Part shown: positions 1 to 64,000 of the stretch, one piece after another
Position numbering within the stretch: the first letter of the stretch is position 1
Layout: every line of letters begins with the position of its first letter
Assembly: GCA_014728085.1 (NCBI GenBank)
Contig: WJMF01000103.1
Location: 34,661 to 98,660 of the forward strand
Length of the DNA stretch: 64,000 nucleotides
Reading direction: 5' to 3'
DNA from: Candidatus Zhuqueibacterota bacterium
GTDB taxonomy: Bacteria; Zhuqueibacterota; Zhuqueibacteria; Residuimicrobiales; Oceaniaggregativiventaceae
Translations under genes and position numbers: made by a program
The notes under the pieces: generated by a model
The model's database searches: none
What the model was told of the DNA's origin: nothing
What the model saw: only the letters and a program-made list of their open reading frames with translations

Positions 1-1
1 C

Positions 2-1063
2 GGCAGATTTTTAAAATATGCATTTGGTAAATTTTATAACATTGATCTGCTCTCCTTTTTTAATCGCCTCGGAATTCATTTTGTGCTGGAACGAGGCGGT
101 CGCTATTTTCCCGAGCATAAAGATGCCGGAAAAGTAGCCGCTGCCCTGCTGAACGAAATCAATCGGGAAAATATAGAGCTCATCACCGGGACGGCGGTAA
201 CGGATATCAGATATATTACGGGCAAAGGATTTCAGGTGAGCTTGTCCGGAAAGGGTATAACAGACAATGGACAATCAAACCTTAATGTCCTGCAGGCGGA
301 TAAAGTGCTTTTAGGCACCGGGGGCAAATCCTATCCCGGGACCGGTTCCAACGGCAGCGGTTTCCGGCTGGCAGCAAAACTGGGACACACGATCACGCCG
401 CTCTACCCTTCTCTGGTGCCTTTATCCAGCGAGACCAAAATTGAGCAGGAGCTGGACGGTCTTGTTCTGAAAAACGTCGCTGTAAGCGCCTGGTGTAACG
501 ATGAAAAAATCGGGGAAGATTTTGGAGAAATGGCATTTTGCCAACGGGGAATTGAAGGACCTGTTGTTCTTGCGCAAAGCGGAAAGATCGTTCGGCAGCT
601 TGAACGCCAACTACCGGTCTATATTTCCATCGATCTGAAACCGGCGCTTGACCACCATAAACTGGAAGCGCGGCTGCTAAGAGAACTTAACCGACATGAC
701 AAACAAAACCTAAAAACATTGCTGAAACGACTGTTACCAAAAAAGATGATTCCCGTTTTTCTCAGGAGATTGAATATTGCGGCAGAAAAACCATTGAACC
801 GCATAACATCAAAGGAGAGAAAGTCTTTGCGGCTACTGTTAAAACATTTCAGCATCCGCATTACAGGACATTCCTCATTTAAAAATGCTCTGGTCACCAG
901 CGGCGGAGTTTGTCTGGATGAAATAAATCCGCGCACCATGGAATCGAGACGGGTAAAAAATCTTTTTTTTGCCGGCGAAATCCTCGACCTCGATGCAGAT
1001 ACCGGCGGATTCAATCTGCAAGCCGCCTTTTCAACCGGATGGCTGGCGGGGCGCTCTTTGTAG
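2..1063 (+). CDS. NAD(P)/FAD-dependent oxidoreductase, HI0933/BaiN (YhiN) family, 5' truncated by window start
   Basis: Frame is open from base 2; motifs GTGGKSYPGTGSNGSGFRLA and C-terminal FAGEILDLDADTGGFNLQAAFSTGWLAG are typical of the HI0933 family. Confidence 0.9.
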   Translation, partial: GRFLKYAFGKFYNIDLLSFFNRLGIHFVLERGGRYFPEHKDAGKVAAALLNEINRENIELITGTAVTDIRYITGKGFQVSLSGKGITDNGQSNLNVLQADKVLLGTGGKSYPGTGSNGSGFRLAAKLGHTITPLYPSLVPLSSETKIEQELDGLVLKNVAVSAWCNDEKIGEDFGEMAFCQRGIEGPVVLAQSGKIVRQLERQLPVYISIDLKPALDHHKLEARLLRELNRHDKQNLKTLLKRLLPKKMIPVFLRRLNIAAEKPLNRITSKERKSLRLLLKHFSIRITGHSSFKNALVTSGGVCLDEINPRTMESRRVKNLFFAGEILDLDADTGGFNLQAAFSTGWLAGRSL

Positions 1064-1091
1064 TGACCGTACAATAATTCAACACACAGAA

Positions 1092-1913
1092 TCACCCCTG
1101 TTGCAGCACCGCTGCTAACGGCACATAATAACCTTTTAATTTAATTATAATGGAAATCACTTCAAAGAAATCTTCAATAGACTTTTCTACAGAACTGTCC
1201 CAGATCCAGGTTTTTAATCTATAAGCAATGGTTTTAGACGCTGATAGTTTAACCACCACATCGCCGAATCCCTGAAGTTCTCTGACGCCATATTCATTAT
1301 AGTCGGATCCATCAACCAGACTCTTGTCAACCGCACCGCCATCCAGTATTGCAACAAAAGTCTCTTTATTTGCATGATCATAAAAATCCGTAATTTCCCA
1401 CCCATTTGCCGGCTCGATATCAGCAAAAAAGAGAAAAGAAGCCGGATTATTCCAGTTGTGAGCTGGATCCGTTGCCGAAGGTGGCGGCGGGGTAACGTTG
1501 ATATCGATGATATATTCGATCAGAACATGGGTCGCTGCGTCGGGAATGGTGATGCCGGCTGCGGATTGGATATCCAAAGCAGCATTCGCCGTATCCGCCG
1601 AAATACCATACTCCCAACTATCCACCAATATCTTGTTGTCAACCGGAATAAAAAGCAACCCCTGTTGGGATAAAGATAGATCGCTTTTTATCAGTGTTCC
1701 ATGTTTATCGACGCCCACAAGACTCGACGCATTATCTAACGTGTTTTTTAACGCTCCGACCTTTAAACTGTCCGCCACGTTGGCTTTTCCATTACTGTCG
1801 ACCTGGAAAAGCCTTGTACCAGAACTGTTTTTAACAATTAATTGAGCCTGACTCGTTCCAATCAATGCTACGGCAACAAACGAAATAAAGGTTAAAAATT
1901 TCCAACGTTGCAT
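1092..1913 (-). CDS. Hypothetical secreted protein, signal peptide
   Basis: 273 aa ORF, N-terminal signal peptide (KFLTFISFVAVALIGTSQAQ), then LIVKNSSGTRLFQVDSNGKANV reminiscent of fibre/shaft-type proteins. Confidence 0.7.
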   Translation of the reverse strand: MQRWKFLTFISFVAVALIGTSQAQLIVKNSSGTRLFQVDSNGKANVADSLKVGALKNTLDNASSLVGVDKHGTLIKSDLSLSQQGLLFIPVDNKILVDSWEYGISADTANAALDIQSAAGITIPDAATHVLIEYIIDINVTPPPPSATDPAHNWNNPASFLFFADIEPANGWEITDFYDHANKETFVAILDGGAVDKSLVDGSDYNEYGVRELQGFGDVVVKLSASKTIAYRLKTWIWDSSVEKSIEDFFEVISIIIKLKGYYVPLAAVLQQG

Positions 1914-2183
1914 AATTTACTCCCTTCTATCCTCTGCATTTACGATATACATTTGTCCGAGTGGCATAGTTTTATAAAAAGTCATAAAATTGTTACAGAA
2001 ATGATTTGGTTCAAGTTACTAATCATCTGATTTTCAAACACTTAAATTGTTGCAATGTCCACGATACTCAAAAATACAATAATTATGCCAAATTTATTGC
2101 CAATTGTCGGTTAAAAGTAGAAAACGGGCACCAGAGATACAAAATCAGTATCCACACGGTAAAAAAGAGAATAATTCGCATTG

Positions 2184-3470
2184 TTAACGCGAGTATGCCT
2201 GAATGATACCCCCGGTTAATTTAAGCAAAGCGTGATCTGCCTCGATCAGGCTATAGACCGCATTCAGGTGCGACACTGCGGCGTTGAGATAGATCATCTG
2301 GACATCGCGAAAATTGAACGAATTTATGGCCCCATTGCGAAATTTTTCCTGAGAAATTTCCAGATTAAGATCAGCGGCTTGCAGCGATTCGACAGCCACC
2401 TCCAAAAGTTCCGTTCTAACCCGGTAATTTTCGATCAGGGTATAGAGACGATTGGTGAGACTGTGTTTCATACTTTCCAGGCTCACCTCACCTGCCTGCC
2501 GGTTCAGCTGAGCGATTTCTATAGCCCGCTTGCGGTTACCTCCGTTAAAAAGCGACCAGCTAAGGGTCAGAGTGGCATAAGCGTTGTTCTGATCATAGGT
2601 CGTCGGATCGCTGCCGGTATAGGCAACGCTGTTCCGGCTTTTCTCGTAACCGGCACCCAGCGATAATCCGGGCCACCATTCGCTTTTCTGCAAAGCAACC
2701 TGCTTTTCCAGCAGTGATTGATTGATGTATTGATTCTTCAATGTACGATTATCGAACAGCATTTTCTGCAAGAGCGCATCAATATCATAATCATGACCTT
2801 CGATTTCAAATGCTTCTGTAAATTCATACTTGATATCTTTCCGGATGCCCATCAGAAAATTCAGGTCCCGCATAGAGTTTCGATAAACGGTTCTTTGCTG
2901 CAGATATCGTCCCTTATCCTCGAGATAGGCATTTTGCGCCTGCAACAGCTCGTAGCGGGTTTGTGCCCCCAGGCGATGACGTTCCTCTTCATATTGATTG
3001 CGATCCCGGGACAACGACATGACCTCTTCCAGAACTTTTACCTTTTCGGCCTGCAGCAGACTGTTATAATAGGCGAGGATCACGGCTTCAAGCGTATTCT
3101 CGATTACAATGGCTGTGTTGCCCTCTGATAACCGTTCCAGCTCCTCAAATCTTGACTTGCGGATATAAATGGCAAAACCATCAAACAGAATCCAGTTCAA
3201 AGTCAGGGTTCCGTTCAATGTGCGCAACTCTGAATCGCTTCGATTTTCCTCGCTCCAGCGCTCGAGGGCGGATAGATTAACAGCCAGAGAGGGTAAACGA
3301 CCGGCATTGCCCCAGGAATTATTGAGCTCTGCAATTTTTTCATCCGATTTGGTGATGTGTATATCATAATTATTTTTCAGCGCCTTGCTGATAGCTTGCG
3401 AGAGACTCAGCTCTTCAGCTGTGAGCAGGCAGCTCATGGAAAACAGTAGAACGAAAATGCGATATATCAT
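2184..3470 (-). CDS. TolC family outer membrane efflux protein
   Basis: Signal peptide, LSLSQAISKALKNNYDI and repeated coiled-coil OEP pattern; last gene of an RND operon. Confidence 0.92.
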   Translation of the reverse strand: MIYRIFVLLFSMSCLLTAEELSLSQAISKALKNNYDIHITKSDEKIAELNNSWGNAGRLPSLAVNLSALERWSEENRSDSELRTLNGTLTLNWILFDGFAIYIRKSRFEELERLSEGNTAIVIENTLEAVILAYYNSLLQAEKVKVLEEVMSLSRDRNQYEEERHRLGAQTRYELLQAQNAYLEDKGRYLQQRTVYRNSMRDLNFLMGIRKDIKYEFTEAFEIEGHDYDIDALLQKMLFDNRTLKNQYINQSLLEKQVALQKSEWWPGLSLGAGYEKSRNSVAYTGSDPTTYDQNNAYATLTLSWSLFNGGNRKRAIEIAQLNRQAGEVSLESMKHSLTNRLYTLIENYRVRTELLEVAVESLQAADLNLEISQEKFRNGAINSFNFRDVQMIYLNAAVSHLNAVYSLIEADHALLKLTGGIIQAYSR

Positions 3471-3496
3471 TTTGCTGATCCCAAATTCTTCTTGAG

Positions 3497-6400
3497 TTAT
3501 GATTCAATATGCCGTTTGCTGTACTCGACGGCAATTTCCATATCTTCCGCTTTCGGGCGCTTACCGGTCCAGGCCCAGTAAAAGAAGGAACGGATATCGT
3601 TAAGGACATGGATCAGGACGGGGAAAAAAATCAGGATAAAAATAGTACCGATAGCAACGCCGTATGCGAGAGAAATCGCCATGGGGATGAGAAATTGCGC
3701 CTGATGGCTCTTTTCCAAAATCAGAGGATAGAGGCCGATGGTGGTGGTGATGGTGGTAAGGATGATCGGCCGTAAACGGGCCTTACCGGTTTCCAGGATC
3801 GCCCGTTTAACTCGCATTCCGGTGGCGACGAGAGAATTGTACTTGGACAGAAAGATGACAGCATCATTGACGATCACCCCGGAAAGCGCAATCATCCCCA
3901 GAATGCTCAGCAGCGAAACCGGCTTTCCGTGCAGCCAATGACCCCAAAAGGCACCCAACAGGGATAACGGTATCATCATCAGAATGATAAGCGCCTGTTC
4001 CAGAGATTTAAAGTGTATCATCAACAAAAGAATGATCAGAGCGAAGGCGATCAGAAAATAGGTTTGCAGTCGTTCGACAGCGATGCGGCTCTCCCGTTGT
4101 TGTCCCTGATATTGAACACTGATACCGCTGTATTTGCTTTTGATTTTCGGAATAATTTGATTATCGATTTGCTGTAGAATATCGGGAACCGACGCATAGG
4201 GATCAACGAGATCCGCTTCGATACGGATTTCCCGTTGCCCGTTATAGTGCTGAATGCTGACCGGGCCGCGCTCGATTTCATAGTCGGCAAGCTCGACAAG
4301 CGGATACTCACCCTGCGGAGTTTGAATTTTCATGCGCTCGAGTTGTCCGAGATTCAAACGATCCTGGCGGGGAAACCGGACCCATATACGCAATTCGTTT
4401 CTGCCCTGCTGCAACCGTTGTGCCTGTCCCCCGAAAAATGCCTGCCGCACCTGGTTGGCAATATCATTTTCATCCAGGCCGACAAAGTAGGCCTGAGGTT
4501 TCAGCTTCAGCCGTACTTCCTGTTTACCCTGGGCGTTATTGTCAACGATATCCTTTAAAATGGGCAGGTCTCCGAGTTCATGCATCAGTAAATTTTTCGC
4601 CGCATCGAGTTCCTGCAGATTGCGGCTCAACAGGCTGATGGCAACCGGAGATCCCCAGCGGCTGCGGCCACCAAGGGTATATTTTTCCGCTTCAGGGACA
4701 GGCCCGATTTTTTTGCGCACCTTTTCTGCAATTTCCATTCCGGTAATATCGATATAGGTTAAATCCTTGGGCCAGACGGTAAGCCTGCCGGCATGAGCGC
4801 CCCGCTCTCTGCCGGAAAAGGCACTGCCGACGCGCAGACGGGTATGGTCAATGAAGGGAATGGTATCGTTCATACTCTGCATGAGATCTTCATTCACTTC
4901 CCAGATCGCATTTTCAAACCGGTGCAGATAATCATAGGTTTGCTTTTCGCCTGAACCGGGAATAAAAGCAATATTAATTTCAAAACTGTCAAAATCAACC
5001 ACCGGAAAGTAGGTGTTTTTGATAAATCCGCCCAAGAACAAGCCGGTTGTAATCATGAGCAGAACCACAGGCACACCGACCATAATCCATCGCCAGGTAA
5101 TGATCCACTTGAGCGCCCGTCCATAAACATGTTCCCGCAGCCAGAGAAAAAATTTCTCCGTATACTTTCGCATGCTAAAGCCGTTTCCATTTTCCGTGTT
5201 TCGCCTTTGCAGTACACGCGGATTACCGAGATGAGCCGGTAAAATAAAAAAAGCTTCCACCAGGGAGAGCAACAATGAGACAATGACGATAAAAGCCATC
5301 TCCCATTGGGTTTCAAACTGGGTGCCCTGCATGAACAACAGCGGGGAAAAGGCGACGACCGTTGTCAATATCGACGTCAGCACCGCGGGGGCGACTTCCA
5401 TGGTACCATCTACCGCTGCAAGGCGGGGGTTCTTTCCGTTTTCAAAATGAGAAAAAATATTTTCACCGATAACGATTCCATCGTCCACCAGGATACCGAT
5501 GACGAGAATCATTCCGAATAACGAAATCATGTTGATGGTGATACCGTATAAATTGGCCAAAACAAACATGGCCAAAAAGGAAGCGGGAATACCCCAGGCC
5601 ACCCAAAGGGAGACGCGAAAATTGAGAAACAGAGTAAGGGAAAAAATCACCAGTATAAAGCCGATCATACCGTTGTTGAGCAACACTCTCAGGCGGCTCT
5701 GCAGGATCTCCAAAAAGCTGAAAATCATGCGCAATTCAACGCCTGGGTTTTCAGTGTTGAATTTTTTCACATATTCGTTTACATATTCAGTGATCTCTTC
5801 GAGATCTTCTTCCGGAAGTTTTTGTACAAATAGAGATACGGATTTTTCACCGTTGCCAAAAGTGGGATAAAAATTTTCAGGTGTTTGTTTTTTAACCACC
5901 GCCACATCGCGCAGCCTTAAAAAGCCACCGCTTTCGGTGCCGCGAATAATAATATTGCTGATATCATCAGGCTGTGCGCTTCTGGAGCGAAAGCGAATGA
6001 GAATCTCCTGATTTTCCGATTTGATCTGCCCGGCCGAAACATCCCGGTTGTTGTTGAGAATAGCCCGGCTAATCTGGCTGATCGACAGGTTATACCGCAA
6101 TAAATCGGATTCGCGGATTTCAACCGAAATCTCCGGGGATGGAGCACCCCATGAACCCACCTGGCTGATCACACCGGAATTGAGCAAATCGTCTTCTATT
6201 TGATAAGCATAATCTTGCAATGTGAAAATATCTTCTGTACCGGACAGATTGAGAAAAAGCGCTGCCGACGTATTGCGCTCTTTATAGACAACAGGGCGTT
6301 CCGCCGCGCTGGGAAAGCCGGAAATGCCATCAACCGCATTTTTCACCTCCATCAGCACTTCATCAATATCATACTCTCCCGTGGTTTCGATAACCACACG

Positions 6401-6673
6401 GGAACTGTTTTCAGAAGAAACAGAAGAAATTTCTTTGATACCAACGATGCTGCGCAAAGCCGCTTCAATGCGAACCGTAATCCCCTCTTCCATTTCAACC
6501 GGTGAAGCGCCGGGATAATAAACAGAAATGGTTATCATTCTCGATGTGGTTTCCGGGAAAAAAGAAAGCTTGAGACTTAATAATGATACCAGGCCGGCAA
6601 TGACAATAAAAGCAATCAAAATGTTGGCATAAAACGGAAATTTAACAAATGTAGAAACTATTCTTCGAAACAT
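3497..6673 (-). CDS. Efflux RND transporter permease subunit (AcrB/AcrD/AcrF family)
   Basis: 1058 aa; VYYPGASPVEMEEGI, GILVDDGIVIGENIF, two repeated TM halves. Confidence 0.96.
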   Translation of the reverse strand: MFRRIVSTFVKFPFYANILIAFIVIAGLVSLLSLKLSFFPETTSRMITISVYYPGASPVEMEEGITVRIEAALRSIVGIKEISSVSSENSSRVVIETTGEYDIDEVLMEVKNAVDGISGFPSAAERPVVYKERNTSAALFLNLSGTEDIFTLQDYAYQIEDDLLNSGVISQVGSWGAPSPEISVEIRESDLLRYNLSISQISRAILNNNRDVSAGQIKSENQEILIRFRSRSAQPDDISNIIIRGTESGGFLRLRDVAVVKKQTPENFYPTFGNGEKSVSLFVQKLPEEDLEEITEYVNEYVKKFNTENPGVELRMIFSFLEILQSRLRVLLNNGMIGFILVIFSLTLFLNFRVSLWVAWGIPASFLAMFVLANLYGITINMISLFGMILVIGILVDDGIVIGENIFSHFENGKNPRLAAVDGTMEVAPAVLTSILTTVVAFSPLLFMQGTQFETQWEMAFIVIVSLLLSLVEAFFILPAHLGNPRVLQRRNTENGNGFSMRKYTEKFFLWLREHVYGRALKWIITWRWIMVGVPVVLLMITTGLFLGGFIKNTYFPVVDFDSFEINIAFIPGSGEKQTYDYLHRFENAIWEVNEDLMQSMNDTIPFIDHTRLRVGSAFSGRERGAHAGRLTVWPKDLTYIDITGMEIAEKVRKKIGPVPEAEKYTLGGRSRWGSPVAISLLSRNLQELDAAKNLLMHELGDLPILKDIVDNNAQGKQEVRLKLKPQAYFVGLDENDIANQVRQAFFGGQAQRLQQGRNELRIWVRFPRQDRLNLGQLERMKIQTPQGEYPLVELADYEIERGPVSIQHYNGQREIRIEADLVDPYASVPDILQQIDNQIIPKIKSKYSGISVQYQGQQRESRIAVERLQTYFLIAFALIILLLMIHFKSLEQALIILMMIPLSLLGAFWGHWLHGKPVSLLSILGMIALSGVIVNDAVIFLSKYNSLVATGMRVKRAILETGKARLRPIILTTITTTIGLYPLILEKSHQAQFLIPMAISLAYGVAIGTIFILIFFPVLIHVLNDIRSFFYWAWTGKRPKAEDMEIAVEYSKRHIES

Positions 6674-6756
6674 CGATATTCAACCTCTGCTTACTCAACA
6701 GCACCTATCAGGATATGAACCATTTTTCCTCAAGACCGAATACACCTGCACCCTGG

Positions 6757-7887
6757 CTAACTTTGACCAAGAATTTTGACCGGCGTATTTTCTGAAACGT
6801 TGATCAACGGCTGTACTACCACCAGAGCGCCGACTTTCAGCCCCCTGAAAATCAGGGTCTCTTCGTTGACTTTGACGAGTTCAATCTGACGTTTCTTCAG
6901 GGCCCCATCTTCAACAACAAACACTTCATTATAGTTAAACACAGCTTTTCTCGGAATCTCCATGGCGTCCTCTATAACACCGCCGTCAAATTCACAGGTC
7001 AAATATTCACCGGCAAAAAGTTGAGGCTGACGATCAAGCGGTACACAGACAAAAACAGGCCTTGCCTGGGTTGTCGGATCAACAAAATCCGAAATCCTGA
7101 CCACGGTTCCCTTCCAGATATGCTCTTTTTCAATAGAGGTCAGGTGCACTTGTCGTCCTTTGGTTATCCAGGAAGCATAACCGTTTTCAAGCGGCACTTC
7201 GACCTCCACCGTGTCGGTATGAATGATGGTTGCGATTCGCCCCCCCGTATTTGTATAGGCCCCGACCTGCAGCAGCACCGTTTTGTAGGATCCTTTAAAC
7301 GGCGCATAAATTGTGTGTCGATTCAGTTGTTTTTCCATTTTTTTGATGGAATAATAATCACTGAGAACAGTACGGCTGGAAAGAAAAATTTTAAGCTTCT
7401 CTCCACGGAAATCCGGCATATCCGGTATATCACGGTCCAGATTGATTTTATTAAAAAAGCGAAGAAAGGCATCATAGTGTTCAGGAAAATCAATTTTTAT
7501 ATCCGGCAACAAATTGGCCAGGCGATTTAAAAATTGACTTTTTTGAGATTTTAAAGAGAGCTCCATCTCGTCTTTGTAAATCGTCAGCAAAATATCCCCC
7601 CGTTGAAAAGGTTGCCCCTTTTTTAGAGGAATATCGCCGGACTCGATTTTACCGGAAGCTTCTGCAACGATTTCAATCTCGGCGCTCGATACCACCCGTC
7701 CTTTGCCGGTCACAGTAGAGGGAATATTTCCATAAAAAACAGAATCGACTTTAACATATCTCTCCGAAGCCGGCGCGGGTTGCTGCGCATATTCCTGCTT
7801 TTGCGATATCAAAAACTGCATCAGCAAATAACCGCCGCCCAACATGATAACCAGTACTCCGAGCACAATTATTTTTCTTTTTTCCAT
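6757..7887 (-). CDS. Efflux RND transporter periplasmic adaptor subunit
   Basis: N-terminal TM/signal, GKGRVVSSAEIEIVAEASGKIESGDIPLKKGQPFQRGDIL lipoyl-like domain; start chosen at MEKRKIIVLG. Confidence 0.9.
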   Translation of the reverse strand: MEKRKIIVLGVLVIMLGGGYLLMQFLISQKQEYAQQPAPASERYVKVDSVFYGNIPSTVTGKGRVVSSAEIEIVAEASGKIESGDIPLKKGQPFQRGDILLTIYKDEMELSLKSQKSQFLNRLANLLPDIKIDFPEHYDAFLRFFNKINLDRDIPDMPDFRGEKLKIFLSSRTVLSDYYSIKKMEKQLNRHTIYAPFKGSYKTVLLQVGAYTNTGGRIATIIHTDTVEVEVPLENGYASWITKGRQVHLTSIEKEHIWKGTVVRISDFVDPTTQARPVFVCVPLDRQPQLFAGEYLTCEFDGGVIEDAMEIPRKAVFNYNEVFVVEDGALKKRQIELVKVNEETLIFRGLKVGALVVVQPLINVSENTPVKILGQS

Positions 7888-8040
7888 TGTTCTATATCTC
7901 TGATTTATTTTCCCTGTCAAAAACTTCCAATCTATAATGAACGAAATATTGTGATAAATAACAACAAAAAATTCTACACCAAAGGCAATGGCGATCCTTT
8001 GTATTTGTGGTATTAAAAAATGCTTGATTATTTATTCTAT

Positions 8041-8068
8041 ATTTTCTATAATATACATTATAGAAAAT
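8041..8068. promoter_or_regulatory. Perfect 12-bp-arm palindrome upstream of the MerR gene (putative operator)
   Basis: ATTTTCTATAAT-ATAC-ATTATAGAAAAT; arms are exact reverse complements, 24 bp upstream of the MerR ATG (8093). Confidence 0.7.
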
Positions 8069-8092
8069 GATACCATCATATCAGGGTCAGAA

Positions 8093-8551
8093 ATGTCTTC
8101 TGTTATTAATCAAAAAATGCAAATCAGTATCAAACCGGTATATACAATTGGTATTGCCGCCGATCTGCTCGGGGTTTCGGTGCATTTGTTACGAGTCTAT
8201 GAGAAAGAGGGATTAATATTACCACATAGAACAGCGACCGGACGCCGGCTTTTTTCCGATCTGGAAATCGAAAAAGTCAATTGCATCAGGCGGTTGATCA
8301 ACAAAGAGGGAATGAATTATGAGGGTATAAAGCGTCTTTTTGCCCTGATGCCCTGCTGGAAAATAAGACAATGCAGTGAAGAGAAACGTTCTCAATGCAA
8401 GGCCCTGAAAAATTATGAAAAACCATGCTGGGCAACCACAGAAAAATGTTCGCATCCTCTTCCGTCCTGCAGAGATTGTATTGTGTACCGAACCACTGTT
8501 GATTGCGCTGATTTGAAAGCATTGATTTATGGGCATTCTCTTGATAAATAA
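8093..8551 (+). CDS. MerR family transcriptional regulator with cysteine-rich C-terminus
   Basis: YTIGIAADLLGVSVHLLRVYEKEGLILPHRTATGRRLFSDLEIEKV MerR HTH; nine Cys in the remaining ~85 residues. Confidence 0.88.
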   Translation: MSSVINQKMQISIKPVYTIGIAADLLGVSVHLLRVYEKEGLILPHRTATGRRLFSDLEIEKVNCIRRLINKEGMNYEGIKRLFALMPCWKIRQCSEEKRSQCKALKNYEKPCWATTEKCSHPLPSCRDCIVYRTTVDCADLKALIYGHSLDK

Positions 8552-8573
8552 ATGAGCAAATTGTTGCAATACA

Positions 8574-8595
8574 TCAATATGCTATTTCATATTGA
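8574..8595. promoter_or_regulatory. Perfect 8-bp-arm palindrome upstream of the SQR-like operon (putative operator)
   Basis: TCAATATG-CTATTT-CATATTGA; TTGCAA (8564-8569) and CATATT (8588-8593) spaced by 18 bp could be -35/-10. Confidence 0.5.
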
Positions 8596-8639
8596 CTCGA
8601 AAAAATTTTAAATGACTTGAAAAAAATACTGAGGTGAAA

Positions 8640-9872
8640 ATGAAAAAGCTGGTCATTCTTGGAGGCGGTACGGCGGGAACGATCATGGTCAACAAGCTGG
8701 CGACCGTACTTGACCCATCGGACTGGGATATTACCCTCGTGGATGAATATGAAACGCATTATTATCAACCGGGATATTTATTCATTCCTTTCGGCATCTA
8801 CACAAAAGAAGATGTCATGAAACCAAAACGGGATTATTTCCCCACCGGGATAAATGTGATCATGTCAACAATCGAGGGCGTACGCCCGAAAGAGAACAAA
8901 GTAGAATTGAGCAATGGAAAAGTACTTTCCTATGATTATCTGATCATTGCTACCGGCAGCAAGATTCATCCGGAAGAGACGGAAGGCATGAACGGTGATG
9001 GCTGGAGACAAAATATTTTTGATTTTTACACGGTAGAAGGGGCGTGTGCACTGGAAAAGTTTTTTAAAACCTGGGAAGGGGGTAAACTCGTTATTGATAT
9101 TGTTGAAATGCCGATCAAATGCCCGGTTGCCCCGCTTGAATTTGCTTTTCTGGCGGACTGGTGGTTTACCGAACAAGGCATTCGCAACAAAGTGGACATC
9201 GAGTTCGTCACGCCGCTACCCGGAGCATTTACAAAACCGATCGCATCAAAATTTTTAGGCAAATTTCTTGAAAAAAAGAATATCCATCTCACCGCTGAAT
9301 TCAATATCGGCTCGGTTAACAGCGATAAAAACAAAATCGTTTCCTGGGATGAAAAAGAAATCGACTATGATGTACTGGTCACGATACCGACGAATATGGG
9401 AGCTGAATTTATTGCCGATTCAGGTATGGGGGATGATATCAATTTTATTCCGACGAATCCGGGCACGCTGCAGTCCAAAGCTTATGAAAACATTTTCGTC
9501 ATCGGTGATGCCACAGATCTGCCGAGTTCAAAAGCAGGTTCCGTGGCCCATTTTGAGGCGGATATATTATTTGAAAATTTTATTCGGGCAACAGAAAACA
9601 GGCCCCTTAAAGCGGATTTTGATGGTCATGCAAATTGTTTTATCGAGTCAGGATTCGGCAAAGGCATATTGATCGATTTCAATTATGATGTCGAACCCTT
9701 GCCCGGAAAATTTCCCTTGCCGGGAATCGGGCCCTTTTCACTGCTTGAAGAGACGCGCATGAATCACTGGGGCAAAATGATCTTTCGCTGGGTTTACTGG
9801 AATTTGTTGCTCAAAGGAGCGGAATTGCCGATTGAGGCACAAATGAATCTAGCCGGTAAGAGGAGAAGTTGA
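8640..9872 (+). CDS. NAD(P)/FAD-dependent oxidoreductase, sulfide:quinone oxidoreductase-like
   Basis: KKLVILGGGTAGTIMVNKLA, YYQPGYLFIPFG, YDYLIIATGS, NIFVIGDATDLPSSKAGSVAHFEA; SD GAGG just upstream of ATG 8640. Confidence 0.9.
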   Translation: MKKLVILGGGTAGTIMVNKLATVLDPSDWDITLVDEYETHYYQPGYLFIPFGIYTKEDVMKPKRDYFPTGINVIMSTIEGVRPKENKVELSNGKVLSYDYLIIATGSKIHPEETEGMNGDGWRQNIFDFYTVEGACALEKFFKTWEGGKLVIDIVEMPIKCPVAPLEFAFLADWWFTEQGIRNKVDIEFVTPLPGAFTKPIASKFLGKFLEKKNIHLTAEFNIGSVNSDKNKIVSWDEKEIDYDVLVTIPTNMGAEFIADSGMGDDINFIPTNPGTLQSKAYENIFVIGDATDLPSSKAGSVAHFEADILFENFIRATENRPLKADFDGHANCFIESGFGKGILIDFNYDVEPLPGKFPLPGIGPFSLLEETRMNHWGKMIFRWVYWNLLLKGAELPIEAQMNLAGKRRS

Positions 9873-9873
9873 T

Positions 9874-10566
9874 ATGAATGATGTAAAGGTTCAACAACAA
9901 CTTGAGGAGATCAACGAAAAACTCGACCGCATCACTGCCCGAATGGAGGAGCAAGAGAAAAGCCAGCAAGAGTGGAAAGAGTTAAAGAACGATCTCACAC
10001 TCATCGGCACGGATGTTTTCAATTCAGCCGTTGAAGAGTTGCAGGATGTGGCAATATACTTTGACAGCCGCGATCTGGTCTTCTTGTTGAAAAAACTATT
10101 GCGTAACACACGCACACTCATCAACGTCCTCAATCAACTCGAATCCGCTGCCAACCTGATCGAAGACATCAAACCGCTCAGCAAGGATATGTTTGATGAA
10201 CTTTTGCAACGGCTGCAGAAATTCGAGGAGAGGGGCTATTTTCAATTTATGCGACAGTCCGCCCGGCTTTTCGACACGATCATAGCCGATTTCAGCCCCG
10301 AGGACCTGGAAATGCTGAACAAGAGCCTGCCACACTTGCTCAGGGCAGTAAAGAGCCTGACAAAACCGGAGGTGATCGTTCCGGTTGCAAATGCAGCGGA
10401 GCAAATACAAAGCATAGAAATCGATACCGGGAAAGATATTTCCTATAGATCGCTGTTCAGACAGCTGAGAAATCCGGAGGTTAGAAAAGCGATGGCTTTT
10501 ATGCTTGAATTTATAAAATCGGTCAACACACCTGAAAACAAACAATTAATCAAAGAAAATATGTAA
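9874..10566 (+). CDS. DUF1641 domain-containing protein
   Basis: Coiled-coil N-terminus then IKPLSKDMFDELLQRLQKFEERGYFQF...AVKSLTKPEV, DUF1641-like; immediately follows SQR-like gene. Confidence 0.75.
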   Translation: MNDVKVQQQLEEINEKLDRITARMEEQEKSQQEWKELKNDLTLIGTDVFNSAVEELQDVAIYFDSRDLVFLLKKLLRNTRTLINVLNQLESAANLIEDIKPLSKDMFDELLQRLQKFEERGYFQFMRQSARLFDTIIADFSPEDLEMLNKSLPHLLRAVKSLTKPEVIVPVANAAEQIQSIEIDTGKDISYRSLFRQLRNPEVRKAMAFMLEFIKSVNTPENKQLIKENM

Positions 10567-10585
10567 ACATCAAGGAGGTCATATT

Positions 10586-10903
10586 ATGCCTGTTAAAAAT
10601 TTTGCCGGTAAACAAGTAAAAGTTGATGAAGAAGGATTTCTGCTAAATCCTGATGATTGGACAGAAGAAATCGCCTCGGAATTGGCAAGCGCAGAAGGAA
10701 TCGACGAATTGACCGACAAACACTGGAAACTGCTTGTTTTCATGCGGGAAGACTATAAAGAGAACGGAAAGATCCCAACCATCCGTAGAATCAAAAACAA
10801 CGCGGGAATTCCGGTCAAGGAGATTTATTCTCTCTTTCCGGATGGTCCGGCCAAAAAAGCAGCAAAGATTGCCGGACTGGGTAAACCGGAAGGTTGTGTC
10901 TGA
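10586..10903 (+). CDS. TusE/DsrC/DsvC family sulfur relay protein
   Basis: DEEGFLLNPDDWTEEIA, HWKLLVFMREDYKENGKIPTIRRI, C-terminal GLGKPEGCV with penultimate Cys. Confidence 0.95.
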   Translation: MPVKNFAGKQVKVDEEGFLLNPDDWTEEIASELASAEGIDELTDKHWKLLVFMREDYKENGKIPTIRRIKNNAGIPVKEIYSLFPDGPAKKAAKIAGLGKPEGCV

Positions 10904-10943
10904 GATATCTGTTTTTATCGTTAAATAATCAGGAGGTATTTGA

Positions 10944-11414
10944 ATGTCGAATGAAAAAATAAATAAAGTATCCGTCATTATCTCAAAAGGATCACTTGAC
11001 GGCGTCTATCCCGGCTTAATTATGGCAAATGGTGCCCGCATGGATGGCATCGAGGCCAATATTTTCTTTACCTTTTTCGGTCTTGAAACCATCCTTAAAA
11101 AGCGCATGAACAAAATCAAGGTTGCGACTGTCGGTAACCCGGCCATGCACCTTCCCTCGCTGATAGGGATATTGCCGGGCATGTCTGCTTTTGCAACCGC
11201 ACAAATGAAAAAGGAGATGGAGAAACTTGACATCCCCCCTGTTCCCGAATTTATCGAAATGGTACACGCTGCCGGCGCCAAACTCTACGCCTGCAAGGCA
11301 ACTGTGGATATGTTTCACCTGACAAAGGATGATTTTACCGAGGAAACCGAGGATATCATCAATGTCGCCAAATTCTATGAAATTGCGGCCGGAGGCGAGA
11401 TCATTTTTACCTGA
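10944..11414 (+). CDS. DsrE/DsrF/DrsH-like (DsrE2-type) sulfur relay family protein
   Basis: EANIFFTFFGLETILKKRMNKIKVATVGNPAM...AAGAKLYACKATVDMFHL. Confidence 0.88.
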   Translation: MSNEKINKVSVIISKGSLDGVYPGLIMANGARMDGIEANIFFTFFGLETILKKRMNKIKVATVGNPAMHLPSLIGILPGMSAFATAQMKKEMEKLDIPPVPEFIEMVHAAGAKLYACKATVDMFHLTKDDFTEETEDIINVAKFYEIAAGGEIIFT

Positions 11415-11419
11415 TTTTT

Positions 11420-11443
11420 GTTTTACCATTAAAACAGATTTTT
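11420..11443 (+). terminator. Weak AU-rich hairpin plus T-tract after the DsrE gene
   Basis: GTTTTA-CCAT-TAAAAC followed by AGATTTTT, starting 6 bp after the DsrE stop. Confidence 0.4.
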
Positions 11444-11681
11444 ATCGCGGGCTGTATTAAAAGTATTTTTATTTGACGGTATGCGTTACAAAATCCTATT
11501 GGGGATGAATTGTATTTGCTCCCGGCGCTCGGTGGTTTATAATTAACGATACAAGTGTAACGGCAATGCACCAGCTTTGATAATGCATCAGCTTTGATAT
11601 AGCCCCGCAAGATCTGTTGTGTCTTCAGGTTCGGGAGAACATTCCAGAGTATATTGAATACAGCACATAGTGCTCGTCCTT

Positions 11682-12458
11682 TCACGCATGCATACCGCCA
11701 TCCATCAGAATAGTTTCACCATTGATATAGGCTGAGGCATTCGAAGCCAGAAAAACAACCACCCCTTTGATATCATCATATTCTGCCATGCGGCCAAGCG
11801 GAACTTTGGCCGAATAATTTTCCACAAATCGTTGTGCCTGGTGCGCCCAAAGCCCGCCCGGACTGATTGCATTGACCCGAACACCATACCGGGCCAGAAC
11901 CCGGGCCAGATACCGCGTTAACGTAACAAGTCCCCCCTTGTGAAAAAAATAATCAGGCGGCGGATCGCCCATATCAGTACCGAGGTAATTGGACAAGTCC
12001 GGTCCATACATACCCATCATGGAGGCGATATTGATGATAACGCCGCCACCGCCGGAGCTGATGAGATCAGCCATCTGCCGTAAAATATCAAACATGCCGG
12101 TGGCATTGACCGCCATGGATTGTTGGAATTTTTCGAGCGGATCGTCATAGCCCTTCATTGGCCTGCTAACAGCATTGTTTACAAAAACATCCAGCCGGCC
12201 AAACCGGGAGACGATTTCATTCTTCAGCTGAAGGACAGAATCATGGTCTGCCTGATCGACCTTTAGAGCCTGAACATCGAGGCCTCTTTGTGCAAATGCG
12301 TCGGCAAGCGCCTTGCCCGCTTTTAAACGCCTCGACGCAGTGATTACCCTGCCACCTGCCTCGGCCAACGCTTCGACGATCGGCTTGCCGTATAAACCCG
12401 TTCCGCCGGTTACGAGAATAACTTTTTCTTTTAACGAAAACAATTCATTCACATGCAT
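11682..12458 (-). CDS. SDR family oxidoreductase
   Basis: VILVTGGTGLYGKPIVEAL, NNAVSRP, YFFHKGGLV; start chosen at MHVNELF. Confidence 0.9.
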   Translation of the reverse strand: MHVNELFSLKEKVILVTGGTGLYGKPIVEALAEAGGRVITASRRLKAGKALADAFAQRGLDVQALKVDQADHDSVLQLKNEIVSRFGRLDVFVNNAVSRPMKGYDDPLEKFQQSMAVNATGMFDILRQMADLISSGGGGVIINIASMMGMYGPDLSNYLGTDMGDPPPDYFFHKGGLVTLTRYLARVLARYGVRVNAISPGGLWAHQAQRFVENYSAKVPLGRMAEYDDIKGVVVFLASNASAYINGETILMDGGMHA

Positions 12459-12573
12459 AGCTGACCCTTTATCATAATCACATTCAAAAATATATCCCCC
12501 GCTTTCGCTAACCATTCATTTATAAGATAATCCACCTGATCGTGCGCCTATCTCAAAACATTTGCGCCAGGCC

Positions 12574-13008
12574 TCAATAGTTACAAGTCCTGATCTCCAG
12601 TATACAAAAAGCCCGTTTAGCATCGAAGGTCAAATCGAATTCCAGGCCAAAGGATTCTGCAATTCGACGATATAGATGGTCGCAGTGCCGGCAATAGTCG
12701 GGATAGGGCTCAATAAACTCACTCTCCAATAAACGCCCCAAGCTCGGACAGCGGTTCATAATGATTCGAAAAACACCCTTCTTTTCATCCAAATCCATAC
12801 TGAAATCCGCAGCCTCCTCCTGAAGGGTTCTGCTCCAGTAGATAAAACAACCTTTCAATCCATGCTCGGCAATAGATCGGCGCAAATTATCCAGAAAGGT
12901 ATCCGACAAGTGGTGCCAGAACTCGACAACACTCTCTTTGCCGTAGCAATGATGAAGAAACCTGAACAGTTCATTATAAGCCGGAATAAATTCGGTACAG
13001 GAGATCAT
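12574..13008 (-). CDS. Small cysteine-containing protein, possible L-2-amino-thiazoline-4-carboxylic-acid-hydrolase-like fold; paralogue of upstream gene
   Basis: RIIMNRCPSLGRL...YPDYCRHCDHLYRRIAESFGLEF; ATGA stop/start overlap with upstream gene. Confidence 0.6.
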   Translation of the reverse strand: MISCTEFIPAYNELFRFLHHCYGKESVVEFWHHLSDTFLDNLRRSIAEHGLKGCFIYWSRTLQEEAADFSMDLDEKKGVFRIIMNRCPSLGRLLESEFIEPYPDYCRHCDHLYRRIAESFGLEFDLTFDAKRAFCILEIRTCNY

Positions 13009-13472
13009 GTCATCCTTCGAAATGTTTGCACGCAGCGACCGCTGCCCGGCACAACATCGCAGTGAGCCTGACAGCCGCTTTGCCGGCAAATGGTTTCATT
13101 GACCACGATTGTTGATGTACAAAAACGATCGGTATAGTAAAGGTTATTTCGTTTCAAGTGCTCAATAGCGGGGCAACGCTTCACCTCGAGCTGTAAATGA
13201 TCCTCTTTCCAATAGAGTTCAAATTCTCCGCCTTCCAGGGTAAAAACACGTCGCAAATGATCCTCAAGTGCCTTCAGGCCGCGCCGTTTGATTTCAAAAA
13301 TCAGGGGTTTGTAGACGGTTTCCCCCACATGGCGCAGGTAAGCATGGGTGATTTCATAACCATAGGTTTCGTCAAGATATTTGATCGCATAGCAGAGAGC
13401 ACCGTGGAAATCCTTATGCAGATAAAGATGCTCCCCGCCTTTACCATCAAGATGTTGGGTTACCTCTTTCAT
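13005..13472 (-). CDS. Small cysteine-containing protein, paralogue of downstream gene
   Basis: DHLQLEVKRCPAIEHL...YYTDRFCTSTIVVNETICRQSGCQAHCDVV; stop TGA shares ATGA with next start. Confidence 0.6.
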   Translation of the reverse strand: MKEVTQHLDGKGGEHLYLHKDFHGALCYAIKYLDETYGYEITHAYLRHVGETVYKPLIFEIKRRGLKALEDHLRRVFTLEGGEFELYWKEDHLQLEVKRCPAIEHLKRNNLYYTDRFCTSTIVVNETICRQSGCQAHCDVVPGSGRCVQTFRRMT

Positions 13473-14395
13473 ACCGTTTCCAATTCAATCACAGCCCCGT
13501 TCTGCCTGCGGCTTTGATCAGCTGCGATTAATGTTTTTACTATATTCACCGTAGCGTCAAAATTCAGGCGACTCTTCCCTGCTCTAACCCCTGAAACAAA
13601 CTCTGCCAAATTGCGGCGAAACATGGCATACCAGTCGTTATATTCAATCAGTTGCCAGCGCTCACGACCATAAAGGGAAATCTGAAATGTCGGGGCAATA
13701 TCCCGATAGAGAAAGACAACAGCGGTTAATCCGTTTGCAAACAAAATTTCAACGCGATTCTGACATTCGTTGCCAAAGTGACGAACTGATTTCACCGCAG
13801 GATCGCCCAGGAGGGTAAACATCGCTTCCAGCATGTGTACTCCGTATTTAAACCAATCCTTTTTACCCACTGCAACTGCGAATTCCAGTGCACCCAACTC
13901 GCCGAGCTCGCGAGAGCAGGCCATTGTCTCTGTGGCATAGCGCATCGATGAACAACTCATTATAAAAGCCCCGGCATCAACCTGATGAATAAAATAGTGC
14001 AAATCTGCGAGATTAATCGCCAGCGGCTTGTCGATAAAAACAGGAATTTTAGCCTTGAGAAAGGGTTCGGCCATTTCCACATGGCGATCGCCGTCATCGC
14101 GCGCGAGAATAACCGCATCAACGACGCCGGTGAGATCATTGAGATCGGCACATACGTGTTCAATAAAAGCGGCCCGGGCAATTTTTTGTGAACTTACCGG
14201 GTCCTGTGTCCATATATGCGTAACCCGGGCGTCATCAATTCCCAGAGTATCTTCATTCTCAGCCAGATATTGAGCGATAACCGGAAATCCACAAGCCGCA
14301 ATCGTGCGTTTATCGTACCGCCCATTGATAATTGCGGACCACGAATAAGGGTGACCATTTCCCTCGCTCATACCGATCATTCCAATTTTCATCAT
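13469..14395 (-). CDS. Gfo/Idh/MocA family oxidoreductase
   Basis: MMKIGMIGMSEGNGHPYSW, PFLKAKIPVFIDKPLA motif. Confidence 0.85.
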   Translation of the reverse strand: MMKIGMIGMSEGNGHPYSWSAIINGRYDKRTIAACGFPVIAQYLAENEDTLGIDDARVTHIWTQDPVSSQKIARAAFIEHVCADLNDLTGVVDAVILARDDGDRHVEMAEPFLKAKIPVFIDKPLAINLADLHYFIHQVDAGAFIMSCSSMRYATETMACSRELGELGALEFAVAVGKKDWFKYGVHMLEAMFTLLGDPAVKSVRHFGNECQNRVEILFANGLTAVVFLYRDIAPTFQISLYGRERWQLIEYNDWYAMFRRNLAEFVSGVRAGKSRLNFDATVNIVKTLIAADQSRRQNGAVIELETV

Positions 14396-14474
14396 CTTCA
14401 ATCCTCTTATTGCCAGTGTAACAGTAAACCCCAAACAACTGATGTATCGCTTGCCTTTGGGCATAGAGCAACGA

Positions 14475-15413
14475 TCATAGCCATCCCTTCTTGTCCCATA
14501 TCCTCAAATCAAGAAAATCGGCATCCGGATACGCCCGTTCACGTAATTGTCTGACGATTTCCCGACCGAGATAACGGTTATCTGCCATTTGAACCGCTTG
14601 TTGCAGATAGGTGAATTGATCGATACCGACCAGCACCGTCGACACAGAGGGAAAAGCCAGAATGAATTTAACAGATAGCTCTGCCAGATTTCGAACCGGC
14701 TCTTTCACCCACTCTTCAAGAGCTTCGACATGGGTTTGAACCGGTTCGAGCGCCGGATGCAGCTCACAGTTTTTACGGGCCAAAATGCCTTTAAACAGAG
14801 CAGACCGAACCATAACACCGATACCGCGTTTGCCCGCCAGTTCGATATAGGGCAGCTGGCGCTGATCGAGCAGATTAAAGGGCACCTGAACGACATCGTA
14901 GAAACCGCTCTCGATCGCATTGGCGGTTTCTGCCGTTGTATAAGTGGAAACACCGACAGCATGTACGAGGCGGTTCTTTTTCAGGTATGACAACGCTTCC
15001 CGAACCGCCGGATGGTTCTGGATTGTTATAGCGCTGTCGTGGAGCAAAAAGAGATCGAGATAAGCGGTATGTAAAGCGAGCAGACTTTGCCGGCAAGAGT
15101 CAACAACAAAGCGGCAAAGGGCTTTATCCGGTAGTTTGGCCGGAAGATGTTTGCACTTGCTGCAAATAATAATCTGGTCGCGCCTGTCTGCAAATGCGCG
15201 CCCGATCAGCGCTTCACTGCGGCCATATTCCCTCGCCGTGTCGAAAAAATTAATACCCGTCTGCAGTGCATTCTGCAAAAGCGCAATGGAAGTTTGTTCC
15301 GCCGGCGGTTCTGTATTTCTGCCCACGCCAATGCCATAGGGCATGCCGATTTCCACCCCGCCAAAACCGATTTCTGAAACCAGCCCGCATTTGCCTAATG
15401 AACGTTTTTGCAT
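14475..15413 (-). CDS. Aldo/keto reductase
   Basis: GINFFDTAREYGRSEALIGRAF, YLDLFLLHDS. Confidence 0.93.
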   Translation of the reverse strand: MQKRSLGKCGLVSEIGFGGVEIGMPYGIGVGRNTEPPAEQTSIALLQNALQTGINFFDTAREYGRSEALIGRAFADRRDQIIICSKCKHLPAKLPDKALCRFVVDSCRQSLLALHTAYLDLFLLHDSAITIQNHPAVREALSYLKKNRLVHAVGVSTYTTAETANAIESGFYDVVQVPFNLLDQRQLPYIELAGKRGIGVMVRSALFKGILARKNCELHPALEPVQTHVEALEEWVKEPVRNLAELSVKFILAFPSVSTVLVGIDQFTYLQQAVQMADNRYLGREIVRQLRERAYPDADFLDLRIWDKKGWL

Positions 15414-15486
15414 TTGTCGTTACCTGCAGCTCTAACTTTAATCGCAATGCATTTCATGTGATTTACATGTTCCGTCATATATTGGG

Positions 15487-17001
15487 TTAGTGCCTTCGGC
15501 CTGCTTGAAGATTATTTGCTTTTTTATTAAAAATCCATCCCAAAAACAGGCTGCTTCCGACCCCGACGATAAAAGAGACCGGAATCATCCATAAAAATGA
15601 AACTGCGGTGCCAAAAATTTCCTGTGAAAAACTAATCAAAGACGAAGCCAGGACTGCCGCCAGAGTGCCGATAAAGGTAGCGCGCTCATTTGCGTTTTTA
15701 ATAAAAAGGGCGATAAAAAAGGGAACGAACAGCGGTCCGGTGAGTAGATTCACCGTTTTATAGGTGAGTTCCAGCAGGTTGCCTTTAACATGGCCGACCA
15801 GAAGGCTCAGCAGAACCACAAACAAGCCGATCAGCAGAGATATCCTTTTGGCCAACACCACTTCATCTTTACTGCTCATTTCCTTTTTGCGAAAGCGGGC
15901 CAAAAAATCCCGACTAATAACCAGACAGGATGAATTGACACCTGAAGAGAGGCTGGACATAGCAGCCGCCATCAATCCGGCGAAAATCAGTCCCGACAGA
16001 CCGCCGGGCAAACCGGTAACGATAAATCTTGGCAGCAACAAATCCGCTTCCTGGGTAATGGAACGGCCGGGCGAAAGCAACAGGCTGTGTTTTTGAAAAA
16101 AAGCAAGTAAGGCGAGTCCGAGTACACCGAGCAGTGCCAGCACCAAAAAATTGGAAACCAGAGAGGCAAGATACATCTTTCGGGCAGCCTGCGCATCTCG
16201 CGTAGAGAGATAGCGTTGTATAGCCATTTGATCCGAACCCGCCGTGCAAACATACCAGGCAAACATTCCCCATATAGCGGTTAAAAAACTGACTCTTGCC
16301 CTGGTATCAAAAAAGGTCCAGCCCGCCCAGTTTTCCGACCAGGTGGTCGGCCACCAGCCCGAAACACCGCCCATATCCCGGTTGATCAGATAAAGAGCCA
16401 ATAATGCACCGAAAAATAAAATAAAGGTTTGCATCACATCCGTAAACACCACACCCCGCAATCCGCCCATTGAGGTGTAAACAATGGTAATGGCACCGAT
16501 AGCCAAACTCACCCATAAGGCGGTTCCCTCCGACCATCCCATTATCGGGATGATGATCTTTTCCGCGACCATATAAATGATAACCGCCATCCAGATCAGG
16601 CGTAAAAGCAAAAACAAAATCGATCCGAGCATGCGCACGCTCAGCCCGATTTTTATTTCGAGCAATTCGTACGCACTGCTTACCGGTTGTTTCATAATAA
16701 CCGGTATTAGCCACCAGGCGACAACATAATAGACGAGCGGGAACGCCAGCAGCATGGACCAGTACATTGGACCATTTTTGATCATTTCGCCGGGAAGAGA
16801 GAGATACGTAATCGCGCTGAACAGAGTAGCAAACAATGACAAGCCCACTGCCCAGGGCTTCATCTGTCTGCCGCCCAGCATATAATCCTTGATGTCCTTG
16901 TTTCGCTTTGAATAGTACCAGCCGACCCCCAGCATCACCAGACCATAAAAAACAATGACAATCCAATCCCATACACTCAGAAGATTTACAGTAGCATCCA
17001 T
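15487..17001 (-). CDS. Sodium:solute symporter (SSS) family transporter
   Basis: ~14 TM segments, GVGWYYSKRNKDIKDYMLGGRQMKPWAVGLSLFATLFSAITYLSLPGE. Confidence 0.94.
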   Translation of the reverse strand: MDATVNLLSVWDWIVIVFYGLVMLGVGWYYSKRNKDIKDYMLGGRQMKPWAVGLSLFATLFSAITYLSLPGEMIKNGPMYWSMLLAFPLVYYVVAWWLIPVIMKQPVSSAYELLEIKIGLSVRMLGSILFLLLRLIWMAVIIYMVAEKIIIPIMGWSEGTALWVSLAIGAITIVYTSMGGLRGVVFTDVMQTFILFFGALLALYLINRDMGGVSGWWPTTWSENWAGWTFFDTRARVSFLTAIWGMFAWYVCTAGSDQMAIQRYLSTRDAQAARKMYLASLVSNFLVLALLGVLGLALLAFFQKHSLLLSPGRSITQEADLLLPRFIVTGLPGGLSGLIFAGLMAAAMSSLSSGVNSSCLVISRDFLARFRKKEMSSKDEVVLAKRISLLIGLFVVLLSLLVGHVKGNLLELTYKTVNLLTGPLFVPFFIALFIKNANERATFIGTLAAVLASSLISFSQEIFGTAVSFLWMIPVSFIVGVGSSLFLGWIFNKKANNLQAGRRH

Positions 17002-17017
17002 ATTCTCTCCCCGCCGT

Positions 17018-18427
17018 TTAGGTCATTAGTCGTGATCGGTTCTTCTTTATCCAACGGTGATATTTTTCAACATTTTTCTTGTCAGGATAAAAAACAGATT
17101 GCTGATCCGGCCACTCCTCAGAGCACGCTTTGAGCGAAGGATAGCAACCATATCCAACCGCAGCCAGCATGGCGGCACCGCGACTGGCAGGTTCTTCACA
17201 GCCGCTCCGGATCACCGGCACGCCGAGCATGTCGGCCTTGATCTGCAACCACAAGTCGCTTTTTGCGCCCCCACCTGTGGCCAAAACGTCTGCGGGCAGG
17301 GTGCGGTCGAACAAAAGCGCGATGAGCTCGACAAAATCCAGTGCCGTTGATTCAAGTACAGAGCGAACATAATGGCCGGGCGTATAGTCGCCCTGACCTT
17401 TACTAAACCGGTTCGTCTGATTTTGCCAAATAGCCACAAGACCATCGCACCCCGGCTCTACAGCCCCAGCAAGCTCGAACAGATCCTTAAACGATTGCTG
17501 TGGCATAACTGTTTTTAAATAATAATCAAGCGCTCTCGTGCCATTCTCCCTAAAAGCAAGTTGATAACAAGTCAAGCCATCTGTTGCCGGACCGGTATGA
17601 CAATTTTTCTTTGGCTGATAGCGGTCAAGATATCTAAAACAGGCAAGTACCGTACCCGTTGATTCGCTGCACCGATGATGATCCTTTACGCCGGCTCCAA
17701 TAGCAGCGATATGATGATCCAGTCCGCCGGCGATGAAGGGAATATTCCGGGGAATTCCCAGAGGGTTTGAGCGGGTTTTCCCTGTCATGGAACCGGGTTT
17801 TTTGACAACGCTCAGACTCTGTTTTTCGATGCCCAGGCAATCCAGAGCACGCTGCCACCAGGAGCATGATTTCAAATCCAGTAATCCGAGAAGAGAAGCG
17901 GTTCCGGCATCTCCCGCCCTTTCTCCGGTACACATAAAGGTAAAAAAATCGGACAAGGTCATAACACAATCTGCGCGATTCCATATGTCGGGTTCATTCT
18001 GTCTGAACCAGACCAGCTTGTTGAGACAAAATTGATGGCTGAACAGGCCCAGACCGGTTGTCATCAAAAAGTCACTTTTATTTACAAAACCCTCCAGCGT
18101 TCTATCCAGAACGGCGGCCCGGTCGTCAGGCCACAAAACAATCGGGGTCAGAGGATGCAGAGCCTTGTTTAACAGCACAAAACTGTTGGCTTGCGAAGCA
18201 TAAGATACAGCAACGATATCGTCCGAGCCTGAACCGGCTTGGTGACAAACCTCTGCGATGGCGCCATTAAGCAAAGATATAAACCGACTGACCTCCAGTT
18301 CACACCTGACGCCATCTATAGACGGATTTACGGCCACCCTTGTCAAGCCAACCAGCCGGCCATCCGGCATATAGAGAGCGGCCTTGAAATAGGTTGTACC
18401 AAGATCAATTCCGAGTATATAGGTCAT
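17018..18427 (-). CDS. FGGY-family carbohydrate kinase (xylulokinase-like)
   Basis: YILGIDLGTTYFKAALY, FIAGGLDHHIAAIGAGV, DVLATGGGAKSDLWLQIKADMLGVPV. Confidence 0.94.
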   Translation of the reverse strand: MTYILGIDLGTTYFKAALYMPDGRLVGLTRVAVNPSIDGVRCELEVSRFISLLNGAIAEVCHQAGSGSDDIVAVSYASQANSFVLLNKALHPLTPIVLWPDDRAAVLDRTLEGFVNKSDFLMTTGLGLFSHQFCLNKLVWFRQNEPDIWNRADCVMTLSDFFTFMCTGERAGDAGTASLLGLLDLKSCSWWQRALDCLGIEKQSLSVVKKPGSMTGKTRSNPLGIPRNIPFIAGGLDHHIAAIGAGVKDHHRCSESTGTVLACFRYLDRYQPKKNCHTGPATDGLTCYQLAFRENGTRALDYYLKTVMPQQSFKDLFELAGAVEPGCDGLVAIWQNQTNRFSKGQGDYTPGHYVRSVLESTALDFVELIALLFDRTLPADVLATGGGAKSDLWLQIKADMLGVPVIRSGCEEPASRGAAMLAAVGYGCYPSLKACSEEWPDQQSVFYPDKKNVEKYHRWIKKNRSRLMT

Positions 18428-18463
18428 TGCATCCGTTTTCCATAGATATTACCGCAAAAATGT

Positions 18464-19777
18464 TCATATTTTATTGAGAAGAGCCAACGTTTCCCGCACC
18501 AGGATCAGACCGCTGCGGTGGTCGAACAGCGCATTGGAAGCTTCATACCCGCCCCGTTCTGCCTCTGCCGCCGTAACGATATAGCCCTGCAATTCACCGT
18601 TGGCCAGCGATATGACAAAAGCATTGGCATGTTTTTGCTGTACGCTGAGGGCATACTCGACAAATATTTCTCCGGGCCAGCCGATAAAATTCCAGTCACC
18701 TATGGTGAAAACCTGAATCTCTGCGGGAAGACAGGTGCGAACCACCGCATCGAGTTTCTCTTCAGCCGCAGCACGACTCAGGGTCAGGGTTTCCTCGGCC
18801 CCGTAAAGATCGCACTCTGCTGTGCGGATTTCCCGACTGTCCGCAGCGGCATTTATCAAATCCTGCAACCGCTTTTGGCGATGGCTCAGGCGGCTTTTTG
18901 CTTCATCCGTCGCCATCATAGGTCGCGGTGGAAGATCGATAAAAGTTTGTCGGGTGGCCAGATTCAGCTGCCCGGTAAAATCGCTCTTCTTTACAGCCCC
19001 GATCACCGATTCAGCCAACAGAGTTCCCAGACGCCTCGCCTCTGCAAATGTATTCGATCTCGTCATATGACGCGGACTGGTATTGCCGCAAGGACCGGTA
19101 TAATATACAACAGCGCATTCTGCTCCCAGCGTCCTTTGCATTTCCGCTCTCGCCATTCCGGGAAAATCAGCACTAATCAGCCTCGAGTCCTGGTGTAAAA
19201 CCGTCGGGTGAATATTCACAACCAGCAAACAGGCAATATTTTTTTGTTTTTTTCTATCCCTGATCAGCAGGACCGGAACCTGGTGGTTGATTTCGCGGGC
19301 AGGATCATGCCTGTTGCTGCCGATGCCGCGGCTGTCGGCAAAAACGAGCCCGGCCACCGCCGGTTTTGCAGAAGAAATGGCTTTAACGGCTGTTCTGATC
19401 ATAGAATCGACGAGAAAATGACGATACCCGGTATCCGCATCGGGCACAACCGCATCGTCCGCAGTGCAGAGGCAATCAACCGTTACCGGCCCGGAGTGCG
19501 TGTGCGTGGCCGCGATCAAAATCGAATCCTCCCGAATTCCGGTCTGTCGGTGAATCTGTTGACGCGTTCCGAGGACAAGCGCCTTATCCACATAAATCAC
19601 ATCGAGCGAAATGAAAAGCAAGCCCCCGTCATGATCGCCAAGATAGAGCGCCGAACAGAGCAGAGGATCATGCACGCCCGTGCTCATACGCTCTGTATGC
19701 GGATACCCAAAAAGAAAAACGCTTTGCCGGGGCGTAATATCAGAGCAGGCAGCGCCGGCGGATAAAAAAACGCTCAT
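18464..19777 (-). CDS. Neutral/alkaline non-lysosomal ceramidase N-terminal-like domain protein
   Basis: GAACSDITPRQSVFLFGYPHTERMSTGVHDPLLCSALYLGD, ILIAATHTHSGP, YYTGPCGNTSPRH. Confidence 0.82.
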   Translation of the reverse strand: MSVFLSAGAACSDITPRQSVFLFGYPHTERMSTGVHDPLLCSALYLGDHDGGLLFISLDVIYVDKALVLGTRQQIHRQTGIREDSILIAATHTHSGPVTVDCLCTADDAVVPDADTGYRHFLVDSMIRTAVKAISSAKPAVAGLVFADSRGIGSNRHDPAREINHQVPVLLIRDRKKQKNIACLLVVNIHPTVLHQDSRLISADFPGMARAEMQRTLGAECAVVYYTGPCGNTSPRHMTRSNTFAEARRLGTLLAESVIGAVKKSDFTGQLNLATRQTFIDLPPRPMMATDEAKSRLSHRQKRLQDLINAAADSREIRTAECDLYGAEETLTLSRAAAEEKLDAVVRTCLPAEIQVFTIGDWNFIGWPGEIFVEYALSVQQKHANAFVISLANGELQGYIVTAAEAERGGYEASNALFDHRSGLILVRETLALLNKI

Positions 19778-19778
19778 A

Positions 19779-20723
19779 TTAATATTCCTTGTCCCAGTCC
19801 GGTTCGATATTTTCCGCGATTTCTTCCGAGATATAGAAATCGGTTCGCAATCGCTGATGAATCGAGGTAGGCAGCAGAGGTGTAACCGGTCCGTGAGCCA
19901 CCAGTCGTGTCATCAGGCGTTGCCAGGCCGTACCGGTGCCGTGAACCGTAATCGAATTGATATCCATTCGGTTCTTCGCGGCAATGACTTCTTTGGGGCC
20001 AATTGTCGCTGCTTTTGGCGGTATCAGTGCAATATCGCCGCTTTTACCAAAACTTCCGTGCAGGGAATTCTGCGCAAGGGTAAAAGGACTGAGAGTAACA
20101 ATTCGGGATCCCATCTGCATCCATTCCTGCAACGGCGCCTGGAATTCAGGAGCATCCGGTTCGATAAATGCGAGGTGTCCCGTCCAACCGGGTCCGCTAT
20201 AGCACATATCGGCACCGCCCAACTCTTCAATCATATCACCATAATGTGCGAGATTTTTATTGTCCGGTGCGATGAACTGTTCTTCCGGTGGTCGTAAATC
20301 GGGATCGATACGACTAAAAAAGTTTTTTTTCATGGCATGCAGGAATCCCTGAGGCCAGGACTCGGGTGCAATGTGTCCGTTTTCGTCGGCATATTCATCC
20401 ATCGCGAACGCATACAAGTGTTTACAGGAAAGGCGAAATGTGTTGATCAAATGCGCCACATGCCTGTATGAAGAAACCGGGTTGGGTAAAATGAAGACAA
20501 CGTTGCGGCCTTGATCTGCAGCGCTCTTGATACGATAAAACATATCGGTGATGAATATCATCTCAATATCCGCTGCTTTTCTTACATGAATAACAAAATC
20601 GGGATTGGGATGTTTGTCGATATCCTCTTTTTTAATTCTGCGCACCCGCTCCAGAACCGCTTTATCGCGAAACGGAACACAGTGGGAAGGATTGTATTCA
20701 AATTCTGCCATTATTCTCTCCAT
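19779..20723 (-). CDS. Glucosamine-6-phosphate deaminase/isomerase-like (NagB superfamily) protein
   Basis: NVVFILPNPVSSYRHV, AFAMDEYADENG, YSGPGWTGHLAFIEPDAPEF. Confidence 0.82.
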   Translation of the reverse strand: MERIMAEFEYNPSHCVPFRDKAVLERVRRIKKEDIDKHPNPDFVIHVRKAADIEMIFITDMFYRIKSAADQGRNVVFILPNPVSSYRHVAHLINTFRLSCKHLYAFAMDEYADENGHIAPESWPQGFLHAMKKNFFSRIDPDLRPPEEQFIAPDNKNLAHYGDMIEELGGADMCYSGPGWTGHLAFIEPDAPEFQAPLQEWMQMGSRIVTLSPFTLAQNSLHGSFGKSGDIALIPPKAATIGPKEVIAAKNRMDINSITVHGTGTAWQRLMTRLVAHGPVTPLLPTSIHQRLRTDFYISEEIAENIEPDWDKEY

Positions 20724-20763
20724 TTCTTCAGCTTTACGCCATAAAAGGCAAATCCGGGCCTGA

Positions 20764-21912
20764 TTATTCGTTCAACATATTGACCGTTTTTTGATGTTTG
20801 TGCGATGCAAGTGCGGCTGTAAACAGACGATGGCCGAGATTGGTTTCTTCAGGTGTAACGCAGGTTGCAAACAACTTTTCGGGACTGCCGTGCTGCAACT
20901 CGTTGACAAAGGCGGCCCACATCTGCAGCCAGGCATCTGTAAAGCCAAATTCAAAAATGGAACCGGTGATGGTTTTATAGGCAGTTTCGAACCCCGTGTC
21001 CATGTTTTGCCAATTCTGATCACCACCCCGATAATGCAGAATCTGCAGCGTTTTCGGATATTTGGTGCTGAATCTGAGACTTGTTTTTGTCCCCCAAACA
21101 TCCAGGTACCAGGTATTCTTGTGCCCCGGAGCGATACGATGCATTTTGAGCGTCATGGGAAACAGAGTACCGTTTTTATCTGTTGTTTCGCAAAAAAGCG
21201 TGGCATTGTCCCAGGTTTCGCAGGCAACCGGGTTGCCCGCCGCATCGGGTCGATGCGTAACAATATCGGATAAAACAGCGCGGAGATTGGCAACCCGCCA
21301 TCCGGCGCGAAAAGGGACATGGCACACGTGCATCCCCAGATCCCCCATGCAACCGTATTCGCCGTTGTAGCGGATCATCCGTTTCCAGTTGATCGGCTTT
21401 TTCGGATCAAGGTCGCTGGAATGCAAAAATCCCGCACTGACCTCGAGTAGTCGGCCCAGTTGATCCTCTTCAATATAGCTGCAAAGTTTTTGTACAGCCG
21501 GGAAAAAAGGAAACTGGGATGTACAGCGAACAAAAACCTGTGGATGTTCAGATGCGGTTTTAAGGATGGCGCGATTGGCACCGAGATCGATTCCAAAGGG
21601 CTTTTCACCCATGATGTGCTTACCCGCTCTGATGGCGGCACAATAGATCTCTTCATGAAGATGGTGAGGAACAGCGATAAAGACCGCTTCGACCTGATCA
21701 TTTTGCAGCAATTTCTGATAATCCGTGGTTTTTTGTTCAATGCCGCTGCATGACTGTTGAAACCAGGAAAAAGCATCGGGGTTACGGTCACAGATGGCTA
21801 TGATCTCCGGTTTAATATCGAATGCTGAAAGATGACACCAGCGAGCGACACTGCTGGCAAACTCTCTGCCCATCAGGCCCAGACCGATGATTCCAAATCG
21901 CATGATTTTCAT
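20764..21912 (-). CDS. Gfo/Idh/MocA family oxidoreductase
   Basis: RFGIIGLGLMGREFASSV, AVFIAVPHHLHEEIYCAAIRAGKHIMGEKPFGID. Confidence 0.93.
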   Translation of the reverse strand: MKIMRFGIIGLGLMGREFASSVARWCHLSAFDIKPEIIAICDRNPDAFSWFQQSCSGIEQKTTDYQKLLQNDQVEAVFIAVPHHLHEEIYCAAIRAGKHIMGEKPFGIDLGANRAILKTASEHPQVFVRCTSQFPFFPAVQKLCSYIEEDQLGRLLEVSAGFLHSSDLDPKKPINWKRMIRYNGEYGCMGDLGMHVCHVPFRAGWRVANLRAVLSDIVTHRPDAAGNPVACETWDNATLFCETTDKNGTLFPMTLKMHRIAPGHKNTWYLDVWGTKTSLRFSTKYPKTLQILHYRGGDQNWQNMDTGFETAYKTITGSIFEFGFTDAWLQMWAAFVNELQHGSPEKLFATCVTPEETNLGHRLFTAALASHKHQKTVNMLNE

Positions 21913-21913
21913 A

Positions 21914-23281
21914 TCAATATCCCAATTCTCGTTCAACGTTTGTTATGGCGTCCTCAATGATATCCATTCCAAGCGCCGCATACTTTTCATTCATAATCAA
22001 TGGCGGGGACATGCGCAAAATATGACCGGCGGGTATCCATGCCAGCCCGTTTTGAAAGGCATATTGATACACCAGCTTACCCGCCTTGTCAAAGGGCTCT
22101 TTACTCTTCTTGTCCTTTACCAGTTCTATACCGAGGAGAAATCCTTTTCCCTTGACATCCCCGATAATAGCGTGGTCGGCCTGCATTTTTTTCATGCGCC
22201 GCATAAAATATCTGCCCACACATCTTACATTTTCAAGAATATTCTCCTCTTCGATAACCTGAAGTGAAGCCAGGGCCGCGGCACAGGCCATGGGATTGCC
22301 ACCATAACTTGAAGAAGCTGAAATTTTATCCAGAGCGTCGGCATATTCTTTTTTGACAATCATTGCGGTTACCGGAAAGCCATTGCCAAAGGATTTGCCA
22401 AAGGTTACAATATCGGGCACGGTCTTCCAGTGATCGAGACAGAGCCACTCTCCCGTCCGCCCCATGCCCGCCAGAATTTCATCATCAAAAAGCAAAACAC
22501 CCTCTTCATGGCAGAGCCGGGATAATTTTGGGAAAAAATCATCCGGCGGGAAAATGGATCCCGCCCACCCCTGGGCCGGTTCGAGAACAAAGGCTGCCAC
22601 ATTACCGACAGTGCCCTCGCGGATAAAGGTTTTATAAAAATCGATAAAAGCGTCCGTATCAATAGTACCATCCGATTTACAAAACAGAGGTCTGTAGGGA
22701 TCCGGTCGCGGTACCATATAAAATCCGGGTACCCGGCTCGGACCATAGCTCAGGACGTCTCCTCTTGTCATGCGGGCACAGCTTACCGCCCCCATGGATT
22801 TGCCATGAAAATCCTGATAGCAGGAGATGAATTCATGTTTGCCGCTGATTGCCCGTGCGGCCCTCAGGCCGGCCTCAACCGCGGACGCGCCGTCGCTGTA
22901 AAACTGCATGGCATGAAGATTTTCCGGCAGAATGGTGGCCAATTTTTCCACCAGGGCCGCTTTGACCGGCGTCGTAAAATCGTGGCAGTTCATCAAACGC
23001 TCGGCCCAATGTGCGATGGCGGCGGCGATACGCGGATGACCGTGACCGAGGGAAGCAACATAAATACCCGATGAAAAGTCAAGATAGGTGTTGCCGTCGA
23101 CATCGGTAATGGTGATGCCGTAGCCCTTATCAAAACAAACCGGAAAAAGCTTAACCTGGGAAGAGAGACCGCGAAAATAACGCGATGTGTTTGCATGCAT
23201 GGCCTTCGATTTCGGCCCGGGTGGGGGAACAACAATTTTTGGAATCTCCTGACTATTTTTCTGCCACCACGCTTTTGACAT
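21914..23281 (-). CDS. Aspartate aminotransferase family protein (class III PLP aminotransferase)
   Basis: YLDFSSGIYVASLGHGHPRI, LLFDDEILAGMGRTG, VTFGKSFGNGFPVTAMI (PLP lysine region). Confidence 0.94.
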   Translation of the reverse strand: MSKAWWQKNSQEIPKIVVPPPGPKSKAMHANTSRYFRGLSSQVKLFPVCFDKGYGITITDVDGNTYLDFSSGIYVASLGHGHPRIAAAIAHWAERLMNCHDFTTPVKAALVEKLATILPENLHAMQFYSDGASAVEAGLRAARAISGKHEFISCYQDFHGKSMGAVSCARMTRGDVLSYGPSRVPGFYMVPRPDPYRPLFCKSDGTIDTDAFIDFYKTFIREGTVGNVAAFVLEPAQGWAGSIFPPDDFFPKLSRLCHEEGVLLFDDEILAGMGRTGEWLCLDHWKTVPDIVTFGKSFGNGFPVTAMIVKKEYADALDKISASSSYGGNPMACAAALASLQVIEEENILENVRCVGRYFMRRMKKMQADHAIIGDVKGKGFLLGIELVKDKKSKEPFDKAGKLVYQYAFQNGLAWIPAGHILRMSPPLIMNEKYAALGMDIIEDAITNVERELGY

Positions 23282-23305
23282 GAAATATCTCCTTTCAAAA
23301 ACACC

Positions 23306-23797
23306 CTACGCTTCTGACGTTCTGCCTATAGGAATACGATCATCCTGAAATATGTTGTCATCGACGATACAGGGCTGCGAGAGTTCGAGGATCATTGCCG
23401 GACCCTGAATTGCGGTAAAGCGGTGATAAATGCCCGAATCGATGCGCTGTACATCCCCTGCCTGCATCACAAAGTGTTTGTCTCCATAGTCAACCCTTAT
23501 CCTCCCCTTGACGATATAATACGTTTCGACCTTATTGGCATGTTTGTGCATCGGACAGGTTTGGCCATCAAAGACAAACAGGTACTTGCCGCCATAGCCG
23601 GCGTTGATTTCATTGGCGATCCAGTATTCAACAAGCCCGTAACGGAGAAATTCACCCAGACCAAAATCAAGAACCAGGGGTTCAACCGCCGGCAGGGCTA
23701 TATCCCACTCTGCAATCTGCTTGTGGAATGCTTCAAGATAAGGTTTGGCCTGGTCCGGGCTGAGAGAGATATCCAGTCCCTTTTTCAATTGATCCAT
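23306..23797 (-). CDS. Cupin protein, D-lyxose ketol-isomerase-like
   Basis: GGKYLFVFDGQTCPMHKHANKVETYYIVKGRIRVDYGDKHFVMQAGDVQRIDSGIYHRFTA metal-binding cupin. Confidence 0.72.
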   Translation of the reverse strand: MDQLKKGLDISLSPDQAKPYLEAFHKQIAEWDIALPAVEPLVLDFGLGEFLRYGLVEYWIANEINAGYGGKYLFVFDGQTCPMHKHANKVETYYIVKGRIRVDYGDKHFVMQAGDVQRIDSGIYHRFTAIQGPAMILELSQPCIVDDNIFQDDRIPIGRTSEA

Positions 23798-23803
23798 AAT
23801 TCG

Positions 23804-24967
23804 TTATCCCTTGAAAAACACCAAAGCGCCATCGATAAAAGTCGCCAGGCAATTACCCAGCTGGTCAAGAACGGCAATGTCCGCGCATTTCCCGGTTTCA
23901 AGACTACCCAGTTCGCTATCGAGTTGCAAGACTTTTGCCGCATTCAGAGAAGTAAAACGACTGGCGAGAGCCGGAGAGATACCACAGGACAGGAGATTAA
24001 CAAAGGCCTTGTTCATGGTCAATGTGCTGCCGGCAAGCCGGTTGTCCTGTTCGAGCCGAGCCACGCCATCGACCAAATGGTAGCGGCTGCCATCAGCAAA
24101 GTCAAAACGTCCCGACTCCAGTCCGGCACCGCACAGGCTGTCAGTGATGGCGATAAACCGGTCAGGTTCCAGTACCCGGCCGGCGATGATGATCCATTCT
24201 CTGGCGACGTGTTGCAGATCGCAGATGATTTCGCAACAAAGCTGGTCGCTAGCCAAAATGTGTTCGATCAAACCGGATTCGAGCACACCGGGTTCCGCCT
24301 CGCCCGAGAGCGGAAAAGCATTAAACAGGTGCGTCACATAGGACAAGCCGGCGTTGATATAATCATCAAGTGAATCGGCCGCGGCAATGGAATGGCCCAG
24401 CGAGACCACCACGCCGTTTTGCTTTAACAGGGCGATCAAGCCGGCTCCGTTTTCCAATTCAGGCGACAACGTCATCAGCTTGAGTACATCACCCAGCTCG
24501 TCAACAAGATGTTTTGCCTCCTGCAGATTCACCGGGCGCCGCGTTTCTTCTGCAATAGCACCGGCCGCTTCAGGATTGAGAAATGGTCCCTCAAGATGCA
24601 GCCCCAAAATCCTGGCGCCGCTGTTGGCGGTTTTTGCAGCAGCCGTTCTGGCCTGGCGGCCGCTTTCGATGAATTCCTCGTCAGTCATGGCTGTTGCAGT
24701 GGGGAGAAAAGAGGTCGTTCCGAAACAGGGTTGAGCCAGAGCAATCTCTTCTATTGCCGATGCTTCGCCGACGTTAAATTGTAAAAGACCATGCAGATGA
24801 GGATCGATGAATCCGGGTAAAATCCAGGCATCGCCAAAATCGTAATCTATGGAATAATTTGTAACGCCGGGTATAATCTCTGCAATTTTCCCTTCCTCAA
24901 GAATCAGTAAACCGTTGATGACGGCATCCGGTGCAACGATTTTATTTCCGCGAATCGTATAGGCCAT
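23804..24967 (-). CDS. N-acetylglucosamine-6-phosphate deacetylase-like amidohydrolase
   Basis: GFIDPHLHG, LGLHLEGPFLN, SLGHSIAAADS, THLFNAFPLSG, ITDSLCGAG. Confidence 0.88.
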   Translation of the reverse strand: MAYTIRGNKIVAPDAVINGLLILEEGKIAEIIPGVTNYSIDYDFGDAWILPGFIDPHLHGLLQFNVGEASAIEEIALAQPCFGTTSFLPTATAMTDEEFIESGRQARTAAAKTANSGARILGLHLEGPFLNPEAAGAIAEETRRPVNLQEAKHLVDELGDVLKLMTLSPELENGAGLIALLKQNGVVVSLGHSIAAADSLDDYINAGLSYVTHLFNAFPLSGEAEPGVLESGLIEHILASDQLCCEIICDLQHVAREWIIIAGRVLEPDRFIAITDSLCGAGLESGRFDFADGSRYHLVDGVARLEQDNRLAGSTLTMNKAFVNLLSCGISPALASRFTSLNAAKVLQLDSELGSLETGKCADIAVLDQLGNCLATFIDGALVFFKG

Positions 24968-25004
24968 TATTGGTGTCTACCTCTATGGAAATAACAAAAC
25001 CTGG

Positions 25005-25025
25005 ATATATTGCATAGCAATATAT
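25005..25025. promoter_or_regulatory. Perfect palindrome overlapping the -10 of the catabolic operon (putative operator)
   Basis: ATATATTGC-ATA-GCAATATAT, 38 bp upstream of the NagA-like start. Confidence 0.6.
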
Positions 25026-25047
25026 AATAATCTGCAATAAAATGCAA
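25019..25047 (-). promoter_or_regulatory. Putative sigma-70-type promoter of the catabolic operon
   Basis: Minus strand TTGCAT (25042-25047), 17 bp spacer, TATATT (25019-25024). Confidence 0.5.
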
Positions 25048-25329
25048 AACAATGAATCAATATTGACTGCAAAGGACACGTTTTGTAGAGAGAGACAATT
25101 CCTTTGCTTACATTAACGTTACTTGACCGGATCAGGTGGTTTTTCTTCTCTCTTTTGCAGCTCTACCTGAACGTTTGTTCATGACCCAATTCGATCGCCC
25201 TGAATCTATGTCCGGCGATGCATGTGCATAAGAACATCCGGGAAACTCGTTCAAATTAAAATTCCATTCTTCGCATTTCTTCATGGTCTTTGTGGTTTAA
25301 GAAAGTAAAAAGAGCCGGGGAAAAACACC

Positions 25330-25357
25330 TTGATTGTTTGCATAATTATGATATATT
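25330..25357 (+). promoter_or_regulatory. Putative promoter of the TetR/TolC/RND operon
   Basis: TTGATT, 16 bp spacer, TATATT; 43 bp upstream of the TetR start. Confidence 0.35.
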
Positions 25358-25400
25358 AAACATTCAAACATTTTATTAAATTAGTTGAATATTTTTCAAA

Positions 25401-26003
25401 ATGACAAAATCCGAAGAAAAGAGAGAGCAAATTCTCGATGCAGCCATGCACTGTTTGGCCAAATATGGCATGTTAAAATCGACCTTGGATGATATTGCAA
25501 AGCTCATGGGGTTAAAAAAGGCTGCACTCTATTATTATTATAAAAACAAGGAAGCAATCTTTCATGATGCACTGGAACGGGAAGCCAATCGATATTATGA
25601 AGAGGTGCAGAAAAAAATCATTCCCCAAATGACTGCCTCCGAGAAACTGGTCATTTCTGTCGGATTCTATTATGACTATTTTGCCAGCCGGGCTGATATT
25701 CTCGAATTGAATACGCAGGCAATGATCGACAATCATACGCTCATTCAGGCGATTTACAAACAGAATTGCAAAGAAAATCGCAGTTATTTCGCTCATCTGA
25801 TAAAAGAGGGTATAAAATCGGGCGAATTTCGCGGGATGAACACAGAAAAAGCCGCAGAGGCTCTGCGCCTTATCCTCGAAACGCAACGGCTGGAAAAATT
25901 CAGACAGGCTTTTGAACAAAAGCAAAAAGAACCAGACTATAAACAACTTAAAAAGGATTCTTTATTTATCCTTGATATTTTTATAAACGGTATAAAAAAA
26001 TGA
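25401..26003 (+). CDS. TetR/AcrR family transcriptional regulator
   Basis: REQILDAAMHCLAKYGMLKSTLDDIAKLMGLKKAALYYYYKNKEAIF. Confidence 0.95.
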   Translation: MTKSEEKREQILDAAMHCLAKYGMLKSTLDDIAKLMGLKKAALYYYYKNKEAIFHDALEREANRYYEEVQKKIIPQMTASEKLVISVGFYYDYFASRADILELNTQAMIDNHTLIQAIYKQNCKENRSYFAHLIKEGIKSGEFRGMNTEKAAEALRLILETQRLEKFRQAFEQKQKEPDYKQLKKDSLFILDIFINGIKK

Positions 26004-26019
26004 AAGATGAGCAGATCAT

Positions 26020-27369
26020 ATGTTAAAACAGATACGATTTGTGCGGCTGCAGGTTTTCATTCTCTTGTTCTTATTTGCGACCATCTGTCTCAGCCAGAAT
26101 ATCAAGTCTTTTTCTTTACAGGAAGCAAAAGAATATGCTCTTGAAAACAATCACGACATTCGCGATGCGTTGCTGGAAATAAAGAGCGCTCACAAGCAGC
26201 TCTGGGAAGTAACAGCCCGGGGGTTTCCCCAGATCGAGTCCAGCGCTAAATACCAGTACCTGGTGGACATTCCGACACAATTGATACCCGGAGAAATTTT
26301 TGGCCAGCCCGGTACAACCATTCCGGTCAAATTCGGTAAACCGCATAATGCGAGCTATGGCCTTTCTGCCAGCCAGTTGATCTTCAGCGGCTCTTACTTT
26401 GTTGGCGTTCAAGCCTCGCGAATATTTTTAAAACTGTCCGAAGAAAACCTTGAACGAACCGAGACCGATCTCAAAGCCACCCTCACCAACACCTATCATC
26501 TGATATTAATAGCAGAAGAGAACCGCAGCGTGTTGCAAGAGACGCTGAAAAATCTTCGAAAGACCAAATATGAAATATCAGAGATGTACAAGGAAGGATT
26601 CACAGAAAAAACAGATGTGAAACAACTGCAAATCAGCGTCAACGAACTGGAAAATAATATCCGTACTTTGGATGAGCAAATCGAGATCAGTTATCAGCTG
26701 CTAAAGCTTCAGATGGGGTTACCGCTTGATGGGCAGATCGCTCTGACGGACGACCTCGACTCTTTTATCAAAAATAAAAACTACCGGGAGCAATTGCAAC
26801 GGCCGTTTGACCCGTACAACAACATTAATTTAAAAGCCATGCAGACCCAGGAACATCTGAGACGTCTCTCTTTAAAGAAAGAAAAAACAACATTTTTACC
26901 GACCATTGCGGCATTTGCCACGTGGCAACGGGATGCTCAGCGCGACGTATTCAACTTGTTCGACAAAAAGGAAACCTGGTATCCGACAACGGTTATTGGT
27001 GTACAGCTGAGCTGGCCCATTTTCAACGGTTCGGCAAAATTTCACAAAATTCAACGAGCCCGGGTCGAGCTCAGAAGAGCGAGGATAATGAAGGACAAGG
27101 TCGAACAGGGTCTGACGCTGGAATATAAAAGCGCTCATAGTGAGCTCAGTACAGCTCTGGACCGCTATAAAACCGCTGAAATGAACCGCGACCTGGCGCG
27201 GGATGTCTACGAAATCACCCTTGAGAAATATGGGGAAGGATTGAGCACCAGTCTGGATATCACCCAGGCCCACAATCAATATCTCAACAGTGAAGGAAAA
27301 TATCTGCAAACTATTTCCGATCTGCTGGCGGCTGAGACAAAACTCGAAAAAATTCTGCAAACACTTTAA
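26020..27369 (+). CDS. TolC family protein
   Basis: Signal peptide, FSLQEAKEYALENNHDIRDALLEIKSAHKQLWEV, OEP repeats. Confidence 0.92.
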   Translation: MLKQIRFVRLQVFILLFLFATICLSQNIKSFSLQEAKEYALENNHDIRDALLEIKSAHKQLWEVTARGFPQIESSAKYQYLVDIPTQLIPGEIFGQPGTTIPVKFGKPHNASYGLSASQLIFSGSYFVGVQASRIFLKLSEENLERTETDLKATLTNTYHLILIAEENRSVLQETLKNLRKTKYEISEMYKEGFTEKTDVKQLQISVNELENNIRTLDEQIEISYQLLKLQMGLPLDGQIALTDDLDSFIKNKNYREQLQRPFDPYNNINLKAMQTQEHLRRLSLKKEKTTFLPTIAAFATWQRDAQRDVFNLFDKKETWYPTTVIGVQLSWPIFNGSAKFHKIQRARVELRRARIMKDKVEQGLTLEYKSAHSELSTALDRYKTAEMNRDLARDVYEITLEKYGEGLSTSLDITQAHNQYLNSEGKYLQTISDLLAAETKLEKILQTL

Positions 27370-27385
27370 ATCGATGGGTAAAATC

Positions 27386-28528
27386 ATGAAAAAAATAGTC
27401 GTCTTGTTAACCATATCGGTCATGCTATCATTTATCTATTGCGGTCAAAAGGATGACAGAGCAAGACTGCGGAAACTGCAAGCCGAACAACAAAAATTGA
27501 GCGCGGAAATCAAAGCGCTTAAAAACAAACTCTCAAAATCCGGTCAAACAGACGTGGGTGAACAGCATCTCTATGTCGATGTAAAAGCGGTGGAGGAAAT
27601 GCCTTTTCATCATTATATAAATGTTCAGGGCACTGTAGAGTCGGACAATAACATTTTAATCCCGGCTCAGTCATCCGGAGTGGTGAAAAGAATTCACGTC
27701 AAAGAGGGAGATAATGTCAGGAAAGATCAGCTTTTGGCCGAGCTTGACGGGGCCATTATCCAAAAAGGCCTGGAGGAGATCAGGGTTAATCTTGAGCTTG
27801 CACGCACAGTTTATCAACGGCAAAGCCGTTTATGGGAGAAAGGCATAGGAAGTGAAGTGCAGTATCTGCAAGTAAAAACAAATAAAGAGGCCCTTGAAAA
27901 ACGCCTGGCCGCTACCGAAGAGCAGTATAAACTCACCAAAATTATCGCCCCCATTTCCGGATCGGTCGACGAAATCCTGATCAAGGCCGGTGAAGCGGTC
28001 GCCGCCGGATTTGGCACCATTCGAGTCGTTAATCTATCGGATATGAAAATTACAGCCCAACTCTCAGAGGAATATATACGACAGCTAAAAGTCGGTAATC
28101 CGGTCGAGGTTGAGCTGCCTGTAGTGAATAACACTTTTAGGAGCAGGATTGTTGCCGTTTCACAGGTCATTGACCCGAGGGACCGGACATTTCCCATTGA
28201 TGTTGCATTTCCCGCCCGGGCAGACGACATCCAGCCCAATATTCTCGCGGTTCTGACCATTAACGATTACAGTAATCCCAGTGCTACAACGGTTCCGGTA
28301 AATGTGGTGCAGAAGACAGAGGAGAGTCATTTTTTATTCATCGCCAAACCGTCAACGGCGGACGCAAGCCAACCCTGGACCGTGGAAAAGAAAACCGTCC
28401 GTATTGGTAAAACCTGGGAAAACAGAGTTGAAATTCTTGCCGGCCTCCAAGCCGGAGAATACATCATCGTACGGGGCTTTCAGGATCTCGCGGATGGTCA
28501 AAAGGTACAGATCAATACCATCAAATGA
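27386..28528 (+). CDS. Efflux RND transporter periplasmic adaptor subunit, lipoprotein
   Basis: Lipobox-like LSFIYC, VQGTVESDNNILIPAQSSGVVKRIHVKEGDNVRKDQLLAELD. Confidence 0.92.
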   Translation: MKKIVVLLTISVMLSFIYCGQKDDRARLRKLQAEQQKLSAEIKALKNKLSKSGQTDVGEQHLYVDVKAVEEMPFHHYINVQGTVESDNNILIPAQSSGVVKRIHVKEGDNVRKDQLLAELDGAIIQKGLEEIRVNLELARTVYQRQSRLWEKGIGSEVQYLQVKTNKEALEKRLAATEEQYKLTKIIAPISGSVDEILIKAGEAVAAGFGTIRVVNLSDMKITAQLSEEYIRQLKVGNPVEVELPVVNNTFRSRIVAVSQVIDPRDRTFPIDVAFPARADDIQPNILAVLTINDYSNPSATTVPVNVVQKTEESHFLFIAKPSTADASQPWTVEKKTVRIGKTWENRVEILAGLQAGEYIIVRGFQDLADGQKVQINTIK

Positions 28529-28569
28529 CCGGCAAAAGAGGATGAGTTACTCGAAACAAAGGTAAAACA

Positions 28570-31500
28570 ATGAAAAATTTTGGGTTGTCAAATCGCGCCA
28601 TAGATAATAAAACCACGGTATTTATTTTTACCATTCTAATCACCATTTTCGGGATTATGCAATATCTGACCACGCCCAAGGAAAAATTTCCCGAAATTAC
28701 ATTTCCCTATTTTATGATCACAACAATTCACCCGGGGACTTCACCCGTGGATGTTGAGAACCTGATCTCGCGTCCGATCGAGAAGGAACTAAAAGGCATC
28801 AATGGTATCAAACATATCAACAGCCAATCTCTGCAGGATGTTTCGCTAATCGTGGTTGAATTTGAGGTCAATGTAAATGAGACCAAAGCGTATCTCGATG
28901 TTAAAAAAGCAATGGATGATTCCCGCACTGAATTACCCACCGATTTATACCAGGAACCTGAGCTCAAACAAATCGACGTCTCGGAAATTCCCATACTCTA
29001 TGTCAATCTCTCCGGAGATCTGGGCCTGGTAAAGTTGAAAAAATATGCTGATGATTTAAAGGATCGAATCGAAGCGCTGGAAGAGATCTCCAAAGTGGAA
29101 ATCATAGGAGCACTGGAAAGGGAGATCCAGATTAATGTCGATTTATTCAAAATGCAGGTCAATAGTATTTCTTTCAGCACCATCGAAAATGCAGTGGCGG
29201 CAGAGAATCTCACTGTTTCCGGCGGACAGATACAAACCGACGGGATGAATCGAAATTTCCGCGTTACCGGAGAATTCAAGGATCCGAATAAAATCGGTAA
29301 TATTCTTCTCAAAGAGGGCGTCTATCTTAAGGACTTTGCCCGGGTTTTGGATGATTTTGAAGAGAGAGAGAGCTATGCACGAATGGATGGCCAACAGGTT
29401 GTTTCTCTTTCGGTTATTAAAAAGAGCGGTAAAAATCTCATTCTCGCCGTTGACAAGATAAAATCAGAAATTTCTGATTTTAAAGGCCAAAGTTCACCCG
29501 GCCTCAAGATCAAAATTACCAGCGATAGCAGCACACAAACCCGAAATTCCGTCAATGATCTCTTTAACACCATTATTCTTGGCTTTATCGTTGTCGTTTT
29601 TGTGCTGATGTTTTTTATGGGCGAGCTTGATGCTTTTTTTGTCGGTATTGCGATTCCGCTCTCCATGATCATCGCCTTTAGCCTTTTACCCATCATCGGA
29701 TTTACCCTCAATATTATCGTGTTGATGGCATTTATCCTGGTTCTTGGAATCGTTGTCGATAATTCTATCGTGGTTGTGGAAAATATCTATCGCCATTATA
29801 CCCAGAATCGCGATATATCGATCGTAAAAGCCACAAAAAGAGCAGTCGGTGAAGTTGCGGTACCGGTGTTTACCGGCACCTTGACCACTCTGGCCCCCTT
29901 TATCCCGCTGATGTTTATGCCCGGTATTATGGGAAAATTTATCTCATACCTCCCCATCACCCTTATTATTACGCTAACCTCTTCGATTATCGTGGCCTAT
30001 TTTATCAACCCGGTCTTTGCCGTCTCATTTATGAAACGCCAGTCCGACCAGAAAGAGAACAGCCATACCAGGTTACCGGCGAAATTCTGGAAGATAGCAG
30101 CTCTTGGCATCTTTTTCACCGTGCTTTTTTATATTCTCGGCTGGATGTTGCCGGCAAATCTCATCATTATCGGATTGCTGGTCTACGTGCTGCTCAAAAC
30201 CATTATTCTAAAAATGATCAATTTTTTCCAGGAACGAATACTCCCCGTTCTCATGTCTGCATATCGCAAAACATTAAAAGTTCTGTTGCAGGGACAGCGT
30301 CCCTACTGGGTCGTCGGCGGAACCGCTTTTCTTCTCTTCTTTAGTATATTCTTGCTGCGCGTGGCCACTCCCAAAATCGTCTTTATGCCGACCGGGGATC
30401 CCAATTATATCTACGTCTATATCACCATGCCGGAAGGCACCGATCTCGATGTGACCAACTCTGTCGCCCTCGATGTTGAAAGGCGTATTAACGACATCCT
30501 GGGACCGAACAATCCGGATGTGGAATCCGTTATCACCAATGTAGCGGTAAATGCCGGCAGCGGCATTTTCGACCGAACAACGCAGGAAAAACTGGCCAAG
30601 GTAACCGTATCCTTTGTGGAATATAAATACCGTCGCAGCGAAAAATCCACGCTGGAATATCTGAACGAGATACGGCAAAAGCTTCAGGACATCCCGGCTG
30701 CAGATGTCAATGTAGAGCGTGACATTATGGGGCCGCCTCCCGGTAAGCCGATTAATATTGAGATTTCCGGGCCGGATATCGACCAACTGGTGCAACTCAG
30801 TGCCGAACTCGAATTTTTTATCGCGGATTTGCAAATCCCCGGAATAACCGATTTGCAGCAGAACATGGAAACACACAAACCGGAGATGATTTTACATATC
30901 GATCGCGACAAGGCCAGCAAATACGGTCTCAGTACGGCATACATCGGTTCAACCCTGAGAACCGCCATCTATGGCAAAGAGGTATCTACTTTTCGCGATG
31001 GCGAAGATGAATACCCGATCCGGTTACGCCTGGCACAGTCCTACCGCAACAATGTACAAGTCCTGCTGAGCCAAAAACTCCCGGTACCGTCGGGAAATGG
31101 CAACGGCGTCAATCAAATACCCATTTCAGCTGTTGCCAACGCTGACTATACCTCTACCTATGGAAGCATTCGCCGAATCGACAATAACCGTGTTATCACC
31201 CTGTCATCCAACGTTCAGACCGGCTATAATGCCAATGAAATTATCGCCTCTATCAGAGACGCATTGAACACTTTTGATTTACCTGACGGTTATTCCGTGC
31301 GTTTTAGTGGCGAACAGGAAATGCAAAATGAAATCGGTAATTATCTCGTCAAGGCTCTGTTCATTGCAGTTGCATTGATCCTGATCATCCTGGTGGCGCA
31401 ATTTAATTCACTCGCAAAACCGCTGATTATCGTGGTTCAGATTTTATTCAGCTTTATCGGCGTGCTGCTGGGTTTTACCATTTTTCAACTCGATTTTTCG

Positions 31501-31887
31501 GTCATGATGACCGGAATGGGAATCATTGCTGTTGCAGGTATCGTGGTTAAAAACGCCATTATTTTGATCGATTATATAGATGCGGCAATGGAGCAGGGAG
31601 AAGATAAAATCACCGGTATCATCAATGCAGGAGCCACGCGTTTGACACCGGTGTTGCTGACGGCACTCTCGACCATACTCGGGCTCATGCCCCTGGCAAT
31701 AGGCGTGAACATAAATTTTATCACCCTGTTTACCCGTCTTAACCCGCAGATCTATTTTGGCGGTGACAATGTCGCCTTTTGGAATCCTCTGGCCTGGACC
31801 ATCATCTTCGGCCTGGGATTTGCTACATTCCTCACTCTGATTGTGGTTCCGGCGATGTACCGGATTTTCTATGTGCGCAACAGGTAG
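28570..31887 (+). CDS. Efflux RND transporter permease subunit
   Basis: 1105 aa; HPGTSPVDVENLISRPIEKELKGI, GIVVDNSIVVVENIYRHY, GIVVKNAIILIDYI. Confidence 0.96.
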   Translation: MKNFGLSNRAIDNKTTVFIFTILITIFGIMQYLTTPKEKFPEITFPYFMITTIHPGTSPVDVENLISRPIEKELKGINGIKHINSQSLQDVSLIVVEFEVNVNETKAYLDVKKAMDDSRTELPTDLYQEPELKQIDVSEIPILYVNLSGDLGLVKLKKYADDLKDRIEALEEISKVEIIGALEREIQINVDLFKMQVNSISFSTIENAVAAENLTVSGGQIQTDGMNRNFRVTGEFKDPNKIGNILLKEGVYLKDFARVLDDFEERESYARMDGQQVVSLSVIKKSGKNLILAVDKIKSEISDFKGQSSPGLKIKITSDSSTQTRNSVNDLFNTIILGFIVVVFVLMFFMGELDAFFVGIAIPLSMIIAFSLLPIIGFTLNIIVLMAFILVLGIVVDNSIVVVENIYRHYTQNRDISIVKATKRAVGEVAVPVFTGTLTTLAPFIPLMFMPGIMGKFISYLPITLIITLTSSIIVAYFINPVFAVSFMKRQSDQKENSHTRLPAKFWKIAALGIFFTVLFYILGWMLPANLIIIGLLVYVLLKTIILKMINFFQERILPVLMSAYRKTLKVLLQGQRPYWVVGGTAFLLFFSIFLLRVATPKIVFMPTGDPNYIYVYITMPEGTDLDVTNSVALDVERRINDILGPNNPDVESVITNVAVNAGSGIFDRTTQEKLAKVTVSFVEYKYRRSEKSTLEYLNEIRQKLQDIPAADVNVERDIMGPPPGKPINIEISGPDIDQLVQLSAELEFFIADLQIPGITDLQQNMETHKPEMILHIDRDKASKYGLSTAYIGSTLRTAIYGKEVSTFRDGEDEYPIRLRLAQSYRNNVQVLLSQKLPVPSGNGNGVNQIPISAVANADYTSTYGSIRRIDNNRVITLSSNVQTGYNANEIIASIRDALNTFDLPDGYSVRFSGEQEMQNEIGNYLVKALFIAVALILIILVAQFNSLAKPLIIVVQILFSFIGVLLGFTIFQLDFSVMMTGMGIIAVAGIVVKNAIILIDYIDAAMEQGEDKITGIINAGATRLTPVLLTALSTILGLMPLAIGVNINFITLFTRLNPQIYFGGDNVAFWNPLAWTIIFGLGFATFLTLIVVPAMYRIFYVRNR

Positions 31888-32042
31888 AGCTTGATTTTCG
31901 CTTGCGAATATGGCTGTGAATTTATAAAATAGAAAAGAACCGACATCCAGGCACGACTATGTTGCCGGCAGCCCTTGCATCCTGATCATCCTTTGCCTGG
32001 CCCTTTTCTTCAGGCGCTGGTTTAACATCAGGAGATTGTATA

Positions 32043-32918
32043 ATGAAAAAATGGATCCTTGTTATCCTGCTTTGTATTTCGTCAAGCTGGTCACAACACT
32101 CACAACGGGAGTTGCTCAAGGATGAGAGCGCTCCCGGCGCCAGAGCCTCGCTGGGTCTGGCCGCAAATGCCTATAGCCGGGCTATTACCAGAGACCTTTT
32201 TCATATCTCACCCTACTCTTTAAAAGGTACATTGAGCAGAATGGGCGTAGCGGCATTGAGCTATCAGCTCATTTCCTATGATACATTTGAAGGGATAACC
32301 CTTAAACCCTGGCAGTTCGACAAGGAATGGAAGGGGTATTGGGTCGGCTTTTTCGCCGAAGACGCCATTGACCTGACGTTTCAATGGGTGCGGCGCAATA
32401 AAGAGGCGCAATTTTTCTTTATCGAGACCACCCTGCTCTCTCTCGGCTTACTGGCGTATCAGGGGGAGATCCACCACAAATGGCGGTTAGCAGAAGACGA
32501 AACCCTTTCCTGGAAAAATCTGCTCACCAACCGAAATTCCTATTTGGTTCATTTTGCCGGATCCGGAGGCTTGTACTGGGCGTTTTATAAAAATACGCGC
32601 GTCGATGAACAAGCCCTGCTCTATACGCTGTTGTGCGTATGGGTATGGGAGTTTAAGGATGGCTATCTTCACTGGGAAGATGTCGGCTTTATCGGCGGAG
32701 ACGGTTTTTCCTGGAATGACGGCGGTTCGGGCACCATTGCCACCCTCGCGAGCTATTTCACCAGCAAATGGATTTTTCCGTGGCTGGACAGGACTGTTTT
32801 TGAAAAATTAAATCTCAGCTCACCGGTATCCGGCTTCAAAACAGAGTGGTCGCTCTTGCCCACCGGCACAGGCGTTGAGCTTAATCTTACCCTGCAGCCC
32901 GCCAATCCTGAACATTAA
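32043..32918 (+). CDS. Hypothetical exported protein, weakly DUF2279/YfiM-like
   Basis: Signal peptide; HFAGSGGLYWAFYKN, WEFKDGYLHWEDVGF..DGFSWND. Confidence 0.6.
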   Translation: MKKWILVILLCISSSWSQHSQRELLKDESAPGARASLGLAANAYSRAITRDLFHISPYSLKGTLSRMGVAALSYQLISYDTFEGITLKPWQFDKEWKGYWVGFFAEDAIDLTFQWVRRNKEAQFFFIETTLLSLGLLAYQGEIHHKWRLAEDETLSWKNLLTNRNSYLVHFAGSGGLYWAFYKNTRVDEQALLYTLLCVWVWEFKDGYLHWEDVGFIGGDGFSWNDGGSGTIATLASYFTSKWIFPWLDRTVFEKLNLSSPVSGFKTEWSLLPTGTGVELNLTLQPANPEH

Positions 32919-33042
32919 GGGTAAAGCCTTGATGCGAATATAAAAGGAGACAACGGAGCGCGGAAGGCGAACACTTGGAATTTAATGTAACCAAACCCTT
33001 ATCTTGTTTTTATTTGTACCATCGTGACGGATGGGTCCGGGG

Positions 33043-33672
33043 CTAATCAGCTCGTTTCGTATGATAATTCAATAACCATCGATGAGCGATGTCATGGGGC
33101 ATAGCCCTGAATTTTCCCCACGCTTGCCAATGCTGATGCAAAAGACCGAGATCTCCGGATACCGTGGCAAGATCGCGGTAATTTATCCATTTAAAGCCTG
33201 CAATATCCTCTGTTTCATCTTCCGGCCGTGGATTTTTGTCAGTAGAGTTGATGTAAAAAAGAAAAGAAGCAAAAGGAACCACTTTTTGCACATTCTGTTT
33301 TTTGAATTGATACAAGATCGCACCCATTGGTTGGATGCGATCAGCTGTAAAGCCTGTTTCCTCTGACAATTCACGTCTGGCCGCGGAAAGAATAGATTCA
33401 TCATAATGTATCCCGCCACTGAGCAGCCGCCAGGTTCCACTCGGGTAGAAAGATTTTGTATGCAGGAGAATCCGTTCATTCTTTTCGACAACCAGCACAG
33501 CCTCTCCCCGCTTCTTTCGAGTACTCAAGACGGAATGAACCCAGTCGGAAAACCGCGGTTCCTGCCAGTAATGTTCAACCGAACGAAAAATAAACTGATC
33601 GCTCTGCGCTTTTAGGTCTAAAAGTTCCTGCGGATCGATAATATTATTAAAAACCGGAGCCGGGGTGGTCAA
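33043..33672 (-). CDS. NUDIX hydrolase
   Basis: GGIHYDESILSAARRELSEETGF Nudix box. Confidence 0.92.
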   Translation of the reverse strand: MTTPAPVFNNIIDPQELLDLKAQSDQFIFRSVEHYWQEPRFSDWVHSVLSTRKKRGEAVLVVEKNERILLHTKSFYPSGTWRLLSGGIHYDESILSAARRELSEETGFTADRIQPMGAILYQFKKQNVQKVVPFASFLFYINSTDKNPRPEDETEDIAGFKWINYRDLATVSGDLGLLHQHWQAWGKFRAMPHDIAHRWLLNYHTKRAD

Positions 33673-33676
33673 AATA

Positions 33677-34555
33677 TCAACCTTGTTTTAATATTTTCTG
33701 AACCGTGTTGCCGATATCAGCCGGACTGGCGGAGACATGAACTCCGCACGCTTTGAGTGTATCGATTTTTTCTGTTGCTGTCCCCTTACCGCCGGAAATA
33801 ATGGCACCCGCATGCCCCATTCTGCGCCCCGTGGGGGCCGTTTGGCCGGCAATAAAGGCAATGACGGGTTTTGACATCTCATCGCGAACAAAGGTTGCGG
33901 CCTCTTCTTCAGCCGTCCCGCCAATCTCACCAATCATGACAACAGCACGGGTATCTTTGCCGCCGTCGAAATGTCTCAGGACATCCGTAAAACGCGTCCC
34001 AATAATGGGATCGCCGCCGATACCGATACAGGTGCTCTGACCGATACCCAATTCAGTGAGCTGATGCACCGCCTCATACGTAAGCGTACCGCTGCGCGAT
34101 ACCACGCCCACAGGACCAGGCGTGTGAATAAATCCGGGCATAATGCCTATTTTGCATTTTCCCGGAGATATAATACCGGGGCAATTGGGACCAATAAGCG
34201 TAACGTTATTGTCTTTAACGGCCTGATAGACTGCCAGCATATCCATTACCGCAATACCTTCTGTTATACAAACCACGAGTTTGAGGCCTGCATCAATAGC
34301 TTCCAGGATCGCATCGGATGCAAACTGGCTGGGAACAAAGATGACGGAAGCTTCTGCATTTGACGCTTGCGTCGCTTGTTGTACCGTATTAAAAATGGGA
34401 ACATCCCCGCTAAACGTTTCTCCGCCTTTACCCGGAGTGACACCGGCGACAATTTTTGTTCCATATGCCAGCATTTCCCGCGTATGGAATGACCCCTCGC
34501 TTCCGGTAATGCCTTGTACGATAACCCGGGTCGTGTTGTCAACAAGAATACTCAC
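33677..34555 (-). CDS. sucD: Succinate--CoA ligase subunit alpha
   Basis: [58 protein letters not shown]. Confidence 0.97.
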
Positions 34556-34585
34556 CTTGATTCTCCAATAAAATGATTCTTTCGT

Positions 34586-35746
34586 TTACGCCACTGCTGC
34601 GACCACTTTTTTTGCTGCGTCTTTCAAATCTTTTGCAACACTGAAGGTTAATTCCGAATTTTGCAGCATATCCGCTGCTTCTTCGGCATTTGTGCCGGCG
34701 AGACGAATAACAACCGGTATGTCGACACCGATATTTCGAGCCGCTTCAATAACCCCTCTGGCTACGCGATCACAGCGCACAATACCGCCGAAAATATTGA
34801 TTAAAACCGCTTTGACATTTTTATCGGATAAAATGATTTTTAATCCGCTTTCAACGGTTTCAGCAGAGGCGCCGCCACCGACATCGAGAAAGTTTGCCGG
34901 GTTGGCACCGGCAAGCTTGATGATATCCATCGTCGCCATTGCCAAACCGGCTCCGTTGACCATACAACCAACAGAGCCATCCAGCTTGATATAGTTTAAC
35001 ATGTTTTTGGAAGCTTCTACTTCAAGCGGATCTTCTTCGTCAAAATCCCGCAGCTTTAACAAATCCGCATGGCGAAAAAGAGCATTATCATCCAGATTGA
35101 TTTTTAAATCAAGGGCAAGCAACTGACCCTCCCGGGTCATGATCATCGGATTGACCTCGAGCAGAGTGCAATCATAAGTTGTATATGCCTTGAATAGAGC
35201 GAGAAAAAAATTAACAGCGGTTCGGATTTCCGTTCCCTCCAGGCCGAGGCCAAACGCCAGCCGCCGCGCCTGGAAGGGCTGTAAGCCAATTACCCGGTCT
35301 ATGCGTTCGCGCAAGATTTTTTCCGGATGCGTTTCCGCTACCTTTTCGATTTCAACACCACCCTCTGTGCTCACCATAAAGATCAACTGGCTGCTTGAGC
35401 GGTCCAGTATAATACCGGCGTAAAACTCTTTGGCAATATTGACAGCCTCGGTGACCAGTATGCGTCGAACCACTTTTCCCTCTTTACCGGTTTGAGGCGT
35501 CACCAGTTTCATACCGAACATTTCCCTGGAAATCGTTTCAGCCTCTTCCGGACTGGAAGCAAAGCGAACACCGCCGGCTTTACCTCTTCCTCCGGCATGC
35601 ACCTGAGCTTTTAACACGTATTTGTCGCTAATGAGATCCTTTGCAATGGTGTAGACTTGCTCGGGAGTAAATGCGACCTTTCCCGCTTCGACAGGCACGC
35701 CCAAATTCGACAATAAATGCTTTGCCTGGTACTCGTGAATTTTCAT
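34586..35746 (-). CDS. sucC: ADP-forming succinate--CoA ligase subunit beta
   Basis: MKIHEYQAKHLLSNLGVPV, VLKAQVHAGGRGKAGGV, VLINIFGGIVRCDRVA. Confidence 0.97.
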   Translation of the reverse strand: MKIHEYQAKHLLSNLGVPVEAGKVAFTPEQVYTIAKDLISDKYVLKAQVHAGGRGKAGGVRFASSPEEAETISREMFGMKLVTPQTGKEGKVVRRILVTEAVNIAKEFYAGIILDRSSSQLIFMVSTEGGVEIEKVAETHPEKILRERIDRVIGLQPFQARRLAFGLGLEGTEIRTAVNFFLALFKAYTTYDCTLLEVNPMIMTREGQLLALDLKINLDDNALFRHADLLKLRDFDEEDPLEVEASKNMLNYIKLDGSVGCMVNGAGLAMATMDIIKLAGANPANFLDVGGGASAETVESGLKIILSDKNVKAVLINIFGGIVRCDRVARGVIEAARNIGVDIPVVIRLAGTNAEEAADMLQNSELTFSVAKDLKDAAKKVVAAVA

Positions 35747-35857
35747 CAGACCTCCAAAAAAGCAGCTGTATTATATCCAGAAAAAGTAAAAAAGATCAAT
35801 CCAAAAGTCAAGTAAAACCCTGGCCGAAAATTTAATCTTTTTTAAAAAAGAAAAGTT

Positions 35858-36925
35858 TTGTACATTACTTTTGTTTTAGTCGCAAAAGCAAAGGAATACC
35901 CTGTTTTGGATCGTCTTAAACTGGAAAAACTCTATCTCGATACGTTTGCCGAAGCTGCCGGCCAAATCGAACCGATCAAGGGAGGAGGTTCAGACAGACG
36001 GGTCTATCGTATTAAAACCTGGGACCGTTCGGTTATCGGTATTGCAGGCGAAAACCGGGCGGAAAATGAGGCTTTTATTCACTTTTCGCATCATTTCAGA
36101 AACAAGGGACTTCCGGTGCCTGAAATCTATGCCACCAGCCTGAGCGAAGGCGTTTATCTGGAAGAAGATCTGGGCTACTATACCCTTATCGATACGATCT
36201 CAAAAATCCGAAAAACCAAAGGCTTTTCCGAAAAAATCGTCTCGCTTTATAAAAAAGTAATCGAATGGCTGCCGCATTTTCAAATATTTGCAGGAAATAC
36301 CCTCGACTATTCCTATTGCTACCAGCACGCAGCTTTTGACCGGGATTCCATGCTGTGGGATTTGCAGTATTTTCGCCACCGGTTTCTGGAGGTCTTTTAT
36401 GATAAAGAATTCGACCGCCAACTGCTGCAAAAAGATTTCAATACGCTGGTGCAATTTCTGCTGCAAGAAAAGAGAGATTATTTCCTGTATCGCGACTTTC
36501 AATCGCGAAATATTATGATTCGAAATAATGAAACCTGGTTTATCGACTATCAATCAGGCCGGCGCGGTGCCCTGCAGTATGATATTGCCTCGCTTCTATA
36601 CGATGCCAAGGCCGATATCCCCGATCAAGTACGTCAAGAGTTGTTAACGCATTATCTCGATTGCCTGGAAAAAAATATCGACGTTGACAGAGAAAAATTT
36701 TTAACCTACTTTTATGGTTTTGTCTTTATCCGCATAATGCAGGCCTTTGGAGCCTATGGATACCTGGCAACGATAAAAGGCAAGGGACATTTTTTGCGTT
36801 CGGTTCCCTTTGCCATCGAAAATATTGAACGACTGTTGCAAAAGCAAACCATTCTGCAACGGTTACCGACCCTTCAGAAAATTTTCACAGACCTTACACT
36901 GGATAAAAGCTTGAGGCAATTCTGA
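35858..36925 (+). CDS. Aminoglycoside phosphotransferase-like sugar kinase (AmgK-like); true start may be TTG 35906
   Basis: IKGGGSDRRVYRI, FLYRDFQSRNIMI, WFIDYQSGRRGALQYDIASLLYDA. Confidence 0.85.
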   Translation: MYITFVLVAKAKEYPVLDRLKLEKLYLDTFAEAAGQIEPIKGGGSDRRVYRIKTWDRSVIGIAGENRAENEAFIHFSHHFRNKGLPVPEIYATSLSEGVYLEEDLGYYTLIDTISKIRKTKGFSEKIVSLYKKVIEWLPHFQIFAGNTLDYSYCYQHAAFDRDSMLWDLQYFRHRFLEVFYDKEFDRQLLQKDFNTLVQFLLQEKRDYFLYRDFQSRNIMIRNNETWFIDYQSGRRGALQYDIASLLYDAKADIPDQVRQELLTHYLDCLEKNIDVDREKFLTYFYGFVFIRIMQAFGAYGYLATIKGKGHFLRSVPFAIENIERLLQKQTILQRLPTLQKIFTDLTLDKSLRQF

Positions 36926-37341
36926 TGCAAAAAGACAACCTTCACATCTCCATCTATAGTTTTGGTTACCACAAATCCGGCATACCGCAGGATCCAAACG
37001 GACACGGCGGCGGATTTGTATTTGATTGCCGTTTTCTCCAAAATCCGGGGCGCGAGCTCTATTTTCAGGATAAAACCGGCCTGGATGATGAGGTCATCAA
37101 TTATTTACAAAAGGTTCCGGGCATAGAGCCTTTTCTCAATTCAACCTGTGACCTTGTCATTGCTGTAGCAAAACGTTATCAGCAGCAACACTATACACAT
37201 TTAATGGTCAGTTTTGGTTGCACGGGTGGGCAACACCGCTCCGTGTATTGCGCTGAATATTTTGCCGCCTGTCTGCGCCGCAAGGGATTTTCCATCTCTC
37301 TTTCTCATGTTGACCTCGACGAATCGCTCATTCGTGAATAA
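36925..37341 (+). CDS. Stand-alone RapZ C-terminal-domain-like protein
   Basis: ISIYSFGYHKSGIPQDPNGHGGGFVFDCRFLQNPG, MVSFGCTGGQHRSVYCAEYFA; overlaps upstream gene stop. Confidence 0.88.
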   Translation: MQKDNLHISIYSFGYHKSGIPQDPNGHGGGFVFDCRFLQNPGRELYFQDKTGLDDEVINYLQKVPGIEPFLNSTCDLVIAVAKRYQQQHYTHLMVSFGCTGGQHRSVYCAEYFAACLRRKGFSISLSHVDLDESLIRE

Positions 37342-37353
37342 CACAGGACCTTT

Positions 37354-38085
37354 ATGCCGAGCAAACCAAAAGCTATTATTCTGGCAGCCGGCTATGGCAC
37401 CCGGCTATTGCCCCTGACCAGCGACACCCCCAAGGCTCTGGTTACAATCGGTGAAAAACCGCTGCTGCAATGGTGTCTTGAGAAACTCATACGGCAGGGA
37501 TTTGAGACCGTTTTTATCAACGTCCATTATCTCGCCGACCAGGTCGTTGAATTTGTTAAACGTCTCAACCCTCCTGTCGATGTTTATTTTTCAGTTGAAG
37601 AAAATATACTCGATACCGGTGGCGGCATCAAACGCATTGTAGAACAGTACCACCTTAACGCCCCCCTGTTGATTCACAACGTCGATGTGGTTTCAAATCT
37701 GGAACTCGATCGGTTTTTTCTTCACCATCAGCAATCCGCAGCGCTGGCCACCCTGGCAGTCGAGGAACGACACAGCAAACGATATCTGCTGTTCAATGCC
37801 AGGAACATTCTCTGCGGCCGAATCAAAAACGATAAAAAAGAACTTGTTCGTCCGGTCGGGCAGAAAATACATTCTCTGGCGTTTAATGGAATTCAGGCCG
37901 CGGATCCGGCTATATTCAAAACGTACGAACATACGGTATTTTCGAGCATTGACGTCTATCTCCGGGCCAGCGCTATGAACCATTCCGTTAAAGCCTACCG
38001 AATGGATGGGACCTATTGGCGCGATATCGGCACGCCCGAGACCCTCAAACTGGCAGAAAAAGATCATTTTGCCGGAATCTTCTAG
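37354..38085 (+). CDS. NTP sugar nucleotidyltransferase (MurU-like)
   Basis: AIILAAGYGTRLLPLTSDTPKALVTIGEKPLLQWCLEKL, HNVDVVSNLEL. Confidence 0.92.
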   Translation: MPSKPKAIILAAGYGTRLLPLTSDTPKALVTIGEKPLLQWCLEKLIRQGFETVFINVHYLADQVVEFVKRLNPPVDVYFSVEENILDTGGGIKRIVEQYHLNAPLLIHNVDVVSNLELDRFFLHHQQSAALATLAVEERHSKRYLLFNARNILCGRIKNDKKELVRPVGQKIHSLAFNGIQAADPAIFKTYEHTVFSSIDVYLRASAMNHSVKAYRMDGTYWRDIGTPETLKLAEKDHFAGIF

Positions 38086-38310
38086 AGCTACAGGTACTAT
38101 TTTTGCATCCCGAAAGAATGTTCAAAATTTCCCAAAAATGACACCGAATTGTGACCTGTTGAGAAGCGGATTACACAATGGTTGCGAATATGAGGCGAAA
38201 TCAAAGGGTGCACGCATCCAACTCAGCGACGTTGTGAGGTAAAGGCAAATTTTTCAGCGCGCTTGAAAAAATGTATCGGCTGTAACATCCATGCGGACGG
38301 ATAATAATGT

Positions 38311-38329
38311 CAGCCGGGACCCCCGGCTG
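38311..38329. repeat. GC-rich perfect hairpin, possible terminator or structured element
   Basis: CAGCCGGG-ACC-CCCGGCTG; no clear T-tract on either side. Confidence 0.4.
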
Positions 38330-38377
38330 GGAATCCCGGGAAACGTTGGCAGGATCCTGACGTTACCGTGATATCAA

Positions 38378-38914
38378 CTAAAAACCCCAGAAAAGAGAAA
38401 CCGTAATGGTATAGTAATTGGCATCAACATCCGTACCCTCCGGCAAATCGGACAAATCATAATCCAAAAAGACATAGCGAATATCGGCGGCAATGGTCGG
38501 TTTAATGATGGGTAATTCAACTCCGGCGCCGATATGATATCCCATTTGTTGTTCTGTTTTATCCTCCAGGCCCGGCATATTGGGCACATCATATTCCCAT
38601 GTGCTGTTATACCAGCCCGCTCCTGCCAGACCATAGACAAAAGGCAATGGATAGAGCAGCAGTGAAGCGGAGACCGGCCATTGTTTTACCGTTAACTGAT
38701 CGTCCAGATATTTATCCGAACGATAATCGATAGCACCTTCCACTCCAAGTCCACCCAATTTCAATCGTGCAGAAGCACCAATCATAAATTTTGCATCGCT
38801 GTCACCGCTTTTCGATAATCCCGCCCGCGGACCGAGGCCGAAAAGAGAGATAGCAAATGAACTGCTGCTCAGGGCGATGATAATCCATACAATCAAAAAA
38901 AATCGATTATTCAT
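38378..38914 (-). CDS. Outer membrane beta-barrel protein
   Basis: Signal peptide, alternating hydrophobic strands, terminal aromatic residue (TVSLFWGF). Confidence 0.75.
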   Translation of the reverse strand: MNNRFFLIVWIIIALSSSSFAISLFGLGPRAGLSKSGDSDAKFMIGASARLKLGGLGVEGAIDYRSDKYLDDQLTVKQWPVSASLLLYPLPFVYGLAGAGWYNSTWEYDVPNMPGLEDKTEQQMGYHIGAGVELPIIKPTIAADIRYVFLDYDLSDLPEGTDVDANYYTITVSLFWGF

Positions 38915-39953
38915 GATGATCTCCTTCATCGTTGGATAGTGTTCGAAATTCAGAGCAAACCTCAGTTATAATTTGACTTTTCTCCTCATCCGGAAGAAAA
39001 GCGGCCCGGAGTCCATTCATCACCAAATTTTCCAGGTCCTGTTTGTCTAATTGATATATTTCAGCCGCCAGAATATATTCCTGTGTGAGTTCAGTGTTGA
39101 AAATCTGGGGATCGTCGGTATTCAGAGAGACCGGAATACCTTTTTTATAAAACGTATAAAATGGATGGTCATTAATTTTCTTTACCACATTCAGACGCAG
39201 GTTTGACGTCAGACACTGGGTTAATGGTATTTTATGGCGGCTTAGATGATCAACCAGGTCAGGGTCTTCGATAGCCCGTGTTCCGTGGTCGATTCGTTCG
39301 ACATTTAAACACTTTAGTGCGTTCCAGACGCTTTTAGGCCCGACCGCTTCACCGGCGTGTGCCGTGCGGTGCAAATCGAGCTGCTGTGCCAATAAAAACG
39401 CTTCGGTAAAAAGATCGGGGGGATATTTTGCCTCATCGCCTGATAATCCGATTCCGACGATAAAGGGATGATTGAGCAACGCGATCTTTTCGATTAATTG
39501 AATCGCTTCCTTGCCACCATAAAGACGCTGAATATTGACCACCATCTTTACAGCAATATCATGGTCAGCTTGAAACTCGACCACTGTCTGATAGATCGAT
39601 TCAACAACCTCCTTGAGCGTGTACCCCATATCGATATATTTCTGTACCGCGCAGTCAAATTCAACATATTTAACATTCTGAATCGCCAGAGAGGTGAGCA
39701 TCTCCAGGGTAATCTTTTGCAAATCTTCGAGAAAGCGAATATTGTTGGTAACACTTCGCATGCTGTTTACAAATTCGGCCAGATTGCGAAAACGATAGAG
39801 ATTTTTGATCTGATCCGGTTGCTCGGGAAGCGATGGTGAATTATTGCGACGCATCAGCTCAAGTGCCGTCTCTGGACGAATGGTGCCCTCCAGGTGAAGA
39901 TGAAGCTCTGCTTTTGGCATTCTCCTGATGAATGTTAAAAGATTTTCAATCAA
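38907..39953 (-). CDS. add: Adenosine deaminase
   Basis: MPKAELHLHLEGTIRPETAL, HAGEAVGP, RIDHGTRAIED, SLNTDDPQIF. Confidence 0.92.
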   Translation of the reverse strand: MIENLLTFIRRMPKAELHLHLEGTIRPETALELMRRNNSPSLPEQPDQIKNLYRFRNLAEFVNSMRSVTNNIRFLEDLQKITLEMLTSLAIQNVKYVEFDCAVQKYIDMGYTLKEVVESIYQTVVEFQADHDIAVKMVVNIQRLYGGKEAIQLIEKIALLNHPFIVGIGLSGDEAKYPPDLFTEAFLLAQQLDLHRTAHAGEAVGPKSVWNALKCLNVERIDHGTRAIEDPDLVDHLSRHKIPLTQCLTSNLRLNVVKKINDHPFYTFYKKGIPVSLNTDDPQIFNTELTQEYILAAEIYQLDKQDLENLVMNGLRAAFLPDEEKSQIITEVCSEFRTLSNDEGDHHE

Positions 39954-40011
39954 TACCGTATATCCTCTGGATTCATCTTCATGGAACTGTCCGTATAAAT
40001 AAAACTATGAA

Positions 40012-43000
40012 TTATTTCATGAAAAACAAGTCTTTTCTGAAAATGCCCTGGAGAAAACCAATTCGATCCACATTGACACTCACCGCCCCGTAACTTTCAT
40101 CAACTCTGCCTTCGAGCAAATAGGGACGCGTATATGAAATCATGTGTACGAATTTTTGGTAAGCCTTTGGAAAAAAAACGGTTTCATAGATTGCAGTGGT
40201 ATCTTCAAAACTCATAAACTCCATCATCTGTTGATTTTTGGTGCTAACCATTTTCCTGGTGACCAGCCATCCAAGCAGCCGAACCCGTTTACCGGCAAAT
40301 TTTTCCAGATCTTTTCCGCGAACGACATCGGCTGTTTTGTCTTTGTAAAGCCATAATGGATGTCGGGAGATCAAAAATCCCAGCGTTTCCAGTTCAAATC
40401 TGATCAACTCTTTTTCGCTAAAAGGCTGCGGAGATGGAAGCGTTGCTGCGGTCTCGCTTTCCTGGTGAAAGAGAGAAAGCGTGGAACCGGAATCCACCTT
40501 TCGTTCCGACTGGTACCATTTTAACCGCCACAGCAGTTTGGGGCGGTTGTGATCGAGACTATCGAAACATCCGGCTTTGATCAATATGGTTACGTCGGAA
40601 GGCGGTATTTTGACCCGTCCCATAAAATCATCAAAACCTGTAAATTCTCCGCCGCGCCGGCGCGCATCGAGCAGGGCTTTCACTGAGCGGTGTGACAAAT
40701 TTTGCAATTGCATCAATCCCACGCGTATTTCCCGATTCTTACCGGTGTAGGGCATCTCGCTTTTATTTATATCCGGCATCAGCACCGTCACCCCCATACG
40801 CCGTGCCTCTGAGATATAGGCAAAAGTGGAGTAATAGCCGCCGCGGTTGGAGATAACTGCGGCCATAAATTCCGCCGGAAAATGAGCCCGCAAATAAGCG
40901 GCTTTAAATGAAACCAGAGCATAGGAGGCTGAATGCGGTTTGCAAAAACTATAGCCGGCAAAGCTTTCAATCATATGCCATATTTTTTCAATCGTTTCTC
41001 TTTTCACGCCCTTGTTTTCGGCGCCGGCGTAAAAACGATCTTTATAGTGCTGAATCTTCTCTTTCTTGTTCTTTTTCGACATGATTTTGCGCAAATAATC
41101 GGCATCAGCAGAAGAAAAGCCGGCGAGAGCCATAGCAGCCCTGGAAACATCTTCCTGATAGACCATGATACCATATGTCTCTTTTAAAAGCACTTCCAGT
41201 ACGGGATGAAGAGGTTTGTAAGCGCCGCCTTTGAGCCTGCGCACATATTCGTTGATATAGGTGTTGGCAGCCGGACGAATGATGGAACTGTGAATAACCA
41301 AATGCTCAAAACCACCGCAGCCCGTTTTTCGCTGTAGCTGGCGCATAGCCGGAGATTCGACGTAAAAAACCCCGATCGTTTCTCCCTTTGCCAGGGTTAC
41401 ACGGGTCTTTTTATCCTCTAGTGGATTCCATCCGGCATAATCAATCCTGGTATTTGTATTTTTTTGTACGGCAATCAAGGTATCGCGAATGACGGCCAAA
41501 GAGCGATTCCCGAGAATATCGATCTTGATCAATCCCATCTCTTCGGCCTGGTCTTTTTCCCATTGTATGACCGGAATGATCCCGTTCGATGATCGGGGAA
41601 AATCCTCTCTCTGCTCAATGCTTCCGGTTGGATTGAGTATTTTTTTAGCCGGTTGAACGGGGACATAATTGTCCATTCCATCCGGTGCGATAACGACGCC
41701 GCCGCAGTGAACGGAAAGATAGCGCGGGAAACCGCGAATTCGTTCAGCATACTGCAAAATCTCGGGCCAGGGGTCCGTCAAATCGATATGCTTGAATACA
41801 GGGTGAACACTGATATAATCGGACAGGCGTCCGGGTTGATAATAACCGGCGATCCGTTTGGATATGTTGTTGATTTCCGTTTCCGGTATTCCATAGACCT
41901 TGGCCACTTCGCGCACAGCAGAGCGAGCCTTGAAACCGTTGTGATTGGAAATCATCGCTGCGCAGCCGGAACCGTATTTTGAAAAAATAAAGTCAAGAAC
42001 ATCATCTCTTTCGTCCCAGGGAAAATCCACATCAATATCAGGCGGATCTGTTCGTCCCGGGTTCAGAAAACGATCGAAAAAAAGATCATGCGCGATCGGA
42101 TCGACGTGAGTAATACCGAGACAATAGCTAACAATACTGGCAGCCGCGGAACCGCGTCCACAGGTTCGAGGCGCTTTGGCAACGATATCTGCAACCACCA
42201 AAAAATAGGGCGCAAACCCTTTTTGATGAATTAATTTCAACTCATAATTGATTCGCCTGCGGACAGCATCGCCGATATGACCGTATCGCCATTGTGCCCC
42301 CGTTTCGACGCGTTGCCATAAAATGGACTGGGCGTCCTTTCCGTCCTGCCTGGGATAGGAAGCGAAAACAAAATGACCAAACCCAAAATTAAAGCTGCAG
42401 TCAAGAGCGATTTTGCGACTGTTGGCAATCGCTTCCTCCGCACAGGGTAACGCCTTTTCTATGGCCGGCGGATCACAAAGCCAGGCGCGGGGATGACAGA
42501 CGCTGTCGACGGGGAGTCGTTGCAGGGTCGTGTTCAGATCGATAGCCCGCAATAGCTTGTGCAGAAACCAGTCCCGGGGCGACAAGAGATACGCATCAGC
42601 CGTGGCGACAACCGGCAAACCGTGCTGCCGGGAAAACTGCAGCAGATGCTCGCTTTGACGAAACGGCACCACCTCCACGTAGAGATCCGATGTTCCGCGA
42701 CGCCCGGCAAGGGCGGCTAATAGCTCGGTGTCATCGCTGATCACCACCACATGGCTTGATAACGGAACCTCTGTTTTCAGATCCAGGTCCTTCTCATTGT
42801 GCAACCGTCGCAAAATATGACAGAGGTGAGTATAACCGCTGTGATTTTTTGCCAGCATCACGCAGCGATTTCTTGTTGTAACCAGTTCAGCACCGATGAG
42901 CGGCTTTATCCCGCTTCGCCGCGCCTCCTGTAGAAACCACCCCAGGCCATAAATGCCGTTGCGGTCGGTGATAGCCAAATGTGTCATACCCATTTCCGCA

Positions 43001-43086
43001 GCCTTTTCACAAAGCTGCCTAATCGACGCGGTTCCACGGCAAAAACTAAAATGGGAATGTACATGTAAATGAGTAAAGAGGCTCAT
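40012..43086 (-). CDS. dnaE2: Error-prone DNA polymerase III alpha subunit, DnaE2-type
   Basis: 1024 aa; PHP HLHVHSHFSFCRGTASI, PPDIDVDFPWDERDDVLDFI, MGLIKIDILGNRSLAVI; associated with lexA/ImuB-like gene. Confidence 0.9.
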   Translation of the reverse strand: MSLFTHLHVHSHFSFCRGTASIRQLCEKAAEMGMTHLAITDRNGIYGLGWFLQEARRSGIKPLIGAELVTTRNRCVMLAKNHSGYTHLCHILRRLHNEKDLDLKTEVPLSSHVVVISDDTELLAALAGRRGTSDLYVEVVPFRQSEHLLQFSRQHGLPVVATADAYLLSPRDWFLHKLLRAIDLNTTLQRLPVDSVCHPRAWLCDPPAIEKALPCAEEAIANSRKIALDCSFNFGFGHFVFASYPRQDGKDAQSILWQRVETGAQWRYGHIGDAVRRRINYELKLIHQKGFAPYFLVVADIVAKAPRTCGRGSAAASIVSYCLGITHVDPIAHDLFFDRFLNPGRTDPPDIDVDFPWDERDDVLDFIFSKYGSGCAAMISNHNGFKARSAVREVAKVYGIPETEINNISKRIAGYYQPGRLSDYISVHPVFKHIDLTDPWPEILQYAERIRGFPRYLSVHCGGVVIAPDGMDNYVPVQPAKKILNPTGSIEQREDFPRSSNGIIPVIQWEKDQAEEMGLIKIDILGNRSLAVIRDTLIAVQKNTNTRIDYAGWNPLEDKKTRVTLAKGETIGVFYVESPAMRQLQRKTGCGGFEHLVIHSSIIRPAANTYINEYVRRLKGGAYKPLHPVLEVLLKETYGIMVYQEDVSRAAMALAGFSSADADYLRKIMSKKNKKEKIQHYKDRFYAGAENKGVKRETIEKIWHMIESFAGYSFCKPHSASYALVSFKAAYLRAHFPAEFMAAVISNRGGYYSTFAYISEARRMGVTVLMPDINKSEMPYTGKNREIRVGLMQLQNLSHRSVKALLDARRRGGEFTGFDDFMGRVKIPPSDVTILIKAGCFDSLDHNRPKLLWRLKWYQSERKVDSGSTLSLFHQESETAATLPSPQPFSEKELIRFELETLGFLISRHPLWLYKDKTADVVRGKDLEKFAGKRVRLLGWLVTRKMVSTKNQQMMEFMSFEDTTAIYETVFFPKAYQKFVHMISYTRPYLLEGRVDESYGAVSVNVDRIGFLQGIFRKDLFFMK

Positions 43087-43110
43087 AGTGCTAAACGATA
43101 TTCAAAAAAA

Positions 43111-44274
43111 TCAAACAACCGGCATTTGATAAAGGGTATAAATTTTGGAAAGATCAGCACCGGCCCAATCCAGCACCCGCGTCACCAATACATTGTCTTC
43201 CAGTACCCAGCCGATATCGGCATACTCGTATTTTTCATCTTCGGTATACTTTTTTTGTTTTACCAGCATGATGCTGTCCAGCCCCAATCGTTGAAACTTT
43301 CGTTTTACCCCCATATAGCCGAACCGGTAGCCTTTGACCCGGTTTTTCAAAAACAGCATCTTTGCCGCGCGCAAGACTTCGCAGCGACGACACCAGGAGA
43401 GCGGTTTCATGACCTCAAAAATATTGGGTACGGCGCCAAAAAAAGCGGCGGGTTCACCTTTTACGTAAAGGAAAAGAAAAAGTCCGGGTTTTAATATGAG
43501 TTGCATATCTTTAATATTGGTTTCAAACTCTTCACGGGTAAAGGGAACAAATCCCCAGTTATTGGTCCAGGCGTCGTTGTAAATCTCAAACATCTCGCGG
43601 GTGCGTTCTTCGGTGGATCGCTGATCCCAGGTTTCAATTGTAACCTCGTAGCGCTTGATGACCTTGTCCGCTACCCGATACGCCTTTTCGCCCCACTCGG
43701 TTCCGACTTTAAATTCCCACGATTTGACGCGTTTAATCTTTTCAAACCCGGCCTTTTCGATCATATCGGCATAATAGGGTTTATTATAGTGATAGTAAAT
43801 AACCGGTCGCGTATCAAAGCCATGCGTTAATACGCCCGGAGTGGCTTCATTTACCGGTAAATTCTGCGGCCCGCGGATATGCTGCATACCCTGCCGCTTT
43901 AACCACTCGCTTGCAGCCGCGATTAATGCGTCGGTTACCGTTTGCTCCTCAATGGTTTCAAATTGACCGAAAAATCCGACTTTATCCTTCCAGTGACGGT
44001 TATGATTATGATTGACAAAAGCATTACAACGACCCACCAGCTCACCGTTCTGATAGGCGAGAAAGAAACGCATATCCGCGTGTTTGAAAAACAAATTTTG
44101 AGGTTCAAAAAAACCGGTCATACCGATGAGTGAAAATCCGAGATATTCGTAATCAAGCAAAGGGACGAATTGAGGATCATTTTCATAATGTTTCCAGTGA
44201 AAATCGATAAATGTCCGAAGCCTTTTCTTGTCGCTGTTGTCAAAAGATACAATCTCAACCTCTGAACGGTTCAT
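43111..44274 (-). CDS. GNAT-like acyltransferase-fold protein, function unknown
   Basis: RTFIDFHWKHYENDPQFVPLL, FFLAYQNGELVGRCNAFVNHNHN; strong SD GGAGGAGGTG. Confidence 0.75.
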   Translation of the reverse strand: MNRSEVEIVSFDNSDKKRLRTFIDFHWKHYENDPQFVPLLDYEYLGFSLIGMTGFFEPQNLFFKHADMRFFLAYQNGELVGRCNAFVNHNHNRHWKDKVGFFGQFETIEEQTVTDALIAAASEWLKRQGMQHIRGPQNLPVNEATPGVLTHGFDTRPVIYYHYNKPYYADMIEKAGFEKIKRVKSWEFKVGTEWGEKAYRVADKVIKRYEVTIETWDQRSTEERTREMFEIYNDAWTNNWGFVPFTREEFETNIKDMQLILKPGLFLFLYVKGEPAAFFGAVPNIFEVMKPLSWCRRCEVLRAAKMLFLKNRVKGYRFGYMGVKRKFQRLGLDSIMLVKQKKYTEDEKYEYADIGWVLEDNVLVTRVLDWAGADLSKIYTLYQMPVV

Positions 44275-44432
44275 AACACCTCCTCCATTTTTTTGTTAAT
44301 CTACTCAAGTAAAAGCAAAATTGAAACATAAAATATTCTGCCGGCCCTTTGAGCGCGTCAACCGTCGAAGATGTATCATATTGCCTTTACGTGCTCGCCA
44401 AAATATTCCAAAATCCAGACGATACTCGAACG

Positions 44433-45605
44433 TTATGCGGCACGGCCGAACTGGATCGCGTCTTCGCCATAGCGGTTGCGAATTTCATCCATAGCCGCCC
44501 GCAAGGCCGCAAGCTTGTGATCCACCGGCGGTGCAAAAAGCGATAATTGTCGCGGAGCAGGACATAAACGCTGCAGACGCAGAACGAGTTTCCGAACCCG
44601 GACTCGTAAAAGCTGACGCTCAAAAATACGTTGCGCCAGGGAGAGCAATTCCTGTTCATTTGCGGTAGCGCCAAAGCAGCGCTGAAGGGTATGAATCTTG
44701 TGATTCGAATAGTGAACATCTATAGATAAACGCCGGGTGCTGAGGTGGGTTTGTCGTAAACGGCGCGTGGCAGCATAGAGCAAACGGTACAAGTTGCGGC
44801 AAAGCAAGTCGTAATCGTTGCTGTCTTGATGCAGCTTTACAACCTCCACGATCTGAGGGCTGCGTTTCGAAGGCTGGACCGGACGGTTATCAATGCCATG
44901 AGCACGTTGATATAAAAGACGGCCAAACCGGCCAAAAACCATTTGCAGGTGCTCGACCGAAATCAGACAAAGCTCGCGTATAATTCGAACATTCAGGTCC
45001 ACCAGGGTGTTGCGTACCGGTGACTTGACACCGGGCAAAAATCCTATATTCAGGGGAGCAAGAAACCCGGACTCATCTCCGGGACGCACATCGATCAGGC
45101 TCTGTAATTCCCCTTCAAACGCCGCAATATCCGAGGCCACTTTGCTGACCAATTTATTGCCGGCAACGCCGACATTGGCGGGTAACTGTAGCTCCTGCAG
45201 GATATCCCTTTGCGCCTTTGCCGCTGCATCCTTGATACCGCCAAATAATCTTCCGGATCCGGTCATATCGACATAAGCATGACCAAAGCGCAACGGCTCG
45301 ATAACCGGCGAAAACCGGGACAAAACCGTACCCATTGCCAAAGTCACACGCCGATAAAGGGCATGGTTGGGAGGTAAAACACAAAGATCGGAACAATTCT
45401 TTAAGGCCTGCTGCAACGGTAACCCCGCTCTGACCCCCTGCTGACGCGCCTCGAATGACGCTGTGCACACCAATGAACGCGAAACATTTTGCACCGCTAT
45501 CGCCACCGGTCGCTGACGTAAACGAGGCTCCAAAACACGCTCCACCGCAATAGCAAAATCCGCAACATCGATATGAACGACCGCCCGATTTACCAACTCT
45601 GCCAC
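44433..45605 (-). CDS. Y-family DNA polymerase-like protein, ImuB-like (catalytic D-E pair lost, C-terminal QLSLF clamp motif)
   Basis: AVVHIDVADFAIAVERVL, PLRFGHAYVDMTGSGRLFGG, PANVGVAGNKLVSKVASDIA; QLSLF near C-terminus. Confidence 0.88.
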   Translation of the reverse strand: MAELVNRAVVHIDVADFAIAVERVLEPRLRQRPVAIAVQNVSRSLVCTASFEARQQGVRAGLPLQQALKNCSDLCVLPPNHALYRRVTLAMGTVLSRFSPVIEPLRFGHAYVDMTGSGRLFGGIKDAAAKAQRDILQELQLPANVGVAGNKLVSKVASDIAAFEGELQSLIDVRPGDESGFLAPLNIGFLPGVKSPVRNTLVDLNVRIIRELCLISVEHLQMVFGRFGRLLYQRAHGIDNRPVQPSKRSPQIVEVVKLHQDSNDYDLLCRNLYRLLYAATRRLRQTHLSTRRLSIDVHYSNHKIHTLQRCFGATANEQELLSLAQRIFERQLLRVRVRKLVLRLQRLCPAPRQLSLFAPPVDHKLAALRAAMDEIRNRYGEDAIQFGRAA

Positions 45606-45608
45606 CTC

Positions 45609-46229
45609 CTATTCAACCGTTTCCCGCATCAATGCCACCACCCGCCCCTGAACCGACCAGTCCCGTTCCGGAAAAATATCGGTAAAAGCCGGGTTTTCCG
45701 CCTTGAGGTAACGAACACCCTCTTTGACCACCAAACGCTTAACCGTCGCATCCCCTTCGATCAAGGCCACAACAACCTGCCCGGAATCCGCCATGGTCTG
45801 CGACCGTACAATTACCAAATCCCCGTCCAGAATACCCGCATTTTGCATACTCTTCCCGTCAACGCGCAACAAAAAATGCCGGCCGCTGCCGACAAGCAAA
45901 TAGGAAGGAACAGCGATATAACGCTCAACATTTTCCTCCGCCAACATGGGTAACCCGGCCGTAACCGTACCCACCAGAGGCAATTGAACCTCTTCAGCGG
46001 CGGCCAATACACCGCGATCTTCCAAAACCTGAATGCCACGGGCCTTGTTGCGCTCCCACAAAATATATCCCTTACGAGCCAAAACACTCAAATACTTTAT
46101 GGCTGTATTGCGGGAAGCACACCCCAGCGCATGAGTCAACTCCTGAAGCGTCGGAGGATAACCCAATGCTTTAATATTGTCCAAAATAAGTTGAAAAGCT
46201 CTTTCTTGTTTGGGCGTCAATTTTTCCAT
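45609..46229 (-). CDS. lexA: Transcriptional repressor LexA
   Basis: LTPKQERAFQLILDNIKALGYPPTLQEL HTH; cleavage site VTAGLP; GKSMQNAGI Ser and DATVKRL Lys. Confidence 0.96.
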   Translation of the reverse strand: MEKLTPKQERAFQLILDNIKALGYPPTLQELTHALGCASRNTAIKYLSVLARKGYILWERNKARGIQVLEDRGVLAAAEEVQLPLVGTVTAGLPMLAEENVERYIAVPSYLLVGSGRHFLLRVDGKSMQNAGILDGDLVIVRSQTMADSGQVVVALIEGDATVKRLVVKEGVRYLKAENPAFTDIFPERDWSVQGRVVALMRETVE

Positions 46230-46243
46230 GACCCCTCCTGATT

Positions 46244-46261
46244 GGTGACAATAAATTCACC
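46244..46261. promoter_or_regulatory. Candidate LexA operator (GGTGA-N8-TCACC)
   Basis: Inverted repeat between the predicted -10 and start codon of lexA. Confidence 0.4.
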
Positions 46262-46263
46262 TA

Positions 46264-46292
46264 AATATACCATTTCAAGACCAAAAAGTCAA
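46264..46292 (-). promoter_or_regulatory. Putative sigma-70-type lexA promoter
   Basis: Minus strand TTGACT (46287-46292), 17 bp spacer, TATATT (46264-46269). Confidence 0.65.
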
Positions 46293-46316
46293 GAAAAAGT
46301 GTACATAAGGCCACCT

Positions 46317-46547
46317 TTATTGTTGATCAGGAACATTTAAGAGGGTCATCAGACGTTTATGAACATGAGGAGGGACCTGTTTATCTTCCAGACAACGAAA
46401 TAAATTGACGGTATTGCGAATGGAGTTGAGCTGATTGCGACATTCGGAACATTTTTCCAAATGCGTGGCAATCTCGCGACAAACCGGAGAGTTAATATCC
46501 TCGGAGAGCTCGTCACAGATACGTTCCAATAATGTTTGACAATCCAT
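46317..46547 (-). CDS. Zinc-finger (anti-sigma-like) protein
   Basis: MDCQTLLERICDELSED...HLEKCSECRNQL: HxxxCxxC ZAS-type motif. Confidence 0.7.
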   Translation of the reverse strand: MDCQTLLERICDELSEDINSPVCREIATHLEKCSECRNQLNSIRNTVNLFRCLEDKQVPPHVHKRLMTLLNVPDQQ

Positions 46548-46643
46548 AATATCCCCATTTGTAATAAGATTGTTCATTGTTGTTGCACCAAAACATCCAT
46601 ACACAGATTAGATGCAAACAAGAGCGAAATGTTTCACCCTATC

Positions 46644-47846
46644 CTAGCGAATTTTAAATAATTTAACTTTAACAATTCTGCGCTCATCCGATTGTAAAAC
46701 GCGGACAATGCCGTTACTCAGTTTAATTTTGGTACCGGCCCCGGGGATTTTTCCGAGTTCCTGCATGATAAATCCACCGATGGTGACGTATTCCCCAACC
46801 GGGACATCAAAGCCATATTTTTCCCGCAAATCATCGATTTTGGTGCGGCCATCCGCAATAAGGACTTTGCTGTCAATAACCCGAATAAAATGAGTGATAT
46901 CATCAAATTCATCGATAATATCGCCGAAAAGTTCTTCGATAATATCTTCAATGGTAACCAAACCGGCAACACCGCCATGTTCATCTACCACCAGAGCGAT
47001 GGAAAGACGATTGTTTCGCAACTGCGACAGGGCATTGATAGCGCGGGTGTTCTCCGGCAGAAATAAAGCCGGCCGTATAGTCTGTTTGATGCTGTGTTGT
47101 GTTCTTAAAAAGTCGAGTAAATAAACAAACCCGACTATCTGGTCAATATTGTGTCGAAAAACCGGCAGGCGCGAAAATCCACTTTCCTTGAAAACCAGCA
47201 AAAGCTGATCGGTATCCATGTTTTCATCAACCGCCACAATGTCTGTACGGGGAATCATGACTTCATCAAGGCGTTTACTGCCGATTTTAACGGCACGGGC
47301 GATCAGTTGATGCTCATGACGGTTGATTTGAGTCTGGCTCGAGTATTTTCGCACCAGTACAGGTAAATCCATTTTGCGAAAAAAGGTGATTGCGCTCTTG
47401 CGCCGATCTCCCATGACGACAACCAAAATTTGCACTGTCCATTCAGCAATGTGGATAATCGGGAAAAAAAGAATGTAAAAGCTATGCATGAGAAAAGGGG
47501 TAAAATGAACCAGCCGGTTGGGCATTTGTTGTGCAATGCTCTTGGGAATCACTTCACCGAATATAAGCAGAAAGGAGGTGGTAAAAAGAACCAATAAAGA
47601 GTCCGGCATAAATGGCGAAAAAACCAGAACCGCAAGCGAGGAACAAGCCACCATAACGATATTGTTTCCCACCAACGTGGTTGTCAGATAGCGGCTGTCG
47701 TCGGACAGAAGACGGGCCCGGCTGCTGTCTTTGCGATGACTTTTTACCAAAATCTTAAAACGGTTGGCTGAAATGTATGCCGTCTCGCCCGAAGAAAAAA
47801 AAGCGCTCAAAATCAGGGTTAAAACAAACAATATTTCCATGATCAC
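46644..47846 (-). CDS. Hemolysin family protein (CNNM + CBS + CorC/HlyC)
   Basis: FFSSGETAYISANRFK, VMIPRTDIVAVDE, VVDEHGGVAGLVTIEDIIEELFGDI. Confidence 0.95.
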   Translation of the reverse strand: MIMEILFVLTLILSAFFSSGETAYISANRFKILVKSHRKDSSRARLLSDDSRYLTTTLVGNNIVMVACSSLAVLVFSPFMPDSLLVLFTTSFLLIFGEVIPKSIAQQMPNRLVHFTPFLMHSFYILFFPIIHIAEWTVQILVVVMGDRRKSAITFFRKMDLPVLVRKYSSQTQINRHEHQLIARAVKIGSKRLDEVMIPRTDIVAVDENMDTDQLLLVFKESGFSRLPVFRHNIDQIVGFVYLLDFLRTQHSIKQTIRPALFLPENTRAINALSQLRNNRLSIALVVDEHGGVAGLVTIEDIIEELFGDIIDEFDDITHFIRVIDSKVLIADGRTKIDDLREKYGFDVPVGEYVTIGGFIMQELGKIPGAGTKIKLSNGIVRVLQSDERRIVKVKLFKIR

Positions 47847-48454
47847 AATGTATTGACCTTAATTTTGCCACCACTGATGTGGGTGAGTTCTTCGATAAAA
47901 GCGTCAGCATGATCTTTTCGAATGAGAATCGTCTCGTCGACCGAAACGGAATAATCAACATGCTGTATTTGCGCATTATATTTATTTACCAACTTGTCAA
48001 CCTGCCCGGTCAGCACGTAGGGAAAATTGAATTGCAGGCGTTGCGACAGGTATTTGACAATGATCTTCGCCTCTTGCAAGGCAAGATTGGCACTATCCGT
48101 ATAGGCCCGGACCAGCCCACCGGTACCAAGCCTGGTGCCGCCAAAATAGCGGGTAACAACCACCACCACATTGAAAAGCCGGCGACCTGAAATTACAGTT
48201 AATATAGGTCGTCCCGCCGTGCCGGACGGTTCGCCGTCATCGCTTTGACGGGTAATGAGATCCGCAGGATACCCCGTTCTGTAGGCATAACAGTTATGGG
48301 TGGCGTCGTGGTATTGCTTTGAAATATCTTCAACCACTTTTTCAGCCTGTCCCGGCGTTTCAACATGCCGGGCATGGACGATGAATTTCGAGCCTTTCAC
48401 TTTCAGCTCGGCAGTGGCTGAATTGCGAATGGTTTTATATGAAATCCTGTTCAT
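47843..48454 (-). CDS. YigZ/IMPACT family protein
   Basis: KGSKFIVHARHVETPGQAEKVVEDISKQYHDATHNCYAYR, SDDGEPSGTAGRPIL, VVVVTRYFGGTRLGTGGLVRAY. Confidence 0.95.
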   Translation of the reverse strand: MNRISYKTIRNSATAELKVKGSKFIVHARHVETPGQAEKVVEDISKQYHDATHNCYAYRTGYPADLITRQSDDGEPSGTAGRPILTVISGRRLFNVVVVVTRYFGGTRLGTGGLVRAYTDSANLALQEAKIIVKYLSQRLQFNFPYVLTGQVDKLVNKYNAQIQHVDYSVSVDETILIRKDHADAFIEELTHISGGKIKVNTL

Positions 48455-48507
48455 AGGGAAATTCAAGTAAACAGAGAAATGTAAGAAGAATTGAACAAAA
48501 ATCAAAA

Positions 48508-49263
48508 TCAGATAATGTTCAATTGAATGAGAGCAGCCTTTGCAGCGCGTTGTTCGGCAATTTTTTTGCTGTGTCCCTGCCCTGAGCCGTTTTTACGGCC
48601 ATCGACCTGAGCGGATACGATGAATATCTTGTCGTGATCCGGGCCGTATTCTTCTTCAACAATATAGGTGGGGCCGTCGAGATTGGAGCTCTGACAGTAT
48701 TCCAATAAAATACTTTTGTAATTTTGCATACGACCTTCGGATAAAAGCCGGTCCGTATGCACCAGAATTGAATTTTCAACGAAATCCCGGGCCACTTCCA
48801 GACCGCCGTCGAGGTAAACAGCCCCGATAATCGCTTCGACAGCATCGGCAAGTATGCTGGACCGTTTCCGCCCGCCTGACTTTTCCTCTGCTTCGTTGAT
48901 CAATAAATGCTCTCCCAGGCCGAATTCCTTGGCAAACTGGGATAAACAACGCCTGCTGACGAGAATGGATTTAAAAGAGGTGAGCGTTCCCTCATCCTTG
49001 TAGGGGAAACGTCTGTACAAAAACTCTGTGACCAGCAGACCGAGAACTGCATCGCCCAATAATTCCAGCCGCTCATTCGAATGTATACGCTCCTCACCGC
49101 TCTCTGTAAGATAAGAGCGATGCTTTAGCGCCTGAAAAAGTATGGATTCATCCTTGAAACGATAATTGAGTTTTCTCGAAATCTTTTGCAGATTTGTGGA
49201 AACTTTTTTTTGCGAAGAGTTTGTTTTAAAAACTCGACTCAAGAAGGTCGGAATATTAGCCAC
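48508..49263 (-). CDS. rnc: Ribonuclease III
   Basis: SNERLELLGDAVLGLLVTEFLYRRFP, C-terminal dsRBD SGQGHSKKIAEQRAAKAAL. Confidence 0.97.
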   Translation of the reverse strand: MANIPTFLSRVFKTNSSQKKVSTNLQKISRKLNYRFKDESILFQALKHRSYLTESGEERIHSNERLELLGDAVLGLLVTEFLYRRFPYKDEGTLTSFKSILVSRRCLSQFAKEFGLGEHLLINEAEEKSGGRKRSSILADAVEAIIGAVYLDGGLEVARDFVENSILVHTDRLLSEGRMQNYKSILLEYCQSSNLDGPTYIVEEEYGPDHDKIFIVSAQVDGRKNGSGQGHSKKIAEQRAAKAALIQLNII

Positions 49264-49282
49264 GGTTGCGTACCAACTGTTA

Positions 49283-50527
49283 TCATGCTATGAATTTTTT
49301 AAAGAGCAGCGAAACATTATGGCCGCCAAAACCAAAAGAATTACACAAGGCATAATTTACCTCTTTATCGACAGGTTTTAGAGGAACATAATTCAAGTCA
49401 CAATCAGGATCAGGATTTTCCAGATTTGCAGTCGGATGCACTTTGCTGTTGTTCATAGACATAATGGTCGCAATGCTCTCTGCAACGCCGGAAGCACCGA
49501 GCAAATGACCGATCATGGATTTCGTTGAGCTGATCAGAATCCTGCCGGCATGCTCACCCAATGCGTCTTTAATCGCCTTGGTTTCGGTGCGGTCATTGTA
49601 TTGGGTCGATGTTCCATGCGCGTTTATATAATCGAGTTGATCCGCTTGAATCCCGCCATCCTGAATAGCAATACACATCGCCCGTTTGGCTCCGCCACCA
49701 TCCGGAACCGGCGCGGTTATATGGTAGGCATCACCCGTATAACCGACTCCCGTGATTTCTGCATAAATCGTTGCATTTCTGGCTTTGGCGTGCTCCAGTT
49801 CTTCCAGTATCAACGCTCCGCCGCCTTCACCGATGACAAAACCATCCCGATCCTTGTCAAAAGGACGGCTGGCTTTTTGCGGTTCGTCGTTACGCGTCGA
49901 AAGCGCTTTGAGAGAACAAAACCCGGCAACACCCATTTGGGTAATAGGAGCTTCACTGCCGCCGGCAATCATTCCCAACGCGCGACCGCTGCGGATATGA
50001 TGAAAAGCCTCTCCGATCGCATGGGCTGATGAAGAACAAGCTGAAACGGTGGCGTAATTGATTCCTTTCAAGCCATATTTGATCGATATGTGTCCGGGGG
50101 CGATATCGGGAATGAGCATGGGAATCATAAAAGGACTCACCCGCCGGGGCCCGCGTTCAAAAAGTACTTTACATTCTTGTTCAAAAACGAGCATGCCACC
50201 TATACCGGAACCCCATACAACACCAAATTGCTCCCGATCGACGGCTTCCAGATCGATATTCGAGTGTTCCACCGCTTTCTGAGCAGATATAACCGCAAAA
50301 TGGGTAAAGCGATCCATTCGGCGCGCTTCCCGGCGTGGAATATAATCTTCGATGTTCAACTCTTTAACCTCACCGCCAATTTTGGAATCGAATTGACCCG
50401 GGTCGAAAAGAGAGATTTTATCAATACCGCTCTTGCCATCGAGCAAATTTTTCCAATATGTATCAATGTCCTGGCCAAGTGGAGAGACCAATCCCATACC
50501 GGTTACAACGACGCGTCTCATTTCCAT
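49283..50527 (-). CDS. fabF: Beta-ketoacyl-ACP synthase II
   Basis: RRVVVTGMGLVSPLGQDIDTYW, ATVSACSSSAHAIGEA, SFGFGGHNVSLLFK. Confidence 0.97.
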   Translation of the reverse strand: MEMRRVVVTGMGLVSPLGQDIDTYWKNLLDGKSGIDKISLFDPGQFDSKIGGEVKELNIEDYIPRREARRMDRFTHFAVISAQKAVEHSNIDLEAVDREQFGVVWGSGIGGMLVFEQECKVLFERGPRRVSPFMIPMLIPDIAPGHISIKYGLKGINYATVSACSSSAHAIGEAFHHIRSGRALGMIAGGSEAPITQMGVAGFCSLKALSTRNDEPQKASRPFDKDRDGFVIGEGGGALILEELEHAKARNATIYAEITGVGYTGDAYHITAPVPDGGGAKRAMCIAIQDGGIQADQLDYINAHGTSTQYNDRTETKAIKDALGEHAGRILISSTKSMIGHLLGASGVAESIATIMSMNNSKVHPTANLENPDPDCDLNYVPLKPVDKEVNYALCNSFGFGGHNVSLLFKKFIA

Positions 50528-50604
50528 TTGTCACCTGTAAATTACATTTCCAAATGATAAATTCAGGGAAGCAGAACCTCTATACCGCTTCCCCTCGAAC
50601 AATA

Positions 50605-50838
50605 TTATCCAATTTTTTCGTCAAGATATTTCAAAGCATCACCCACCGTGGTGAGTTTTTCCGCTTCTTCATCCGGAATTTCCAGACCGAACTCTTCCTC
50701 AAAAGCCATAATCAATTCGACTGTATCGAGTGAATCGGCACCGAGGTCATCGATAAAAGAAGCTTCAGGGGTAATCTCGTTTTCATCAACACCAAGTTGG
50801 TCAACGATAATCTTTTTTACCTTGTCTTCAACTGCCAT
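50605..50838 (-). CDS. acpP: Acyl carrier protein
   Basis: [33 protein letters not shown]. Confidence 0.98.
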
Positions 50839-50887
50839 GATGTTATTCCTCCTAGTCCTTTGTTTATTATGAGTTAAATCGGTTATA

Positions 50888-51628
50888 CTACATGATCATT
50901 CCACCGTCTGTCTGTATAACCTGACCGGTTACATAGTCAGACAGCGGACTGGCTAAAAACAAGCATGCATTGGCAACATCACCAGCTGTTCCCGCGCGTT
51001 TGAGCGGAATAATGCTCATAAATGTATCAATAACATTCTGCGGCAGATTTTTTGTCATTTCAGTCTCAATGTATCCCGGCGCCACAGCATTGACCAAAAT
51101 TTGCCGACAAGCCAGCTCCTTGGCCAGAGATTTGGTCAATCCAATAATACCCGCTTTGGAAGCGGCATAGTTGGATTGACCGGCATTACCCATCATACCA
51201 ACAACAGAAGCAATGTTAATAATCCGTCCCTGCCGTTGCTTCATCATCGGCTTGACAACCGCTTTGCAGCAATTAAAAGTTCCTTTGAGATTGACCGTGA
51301 TGACCGCATCCCATTCGCGTTCATCCATTCTGAGAAACAGGTTATCCCGCGTAATACCGGCATTATTGATTAAAACATCTATCCTGCCGAATTTTTCAAG
51401 TGCGATATCGACAAGGTGTTCACATTGTGCCTTGTCGGTAATATCCGTGACCTGCGCCAGCCCCTGACGGCCTTGCTTTTCTATTTCCGTGACTACCGCG
51501 TCAAGGCCGGCGGAATCGACATCCGCAACAACAACATCGCTGCCGTTTTTGGCAAATTCAACGGCAATGACCTTGCCAATACCCCGCGCCGCACCGGTAA
51601 CAATAACGATTTTATCACTGGTAAGCAC
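50888..51628 (-). CDS. fabG: 3-oxoacyl-ACP reductase
   Basis: [54 protein letters not shown]; likely GTG start, overlapping fabD end. Confidence 0.96.
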
Positions 51629-52571
51629 TACCTGTTCCTCTATTGTGAAATATTTCCATTTTGTACAACGTCTCCAGGTCGTTAAGAGACGCGCATTCAA
51701 CCTCCCGGTTGATTTTACGCATCAGACCCGTCAAGACGCTGCCGGACCCGATTTCATAAAACTGTACGACCCCCTGACGCAACATCTCCTCGATAATATG
51801 CACCCACAGGACAGAATGTGTAATTTGTTTTTTAAGATTGTCCCTTAGCACCAGCGGGTTCATCGAGTCACTGCCGGATGAATTACTGAAAACCGGAATA
51901 TCCGGCTTTGCAAACTCTACAGAATCCAGAACAGAAATAAATTCCTCTGCTGCGCTCTGCATAAGCGGAGAATGAAAGGCTCCGCTCACCTTGAGCTCGA
52001 TTACGCGTTTGGCGCCTTCGGTTTTGGCTCGGGTCATGATCTGTTTGATACCTTCAACCGTACCTGAAACGACCACTTGTGAGGGAGAATTATAGTTTGC
52101 AATTCGAACGATCTCATTTGTATCCGCTTCGACCTTCTGACAGAGCGACTTGAGGGTATTGAAATCCAGACCAATAATAGCGGCCATGGAGCCGGGATTC
52201 AGGTCCCCGGCGTGTTGCATAAGTTCACCGCGTTTTTTCACCAAATTCAGACCGGTTTCAAATGAAACCACATTAGCGATAGCCAAAGCCGTATATTCAC
52301 CAAGACTATGGCCGGCAACCAAATCCGGACGAATATTGTGTTCCTGTAACAAAACAGCCATTGCATAGCTGTGCACATATAGCGCCGGCTGTGTATATTG
52401 CGTTTGATTCAACGTTTCTTCCGGGCCGTTAAAACTGATATCGGCAATGTCAAAAGAAAGTATTTTATTGGCCTGCTGATAAATCTTTTTAACGCTTTCA
52501 AACTGATCGTAGATATCTTTTCCCATGCCAATGGATTGTGATCCCTGTCCGGGAAATAAAAAGCTCTTCAT
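51615..52571 (-). CDS. fabD: ACP S-malonyltransferase
   Basis: FLFPGQGSQSIGMGKDIYD, VAGHSLGEYTALAIA. Confidence 0.97.
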   Translation of the reverse strand: MKSFLFPGQGSQSIGMGKDIYDQFESVKKIYQQANKILSFDIADISFNGPEETLNQTQYTQPALYVHSYAMAVLLQEHNIRPDLVAGHSLGEYTALAIANVVSFETGLNLVKKRGELMQHAGDLNPGSMAAIIGLDFNTLKSLCQKVEADTNEIVRIANYNSPSQVVVSGTVEGIKQIMTRAKTEGAKRVIELKVSGAFHSPLMQSAAEEFISVLDSVEFAKPDIPVFSNSSGSDSMNPLVLRDNLKKQITHSVLWVHIIEEMLRQGVVQFYEIGSGSVLTGLMRKINREVECASLNDLETLYKMEIFHNRGTGSAYQ

Positions 52572-52584
52572 AAAAATCCTTCAA

Positions 52585-53574
52585 TTATATTCTGATTGCT
52601 GCAGAGCCCCATGTAAATCCGGCCCCAAAAGCAACCAGAACAACAATATCATTTTCCTTCAAAACACCTTCCTTTAGCGCCTCATCCAGGGCCAGCGGAA
52701 TAGAAGCGGCAGACGTATTGCCGTATTTGTCAATATTGATATAAACCCGCTCTGCATCGATTCCGGCGCGCTTGGCCGTGGCATCGATAATGCGCAGGTT
52801 GGCCTGATGTGAAATCAGCAATGAAACGTCCTCGCTTTTCAGTCCGGTCAGTTTCAAAATTTTAACAGCTGCATCCCCCATGGCTTTAACCGCATGCTTG
52901 AAAACTTCTCTGCCTTCCATCCTGATGTAATGCAGGCGCTGGTCAACGTTCTCATGGGTCGGCGGATGCTTGGTGCCAAATCCGGGAACATGTAAAAGCT
53001 GGTTCAGACGGCCGTCGCTTCTGATATAGGTTTGCAAAATACCTTTTTTACCATCGGACGGTGCAAGCACAACCGCCCCGGCACCATCGCCAAAAAGTAC
53101 ACAGGTGTTTCGGTCTTTATAATCGGTCATACGGGATAACGCTTCAACACCGATAACGAGTACCTTTTGATATTTCCCCGTTGCAATCTGGGCAGTAGCA
53201 ATTTCAAGGCCATAAATAAAACCGGAACAAGCAGCAGAAATATCAAACACCGCTGCATCATGAGCACCGATCAATTCCTGTACATAGCAGGCGGTAGAGG
53301 GAAACCCGACATCGCCACTGATCGTAGCGATGACAATCAGGTCGATTTCATTTACGCTGATACCGGCATCCGCAATTGCCTTACTGGCCGCTTTGGCAGC
53401 CATATCGGAAGTGTTTTCGTCATCTGCGATAATGTGACGCAGCTTCATACCGGTCCGTGTCTGAATCCATTCATCGCTTGTGTCTACAATTTTTTCTAAA
53501 TCCTGGTTTGTTAAAATTTTTTCCGGTACATAGGATCCGCTACCGATAATCATTGACGTTGGTGTCGCTTTCAA
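52585..53574 (-). CDS. fabH: Beta-ketoacyl-ACP synthase III
   Basis: GSYVPEKILTNQDLEKIVDTSDEWI, DISAACSGFIYGLEIA, GNTSAASIPLALDEA. Confidence 0.97.
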   Translation of the reverse strand: MKATPTSMIIGSGSYVPEKILTNQDLEKIVDTSDEWIQTRTGMKLRHIIADDENTSDMAAKAASKAIADAGISVNEIDLIVIATISGDVGFPSTACYVQELIGAHDAAVFDISAACSGFIYGLEIATAQIATGKYQKVLVIGVEALSRMTDYKDRNTCVLFGDGAGAVVLAPSDGKKGILQTYIRSDGRLNQLLHVPGFGTKHPPTHENVDQRLHYIRMEGREVFKHAVKAMGDAAVKILKLTGLKSEDVSLLISHQANLRIIDATAKRAGIDAERVYINIDKYGNTSAASIPLALDEALKEGVLKENDIVVLVAFGAGFTWGSAAIRI

Positions 53575-53613
53575 TAGAATCTCCAGATAGTAATTATGCT
53601 AATCGTATACAAT

Positions 53614-54627
53614 CTAATCGTCCTGTAAATACTCTGTTAGTTTTGTCCGAATATGACTATTAATATCTTCGACAGCCATTTTATAGGCAGCAAGAATGGA
53701 ATTTTGAATGGCGCGGGTAGAAGAGCGTCCATGGGCGATGACGCATACGCCCTTGATTCCCAACAAAGCTGCGCCGCCATATTCCTGATAATCGAACAGT
53801 TTACGAATACCATCAAAAGTCGGTCGCATGAGTATGGCTCCGATTTGTGAAAACAGATATTTCCGCACCAGCCGTCCCATACTGACTTTGAAAAGACTGT
53901 GTAAACTCTCTGCAAATTTTAATATAATGTTTCCGACAAAGCCATCACAGATAACAACGTTTGTTTTACCTTTGAGAATATCTCCGCCCTCTACATTGCC
54001 GATAAAGTTGAGAGAACTTTTTTGCAGCAAAGCGTTTGCCTTCAAGGTTGTGTCATTGCCTTTTACCGATTCGTGTCCAACACTGAGCAAACCGATTTTC
54101 GGCGACATATCTCCAAAAAGATGTGAATAATAGATGCTGCCCATGAGTGCAAACTGGAGTAAATCCTCCGGACGGCAGTCGGAATTTGCACCCACATCAA
54201 GCAGCAGCGTACGCCCTGCTTCTGTCGGCAATAAAGAGCCGATTGCCGGCCGCCGAATGCCTTCAATTCGCCCCAGGCCGAAAAGCGCTGCCGCCATTAC
54301 AGCGCCCGTATTGCCGGCACTTATAACGCCGTGCACCTTTTTTTCACGCTGTAATCGTATCGCCACCGAAATAGAAGAATCCTTTTTCTTCAGAGCGATA
54401 GAAGGTTGTTCTTCCATGGTAATCGATTGCGACGCATGTTCAATTGAAATCGGCAGGTCATGGGTACGAAAATGCCGGTCAATCTCGGGTTGTATGCGCT
54501 CTTTGTCACCCACCAACACGACCTCGAATCTTCCCTTTGAATGCCTTGCCGCCTCAACGCCGCCATGTACAATATCATGGGGAGCATTATCACCACCCAT
54601 AGCATCTAAAGCAATTTTAATCACCAC
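53614..54627 (-). CDS. plsX: Phosphate acyltransferase PlsX
   Basis: KIALDAMGGDNAPHDIVHGGVEA, VISAGNTGAVMAAALFGLGRIEGIRRPAI. Confidence 0.97.
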   Translation of the reverse strand: MVIKIALDAMGGDNAPHDIVHGGVEAARHSKGRFEVVLVGDKERIQPEIDRHFRTHDLPISIEHASQSITMEEQPSIALKKKDSSISVAIRLQREKKVHGVISAGNTGAVMAAALFGLGRIEGIRRPAIGSLLPTEAGRTLLLDVGANSDCRPEDLLQFALMGSIYYSHLFGDMSPKIGLLSVGHESVKGNDTTLKANALLQKSSLNFIGNVEGGDILKGKTNVVICDGFVGNIILKFAESLHSLFKVSMGRLVRKYLFSQIGAILMRPTFDGIRKLFDYQEYGGAALLGIKGVCVIAHGRSSTRAIQNSILAAYKMAVEDINSHIRTKLTEYLQDD

Positions 54628-54707
54628 AACACTCCGCTTAAAATTTTCATAGTTTGCTTTTAAAAATTACATATGACATTGGAAAAGGAAGGCAGGATTA
54701 AGGCCAA

Positions 54708-54890
54708 TCAGGATTCTCTCGGTAAAAATACTGAACGTCCTTTATAATAACCGCAATTTGGACAAGCGCGGTGAGGTAATTTCGGTTGTCCGCAATTCGA
54801 GCAGTCCGTTACTGTCGGCGCCGATGCTTTCCAATTTGCGCGTCTTTTATCCCGACGCGATTTCGAGTGTTTCCGTTTAGGATTTGCCAT
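54708..54890 (-). CDS. rpmF: 50S ribosomal protein L32
   Basis: [44 protein letters not shown]. Confidence 0.97.
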
Positions 54891-54898
54891 ATACTCCT

Positions 54899-55426
54899 CT
54901 ACTTGTCGTTATTTTTATTCAATAATATCTTCAATTTATCCCATCGCGGGTCTGTTTTATCCACTTTGCATTGACAGATCTCTACATTCAAATTTTTCCC
55001 GCATTGAGGACACAATCCTTTGCACGCTTGCTCACACAATCGCTTTTGTGGCAAGGACAATAAAAGCGTTTCACGAATCGGCTCGATTAAATCGACCTCA
55101 TTCTCGGATTCGCTTATGTACGAAATGTCATCATCCTCTTCATCCCGGAACTGCTGGTCTGTACTCAATACCACTTGAACACCATCCCTGAGCGAATAAT
55201 CAAATGGTTCCAGACAGCGATCGCACCCCATCAAACAACGGGTCTCAATGTCAGCGTTGATGGTAATGGTTCTCCCCACTTTTTCAATAGAGAGATCGAG
55301 ATAAATGGGATTGACAAATTCATCATAATCTTCCAGCGAAAGCTCTGCCGCATCCACCTGCAATTGCTGACGGATGGTGCCTTCCTCTTCATGGAAGATG
55401 CGTATTTTTAATTTATCCCTGTTCAA
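54899..55426 (-). CDS. YceD/DUF177 family protein
   Basis: [36 protein letters not shown]; upstream of rpmF. Confidence 0.9.
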
Positions 55427-55436
55427 ATCGACGAAA

Positions 55437-55465
55437 AAAGTAGTAATTAATCAATAAATAGTCAA
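55437..55465 (-). promoter_or_regulatory. Putative promoter of yceD-rpmF-plsX-fab operon
   Basis: Minus strand TTGACT (55460-55465), 17 bp spacer, TACTTT (55437-55442). Confidence 0.45.
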
Positions 55466-55522
55466 GATAAAAATCTTGTAAAAATGAATTTAATTCATTT
55501 TTACATCAATATCAAGATTTTT
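55463..55522 (-). terminator. Compound AT-rich hairpin element between ndk and yceD
   Basis: Perfect 12-bp stem GTAAAAATGAAT-TTA-ATTCATTTTTAC (55478-55504), outer AAAAATCTTG/CAAGATTTTT, plus competing CAAGAT-AAAA-ATCTTG (55463-55478). Confidence 0.5.
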
Positions 55523-55946
55523 GTGGATTTATTCTCAAAAGTTCATTTCGACTGAAAAAAAAGGCAATCTCTTCTTTTGCATGAGTCACTGAATCGGACC
55601 CATGTACCGTGTTTCGCCGTACCGTTTCACCAAATTCATTTCGAATCGTGCCATCCCCGGCGTGTTCCGGATCCGTATCCCCCATCAGATCACGCCAATC
55701 CTGTACAGCGTTCTCCTTTTGCAAAACCGCAACCAGAATCGGGTTTTCAGTCATAAACTCGATCAATTTTTCAAAAAAAGGCTTGCCTTTGTGTACAGCA
55801 TAAAAGGCCCGGGCAGCGGTTGTTGTTAACTGTACCATTTTTATATCGAGTATCGCAAAATCTGCATTCTCGATCATGGTGATGATTTTGCCCATTAGCT
55901 TTCTTTCAATACAATCCGGTTTAAAAATGGCAAGCGTTTGTTCCAT
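55512..55946 (-). CDS. ndk: Nucleoside-diphosphate kinase
   Basis: EQTLAIFKPDCIERKLMGKI, RNTVHGSDSVTHAKEEIAFFF. Confidence 0.97.
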   Translation of the reverse strand: MEQTLAIFKPDCIERKLMGKIITMIENADFAILDIKMVQLTTTAARAFYAVHKGKPFFEKLIEFMTENPILVAVLQKENAVQDWRDLMGDTDPEHAGDGTIRNEFGETVRRNTVHGSDSVTHAKEEIAFFFSRNELLRINPQKS

Positions 55947-55990
55947 AATAATTCCTTTTTGTGAACATGATAACAAACCCAAATCGACTT

Positions 55991-56536
55991 TTATTCAATT
56001 TCAGAATAGGCCTTCATGCCGGTCTCAAACGCCTTCAGGTTCAGCTCTTCTGTTCCCTTGGGGACTCTGGCTTCAATGGCCTTTTTAAGAGCATCCTCGG
56101 AAACAACTTTGCTAATCCGGGCAATAACCCCCAAAGCCACAATATTGGCGACCAGGGCGCGGCCAAGATTTTCGCGAGCCAGGCGGATCACCGGAACCTT
56201 GTGCACCTTGAAGGGACCTGTGGGCAATTGTTTGATATTGTCTTCATCCACAACAATAACGCCGTCTTCCTTGACATCCTGATAATATTTGTCCACGGAC
56301 TCTTGCGTCAGAGCCAGCAAGAGATCGATGTCCACGGCTTTGGGATAGTCGATATCTTCATCCGATATGATCACCTCGGAACGACTCGCTCCACCCCTGG
56401 CTTCGGGTCCATAGGATTGACTTTGAGTGGCATTTAGATCATCATAAATTGCAGCCGCTTCAGCCAAAATCTTTCCCGCCAACACCAATCCCTGACCGCC
56501 TTCACCGCTCAATCGAATTTCATAGCGGAAACTCAT
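55991..56536 (-). CDS. 2-oxoacid:ferredoxin oxidoreductase gamma subunit
   Basis: IRLSGEGGQGLVLAGKILAEAAAIYDDLNATQSQSYGPEARGGASRSEVIIS. Confidence 0.95.
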   Translation of the reverse strand: MSFRYEIRLSGEGGQGLVLAGKILAEAAAIYDDLNATQSQSYGPEARGGASRSEVIISDEDIDYPKAVDIDLLLALTQESVDKYYQDVKEDGVIVVDEDNIKQLPTGPFKVHKVPVIRLARENLGRALVANIVALGVIARISKVVSEDALKKAIEARVPKGTEELNLKAFETGMKAYSEIE

Positions 56537-57360
56537 GAGTCGACCTCTCCTTCTTTTGAAAAATGATCCAACAGATTTTGGTATTCCTGCCGGCATTCGG
56601 CTTTTTCCCGGTCGACCAGAACGCCGGTAACGATTTTGCCCTGCAGCTCTTCAGCGTCCATTTTGTTCGCTTTGGCAACCGGAACAGAGTTGTCTTTTTG
56701 ATATAAAAGCATATCCACACCGGTGCCTTCGCGATTGCGCCGGCCATAGGTTGTTGGGCAAGGAGTCATGGCTTCCACGACAGAAAAGCCTTTCTTTTCG
56801 ATCGCCTTTTGTATCAGCTTCTCGAGTTGAATGGCATTGTAGGCCGTAGCGCGGGCGACAAAAGAGGCGCCGGCCGCCGCGGCCAGCCCGCTGATATCAA
56901 ACGGATTTTCAATATTGCCATACGGGGCCGTGCTCGCGTGTTTTGTAAACGGAGTGGTCGGAGATACCTGACCTCCGGTCATCCCATAGATATGGTTGTT
57001 GAACAGAATTACCGTCAAATCGATATTGCGCCGTGCCGCATGGATAAAATGGTTACCGCCGATAGCGGTGGCATCGCCATCACCGGTAATGACGATGACG
57101 TGTAGCTCCGGTTTAACCATCTTGATTCCGGTTGCAAACGTAATAGCCCGACCGTGGGTGGTATGCAGGGTATTGAAATCAAGATAACCGGGTAACCGGC
57201 TTGAACATCCGATGCCGGAAACCATGCAAATATCATCTTTGGCAATCTGCAGTTTGTGAATGGCCCGCAACATTGCTTTCATCACAATGCCGTCACCACA
57301 TCCGGCACACCATATCAAGGGCATTTTTGATTTACGCAGATATTGTTCATAGTCAAACAT
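56533..57360 (-). CDS. 2-oxoacid:ferredoxin oxidoreductase beta subunit (TPP-binding)
   Basis: LIWCAGCGDGIVMKAMLRAIH, VIVITGDGDATAIGGNHFIHAARRNIDLTVILFNNHIYGMTGGQ. Confidence 0.96.
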   Translation of the reverse strand: MFDYEQYLRKSKMPLIWCAGCGDGIVMKAMLRAIHKLQIAKDDICMVSGIGCSSRLPGYLDFNTLHTTHGRAITFATGIKMVKPELHVIVITGDGDATAIGGNHFIHAARRNIDLTVILFNNHIYGMTGGQVSPTTPFTKHASTAPYGNIENPFDISGLAAAAGASFVARATAYNAIQLEKLIQKAIEKKGFSVVEAMTPCPTTYGRRNREGTGVDMLLYQKDNSVPVAKANKMDAEELQGKIVTGVLVDREKAECRQEYQNLLDHFSKEGEVDS

Positions 57361-58500
57361 CTATACAAGATCCTCAATTTTTTTCAAAATATCAACCGGA
57401 TTAATCGGATTTCCATCGACTCGATTGATCCGGTGTACCGGCCGGCTAAACCGGGATGCACACTCTACCTGAGTGGCGATTTGTCCGAGATTCATCTCCG
57501 GCACAATCCAGGCTTTTACCTGATCAGCATAGGCGCCAATCTCCCGGTCCGCAAAGGGCCACAGGGTGCGTGGCCGAATCAAGCCGGCCGCTATGCCCTT
57601 TTCCCGGGCACTGCGCACAGCATATCGGGCGGATCGGGCCGTAGAGCCATAGGCGACCAGGCCGATTTCAGCATCGTCCATATTGGAATATTCAACCTCG
57701 ACGATTTCATCACGATGGGCATCCAGTTTAGAATTCAGGCGTCGCAAAAGCTGATCAATTTTTTCGGGATCATTGGTCGGAAAGCCGGTCTCATCGTGAG
57801 CCAGACCGGTAATGTGATATCGAGCCCCCTCGCCAAAGCTTACCATCGGCGGAACACCGCTTTCAGTAACCCGATAAGGAAGATAATCCTGACCATTTAT
57901 TTTTCGACCTGATTTTCGTTCGACGACCCTGATTTCTTCAGGGTCCGGAAAAGTCAATTTCTCATTTACATGGCCGATGATTTCATCCAGCAGCAGAACC
58001 ACCGGAATTCGAAAGGCTTCAGTCAAATTGAAAGCCCTGATGGTCAGATCAAACGTCTCGCGAACACTGAAAGGGGCCAGGGCGATAATGGGATGATCTC
58101 CATGCGTTCCCCACCGCGCCTGCATAACATCACCTTGCGACGGCATGGTGGGTAAACCGGTACTCGGCCCTCCCCGCATGACATTGACAATCACACAGGG
58201 AATCTCGGCCATACAGGCATAACCGATATTTTCCTGCATTAATGAAAATCCGGGGCCACTGGTCGCGGTCATTGCCTTGCTGCCGGCGATTGAGGCGCCG
58301 ATGACCGATCCGATAGAAGCGATTTCGTCTTCCATTTGAATAAAAATACCGCCGTGCCGGGGTAGCTTGCGCGATAATTCCTCTGCAATTTCCGAGGAAG
58401 GGGTTATCGGATATCCCCCGAAGAACCGCACACCTGCTGCCAGAGCGCCTTCAGCGCAGGCTTCGTTTCCGGATAAAATTCTGGTTCGACTCGTTGCCAT
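57361..58500 (-). CDS. 2-oxoacid:ferredoxin oxidoreductase alpha subunit
   Basis: GNEACAEGALAAGVRFFGGYPITPSSEIAE, TATSGPGFSLMQENIGYA. Confidence 0.96.
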   Translation of the reverse strand: MATSRTRILSGNEACAEGALAAGVRFFGGYPITPSSEIAEELSRKLPRHGGIFIQMEDEIASIGSVIGASIAGSKAMTATSGPGFSLMQENIGYACMAEIPCVIVNVMRGGPSTGLPTMPSQGDVMQARWGTHGDHPIIALAPFSVRETFDLTIRAFNLTEAFRIPVVLLLDEIIGHVNEKLTFPDPEEIRVVERKSGRKINGQDYLPYRVTESGVPPMVSFGEGARYHITGLAHDETGFPTNDPEKIDQLLRRLNSKLDAHRDEIVEVEYSNMDDAEIGLVAYGSTARSARYAVRSAREKGIAAGLIRPRTLWPFADREIGAYADQVKAWIVPEMNLGQIATQVECASRFSRPVHRINRVDGNPINPVDILKKIEDLV

Positions 58501-58517
58501 TTGTCTTCACCTGTCTC

Positions 58518-58736
58518 CTATTTATCCTCATCTATAACATGAATGGCAAAGTCCGGGCAGCGAATTTCACACAACTGACAGGCGGTGCAGGCATCCAGGT
58601 CTCGCACATGGACGATACCATCCCGCATCTCCAATACACTCTGCGGACAAAACTCGACACAGATTGCACACCCTTTACACCATTCTTTGTTTATTTCAAT
58701 TCTTGGTTTTTTTACCTTTGACGTTGTCTTCATCAA
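58518..58736 (-). CDS. 4Fe-4S dicluster ferredoxin (Kor delta-type)
   Basis: WCKGCAICVEFCPQSVL, CTACQLCEIRCPDFAI. Confidence 0.96.
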   Translation of the reverse strand: MMKTTSKVKKPRIEINKEWCKGCAICVEFCPQSVLEMRDGIVHVRDLDACTACQLCEIRCPDFAIHVIDEDK

Positions 58737-58742
58737 ATCCTC

Positions 58743-59699
58743 TTATCGTATAATCACCGTACCGGTTTTGCCTTCAATGGCTTCCGGCATTCGTTCAACA
58801 GAGCTGATAATGACCCGTTCACCGCCGTTTTGCAAAAAGGCTATGGCTGCTTTGATCTTGGGTCCCATGCTTCCCATCGGGAAGTGGCCTTCATCAAGAT
58901 AGTGCCGCGCCTCCTTAACCGTCATCAAATCCACTGCTCTTTGTTCAGGCGTATTATAATGCAGATAGACCTTTTCCACACCGGTAAGAATAAAAAGCTC
59001 CTGTGCTTTAATTTCGCAGGCAAGCACCATGGACGCGAGATCCTTATCGATAACAGCATCCACGCCTTCGAGGCGTCCATCCTCTTCTTCGTAAACCGGT
59101 ATTCCACCTCCGCCGACAGTGATAACCACCGTCCCCTGATAGACAAGTTGTTTAATCACGGCCGCTTCCACGATCCGTTGCGGAACAGGCGAGGGCACAA
59201 CACGGCGATAACCGCGACCGGAATCCTCCCTGATGATATAGCCCCGCTTTTCTTCGAGTTCTTTTACGTTCTCTTTGGGATAGAAAGGGCCGACAAATTT
59301 GGTCGGATTCTGCATGGATGGATCACTTTGATCAACAATAACCTGAGCCAGAATGGTGACAATCCGGCGTTTGACGTTTCGCAATAACAGCTTGTTTTGC
59401 AATGTCTGCTCGATCATATACCCCATCCCCCCTTCCAGATCTGCAACAATAACCCCGAGCGGAACCGGAGGCACGACCTTTCGGGTTTCCTCCACTCGAA
59501 TCAACGCGTGACCGACCTGCGGACCATTGCCATGTGAAAGAGCGATTCGGTATCCTTTTTCAATCAAGTCCGCCACCCCGACCAATGCGCGCCTGGTATT
59601 GGCGAATTGTTGATAAATATCGCCCTCTTCAAACTCACGGGTGATCGCATTTCCCCCGAGTGCAACCACAGCGATCTTTTCTTTATCCGTAGATTCCAT
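58743..59699 (-). CDS. arcC: Carbamate kinase
   Basis: VVALGGNAITREFEEG, LSHGNGPQVGHALIRVE, VVITVGGGGIPVYEEEDG. Confidence 0.94.
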   Translation of the reverse strand: MESTDKEKIAVVALGGNAITREFEEGDIYQQFANTRRALVGVADLIEKGYRIALSHGNGPQVGHALIRVEETRKVVPPVPLGVIVADLEGGMGYMIEQTLQNKLLLRNVKRRIVTILAQVIVDQSDPSMQNPTKFVGPFYPKENVKELEEKRGYIIREDSGRGYRRVVPSPVPQRIVEAAVIKQLVYQGTVVITVGGGGIPVYEEEDGRLEGVDAVIDKDLASMVLACEIKAQELFILTGVEKVYLHYNTPEQRAVDLMTVKEARHYLDEGHFPMGSMGPKIKAAIAFLQNGGERVIISSVERMPEAIEGKTGTVIIR

Positions 59700-59724
59700 T
59701 TAAAAATTCATATTTGCGCAAAAC

Positions 59725-61035
59725 TTATAACGTTTTCAGGATATCCTCAAGTGTCGGCGCACCGATTTCCTGTAAATTATAAAAAACCCGGGTGCTGGGT
59801 TTTGATATTTTAATTACACGTCTCAGATCAATCGGAGTTCCGATAATCACGACATCACAATCTACTTCATCGATGGTGTCCTCAAGATCTTTCATCTGTT
59901 TATCGCCGTATCCCATAGCCGGCAACAAGGGGCCGATATCCGGATAGGTTTCAAACGTTTTGATCAGCGTTCCCTTTAAAAACGGACGCGGATCGACAAT
60001 CTCACTCGCTCCGAACCGGTGCGCGGCCATAATACCGGCTCCATATTTCATTTCACCATGCGTCAGGGTCGGACCGTCTTCAATTACCAGTACGCGTTTA
60101 TCTGTGATCACATCCGGTTTTTCCAATGAAATCGGTGAAGCGGCATCGATAATCTTCGTTCGCGTATTGACCTGTCGTATGTGCTGACGCAGAACCTGAA
60201 TATCTTCATTGGATGCTTCAACTTCTTTGTTGATCACAACGCAATCCGCCATGCGTAAATTTGCCGTACCGGGATAATAGGTTAATTCGTGACCGACCCT
60301 TAACGGGTCTGTGACCACGATGTGGAGGTCGGGTTTATAAAAAGGCAGATCATTATTGCCGCCGTCCCAGAGAATAACATCAGCTTCCTGTTCAGCCTGT
60401 TTCAAAATTTCACCATAATCGACGCCTGCATAGACCACGGATCCCTGCACGATATGGGGCTCGTATTCTTCCATCTCTTCAATGGTACAATTGTGTTTTT
60501 TCAGATCATCAAGGGTTTCGAAACGCTGAACTCTTTGTGCCACCAGATCACCATAGGGCATGGGATGCCGAATCGCCACAATTTTTTTACCCTTCTCTTT
60601 CAAAATGTCCGCAATACGCCTGGTGGTTTGGCTTTTACCACAACCGGTCCGAACCGCACAAACCGAAACCACCGGTACCCGGGAGCTTAGCATCGTCTGC
60701 TTTGGGCCAACAAGAACAAAAGAGGGGCCAAGACTATTGACATAGGATGACAGGTTCATAACGTACTGGTTTGAAATATCACTATAGGAAAAATAAACCT
60801 GATCGATATCGTTTTTGCTTATCAGGTCAGCCAGATTCCCTTCGGGTTCGATCGGGATGCCATCGGGATATAATTCACCCGCCAATTCTGCCGGATATTT
60901 TCGCCCTTCAATATTGGGGATTTGGGTGGCGGTGAACGCCACGACCCTGTATCTGCTATTATTTCTAAAATAAGTATTAAAATTATGAAAGTCCCGCCCC
61001 GCGGCTCCCATAATCAAAACATTGATCGGTTTCAT
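59725..61035 (-). CDS. Cyclic 2,3-diphosphoglycerate synthetase-like GTPase
   Basis: INVLIMGAAGRDFHNFNTYFRNN, VCAVRTGCGKSQTTRRIADIL P-loop, DVILWDGGNNDLPFYKPDLHIVVTDPLRVGHE. Confidence 0.88.
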   Translation of the reverse strand: MKPINVLIMGAAGRDFHNFNTYFRNNSRYRVVAFTATQIPNIEGRKYPAELAGELYPDGIPIEPEGNLADLISKNDIDQVYFSYSDISNQYVMNLSSYVNSLGPSFVLVGPKQTMLSSRVPVVSVCAVRTGCGKSQTTRRIADILKEKGKKIVAIRHPMPYGDLVAQRVQRFETLDDLKKHNCTIEEMEEYEPHIVQGSVVYAGVDYGEILKQAEQEADVILWDGGNNDLPFYKPDLHIVVTDPLRVGHELTYYPGTANLRMADCVVINKEVEASNEDIQVLRQHIRQVNTRTKIIDAASPISLEKPDVITDKRVLVIEDGPTLTHGEMKYGAGIMAAHRFGASEIVDPRPFLKGTLIKTFETYPDIGPLLPAMGYGDKQMKDLEDTIDEVDCDVVIIGTPIDLRRVIKISKPSTRVFYNLQEIGAPTLEDILKTL

Positions 61036-61051
61036 TCACGCCTCCTTCAGG

Positions 61052-62041
61052 TTATCCTTGATCCTTGCTCAATCCGGATTCATTATATTTTTGCAAAAAC
61101 TCGTCATACTGCGCAATCCGTTGTACCAGCTGTGCTGCCGAGCGGCAGGCGAAAAAGCCGGGACGGTAATCTGAAATAAAAGGCAAGCCTTGCAAGTATT
61201 TAATGATCTGTTTCCTCAAAATAAAAAGGGCACGCTTTTCTCCGTACAACTCTACTGTCCCTTCAACGTGTTGCAGGCAAACCTCTATTCTCGCTTTAAC
61301 AGACGGAGGCGAAAGAACCGTTCCCGAGGTTAAGTAACTCGAAATTTGTTCAAAGATCCATGGATTTCCCATGGCAGCACGCCCCACCATCACTGCATTG
61401 CACCCGGTTCGATCCAGCATTTGCCTTGCGTGTTCCGGCGTTCGAATATCACCGTTGCCGATAACCGGTACAGAGACGGCATTGACGATTTCCGCGATCA
61501 CACTCCACTCTGCATCGCCTGAAAACCCCATTTGCCTCGTTCTGGGATGAATCGTTAAAGCATCGATACCCGCCTGCTCCAACGCTCCGGCGATCTTAAC
61601 GGTCTGATTATCCTGCCATCCCATGCGAATTTTGGCCGTCACCGGAATCGAAACAACCTGCTTGACCGCTCTGACAATAGCAACCATTTTTTCAGGTTCC
61701 CGAAGCAAAGCAGCGCCGGCGCCTCTTTTAACCACCTTTGCGACCGGACAACAAAAATTGATATCGATAAAATCCGGACGTTGTTGCTGCAGCCATACGG
61801 CCGCCTGTAACATATGATCCGGTTCATTGCCGAATATCTGAATGCCAATGGGTCTTTCGCTATCTGTAAAAGAACACAAAGCCAGCGTTTTGCTTTTCCG
61901 GTAAACAATTCCTTCGGCACTGACCATTTCACTATAAACAACAGAAGCGCCGAAACGCTTGCACAAGCGACGAAAAACGGTATCCGTCCACCCGGCAAGT
62001 GGCGCCAGTATCGCTTTATCTCGTTTCAGTTGTAAAAACAC
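61052..62041 (-). CDS. tRNA-dihydrouridine synthase (DusB-type)
   Basis: LAPLAGWTDTVFRRLCKRFGA, DINFCCPVAKVVKRGAGAALL, VIGNGDIRTPEHARQML. Confidence 0.95.
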   Translation of the reverse strand: MFLQLKRDKAILAPLAGWTDTVFRRLCKRFGASVVYSEMVSAEGIVYRKSKTLALCSFTDSERPIGIQIFGNEPDHMLQAAVWLQQQRPDFIDINFCCPVAKVVKRGAGAALLREPEKMVAIVRAVKQVVSIPVTAKIRMGWQDNQTVKIAGALEQAGIDALTIHPRTRQMGFSGDAEWSVIAEIVNAVSVPVIGNGDIRTPEHARQMLDRTGCNAVMVGRAAMGNPWIFEQISSYLTSGTVLSPPSVKARIEVCLQHVEGTVELYGEKRALFILRKQIIKYLQGLPFISDYRPGFFACRSAAQLVQRIAQYDEFLQKYNESGLSKDQG

Positions 62042-62208
62042 ATGCCAATATAAATGTTTTAGCTCTTGAAAGCAAGATTTTCTTTTCGCCGATTTTTCCT
62101 AAGTAAATTGAATATATGCATTTATAGAATTAATCAATTAAGGAAGATGCGGCCCCTGCTTGAAATGATTAAAAAGACTTTTCCCCAAAGCTGTAACCCT
62201 GAACAGTT

Positions 62209-62793
62209 TTATGAATGCTTTAAAACGCCGTCCAATATGACCATACAAATCTGATCAGCACTGGTTTTAAGACTGATCTTGCGGGTTTTTGAGATGGTCC
62301 AGTTTGTGGAAATTTGATCAACAGCGCCGAAGACGATTTGTTTAAAGAGAGTAGAGTTGATTTCTTCCTTAAAATAACCGCCGCTCTGTCCCTTTTTCAA
62401 GATATCAGAAATCAGATCGAGATACTCCTTGAATTTGGTTCCCGAATAATTTACCAGAAACTTGCTGCTTTGCCGCAATTCGACCTGCAGGAGATGGGCC
62501 ATATCGGCGTTCTCCTCCACAAGCTGCAGATGGTGAGCGATAAAAGCGCGTAATTCTCCATCCGGCATATCGGCTGCACCTATCGCGTCTTCGGCACTTT
62601 TGATAATCGGCATCATTTCTTCTTCAAAGATAGATATCAGCAAATCATCCTTGTTCTTGAAATAGAGATAAGTTGTTCCGGTCGCCACTCCGGCCTGCCG
62701 GGCGATATCTTCGACTTTGGCGTTGAAAAAACCATCTCTGGCAAAAATCTTTATTGCCGCTTTTAGAATCTTTTCCCGCTTTGAATTTTTCAT
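62209..62793 (-). CDS. TetR/AcrR family transcriptional regulator
   Basis: REKILKAAIKIFARDGFFNAKVEDIARQAGVATGTTYLYFKNKDDLL. Confidence 0.96.
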   Translation of the reverse strand: MKNSKREKILKAAIKIFARDGFFNAKVEDIARQAGVATGTTYLYFKNKDDLLISIFEEEMMPIIKSAEDAIGAADMPDGELRAFIAHHLQLVEENADMAHLLQVELRQSSKFLVNYSGTKFKEYLDLISDILKKGQSGGYFKEEINSTLFKQIVFGAVDQISTNWTISKTRKISLKTSADQICMVILDGVLKHS

Positions 62794-62880
62794 TTTGGTA
62801 CCCCTGTATTTAACTCTTCAAAATAAACAAAAAATAAAAATAACTATCAACATGAAAATGAACCGGATTCAAAATAAAGG

Positions 62881-62909
62881 TTGACAAAACCGAAATTTTT
62901 CACTAAAAT
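62881..62909 (+). promoter_or_regulatory. Near-consensus sigma-70-type promoter of the FadL-like gene
   Basis: TTGACA, 17 bp spacer, TAAAAT. Confidence 0.7.
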
Positions 62910-62946
62910 TCATCCAACGTACTAAACCAATATGAGAGGAGAAAAA

Positions 62947-64000
62947 ATGAACAGGATACTTGCCGTATGTTTGCTGGTTTTTTTGAGCGTTGGTTTGGCA
63001 TTCAGTGCCGGCGTCGAACTGAGTGGTATTGGGGCCCGGGCGCAATCACTGGGCGGTAATTATCGCGCAATCTCAAACGACTGGAGCGGTATGTACTGGA
63101 ATCCCGCCGGGATCGCTTTTTCCGAAGGACTGGCTGCCGGTTTTTCGCTCGAATTTATCAGACCGGTGGCAGGGTACACGATAGCCAACCTTGCCAACAT
63201 GCCCTTTAGCGGTACCTATGGCCAAAAAATTGAAAACGAACCCAAATCCTTTCTCATACCGGCCGCTGGTGTTATGTTCGGTACCGGCAAGGTAACCTAT
63301 GGTGTCGGTGTTTGGGCGCCTTTCGGTTTGGGAGCCGAATGGGATCTGCTCAATACCAGCACCTACAACAACGCTTACCCGGAATTTGAATGGGAAGATG
63401 ATCTCAAAATCATCGATATTCATCCCACCGTTGCTTTTAAACTGAACGATCAGTTTTCAGTCGGATTGGGTGTCTCCATTATCATGGCGGATATCATGAT
63501 TCGAAAACCGAATTTTACTCCAAATCCATATATCTTTAATCCCGATCTGGCCACGGCAGCAGCCAATTTGCCCGCAGATGCGCTCTATTCACCTTATGAC
63601 CACATGATCACGGATACGCATCTCGAAGGCGATGGCATGGGCTTTGGCGCCAATCTCGGTGTGATGTTCAAACCGACCGAACATCTGAGTCTCGGCGCCT
63701 CCTTTCAGTACTATGGCGATGTCCCGATGGAAGGAACAATCAACGCCAAAACCTATTTTTCCAATCATCCCGTTGCCAATGCCACGATCATGCAAGGTAT
63801 CAAGCCGATCTTTGATGCCATGCTGGCTGCCGGACAACTCTCCATGCAGGAATACGGCATGTTGCTGAATTACTATTCCGGCGGAACCAATACCCTTGCA
63901 GAGGGACAAGAGGTCGAAACCGATCTTCCGCTCCCCACGAAGGTCGGTGCCGGTTTTGCCTATAGCGGTATTCCCAATCTGCTTATCTCTGCCGATGTCG
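62947..64000 (+). CDS. OmpP1/FadL family outer membrane transporter, 3' truncated by window end
   Basis: Frame open to window end: MNRILAVCLLVFLSVGLAFSAGVELSGIGARAQSLGGNYRAISNDWSGMYWNPAGIAFSEG; SD AGGAG. Confidence 0.9.
   Translation, partial: MNRILAVCLLVFLSVGLAFSAGVELSGIGARAQSLGGNYRAISNDWSGMYWNPAGIAFSEGLAAGFSLEFIRPVAGYTIANLANMPFSGTYGQKIENEPKSFLIPAAGVMFGTGKVTYGVGVWAPFGLGAEWDLLNTSTYNNAYPEFEWEDDLKIIDIHPTVAFKLNDQFSVGLGVSIIMADIMIRKPNFTPNPYIFNPDLATAAANLPADALYSPYDHMITDTHLEGDGMGFGANLGVMFKPTEHLSLGASFQYYGDVPMEGTINAKTYFSNHPVANATIMQGIKPIFDAMLAAGQLSMQEYGMLLNYYSGGTNTLAEGQEVETDLPLPTKVGAGFAYSGIPNLLISADV

Follow-up and report, generated by a model that had tools for sequence, protein, structure and literature searches.

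A 13-gene operon of Candidatus Zhuqueibacterota as the local version of a widespread, apparently undescribed cluster with NagA-like and NagB-like enzymes lacking phosphate contacts

A 13-gene operon on the minus strand of the window (the whole 64,000-nucleotide stretch analyzed) is the local version of a gene cluster that is widespread and apparently undescribed. Its NagA-like and NagB-like enzymes keep their catalytic residues and have lost the residues that hold a substrate phosphate, so removal of the acetyl group and of nitrogen probably precedes phosphorylation. We favor, with moderate confidence, a catabolic route in which an unphosphorylated N-acylated 2-amino aldose is deacylated, deaminated and phosphorylated only afterwards.

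The operon and its gene calls

The operon occupies positions 11682–24967 and its intergenic gaps do not exceed 73 bp; successive spacings are 6, 24, −23, 40, 1, 36, 16, 73, 10, −4, −4 and 58 bp. All 13 genes were found tightly packed on the minus strand, with the coordinates and families that an earlier note on this DNA had given them. In order of transcription they are:

23804..24967, minus strand: NagA-like amidohydrolase, 387 aa, core (Pfam Amidohydro_1; TIGR00221 228 bits, barely above the NCBIfam nagA equivalog cut-off of 225.65)
23306..23797, minus strand: small cupin, D-lyxose-isomerase-like, 163 aa, accessory (Pfam Cupin_2 48.9 bits; Lyx_isomer 33.6 bits, cut-off 20.8)
21914..23281, minus strand: AT3, class III PLP aminotransferase/racemase-type enzyme, 455 aa (Aminotran_3 308 bits)
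20764..21936, minus strand: Gfo1, Gfo/Idh/MocA oxidoreductase 1, 390 aa as listed (GFO_IDH_MocA 66.8 bits)
19779..20723, minus strand: NagB-like deaminase, 314 aa, core (TIGR00502 57 bits, below the NCBIfam nagB equivalog cut-off of 236.9; no Pfam match at 1e-3)
18464..19777, minus strand: ceramidase-type metal amidase, N-terminal domain only, 437 aa, core (Ceramidase_alk 62.6 bits)
17018..18427, minus strand: FGGY sugar kinase, 469 aa, core (FGGY_N 130 bits, FGGY_C 61 bits)
15487..17001, minus strand: SSS Na+ symporter, 504 aa (SSF 129 bits)
14475..15413, minus strand: AKR, aldo/keto reductase, 312 aa (Aldo_ket_red 131 bits)
13469..14464, minus strand: Gfo2, Gfo/Idh/MocA oxidoreductase 2, 331 aa as listed (GFO_IDH_MocA 40 bits)
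13005..13472, minus strand: Cys1, small Cys-rich protein, paralogue of Cys2 (no Pfam family; same cluster as Cys2)
12574..13008, minus strand: Cys2, small Cys-rich protein, 144 aa (no Pfam family; conserved start, CP/YCxHC motifs)
11682..12515, minus strand: SDR oxidoreductase, 277 aa (adh_short_C2 145 bits)

The start of Cys2 is the conserved ATG at 13008 (MISCTEF...), which overlaps the Cys1 stop by 4 bp and replaces the TTG at 13089 of the ORF list. The start points of homologues suggest the ATG at 21912 as the probable start of Gfo1 and, for Gfo2, a probable start about 23 codons into the listed ORF. A long ORF that recurs antisense to nagB (cluster 12) was discarded as a mechanical ORF. 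The TetR gene at 25401 heads an outer-membrane-factor/RND efflux set and is therefore not an obvious regulator of the operon. The absence of a dedicated regulator noted previously holds within the window, but relatives often have one adjoining the cluster, of DeoR type in 14 and of GntR type in 7 of 80 loci.

A four-gene core in at least eight phyla

Around NagB-like homologues of 59–73% identity, a core of NagA-like, NagB-like, ceramidase-like and FGGY genes recurs in at least eight phyla. Counts were made on 35 loci covered for at least 9 kb on each side. The NagB-like gene was accompanied by the NagA-like gene in 28, the ceramidase-like gene in 30 and the FGGY gene in 28 of these, the last being absent from the other 7, which weighs against the favored route. 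By contrast, none of the 17 neighborhoods of canonical nagB, a control set drawn from one phylum and not phylum-matched to the cluster loci, contained any of these three partners. Carriers of the cluster are common among Bacteroidota, Planctomycetota and Verrucomicrobiota and occur here and there in several further phyla; they include isolates of Niabella, Maribellus, Mariniphaga and Proteiniphilum.

Nine genes (AT3, Gfo1, NagA, NagB, ceramidase-like, FGGY, SSS, AKR and Gfo2) keep the same order in four further members of the phylum (L043, L044, L046 and L047), and also in a fifth (L045) as far as its contig extends. Such collinearity, together with the core in other phyla, indicates that the grouping is more than chance. 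Gfo1 adjoins AT3 in all five KSB1 relatives. The cupin, Cys1/Cys2 and SDR genes are accessory in this lineage; of 80 related loci, just 2 had the small cupin, next to AT3 or Gfo1. The 13 genes previously read as one unit are all present, but the functional unit is the four-gene core to which lineage-specific modules are added. In line with the earlier note, no described pathway with the same gene set was found in openly licensed PMC literature, an absence that is not proof, and nothing describing the cluster was found there in work on N-acetylquinovosamine/N-acetylfucosamine catabolism or nonulosonic-acid degradation.

The two other core enzymes have intact catalytic residues. In the ceramidase-like family His92, His94 and His190 are conserved in 56 of 56 proteins, and Glu370 and Tyr399 in each of the 54 rows that extend so far; the His and Glu positions align with those of structure 2zws. 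The protein keeps the N-terminal catalytic domain of neutral ceramidase (PF04734), but it has 437 aa instead of about 640, lies among amino-sugar genes and scores 21.5 bits against the full-length family NF041649, far below the cut-off of 1200. The FGGY kinase has both domains, and its catalytic Asp237 is present in 42 of 42 homologues. Its best NCBIfam match was XylB (203 bits, cut-off 380), no equivalog cut-off was reached, and the best solved relative is AI-2 kinase.

Catalytic residues and phosphate contacts of the NagA-like and NagB-like proteins

Residues are numbered on E. coli NagA and NagB sequences, which align well with the canonical proteins from the genomes and carry the expected letters at the known catalytic positions. 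NagB opens the sugar ring before the amine at C2 is lost, and requires an aldose with an anomeric carbon. The NagB-like proteins, which form a single clade (SH-aLRT 99), keep Asp72 and His143 in 81 of 81 sequences and Glu148 in 76, with Asp in the other 5. The 6-phosphate contacts of E. coli NagB, which we take to be loop 41–44, Arg172 and Lys208, are gone in all 81: loop 41–43 is deleted, Arg172 is replaced by Leu or Met and Lys208 by Gln, all three being retained in canonical NagBs. The position of Lys208 lies in a poorly aligned stretch adjoining an invariant Arg269, which might stand in for it. Asp141, a member of the deaminase triad, is Thr in 77 of 81 proteins, and the reaction may therefore differ in detail.

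The lost Asp141 also figures in a very unlikely reading, in which the NagB-like protein would act as a lactonase on sugars and the operon would oxidize a sugar through its Gfo and AKR dehydrogenases. The protein shares a fold superfamily with 6-phosphogluconolactonase, an annotation borne by a distant haloarchaeal homologue, and four oxidoreductases are encoded close by. However, the deaminase-type MDEY and GHLAFxEP motifs are retained, the gene is tightly linked to that of the NagA-like deacetylase, and the predicted structure (pLDDT 88, with low confidence around active-site loop 178–187) is clearly closer to deaminases, the nearest being GlcN-6-P deaminase 1dea (E 2e-16), followed by phosphogluconolactonases (2e-9).

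Aminocyclitol catabolism, an alternative raised in the earlier note, is disfavored by the retention of Asp72, His143 and Glu148, since NagB-type chemistry requires an aldose. Gfo/Idh/MocA proteins and aminotransferases are known from inositol and inosamine pathways, but no inositol ring-cleavage family matched any of the 13 proteins, Gfo1 and Gfo2 score far under the IolG cut-offs, and we regard this reading as highly improbable.

The NagA-like proteins show the same combination of retention and loss. The metal-binding and catalytic residues (HxH, Glu131, His195, His216 and Asp273) are present in 52 of 52 operon-linked sequences. By contrast, the phosphate-clamp Arg227 occurs in none of these 52, versus 27 of 28 canonical NagAs. 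Position 227 is non-basic in most of them (Thr or Ser); the window protein has Ala224 there, and five KSB1-type homologues have Lys, with which anion binding could persist. Asn219, another phosphate-contacting residue, is Asp in 42 of 52; the phosphate-touching Asn-Ala pair is kept in the window protein, which, like its score just above the nagA cut-off, counts against the favored route. Mycobacterial NagA needs the invariant Arg to be active and does not accept free GlcNAc as a substrate (PMC6016474). In the NagA tree a long-branched row falls once among the operon-linked proteins, and a single origin of the group is therefore not claimed. Both enzymes are predicted to lack normal activity on GlcNAc-6-P and GlcN-6-P, respectively, and the residue evidence agrees with the earlier view of a non-canonical pair. 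Separate canonical nagA and nagB genes are encoded in the same genome.

With the canonical GlcNAc pathway (NagE/NagK, NagA and NagB) the operon shares two enzyme families with intact catalytic residues, a deacetylase and then an isomerizing deaminase, but it differs in the missing 6-phosphate contacts, in having neither a PTS nor a NagK-type kinase, and in a core that includes an FGGY kinase and a ceramidase-like amidase. A different explanation is that the FGGY kinase acts first, elsewhere on the sugar, and that the NagA-like and NagB-like enzymes were remodeled for a relocated phosphate or another anionic group. The kinase is nearly always in the cluster, the NagB-like family has new invariant residues of basic or polar character (His222, Gln268 and Arg269), and Lys replaces Arg227 in KSB1-type NagA. 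Nevertheless, the usual substrates of FGGY kinases are ketoses, polyols or sugar acids and not ring-form hexosamines, and both the Thr or Ser common at position 227 of the NagA-like proteins and the frequent Asp at 219 speak against this explanation, which we consider unlikely.

Uptake, proposed route and candidate substrates

The solved structure nearest to the symporter is that of the sugar-type symporter SiaT (5nv9, 169.8 bits). Among its Neu5Ac-binding residues, Ser60 is kept and Gln82 lost in the homologues, and the carboxylate-binding Arg135 is replaced by Trp in 18 of 19, as in the window protein, and by Leu in one. The operon shares this type of symporter with sialic acid catabolism (NanA, NanK, NanE, NagA and NagB, with SiaT-type uptake), and some related loci also encode NanM-type Kelch, BNR and DapA-family proteins, but no homologue of NanK or NanE was found among the 13 proteins. 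The label of sialic acid operon was not accepted, given the loss of Arg135 and the missing aldolase. The earlier reading of the operon as catabolic, serving an N-acylated amino sugar that a Na+ symporter brings in, looks supported.

The solved structures closest to AT3 are alanine/serine racemase and isoleucine 2-epimerase, and its catalytic Lys296 is present in 23 of 23 homologues. Gfo1 matched best, among NCBIfam families, levoglucosan dehydrogenase (97.6 bits, far under the cut-off of 650). Gfo2 scored 182 bits against the Gfo protein of a haloarchaeal NeuB/NeuC cluster versus 65 bits against its sole paralogue in the home genome; SDR scored 146–167 bits against SDRs of five nonulosonic-acid-type clusters versus at most 79 bits against home paralogues; and AKR scored 107–119 bits against AKRs of pseudaminic-acid clusters. 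SDR and Gfo2 are thus closest, and AKR more weakly related, to enzymes of nonulosonic-acid biosynthesis clusters (PtmA/PtmF-type SDR and Gfo, and AKR), but the operon places them among catabolic genes and has no NeuB, NeuC or cytidylyltransferase. Plasmid-collection searches with NagB-like, Gfo2 and ceramidase-like queries returned no annotated copy of the operon but led to nonulosonic-acid clusters. Cys2 has a predicted V4R/TRAPP-type fold (pLDDT 93) matching TRAPP Bet3, the sensor domains of PoxR/MopR, and YslB.

Conservation of the genes, the folds, the intact catalytic residues and the lost phosphate contacts are observed; from them we infer the substrate, the order of steps and the roles of AT3 and Gfo1, of AKR, Gfo2 and SDR, and of the Cys proteins. 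A small N-acylated 2-amino-2-deoxy aldose would be imported by the Na+ symporter and left unphosphorylated, and the NagA-like metalloenzyme would take off its 2-N-acetyl group. Using the catalytic apparatus of GlcN-6-P deaminase but not its phosphate grip, the NagB-like enzyme would open the ring and convert the free 2-amino aldose to a ketose and ammonia; the FGGY kinase would then phosphorylate the ketose for entry into central metabolism. A second, amide-linked acyl group would be cleaved by the ceramidase-like enzyme. In this lineage AT3 and Gfo1 would probably remove or invert a second nitrogen (amine to ketone to alcohol), and AKR, Gfo2 and SDR may tune oxidation state or stereochemistry. 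Late phosphorylation would suit sugars unable to take a phosphate at C6, amino or diamino sugars of the 6-deoxy type being examples.

A deoxy sugar with two N-acyl groups is hinted at by the pair of amide hydrolases, the pair of enzymes that handle nitrogen, and the oxidoreductases with relatives in nonulosonic-acid clusters. We tentatively put forward, as a possibility of lower probability than the route itself, that the cluster represents a widespread but undescribed way of degrading di-N-acylated deoxy-diamino sugars of bacterial surface glycans (bacillosamine-, FucNAc4N- or legionaminic/pseudaminic-type), in which a NagA/NagB pair would act on free sugars, the two acyl groups would fall to two amide hydrolases, and the second nitrogen to AT3 and Gfo1.

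A special case of late phosphorylation, which we hold to be rather doubtful, is degradation of a nonulosonic acid, a sugar resembling sialic acid (for instance legionaminic or pseudaminic acid), in which an aldolase would free pyruvate and an unphosphorylated di-N-acyl 6-deoxy hexosamine that enters the core. Consistent with this are the affinities of SDR, Gfo2 and the symporter, aldolase families in related loci (DapA in 10 and HpcH in 20 of 80), and NanM-type Kelch proteins in 4 of 80. BNR sialidase-like proteins occur in 17 of 80 loci versus none of the 17 canonical-nagB controls, an enrichment that is weak evidence because the control set comes from a single phylum. On the other hand, Arg135 of SiaT is replaced in all 19 homologues, both aldolase families are broad, genes for BNR and Kelch proteins are frequent among Bacteroidota, and the operon has no aldolase, the HpcH homologue of the genome lying elsewhere without NagB-cluster neighbors.

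In the known GlcNAc route, phosphorylation precedes deacetylation and deamination. Two enzymes that lack the phosphate grip yet keep their catalytic residues predict a different order of chemistry, and the lost grips point to amino sugars perhaps unable to carry a 6-phosphate. Automatic NagA and NagB labels on genes of the cluster are probably wrong. Being common in three phyla and scattered in others, the cluster may mark an overlooked flow of carbon and nitrogen, possibly fed by bacterial surface glycans.

Gene order in the window and in the same phylum

The earlier note had described thirteen minus-strand genes of named families as one operon, and this was borne out with only small start-site corrections: Cys2 was moved to 13008, overlapping its paralogue Cys1 by 4 bp, and Gfo1 probably starts at 21912. 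Spanning 24967 to 11682, the genes are spaced by -23 to +73 bp and lie in a 5.2-Mb draft genome estimated as 98% complete. They encode, in order, a NagA-like amidohydrolase, a small cupin, a class III PLP enzyme (AT3), a Gfo/Idh/MocA oxidoreductase (Gfo1), a NagB-like protein, a protein with a ceramidase N-terminal domain, an FGGY kinase, an SSS symporter, an aldo/keto reductase (AKR), a second Gfo/Idh/MocA oxidoreductase (Gfo2), two small Cys-rich paralogues (Cys1, Cys2) and an SDR.

The order AT3-Gfo1-NagA-NagB-ceramidase-FGGY-SSS-AKR-Gfo2 was found collinear in four genomes of the phylum (G050, G057, G047, G048), and from AT3 to AKR in a fifth (G049), whose contig stops inside AKR. Partial sets occur in G051 (SSS, NagA, NagB, AKR) and G039 (NagB, ceramidase, SSS, AKR, Gfo2, SDR). 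The window differs from these relatives in having NagA and the cupin at the front. At canonical nagB genes of the same phylum, none of 17 neighbourhoods gave NagA-like, ceramidase-like or FGGY matches at the same threshold. Genes that look from their translations like uroporphyrinogen decarboxylases lie near the operon in three relatives of candidate division KSB1 (L043 2071-3306, L044 3-911, L047 347-1462).

Other gene groups in the window, the last two read from translations only:
7988-11414 (+), consecutive genes for a MerR regulator, a sulfide:quinone-reductase-like flavoprotein, a coiled-coil protein, a DsrC/TusE-like protein (10586-10903) and a DsrE2-family protein; possibly a sulfur-trafficking module
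40012-45605, adjoining DnaE-type polymerase, GNAT-like and opposite-strand Y-family-polymerase-like genes; a possible mutagenic repair cassette
58743-61035 (-), a carbamate-kinase-like gene adjoining a cyclic 2,3-diphosphoglycerate synthetase-like gene

Phosphate contacts of the NagA-like and NagB-like proteins

Operon-linked NagA-like proteins (n = 52) were aligned with 28 canonical NagAs from the phylum and with the E. coli enzyme, whose numbering is used. All 52 retained the binuclear HxH motif, Glu131, His195, His216 and Asp273, and 51 retained His251. By contrast, Arg227, present in 27 of the 28 canonical proteins, occurred in none of the 52, being replaced by Thr (32), Ser (10), Lys (5), Ile (4) or His (1); the window protein has Ala here. 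Asp also takes the place of the neighbouring Asn that contacts the phosphate in 42 of the 52, but not in the window. M. marinum NagA lost its activity when the corresponding arginine, which is invariant, was mutated, and free GlcNAc is not a substrate of mycobacterial NagA (PMC6016474).

Comparison of 81 NagB-like proteins with canonical NagBs (19 from the phylum plus E. coli) showed catalytic Asp72 and His143 in every one, with Glu (76) or Asp (5) at position 148. In all 81 the phosphate-binding loop was three residues shorter, Arg172 was replaced by Leu or Met and Lys208 aligned with Gln; Asp141 was Thr in 77. The NagB-like proteins formed a single clade (SH-aLRT 99, tree of 41 sampled), and the predicted structure (pLDDT 88) had GlcN-6-P deaminase as its nearest match. 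The same genome carries separate canonical nagA and nagB genes (contigs C90 and C28, respectively).

Two consecutive enzymes have thus lost their 6-phosphate contacts while their catalytic residues stay intact. Overall, the note's proposal of amino-sugar catabolism is strengthened and that of an aminocyclitol substrate weakened.

Distribution and optional modules

A scan with the NagB-like alignment, using one genome per species, gave 414 relatives. The best 80 of these (59-73% identical) came from Bacteroidota (27), Planctomycetota (15), Verrucomicrobiota (10), Actinomycetota, Chloroflexota, Spirochaetota, Lentisphaerota, Hydrogenedentota and unplaced lineages, although phylum labels of some drafts may be wrong (e.g. 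L114, labelled Actinomycetota but perhaps part of G039, a genome placed in the window's phylum). In 53 of the 80, NagA was the next gene upstream of NagB, in the same orientation. In the 35 loci flanked by 9 kb or more on each side, NagA-like proteins were found in 28 (31 counting an Amidohydro_2 protein as stand-in), ceramidase-like proteins in 30 and FGGY kinases in 28; all three accompanied NagB in 24. AT3, AKR, Gfo2, SDR, Gfo1, Cys1/Cys2 and SSS are optional modules. Cys2 has a confidently predicted V4R/TRAPP-type fold (pLDDT 93; modest match, best E 7.5e-4, TM about 0.5), common to phenol-sensor domains such as those of MopR/PoxR, and Cys1 and Cys2 could plausibly be a pair binding a small molecule or metal.

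In Bacteroidota, genes for an MFS transporter and an aldolase of the HpcH or DapA family often precede the core, and genes for a KpsF-like SIS isomerase, a protein like triosephosphate isomerase and YjbQ often come after it (downstream of FGGY in L080, L081, L083, L089, L113 and L136). This trio looks like the closing part of tetritol pathways and could act on the ketose phosphate. A family of secreted proteins that carries an N-terminal LFVD/IFVD motif and matches nothing in Pfam, possibly a glycosidase-type beta-propeller, was seen near the cluster in L082 (17712-19193), L103, L084, L126 and L127. On a Devosia neptuniae plasmid (L159 6386-10272), genes for an ABC sugar importer are clustered with those for a short NagB, a protein with a sugar-isomerase domain, an amidohydrolase and a ceramidase-N protein; this may be an analogous system of Alphaproteobacteria.

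Proposed pathway and substrate

Residues, folds, gene linkage and paralogy are shown by the analysis, whereas the order of reactions, the step by AT3 and Gfo1 and the substrate are inferred. In the order proposed, the Na+ symporter would import the sugar, the NagA-like enzyme would remove its 2-N-acetyl group, the NagB-like enzyme would open the ring and deaminate it to a free ketose and ammonia, and the FGGY kinase would phosphorylate the ketose. A kinase acting this late would suit a sugar lacking a free 6-hydroxyl. The ceramidase-like protein, whose metal and catalytic residues are intact, would cleave off a second amide-linked acyl group. AT3, which adjoins Gfo1 in the window and in KSB1 relatives, might act with it to convert a second amine via a ketone to a hydroxyl, or to epimerise that amine; the closest relatives of AT3 with solved structures are amino-acid racemases. 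A di-N-acyl diamino sugar would fit this pair of amide hydrolases and pair of nitrogen-handling enzymes.

Similarity to nonulosonic-acid gene clusters also bears on the substrate. The SDR scored 146-167 bits against SDRs of five nonulosonic-acid-type gene clusters versus at most 79 bits against ten home paralogues; Gfo2 and, more weakly, AKR lean the same way, and some relatives carry NanM-like Kelch proteins, BNR sialidase-like proteins and pyruvate-type aldolases beside the cluster. The legionaminic acid locus includes PtmA- and PtmF-type proteins (PMC4481668); the likeness of SDR and Gfo2 given here is one of scores against enzymes of the clusters. However, the window symporter, similar overall to SiaT, lacks both the carboxylate-binding Arg135 of SiaT and its Gln82 (PMC5931594), which speaks against uptake of a nonulosonic acid by this operon. 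The substrate favoured, if loosely, is therefore a neutral deoxy (di)amino sugar, and the operon represents a real, conserved and apparently undescribed variant of amino-sugar catabolism.
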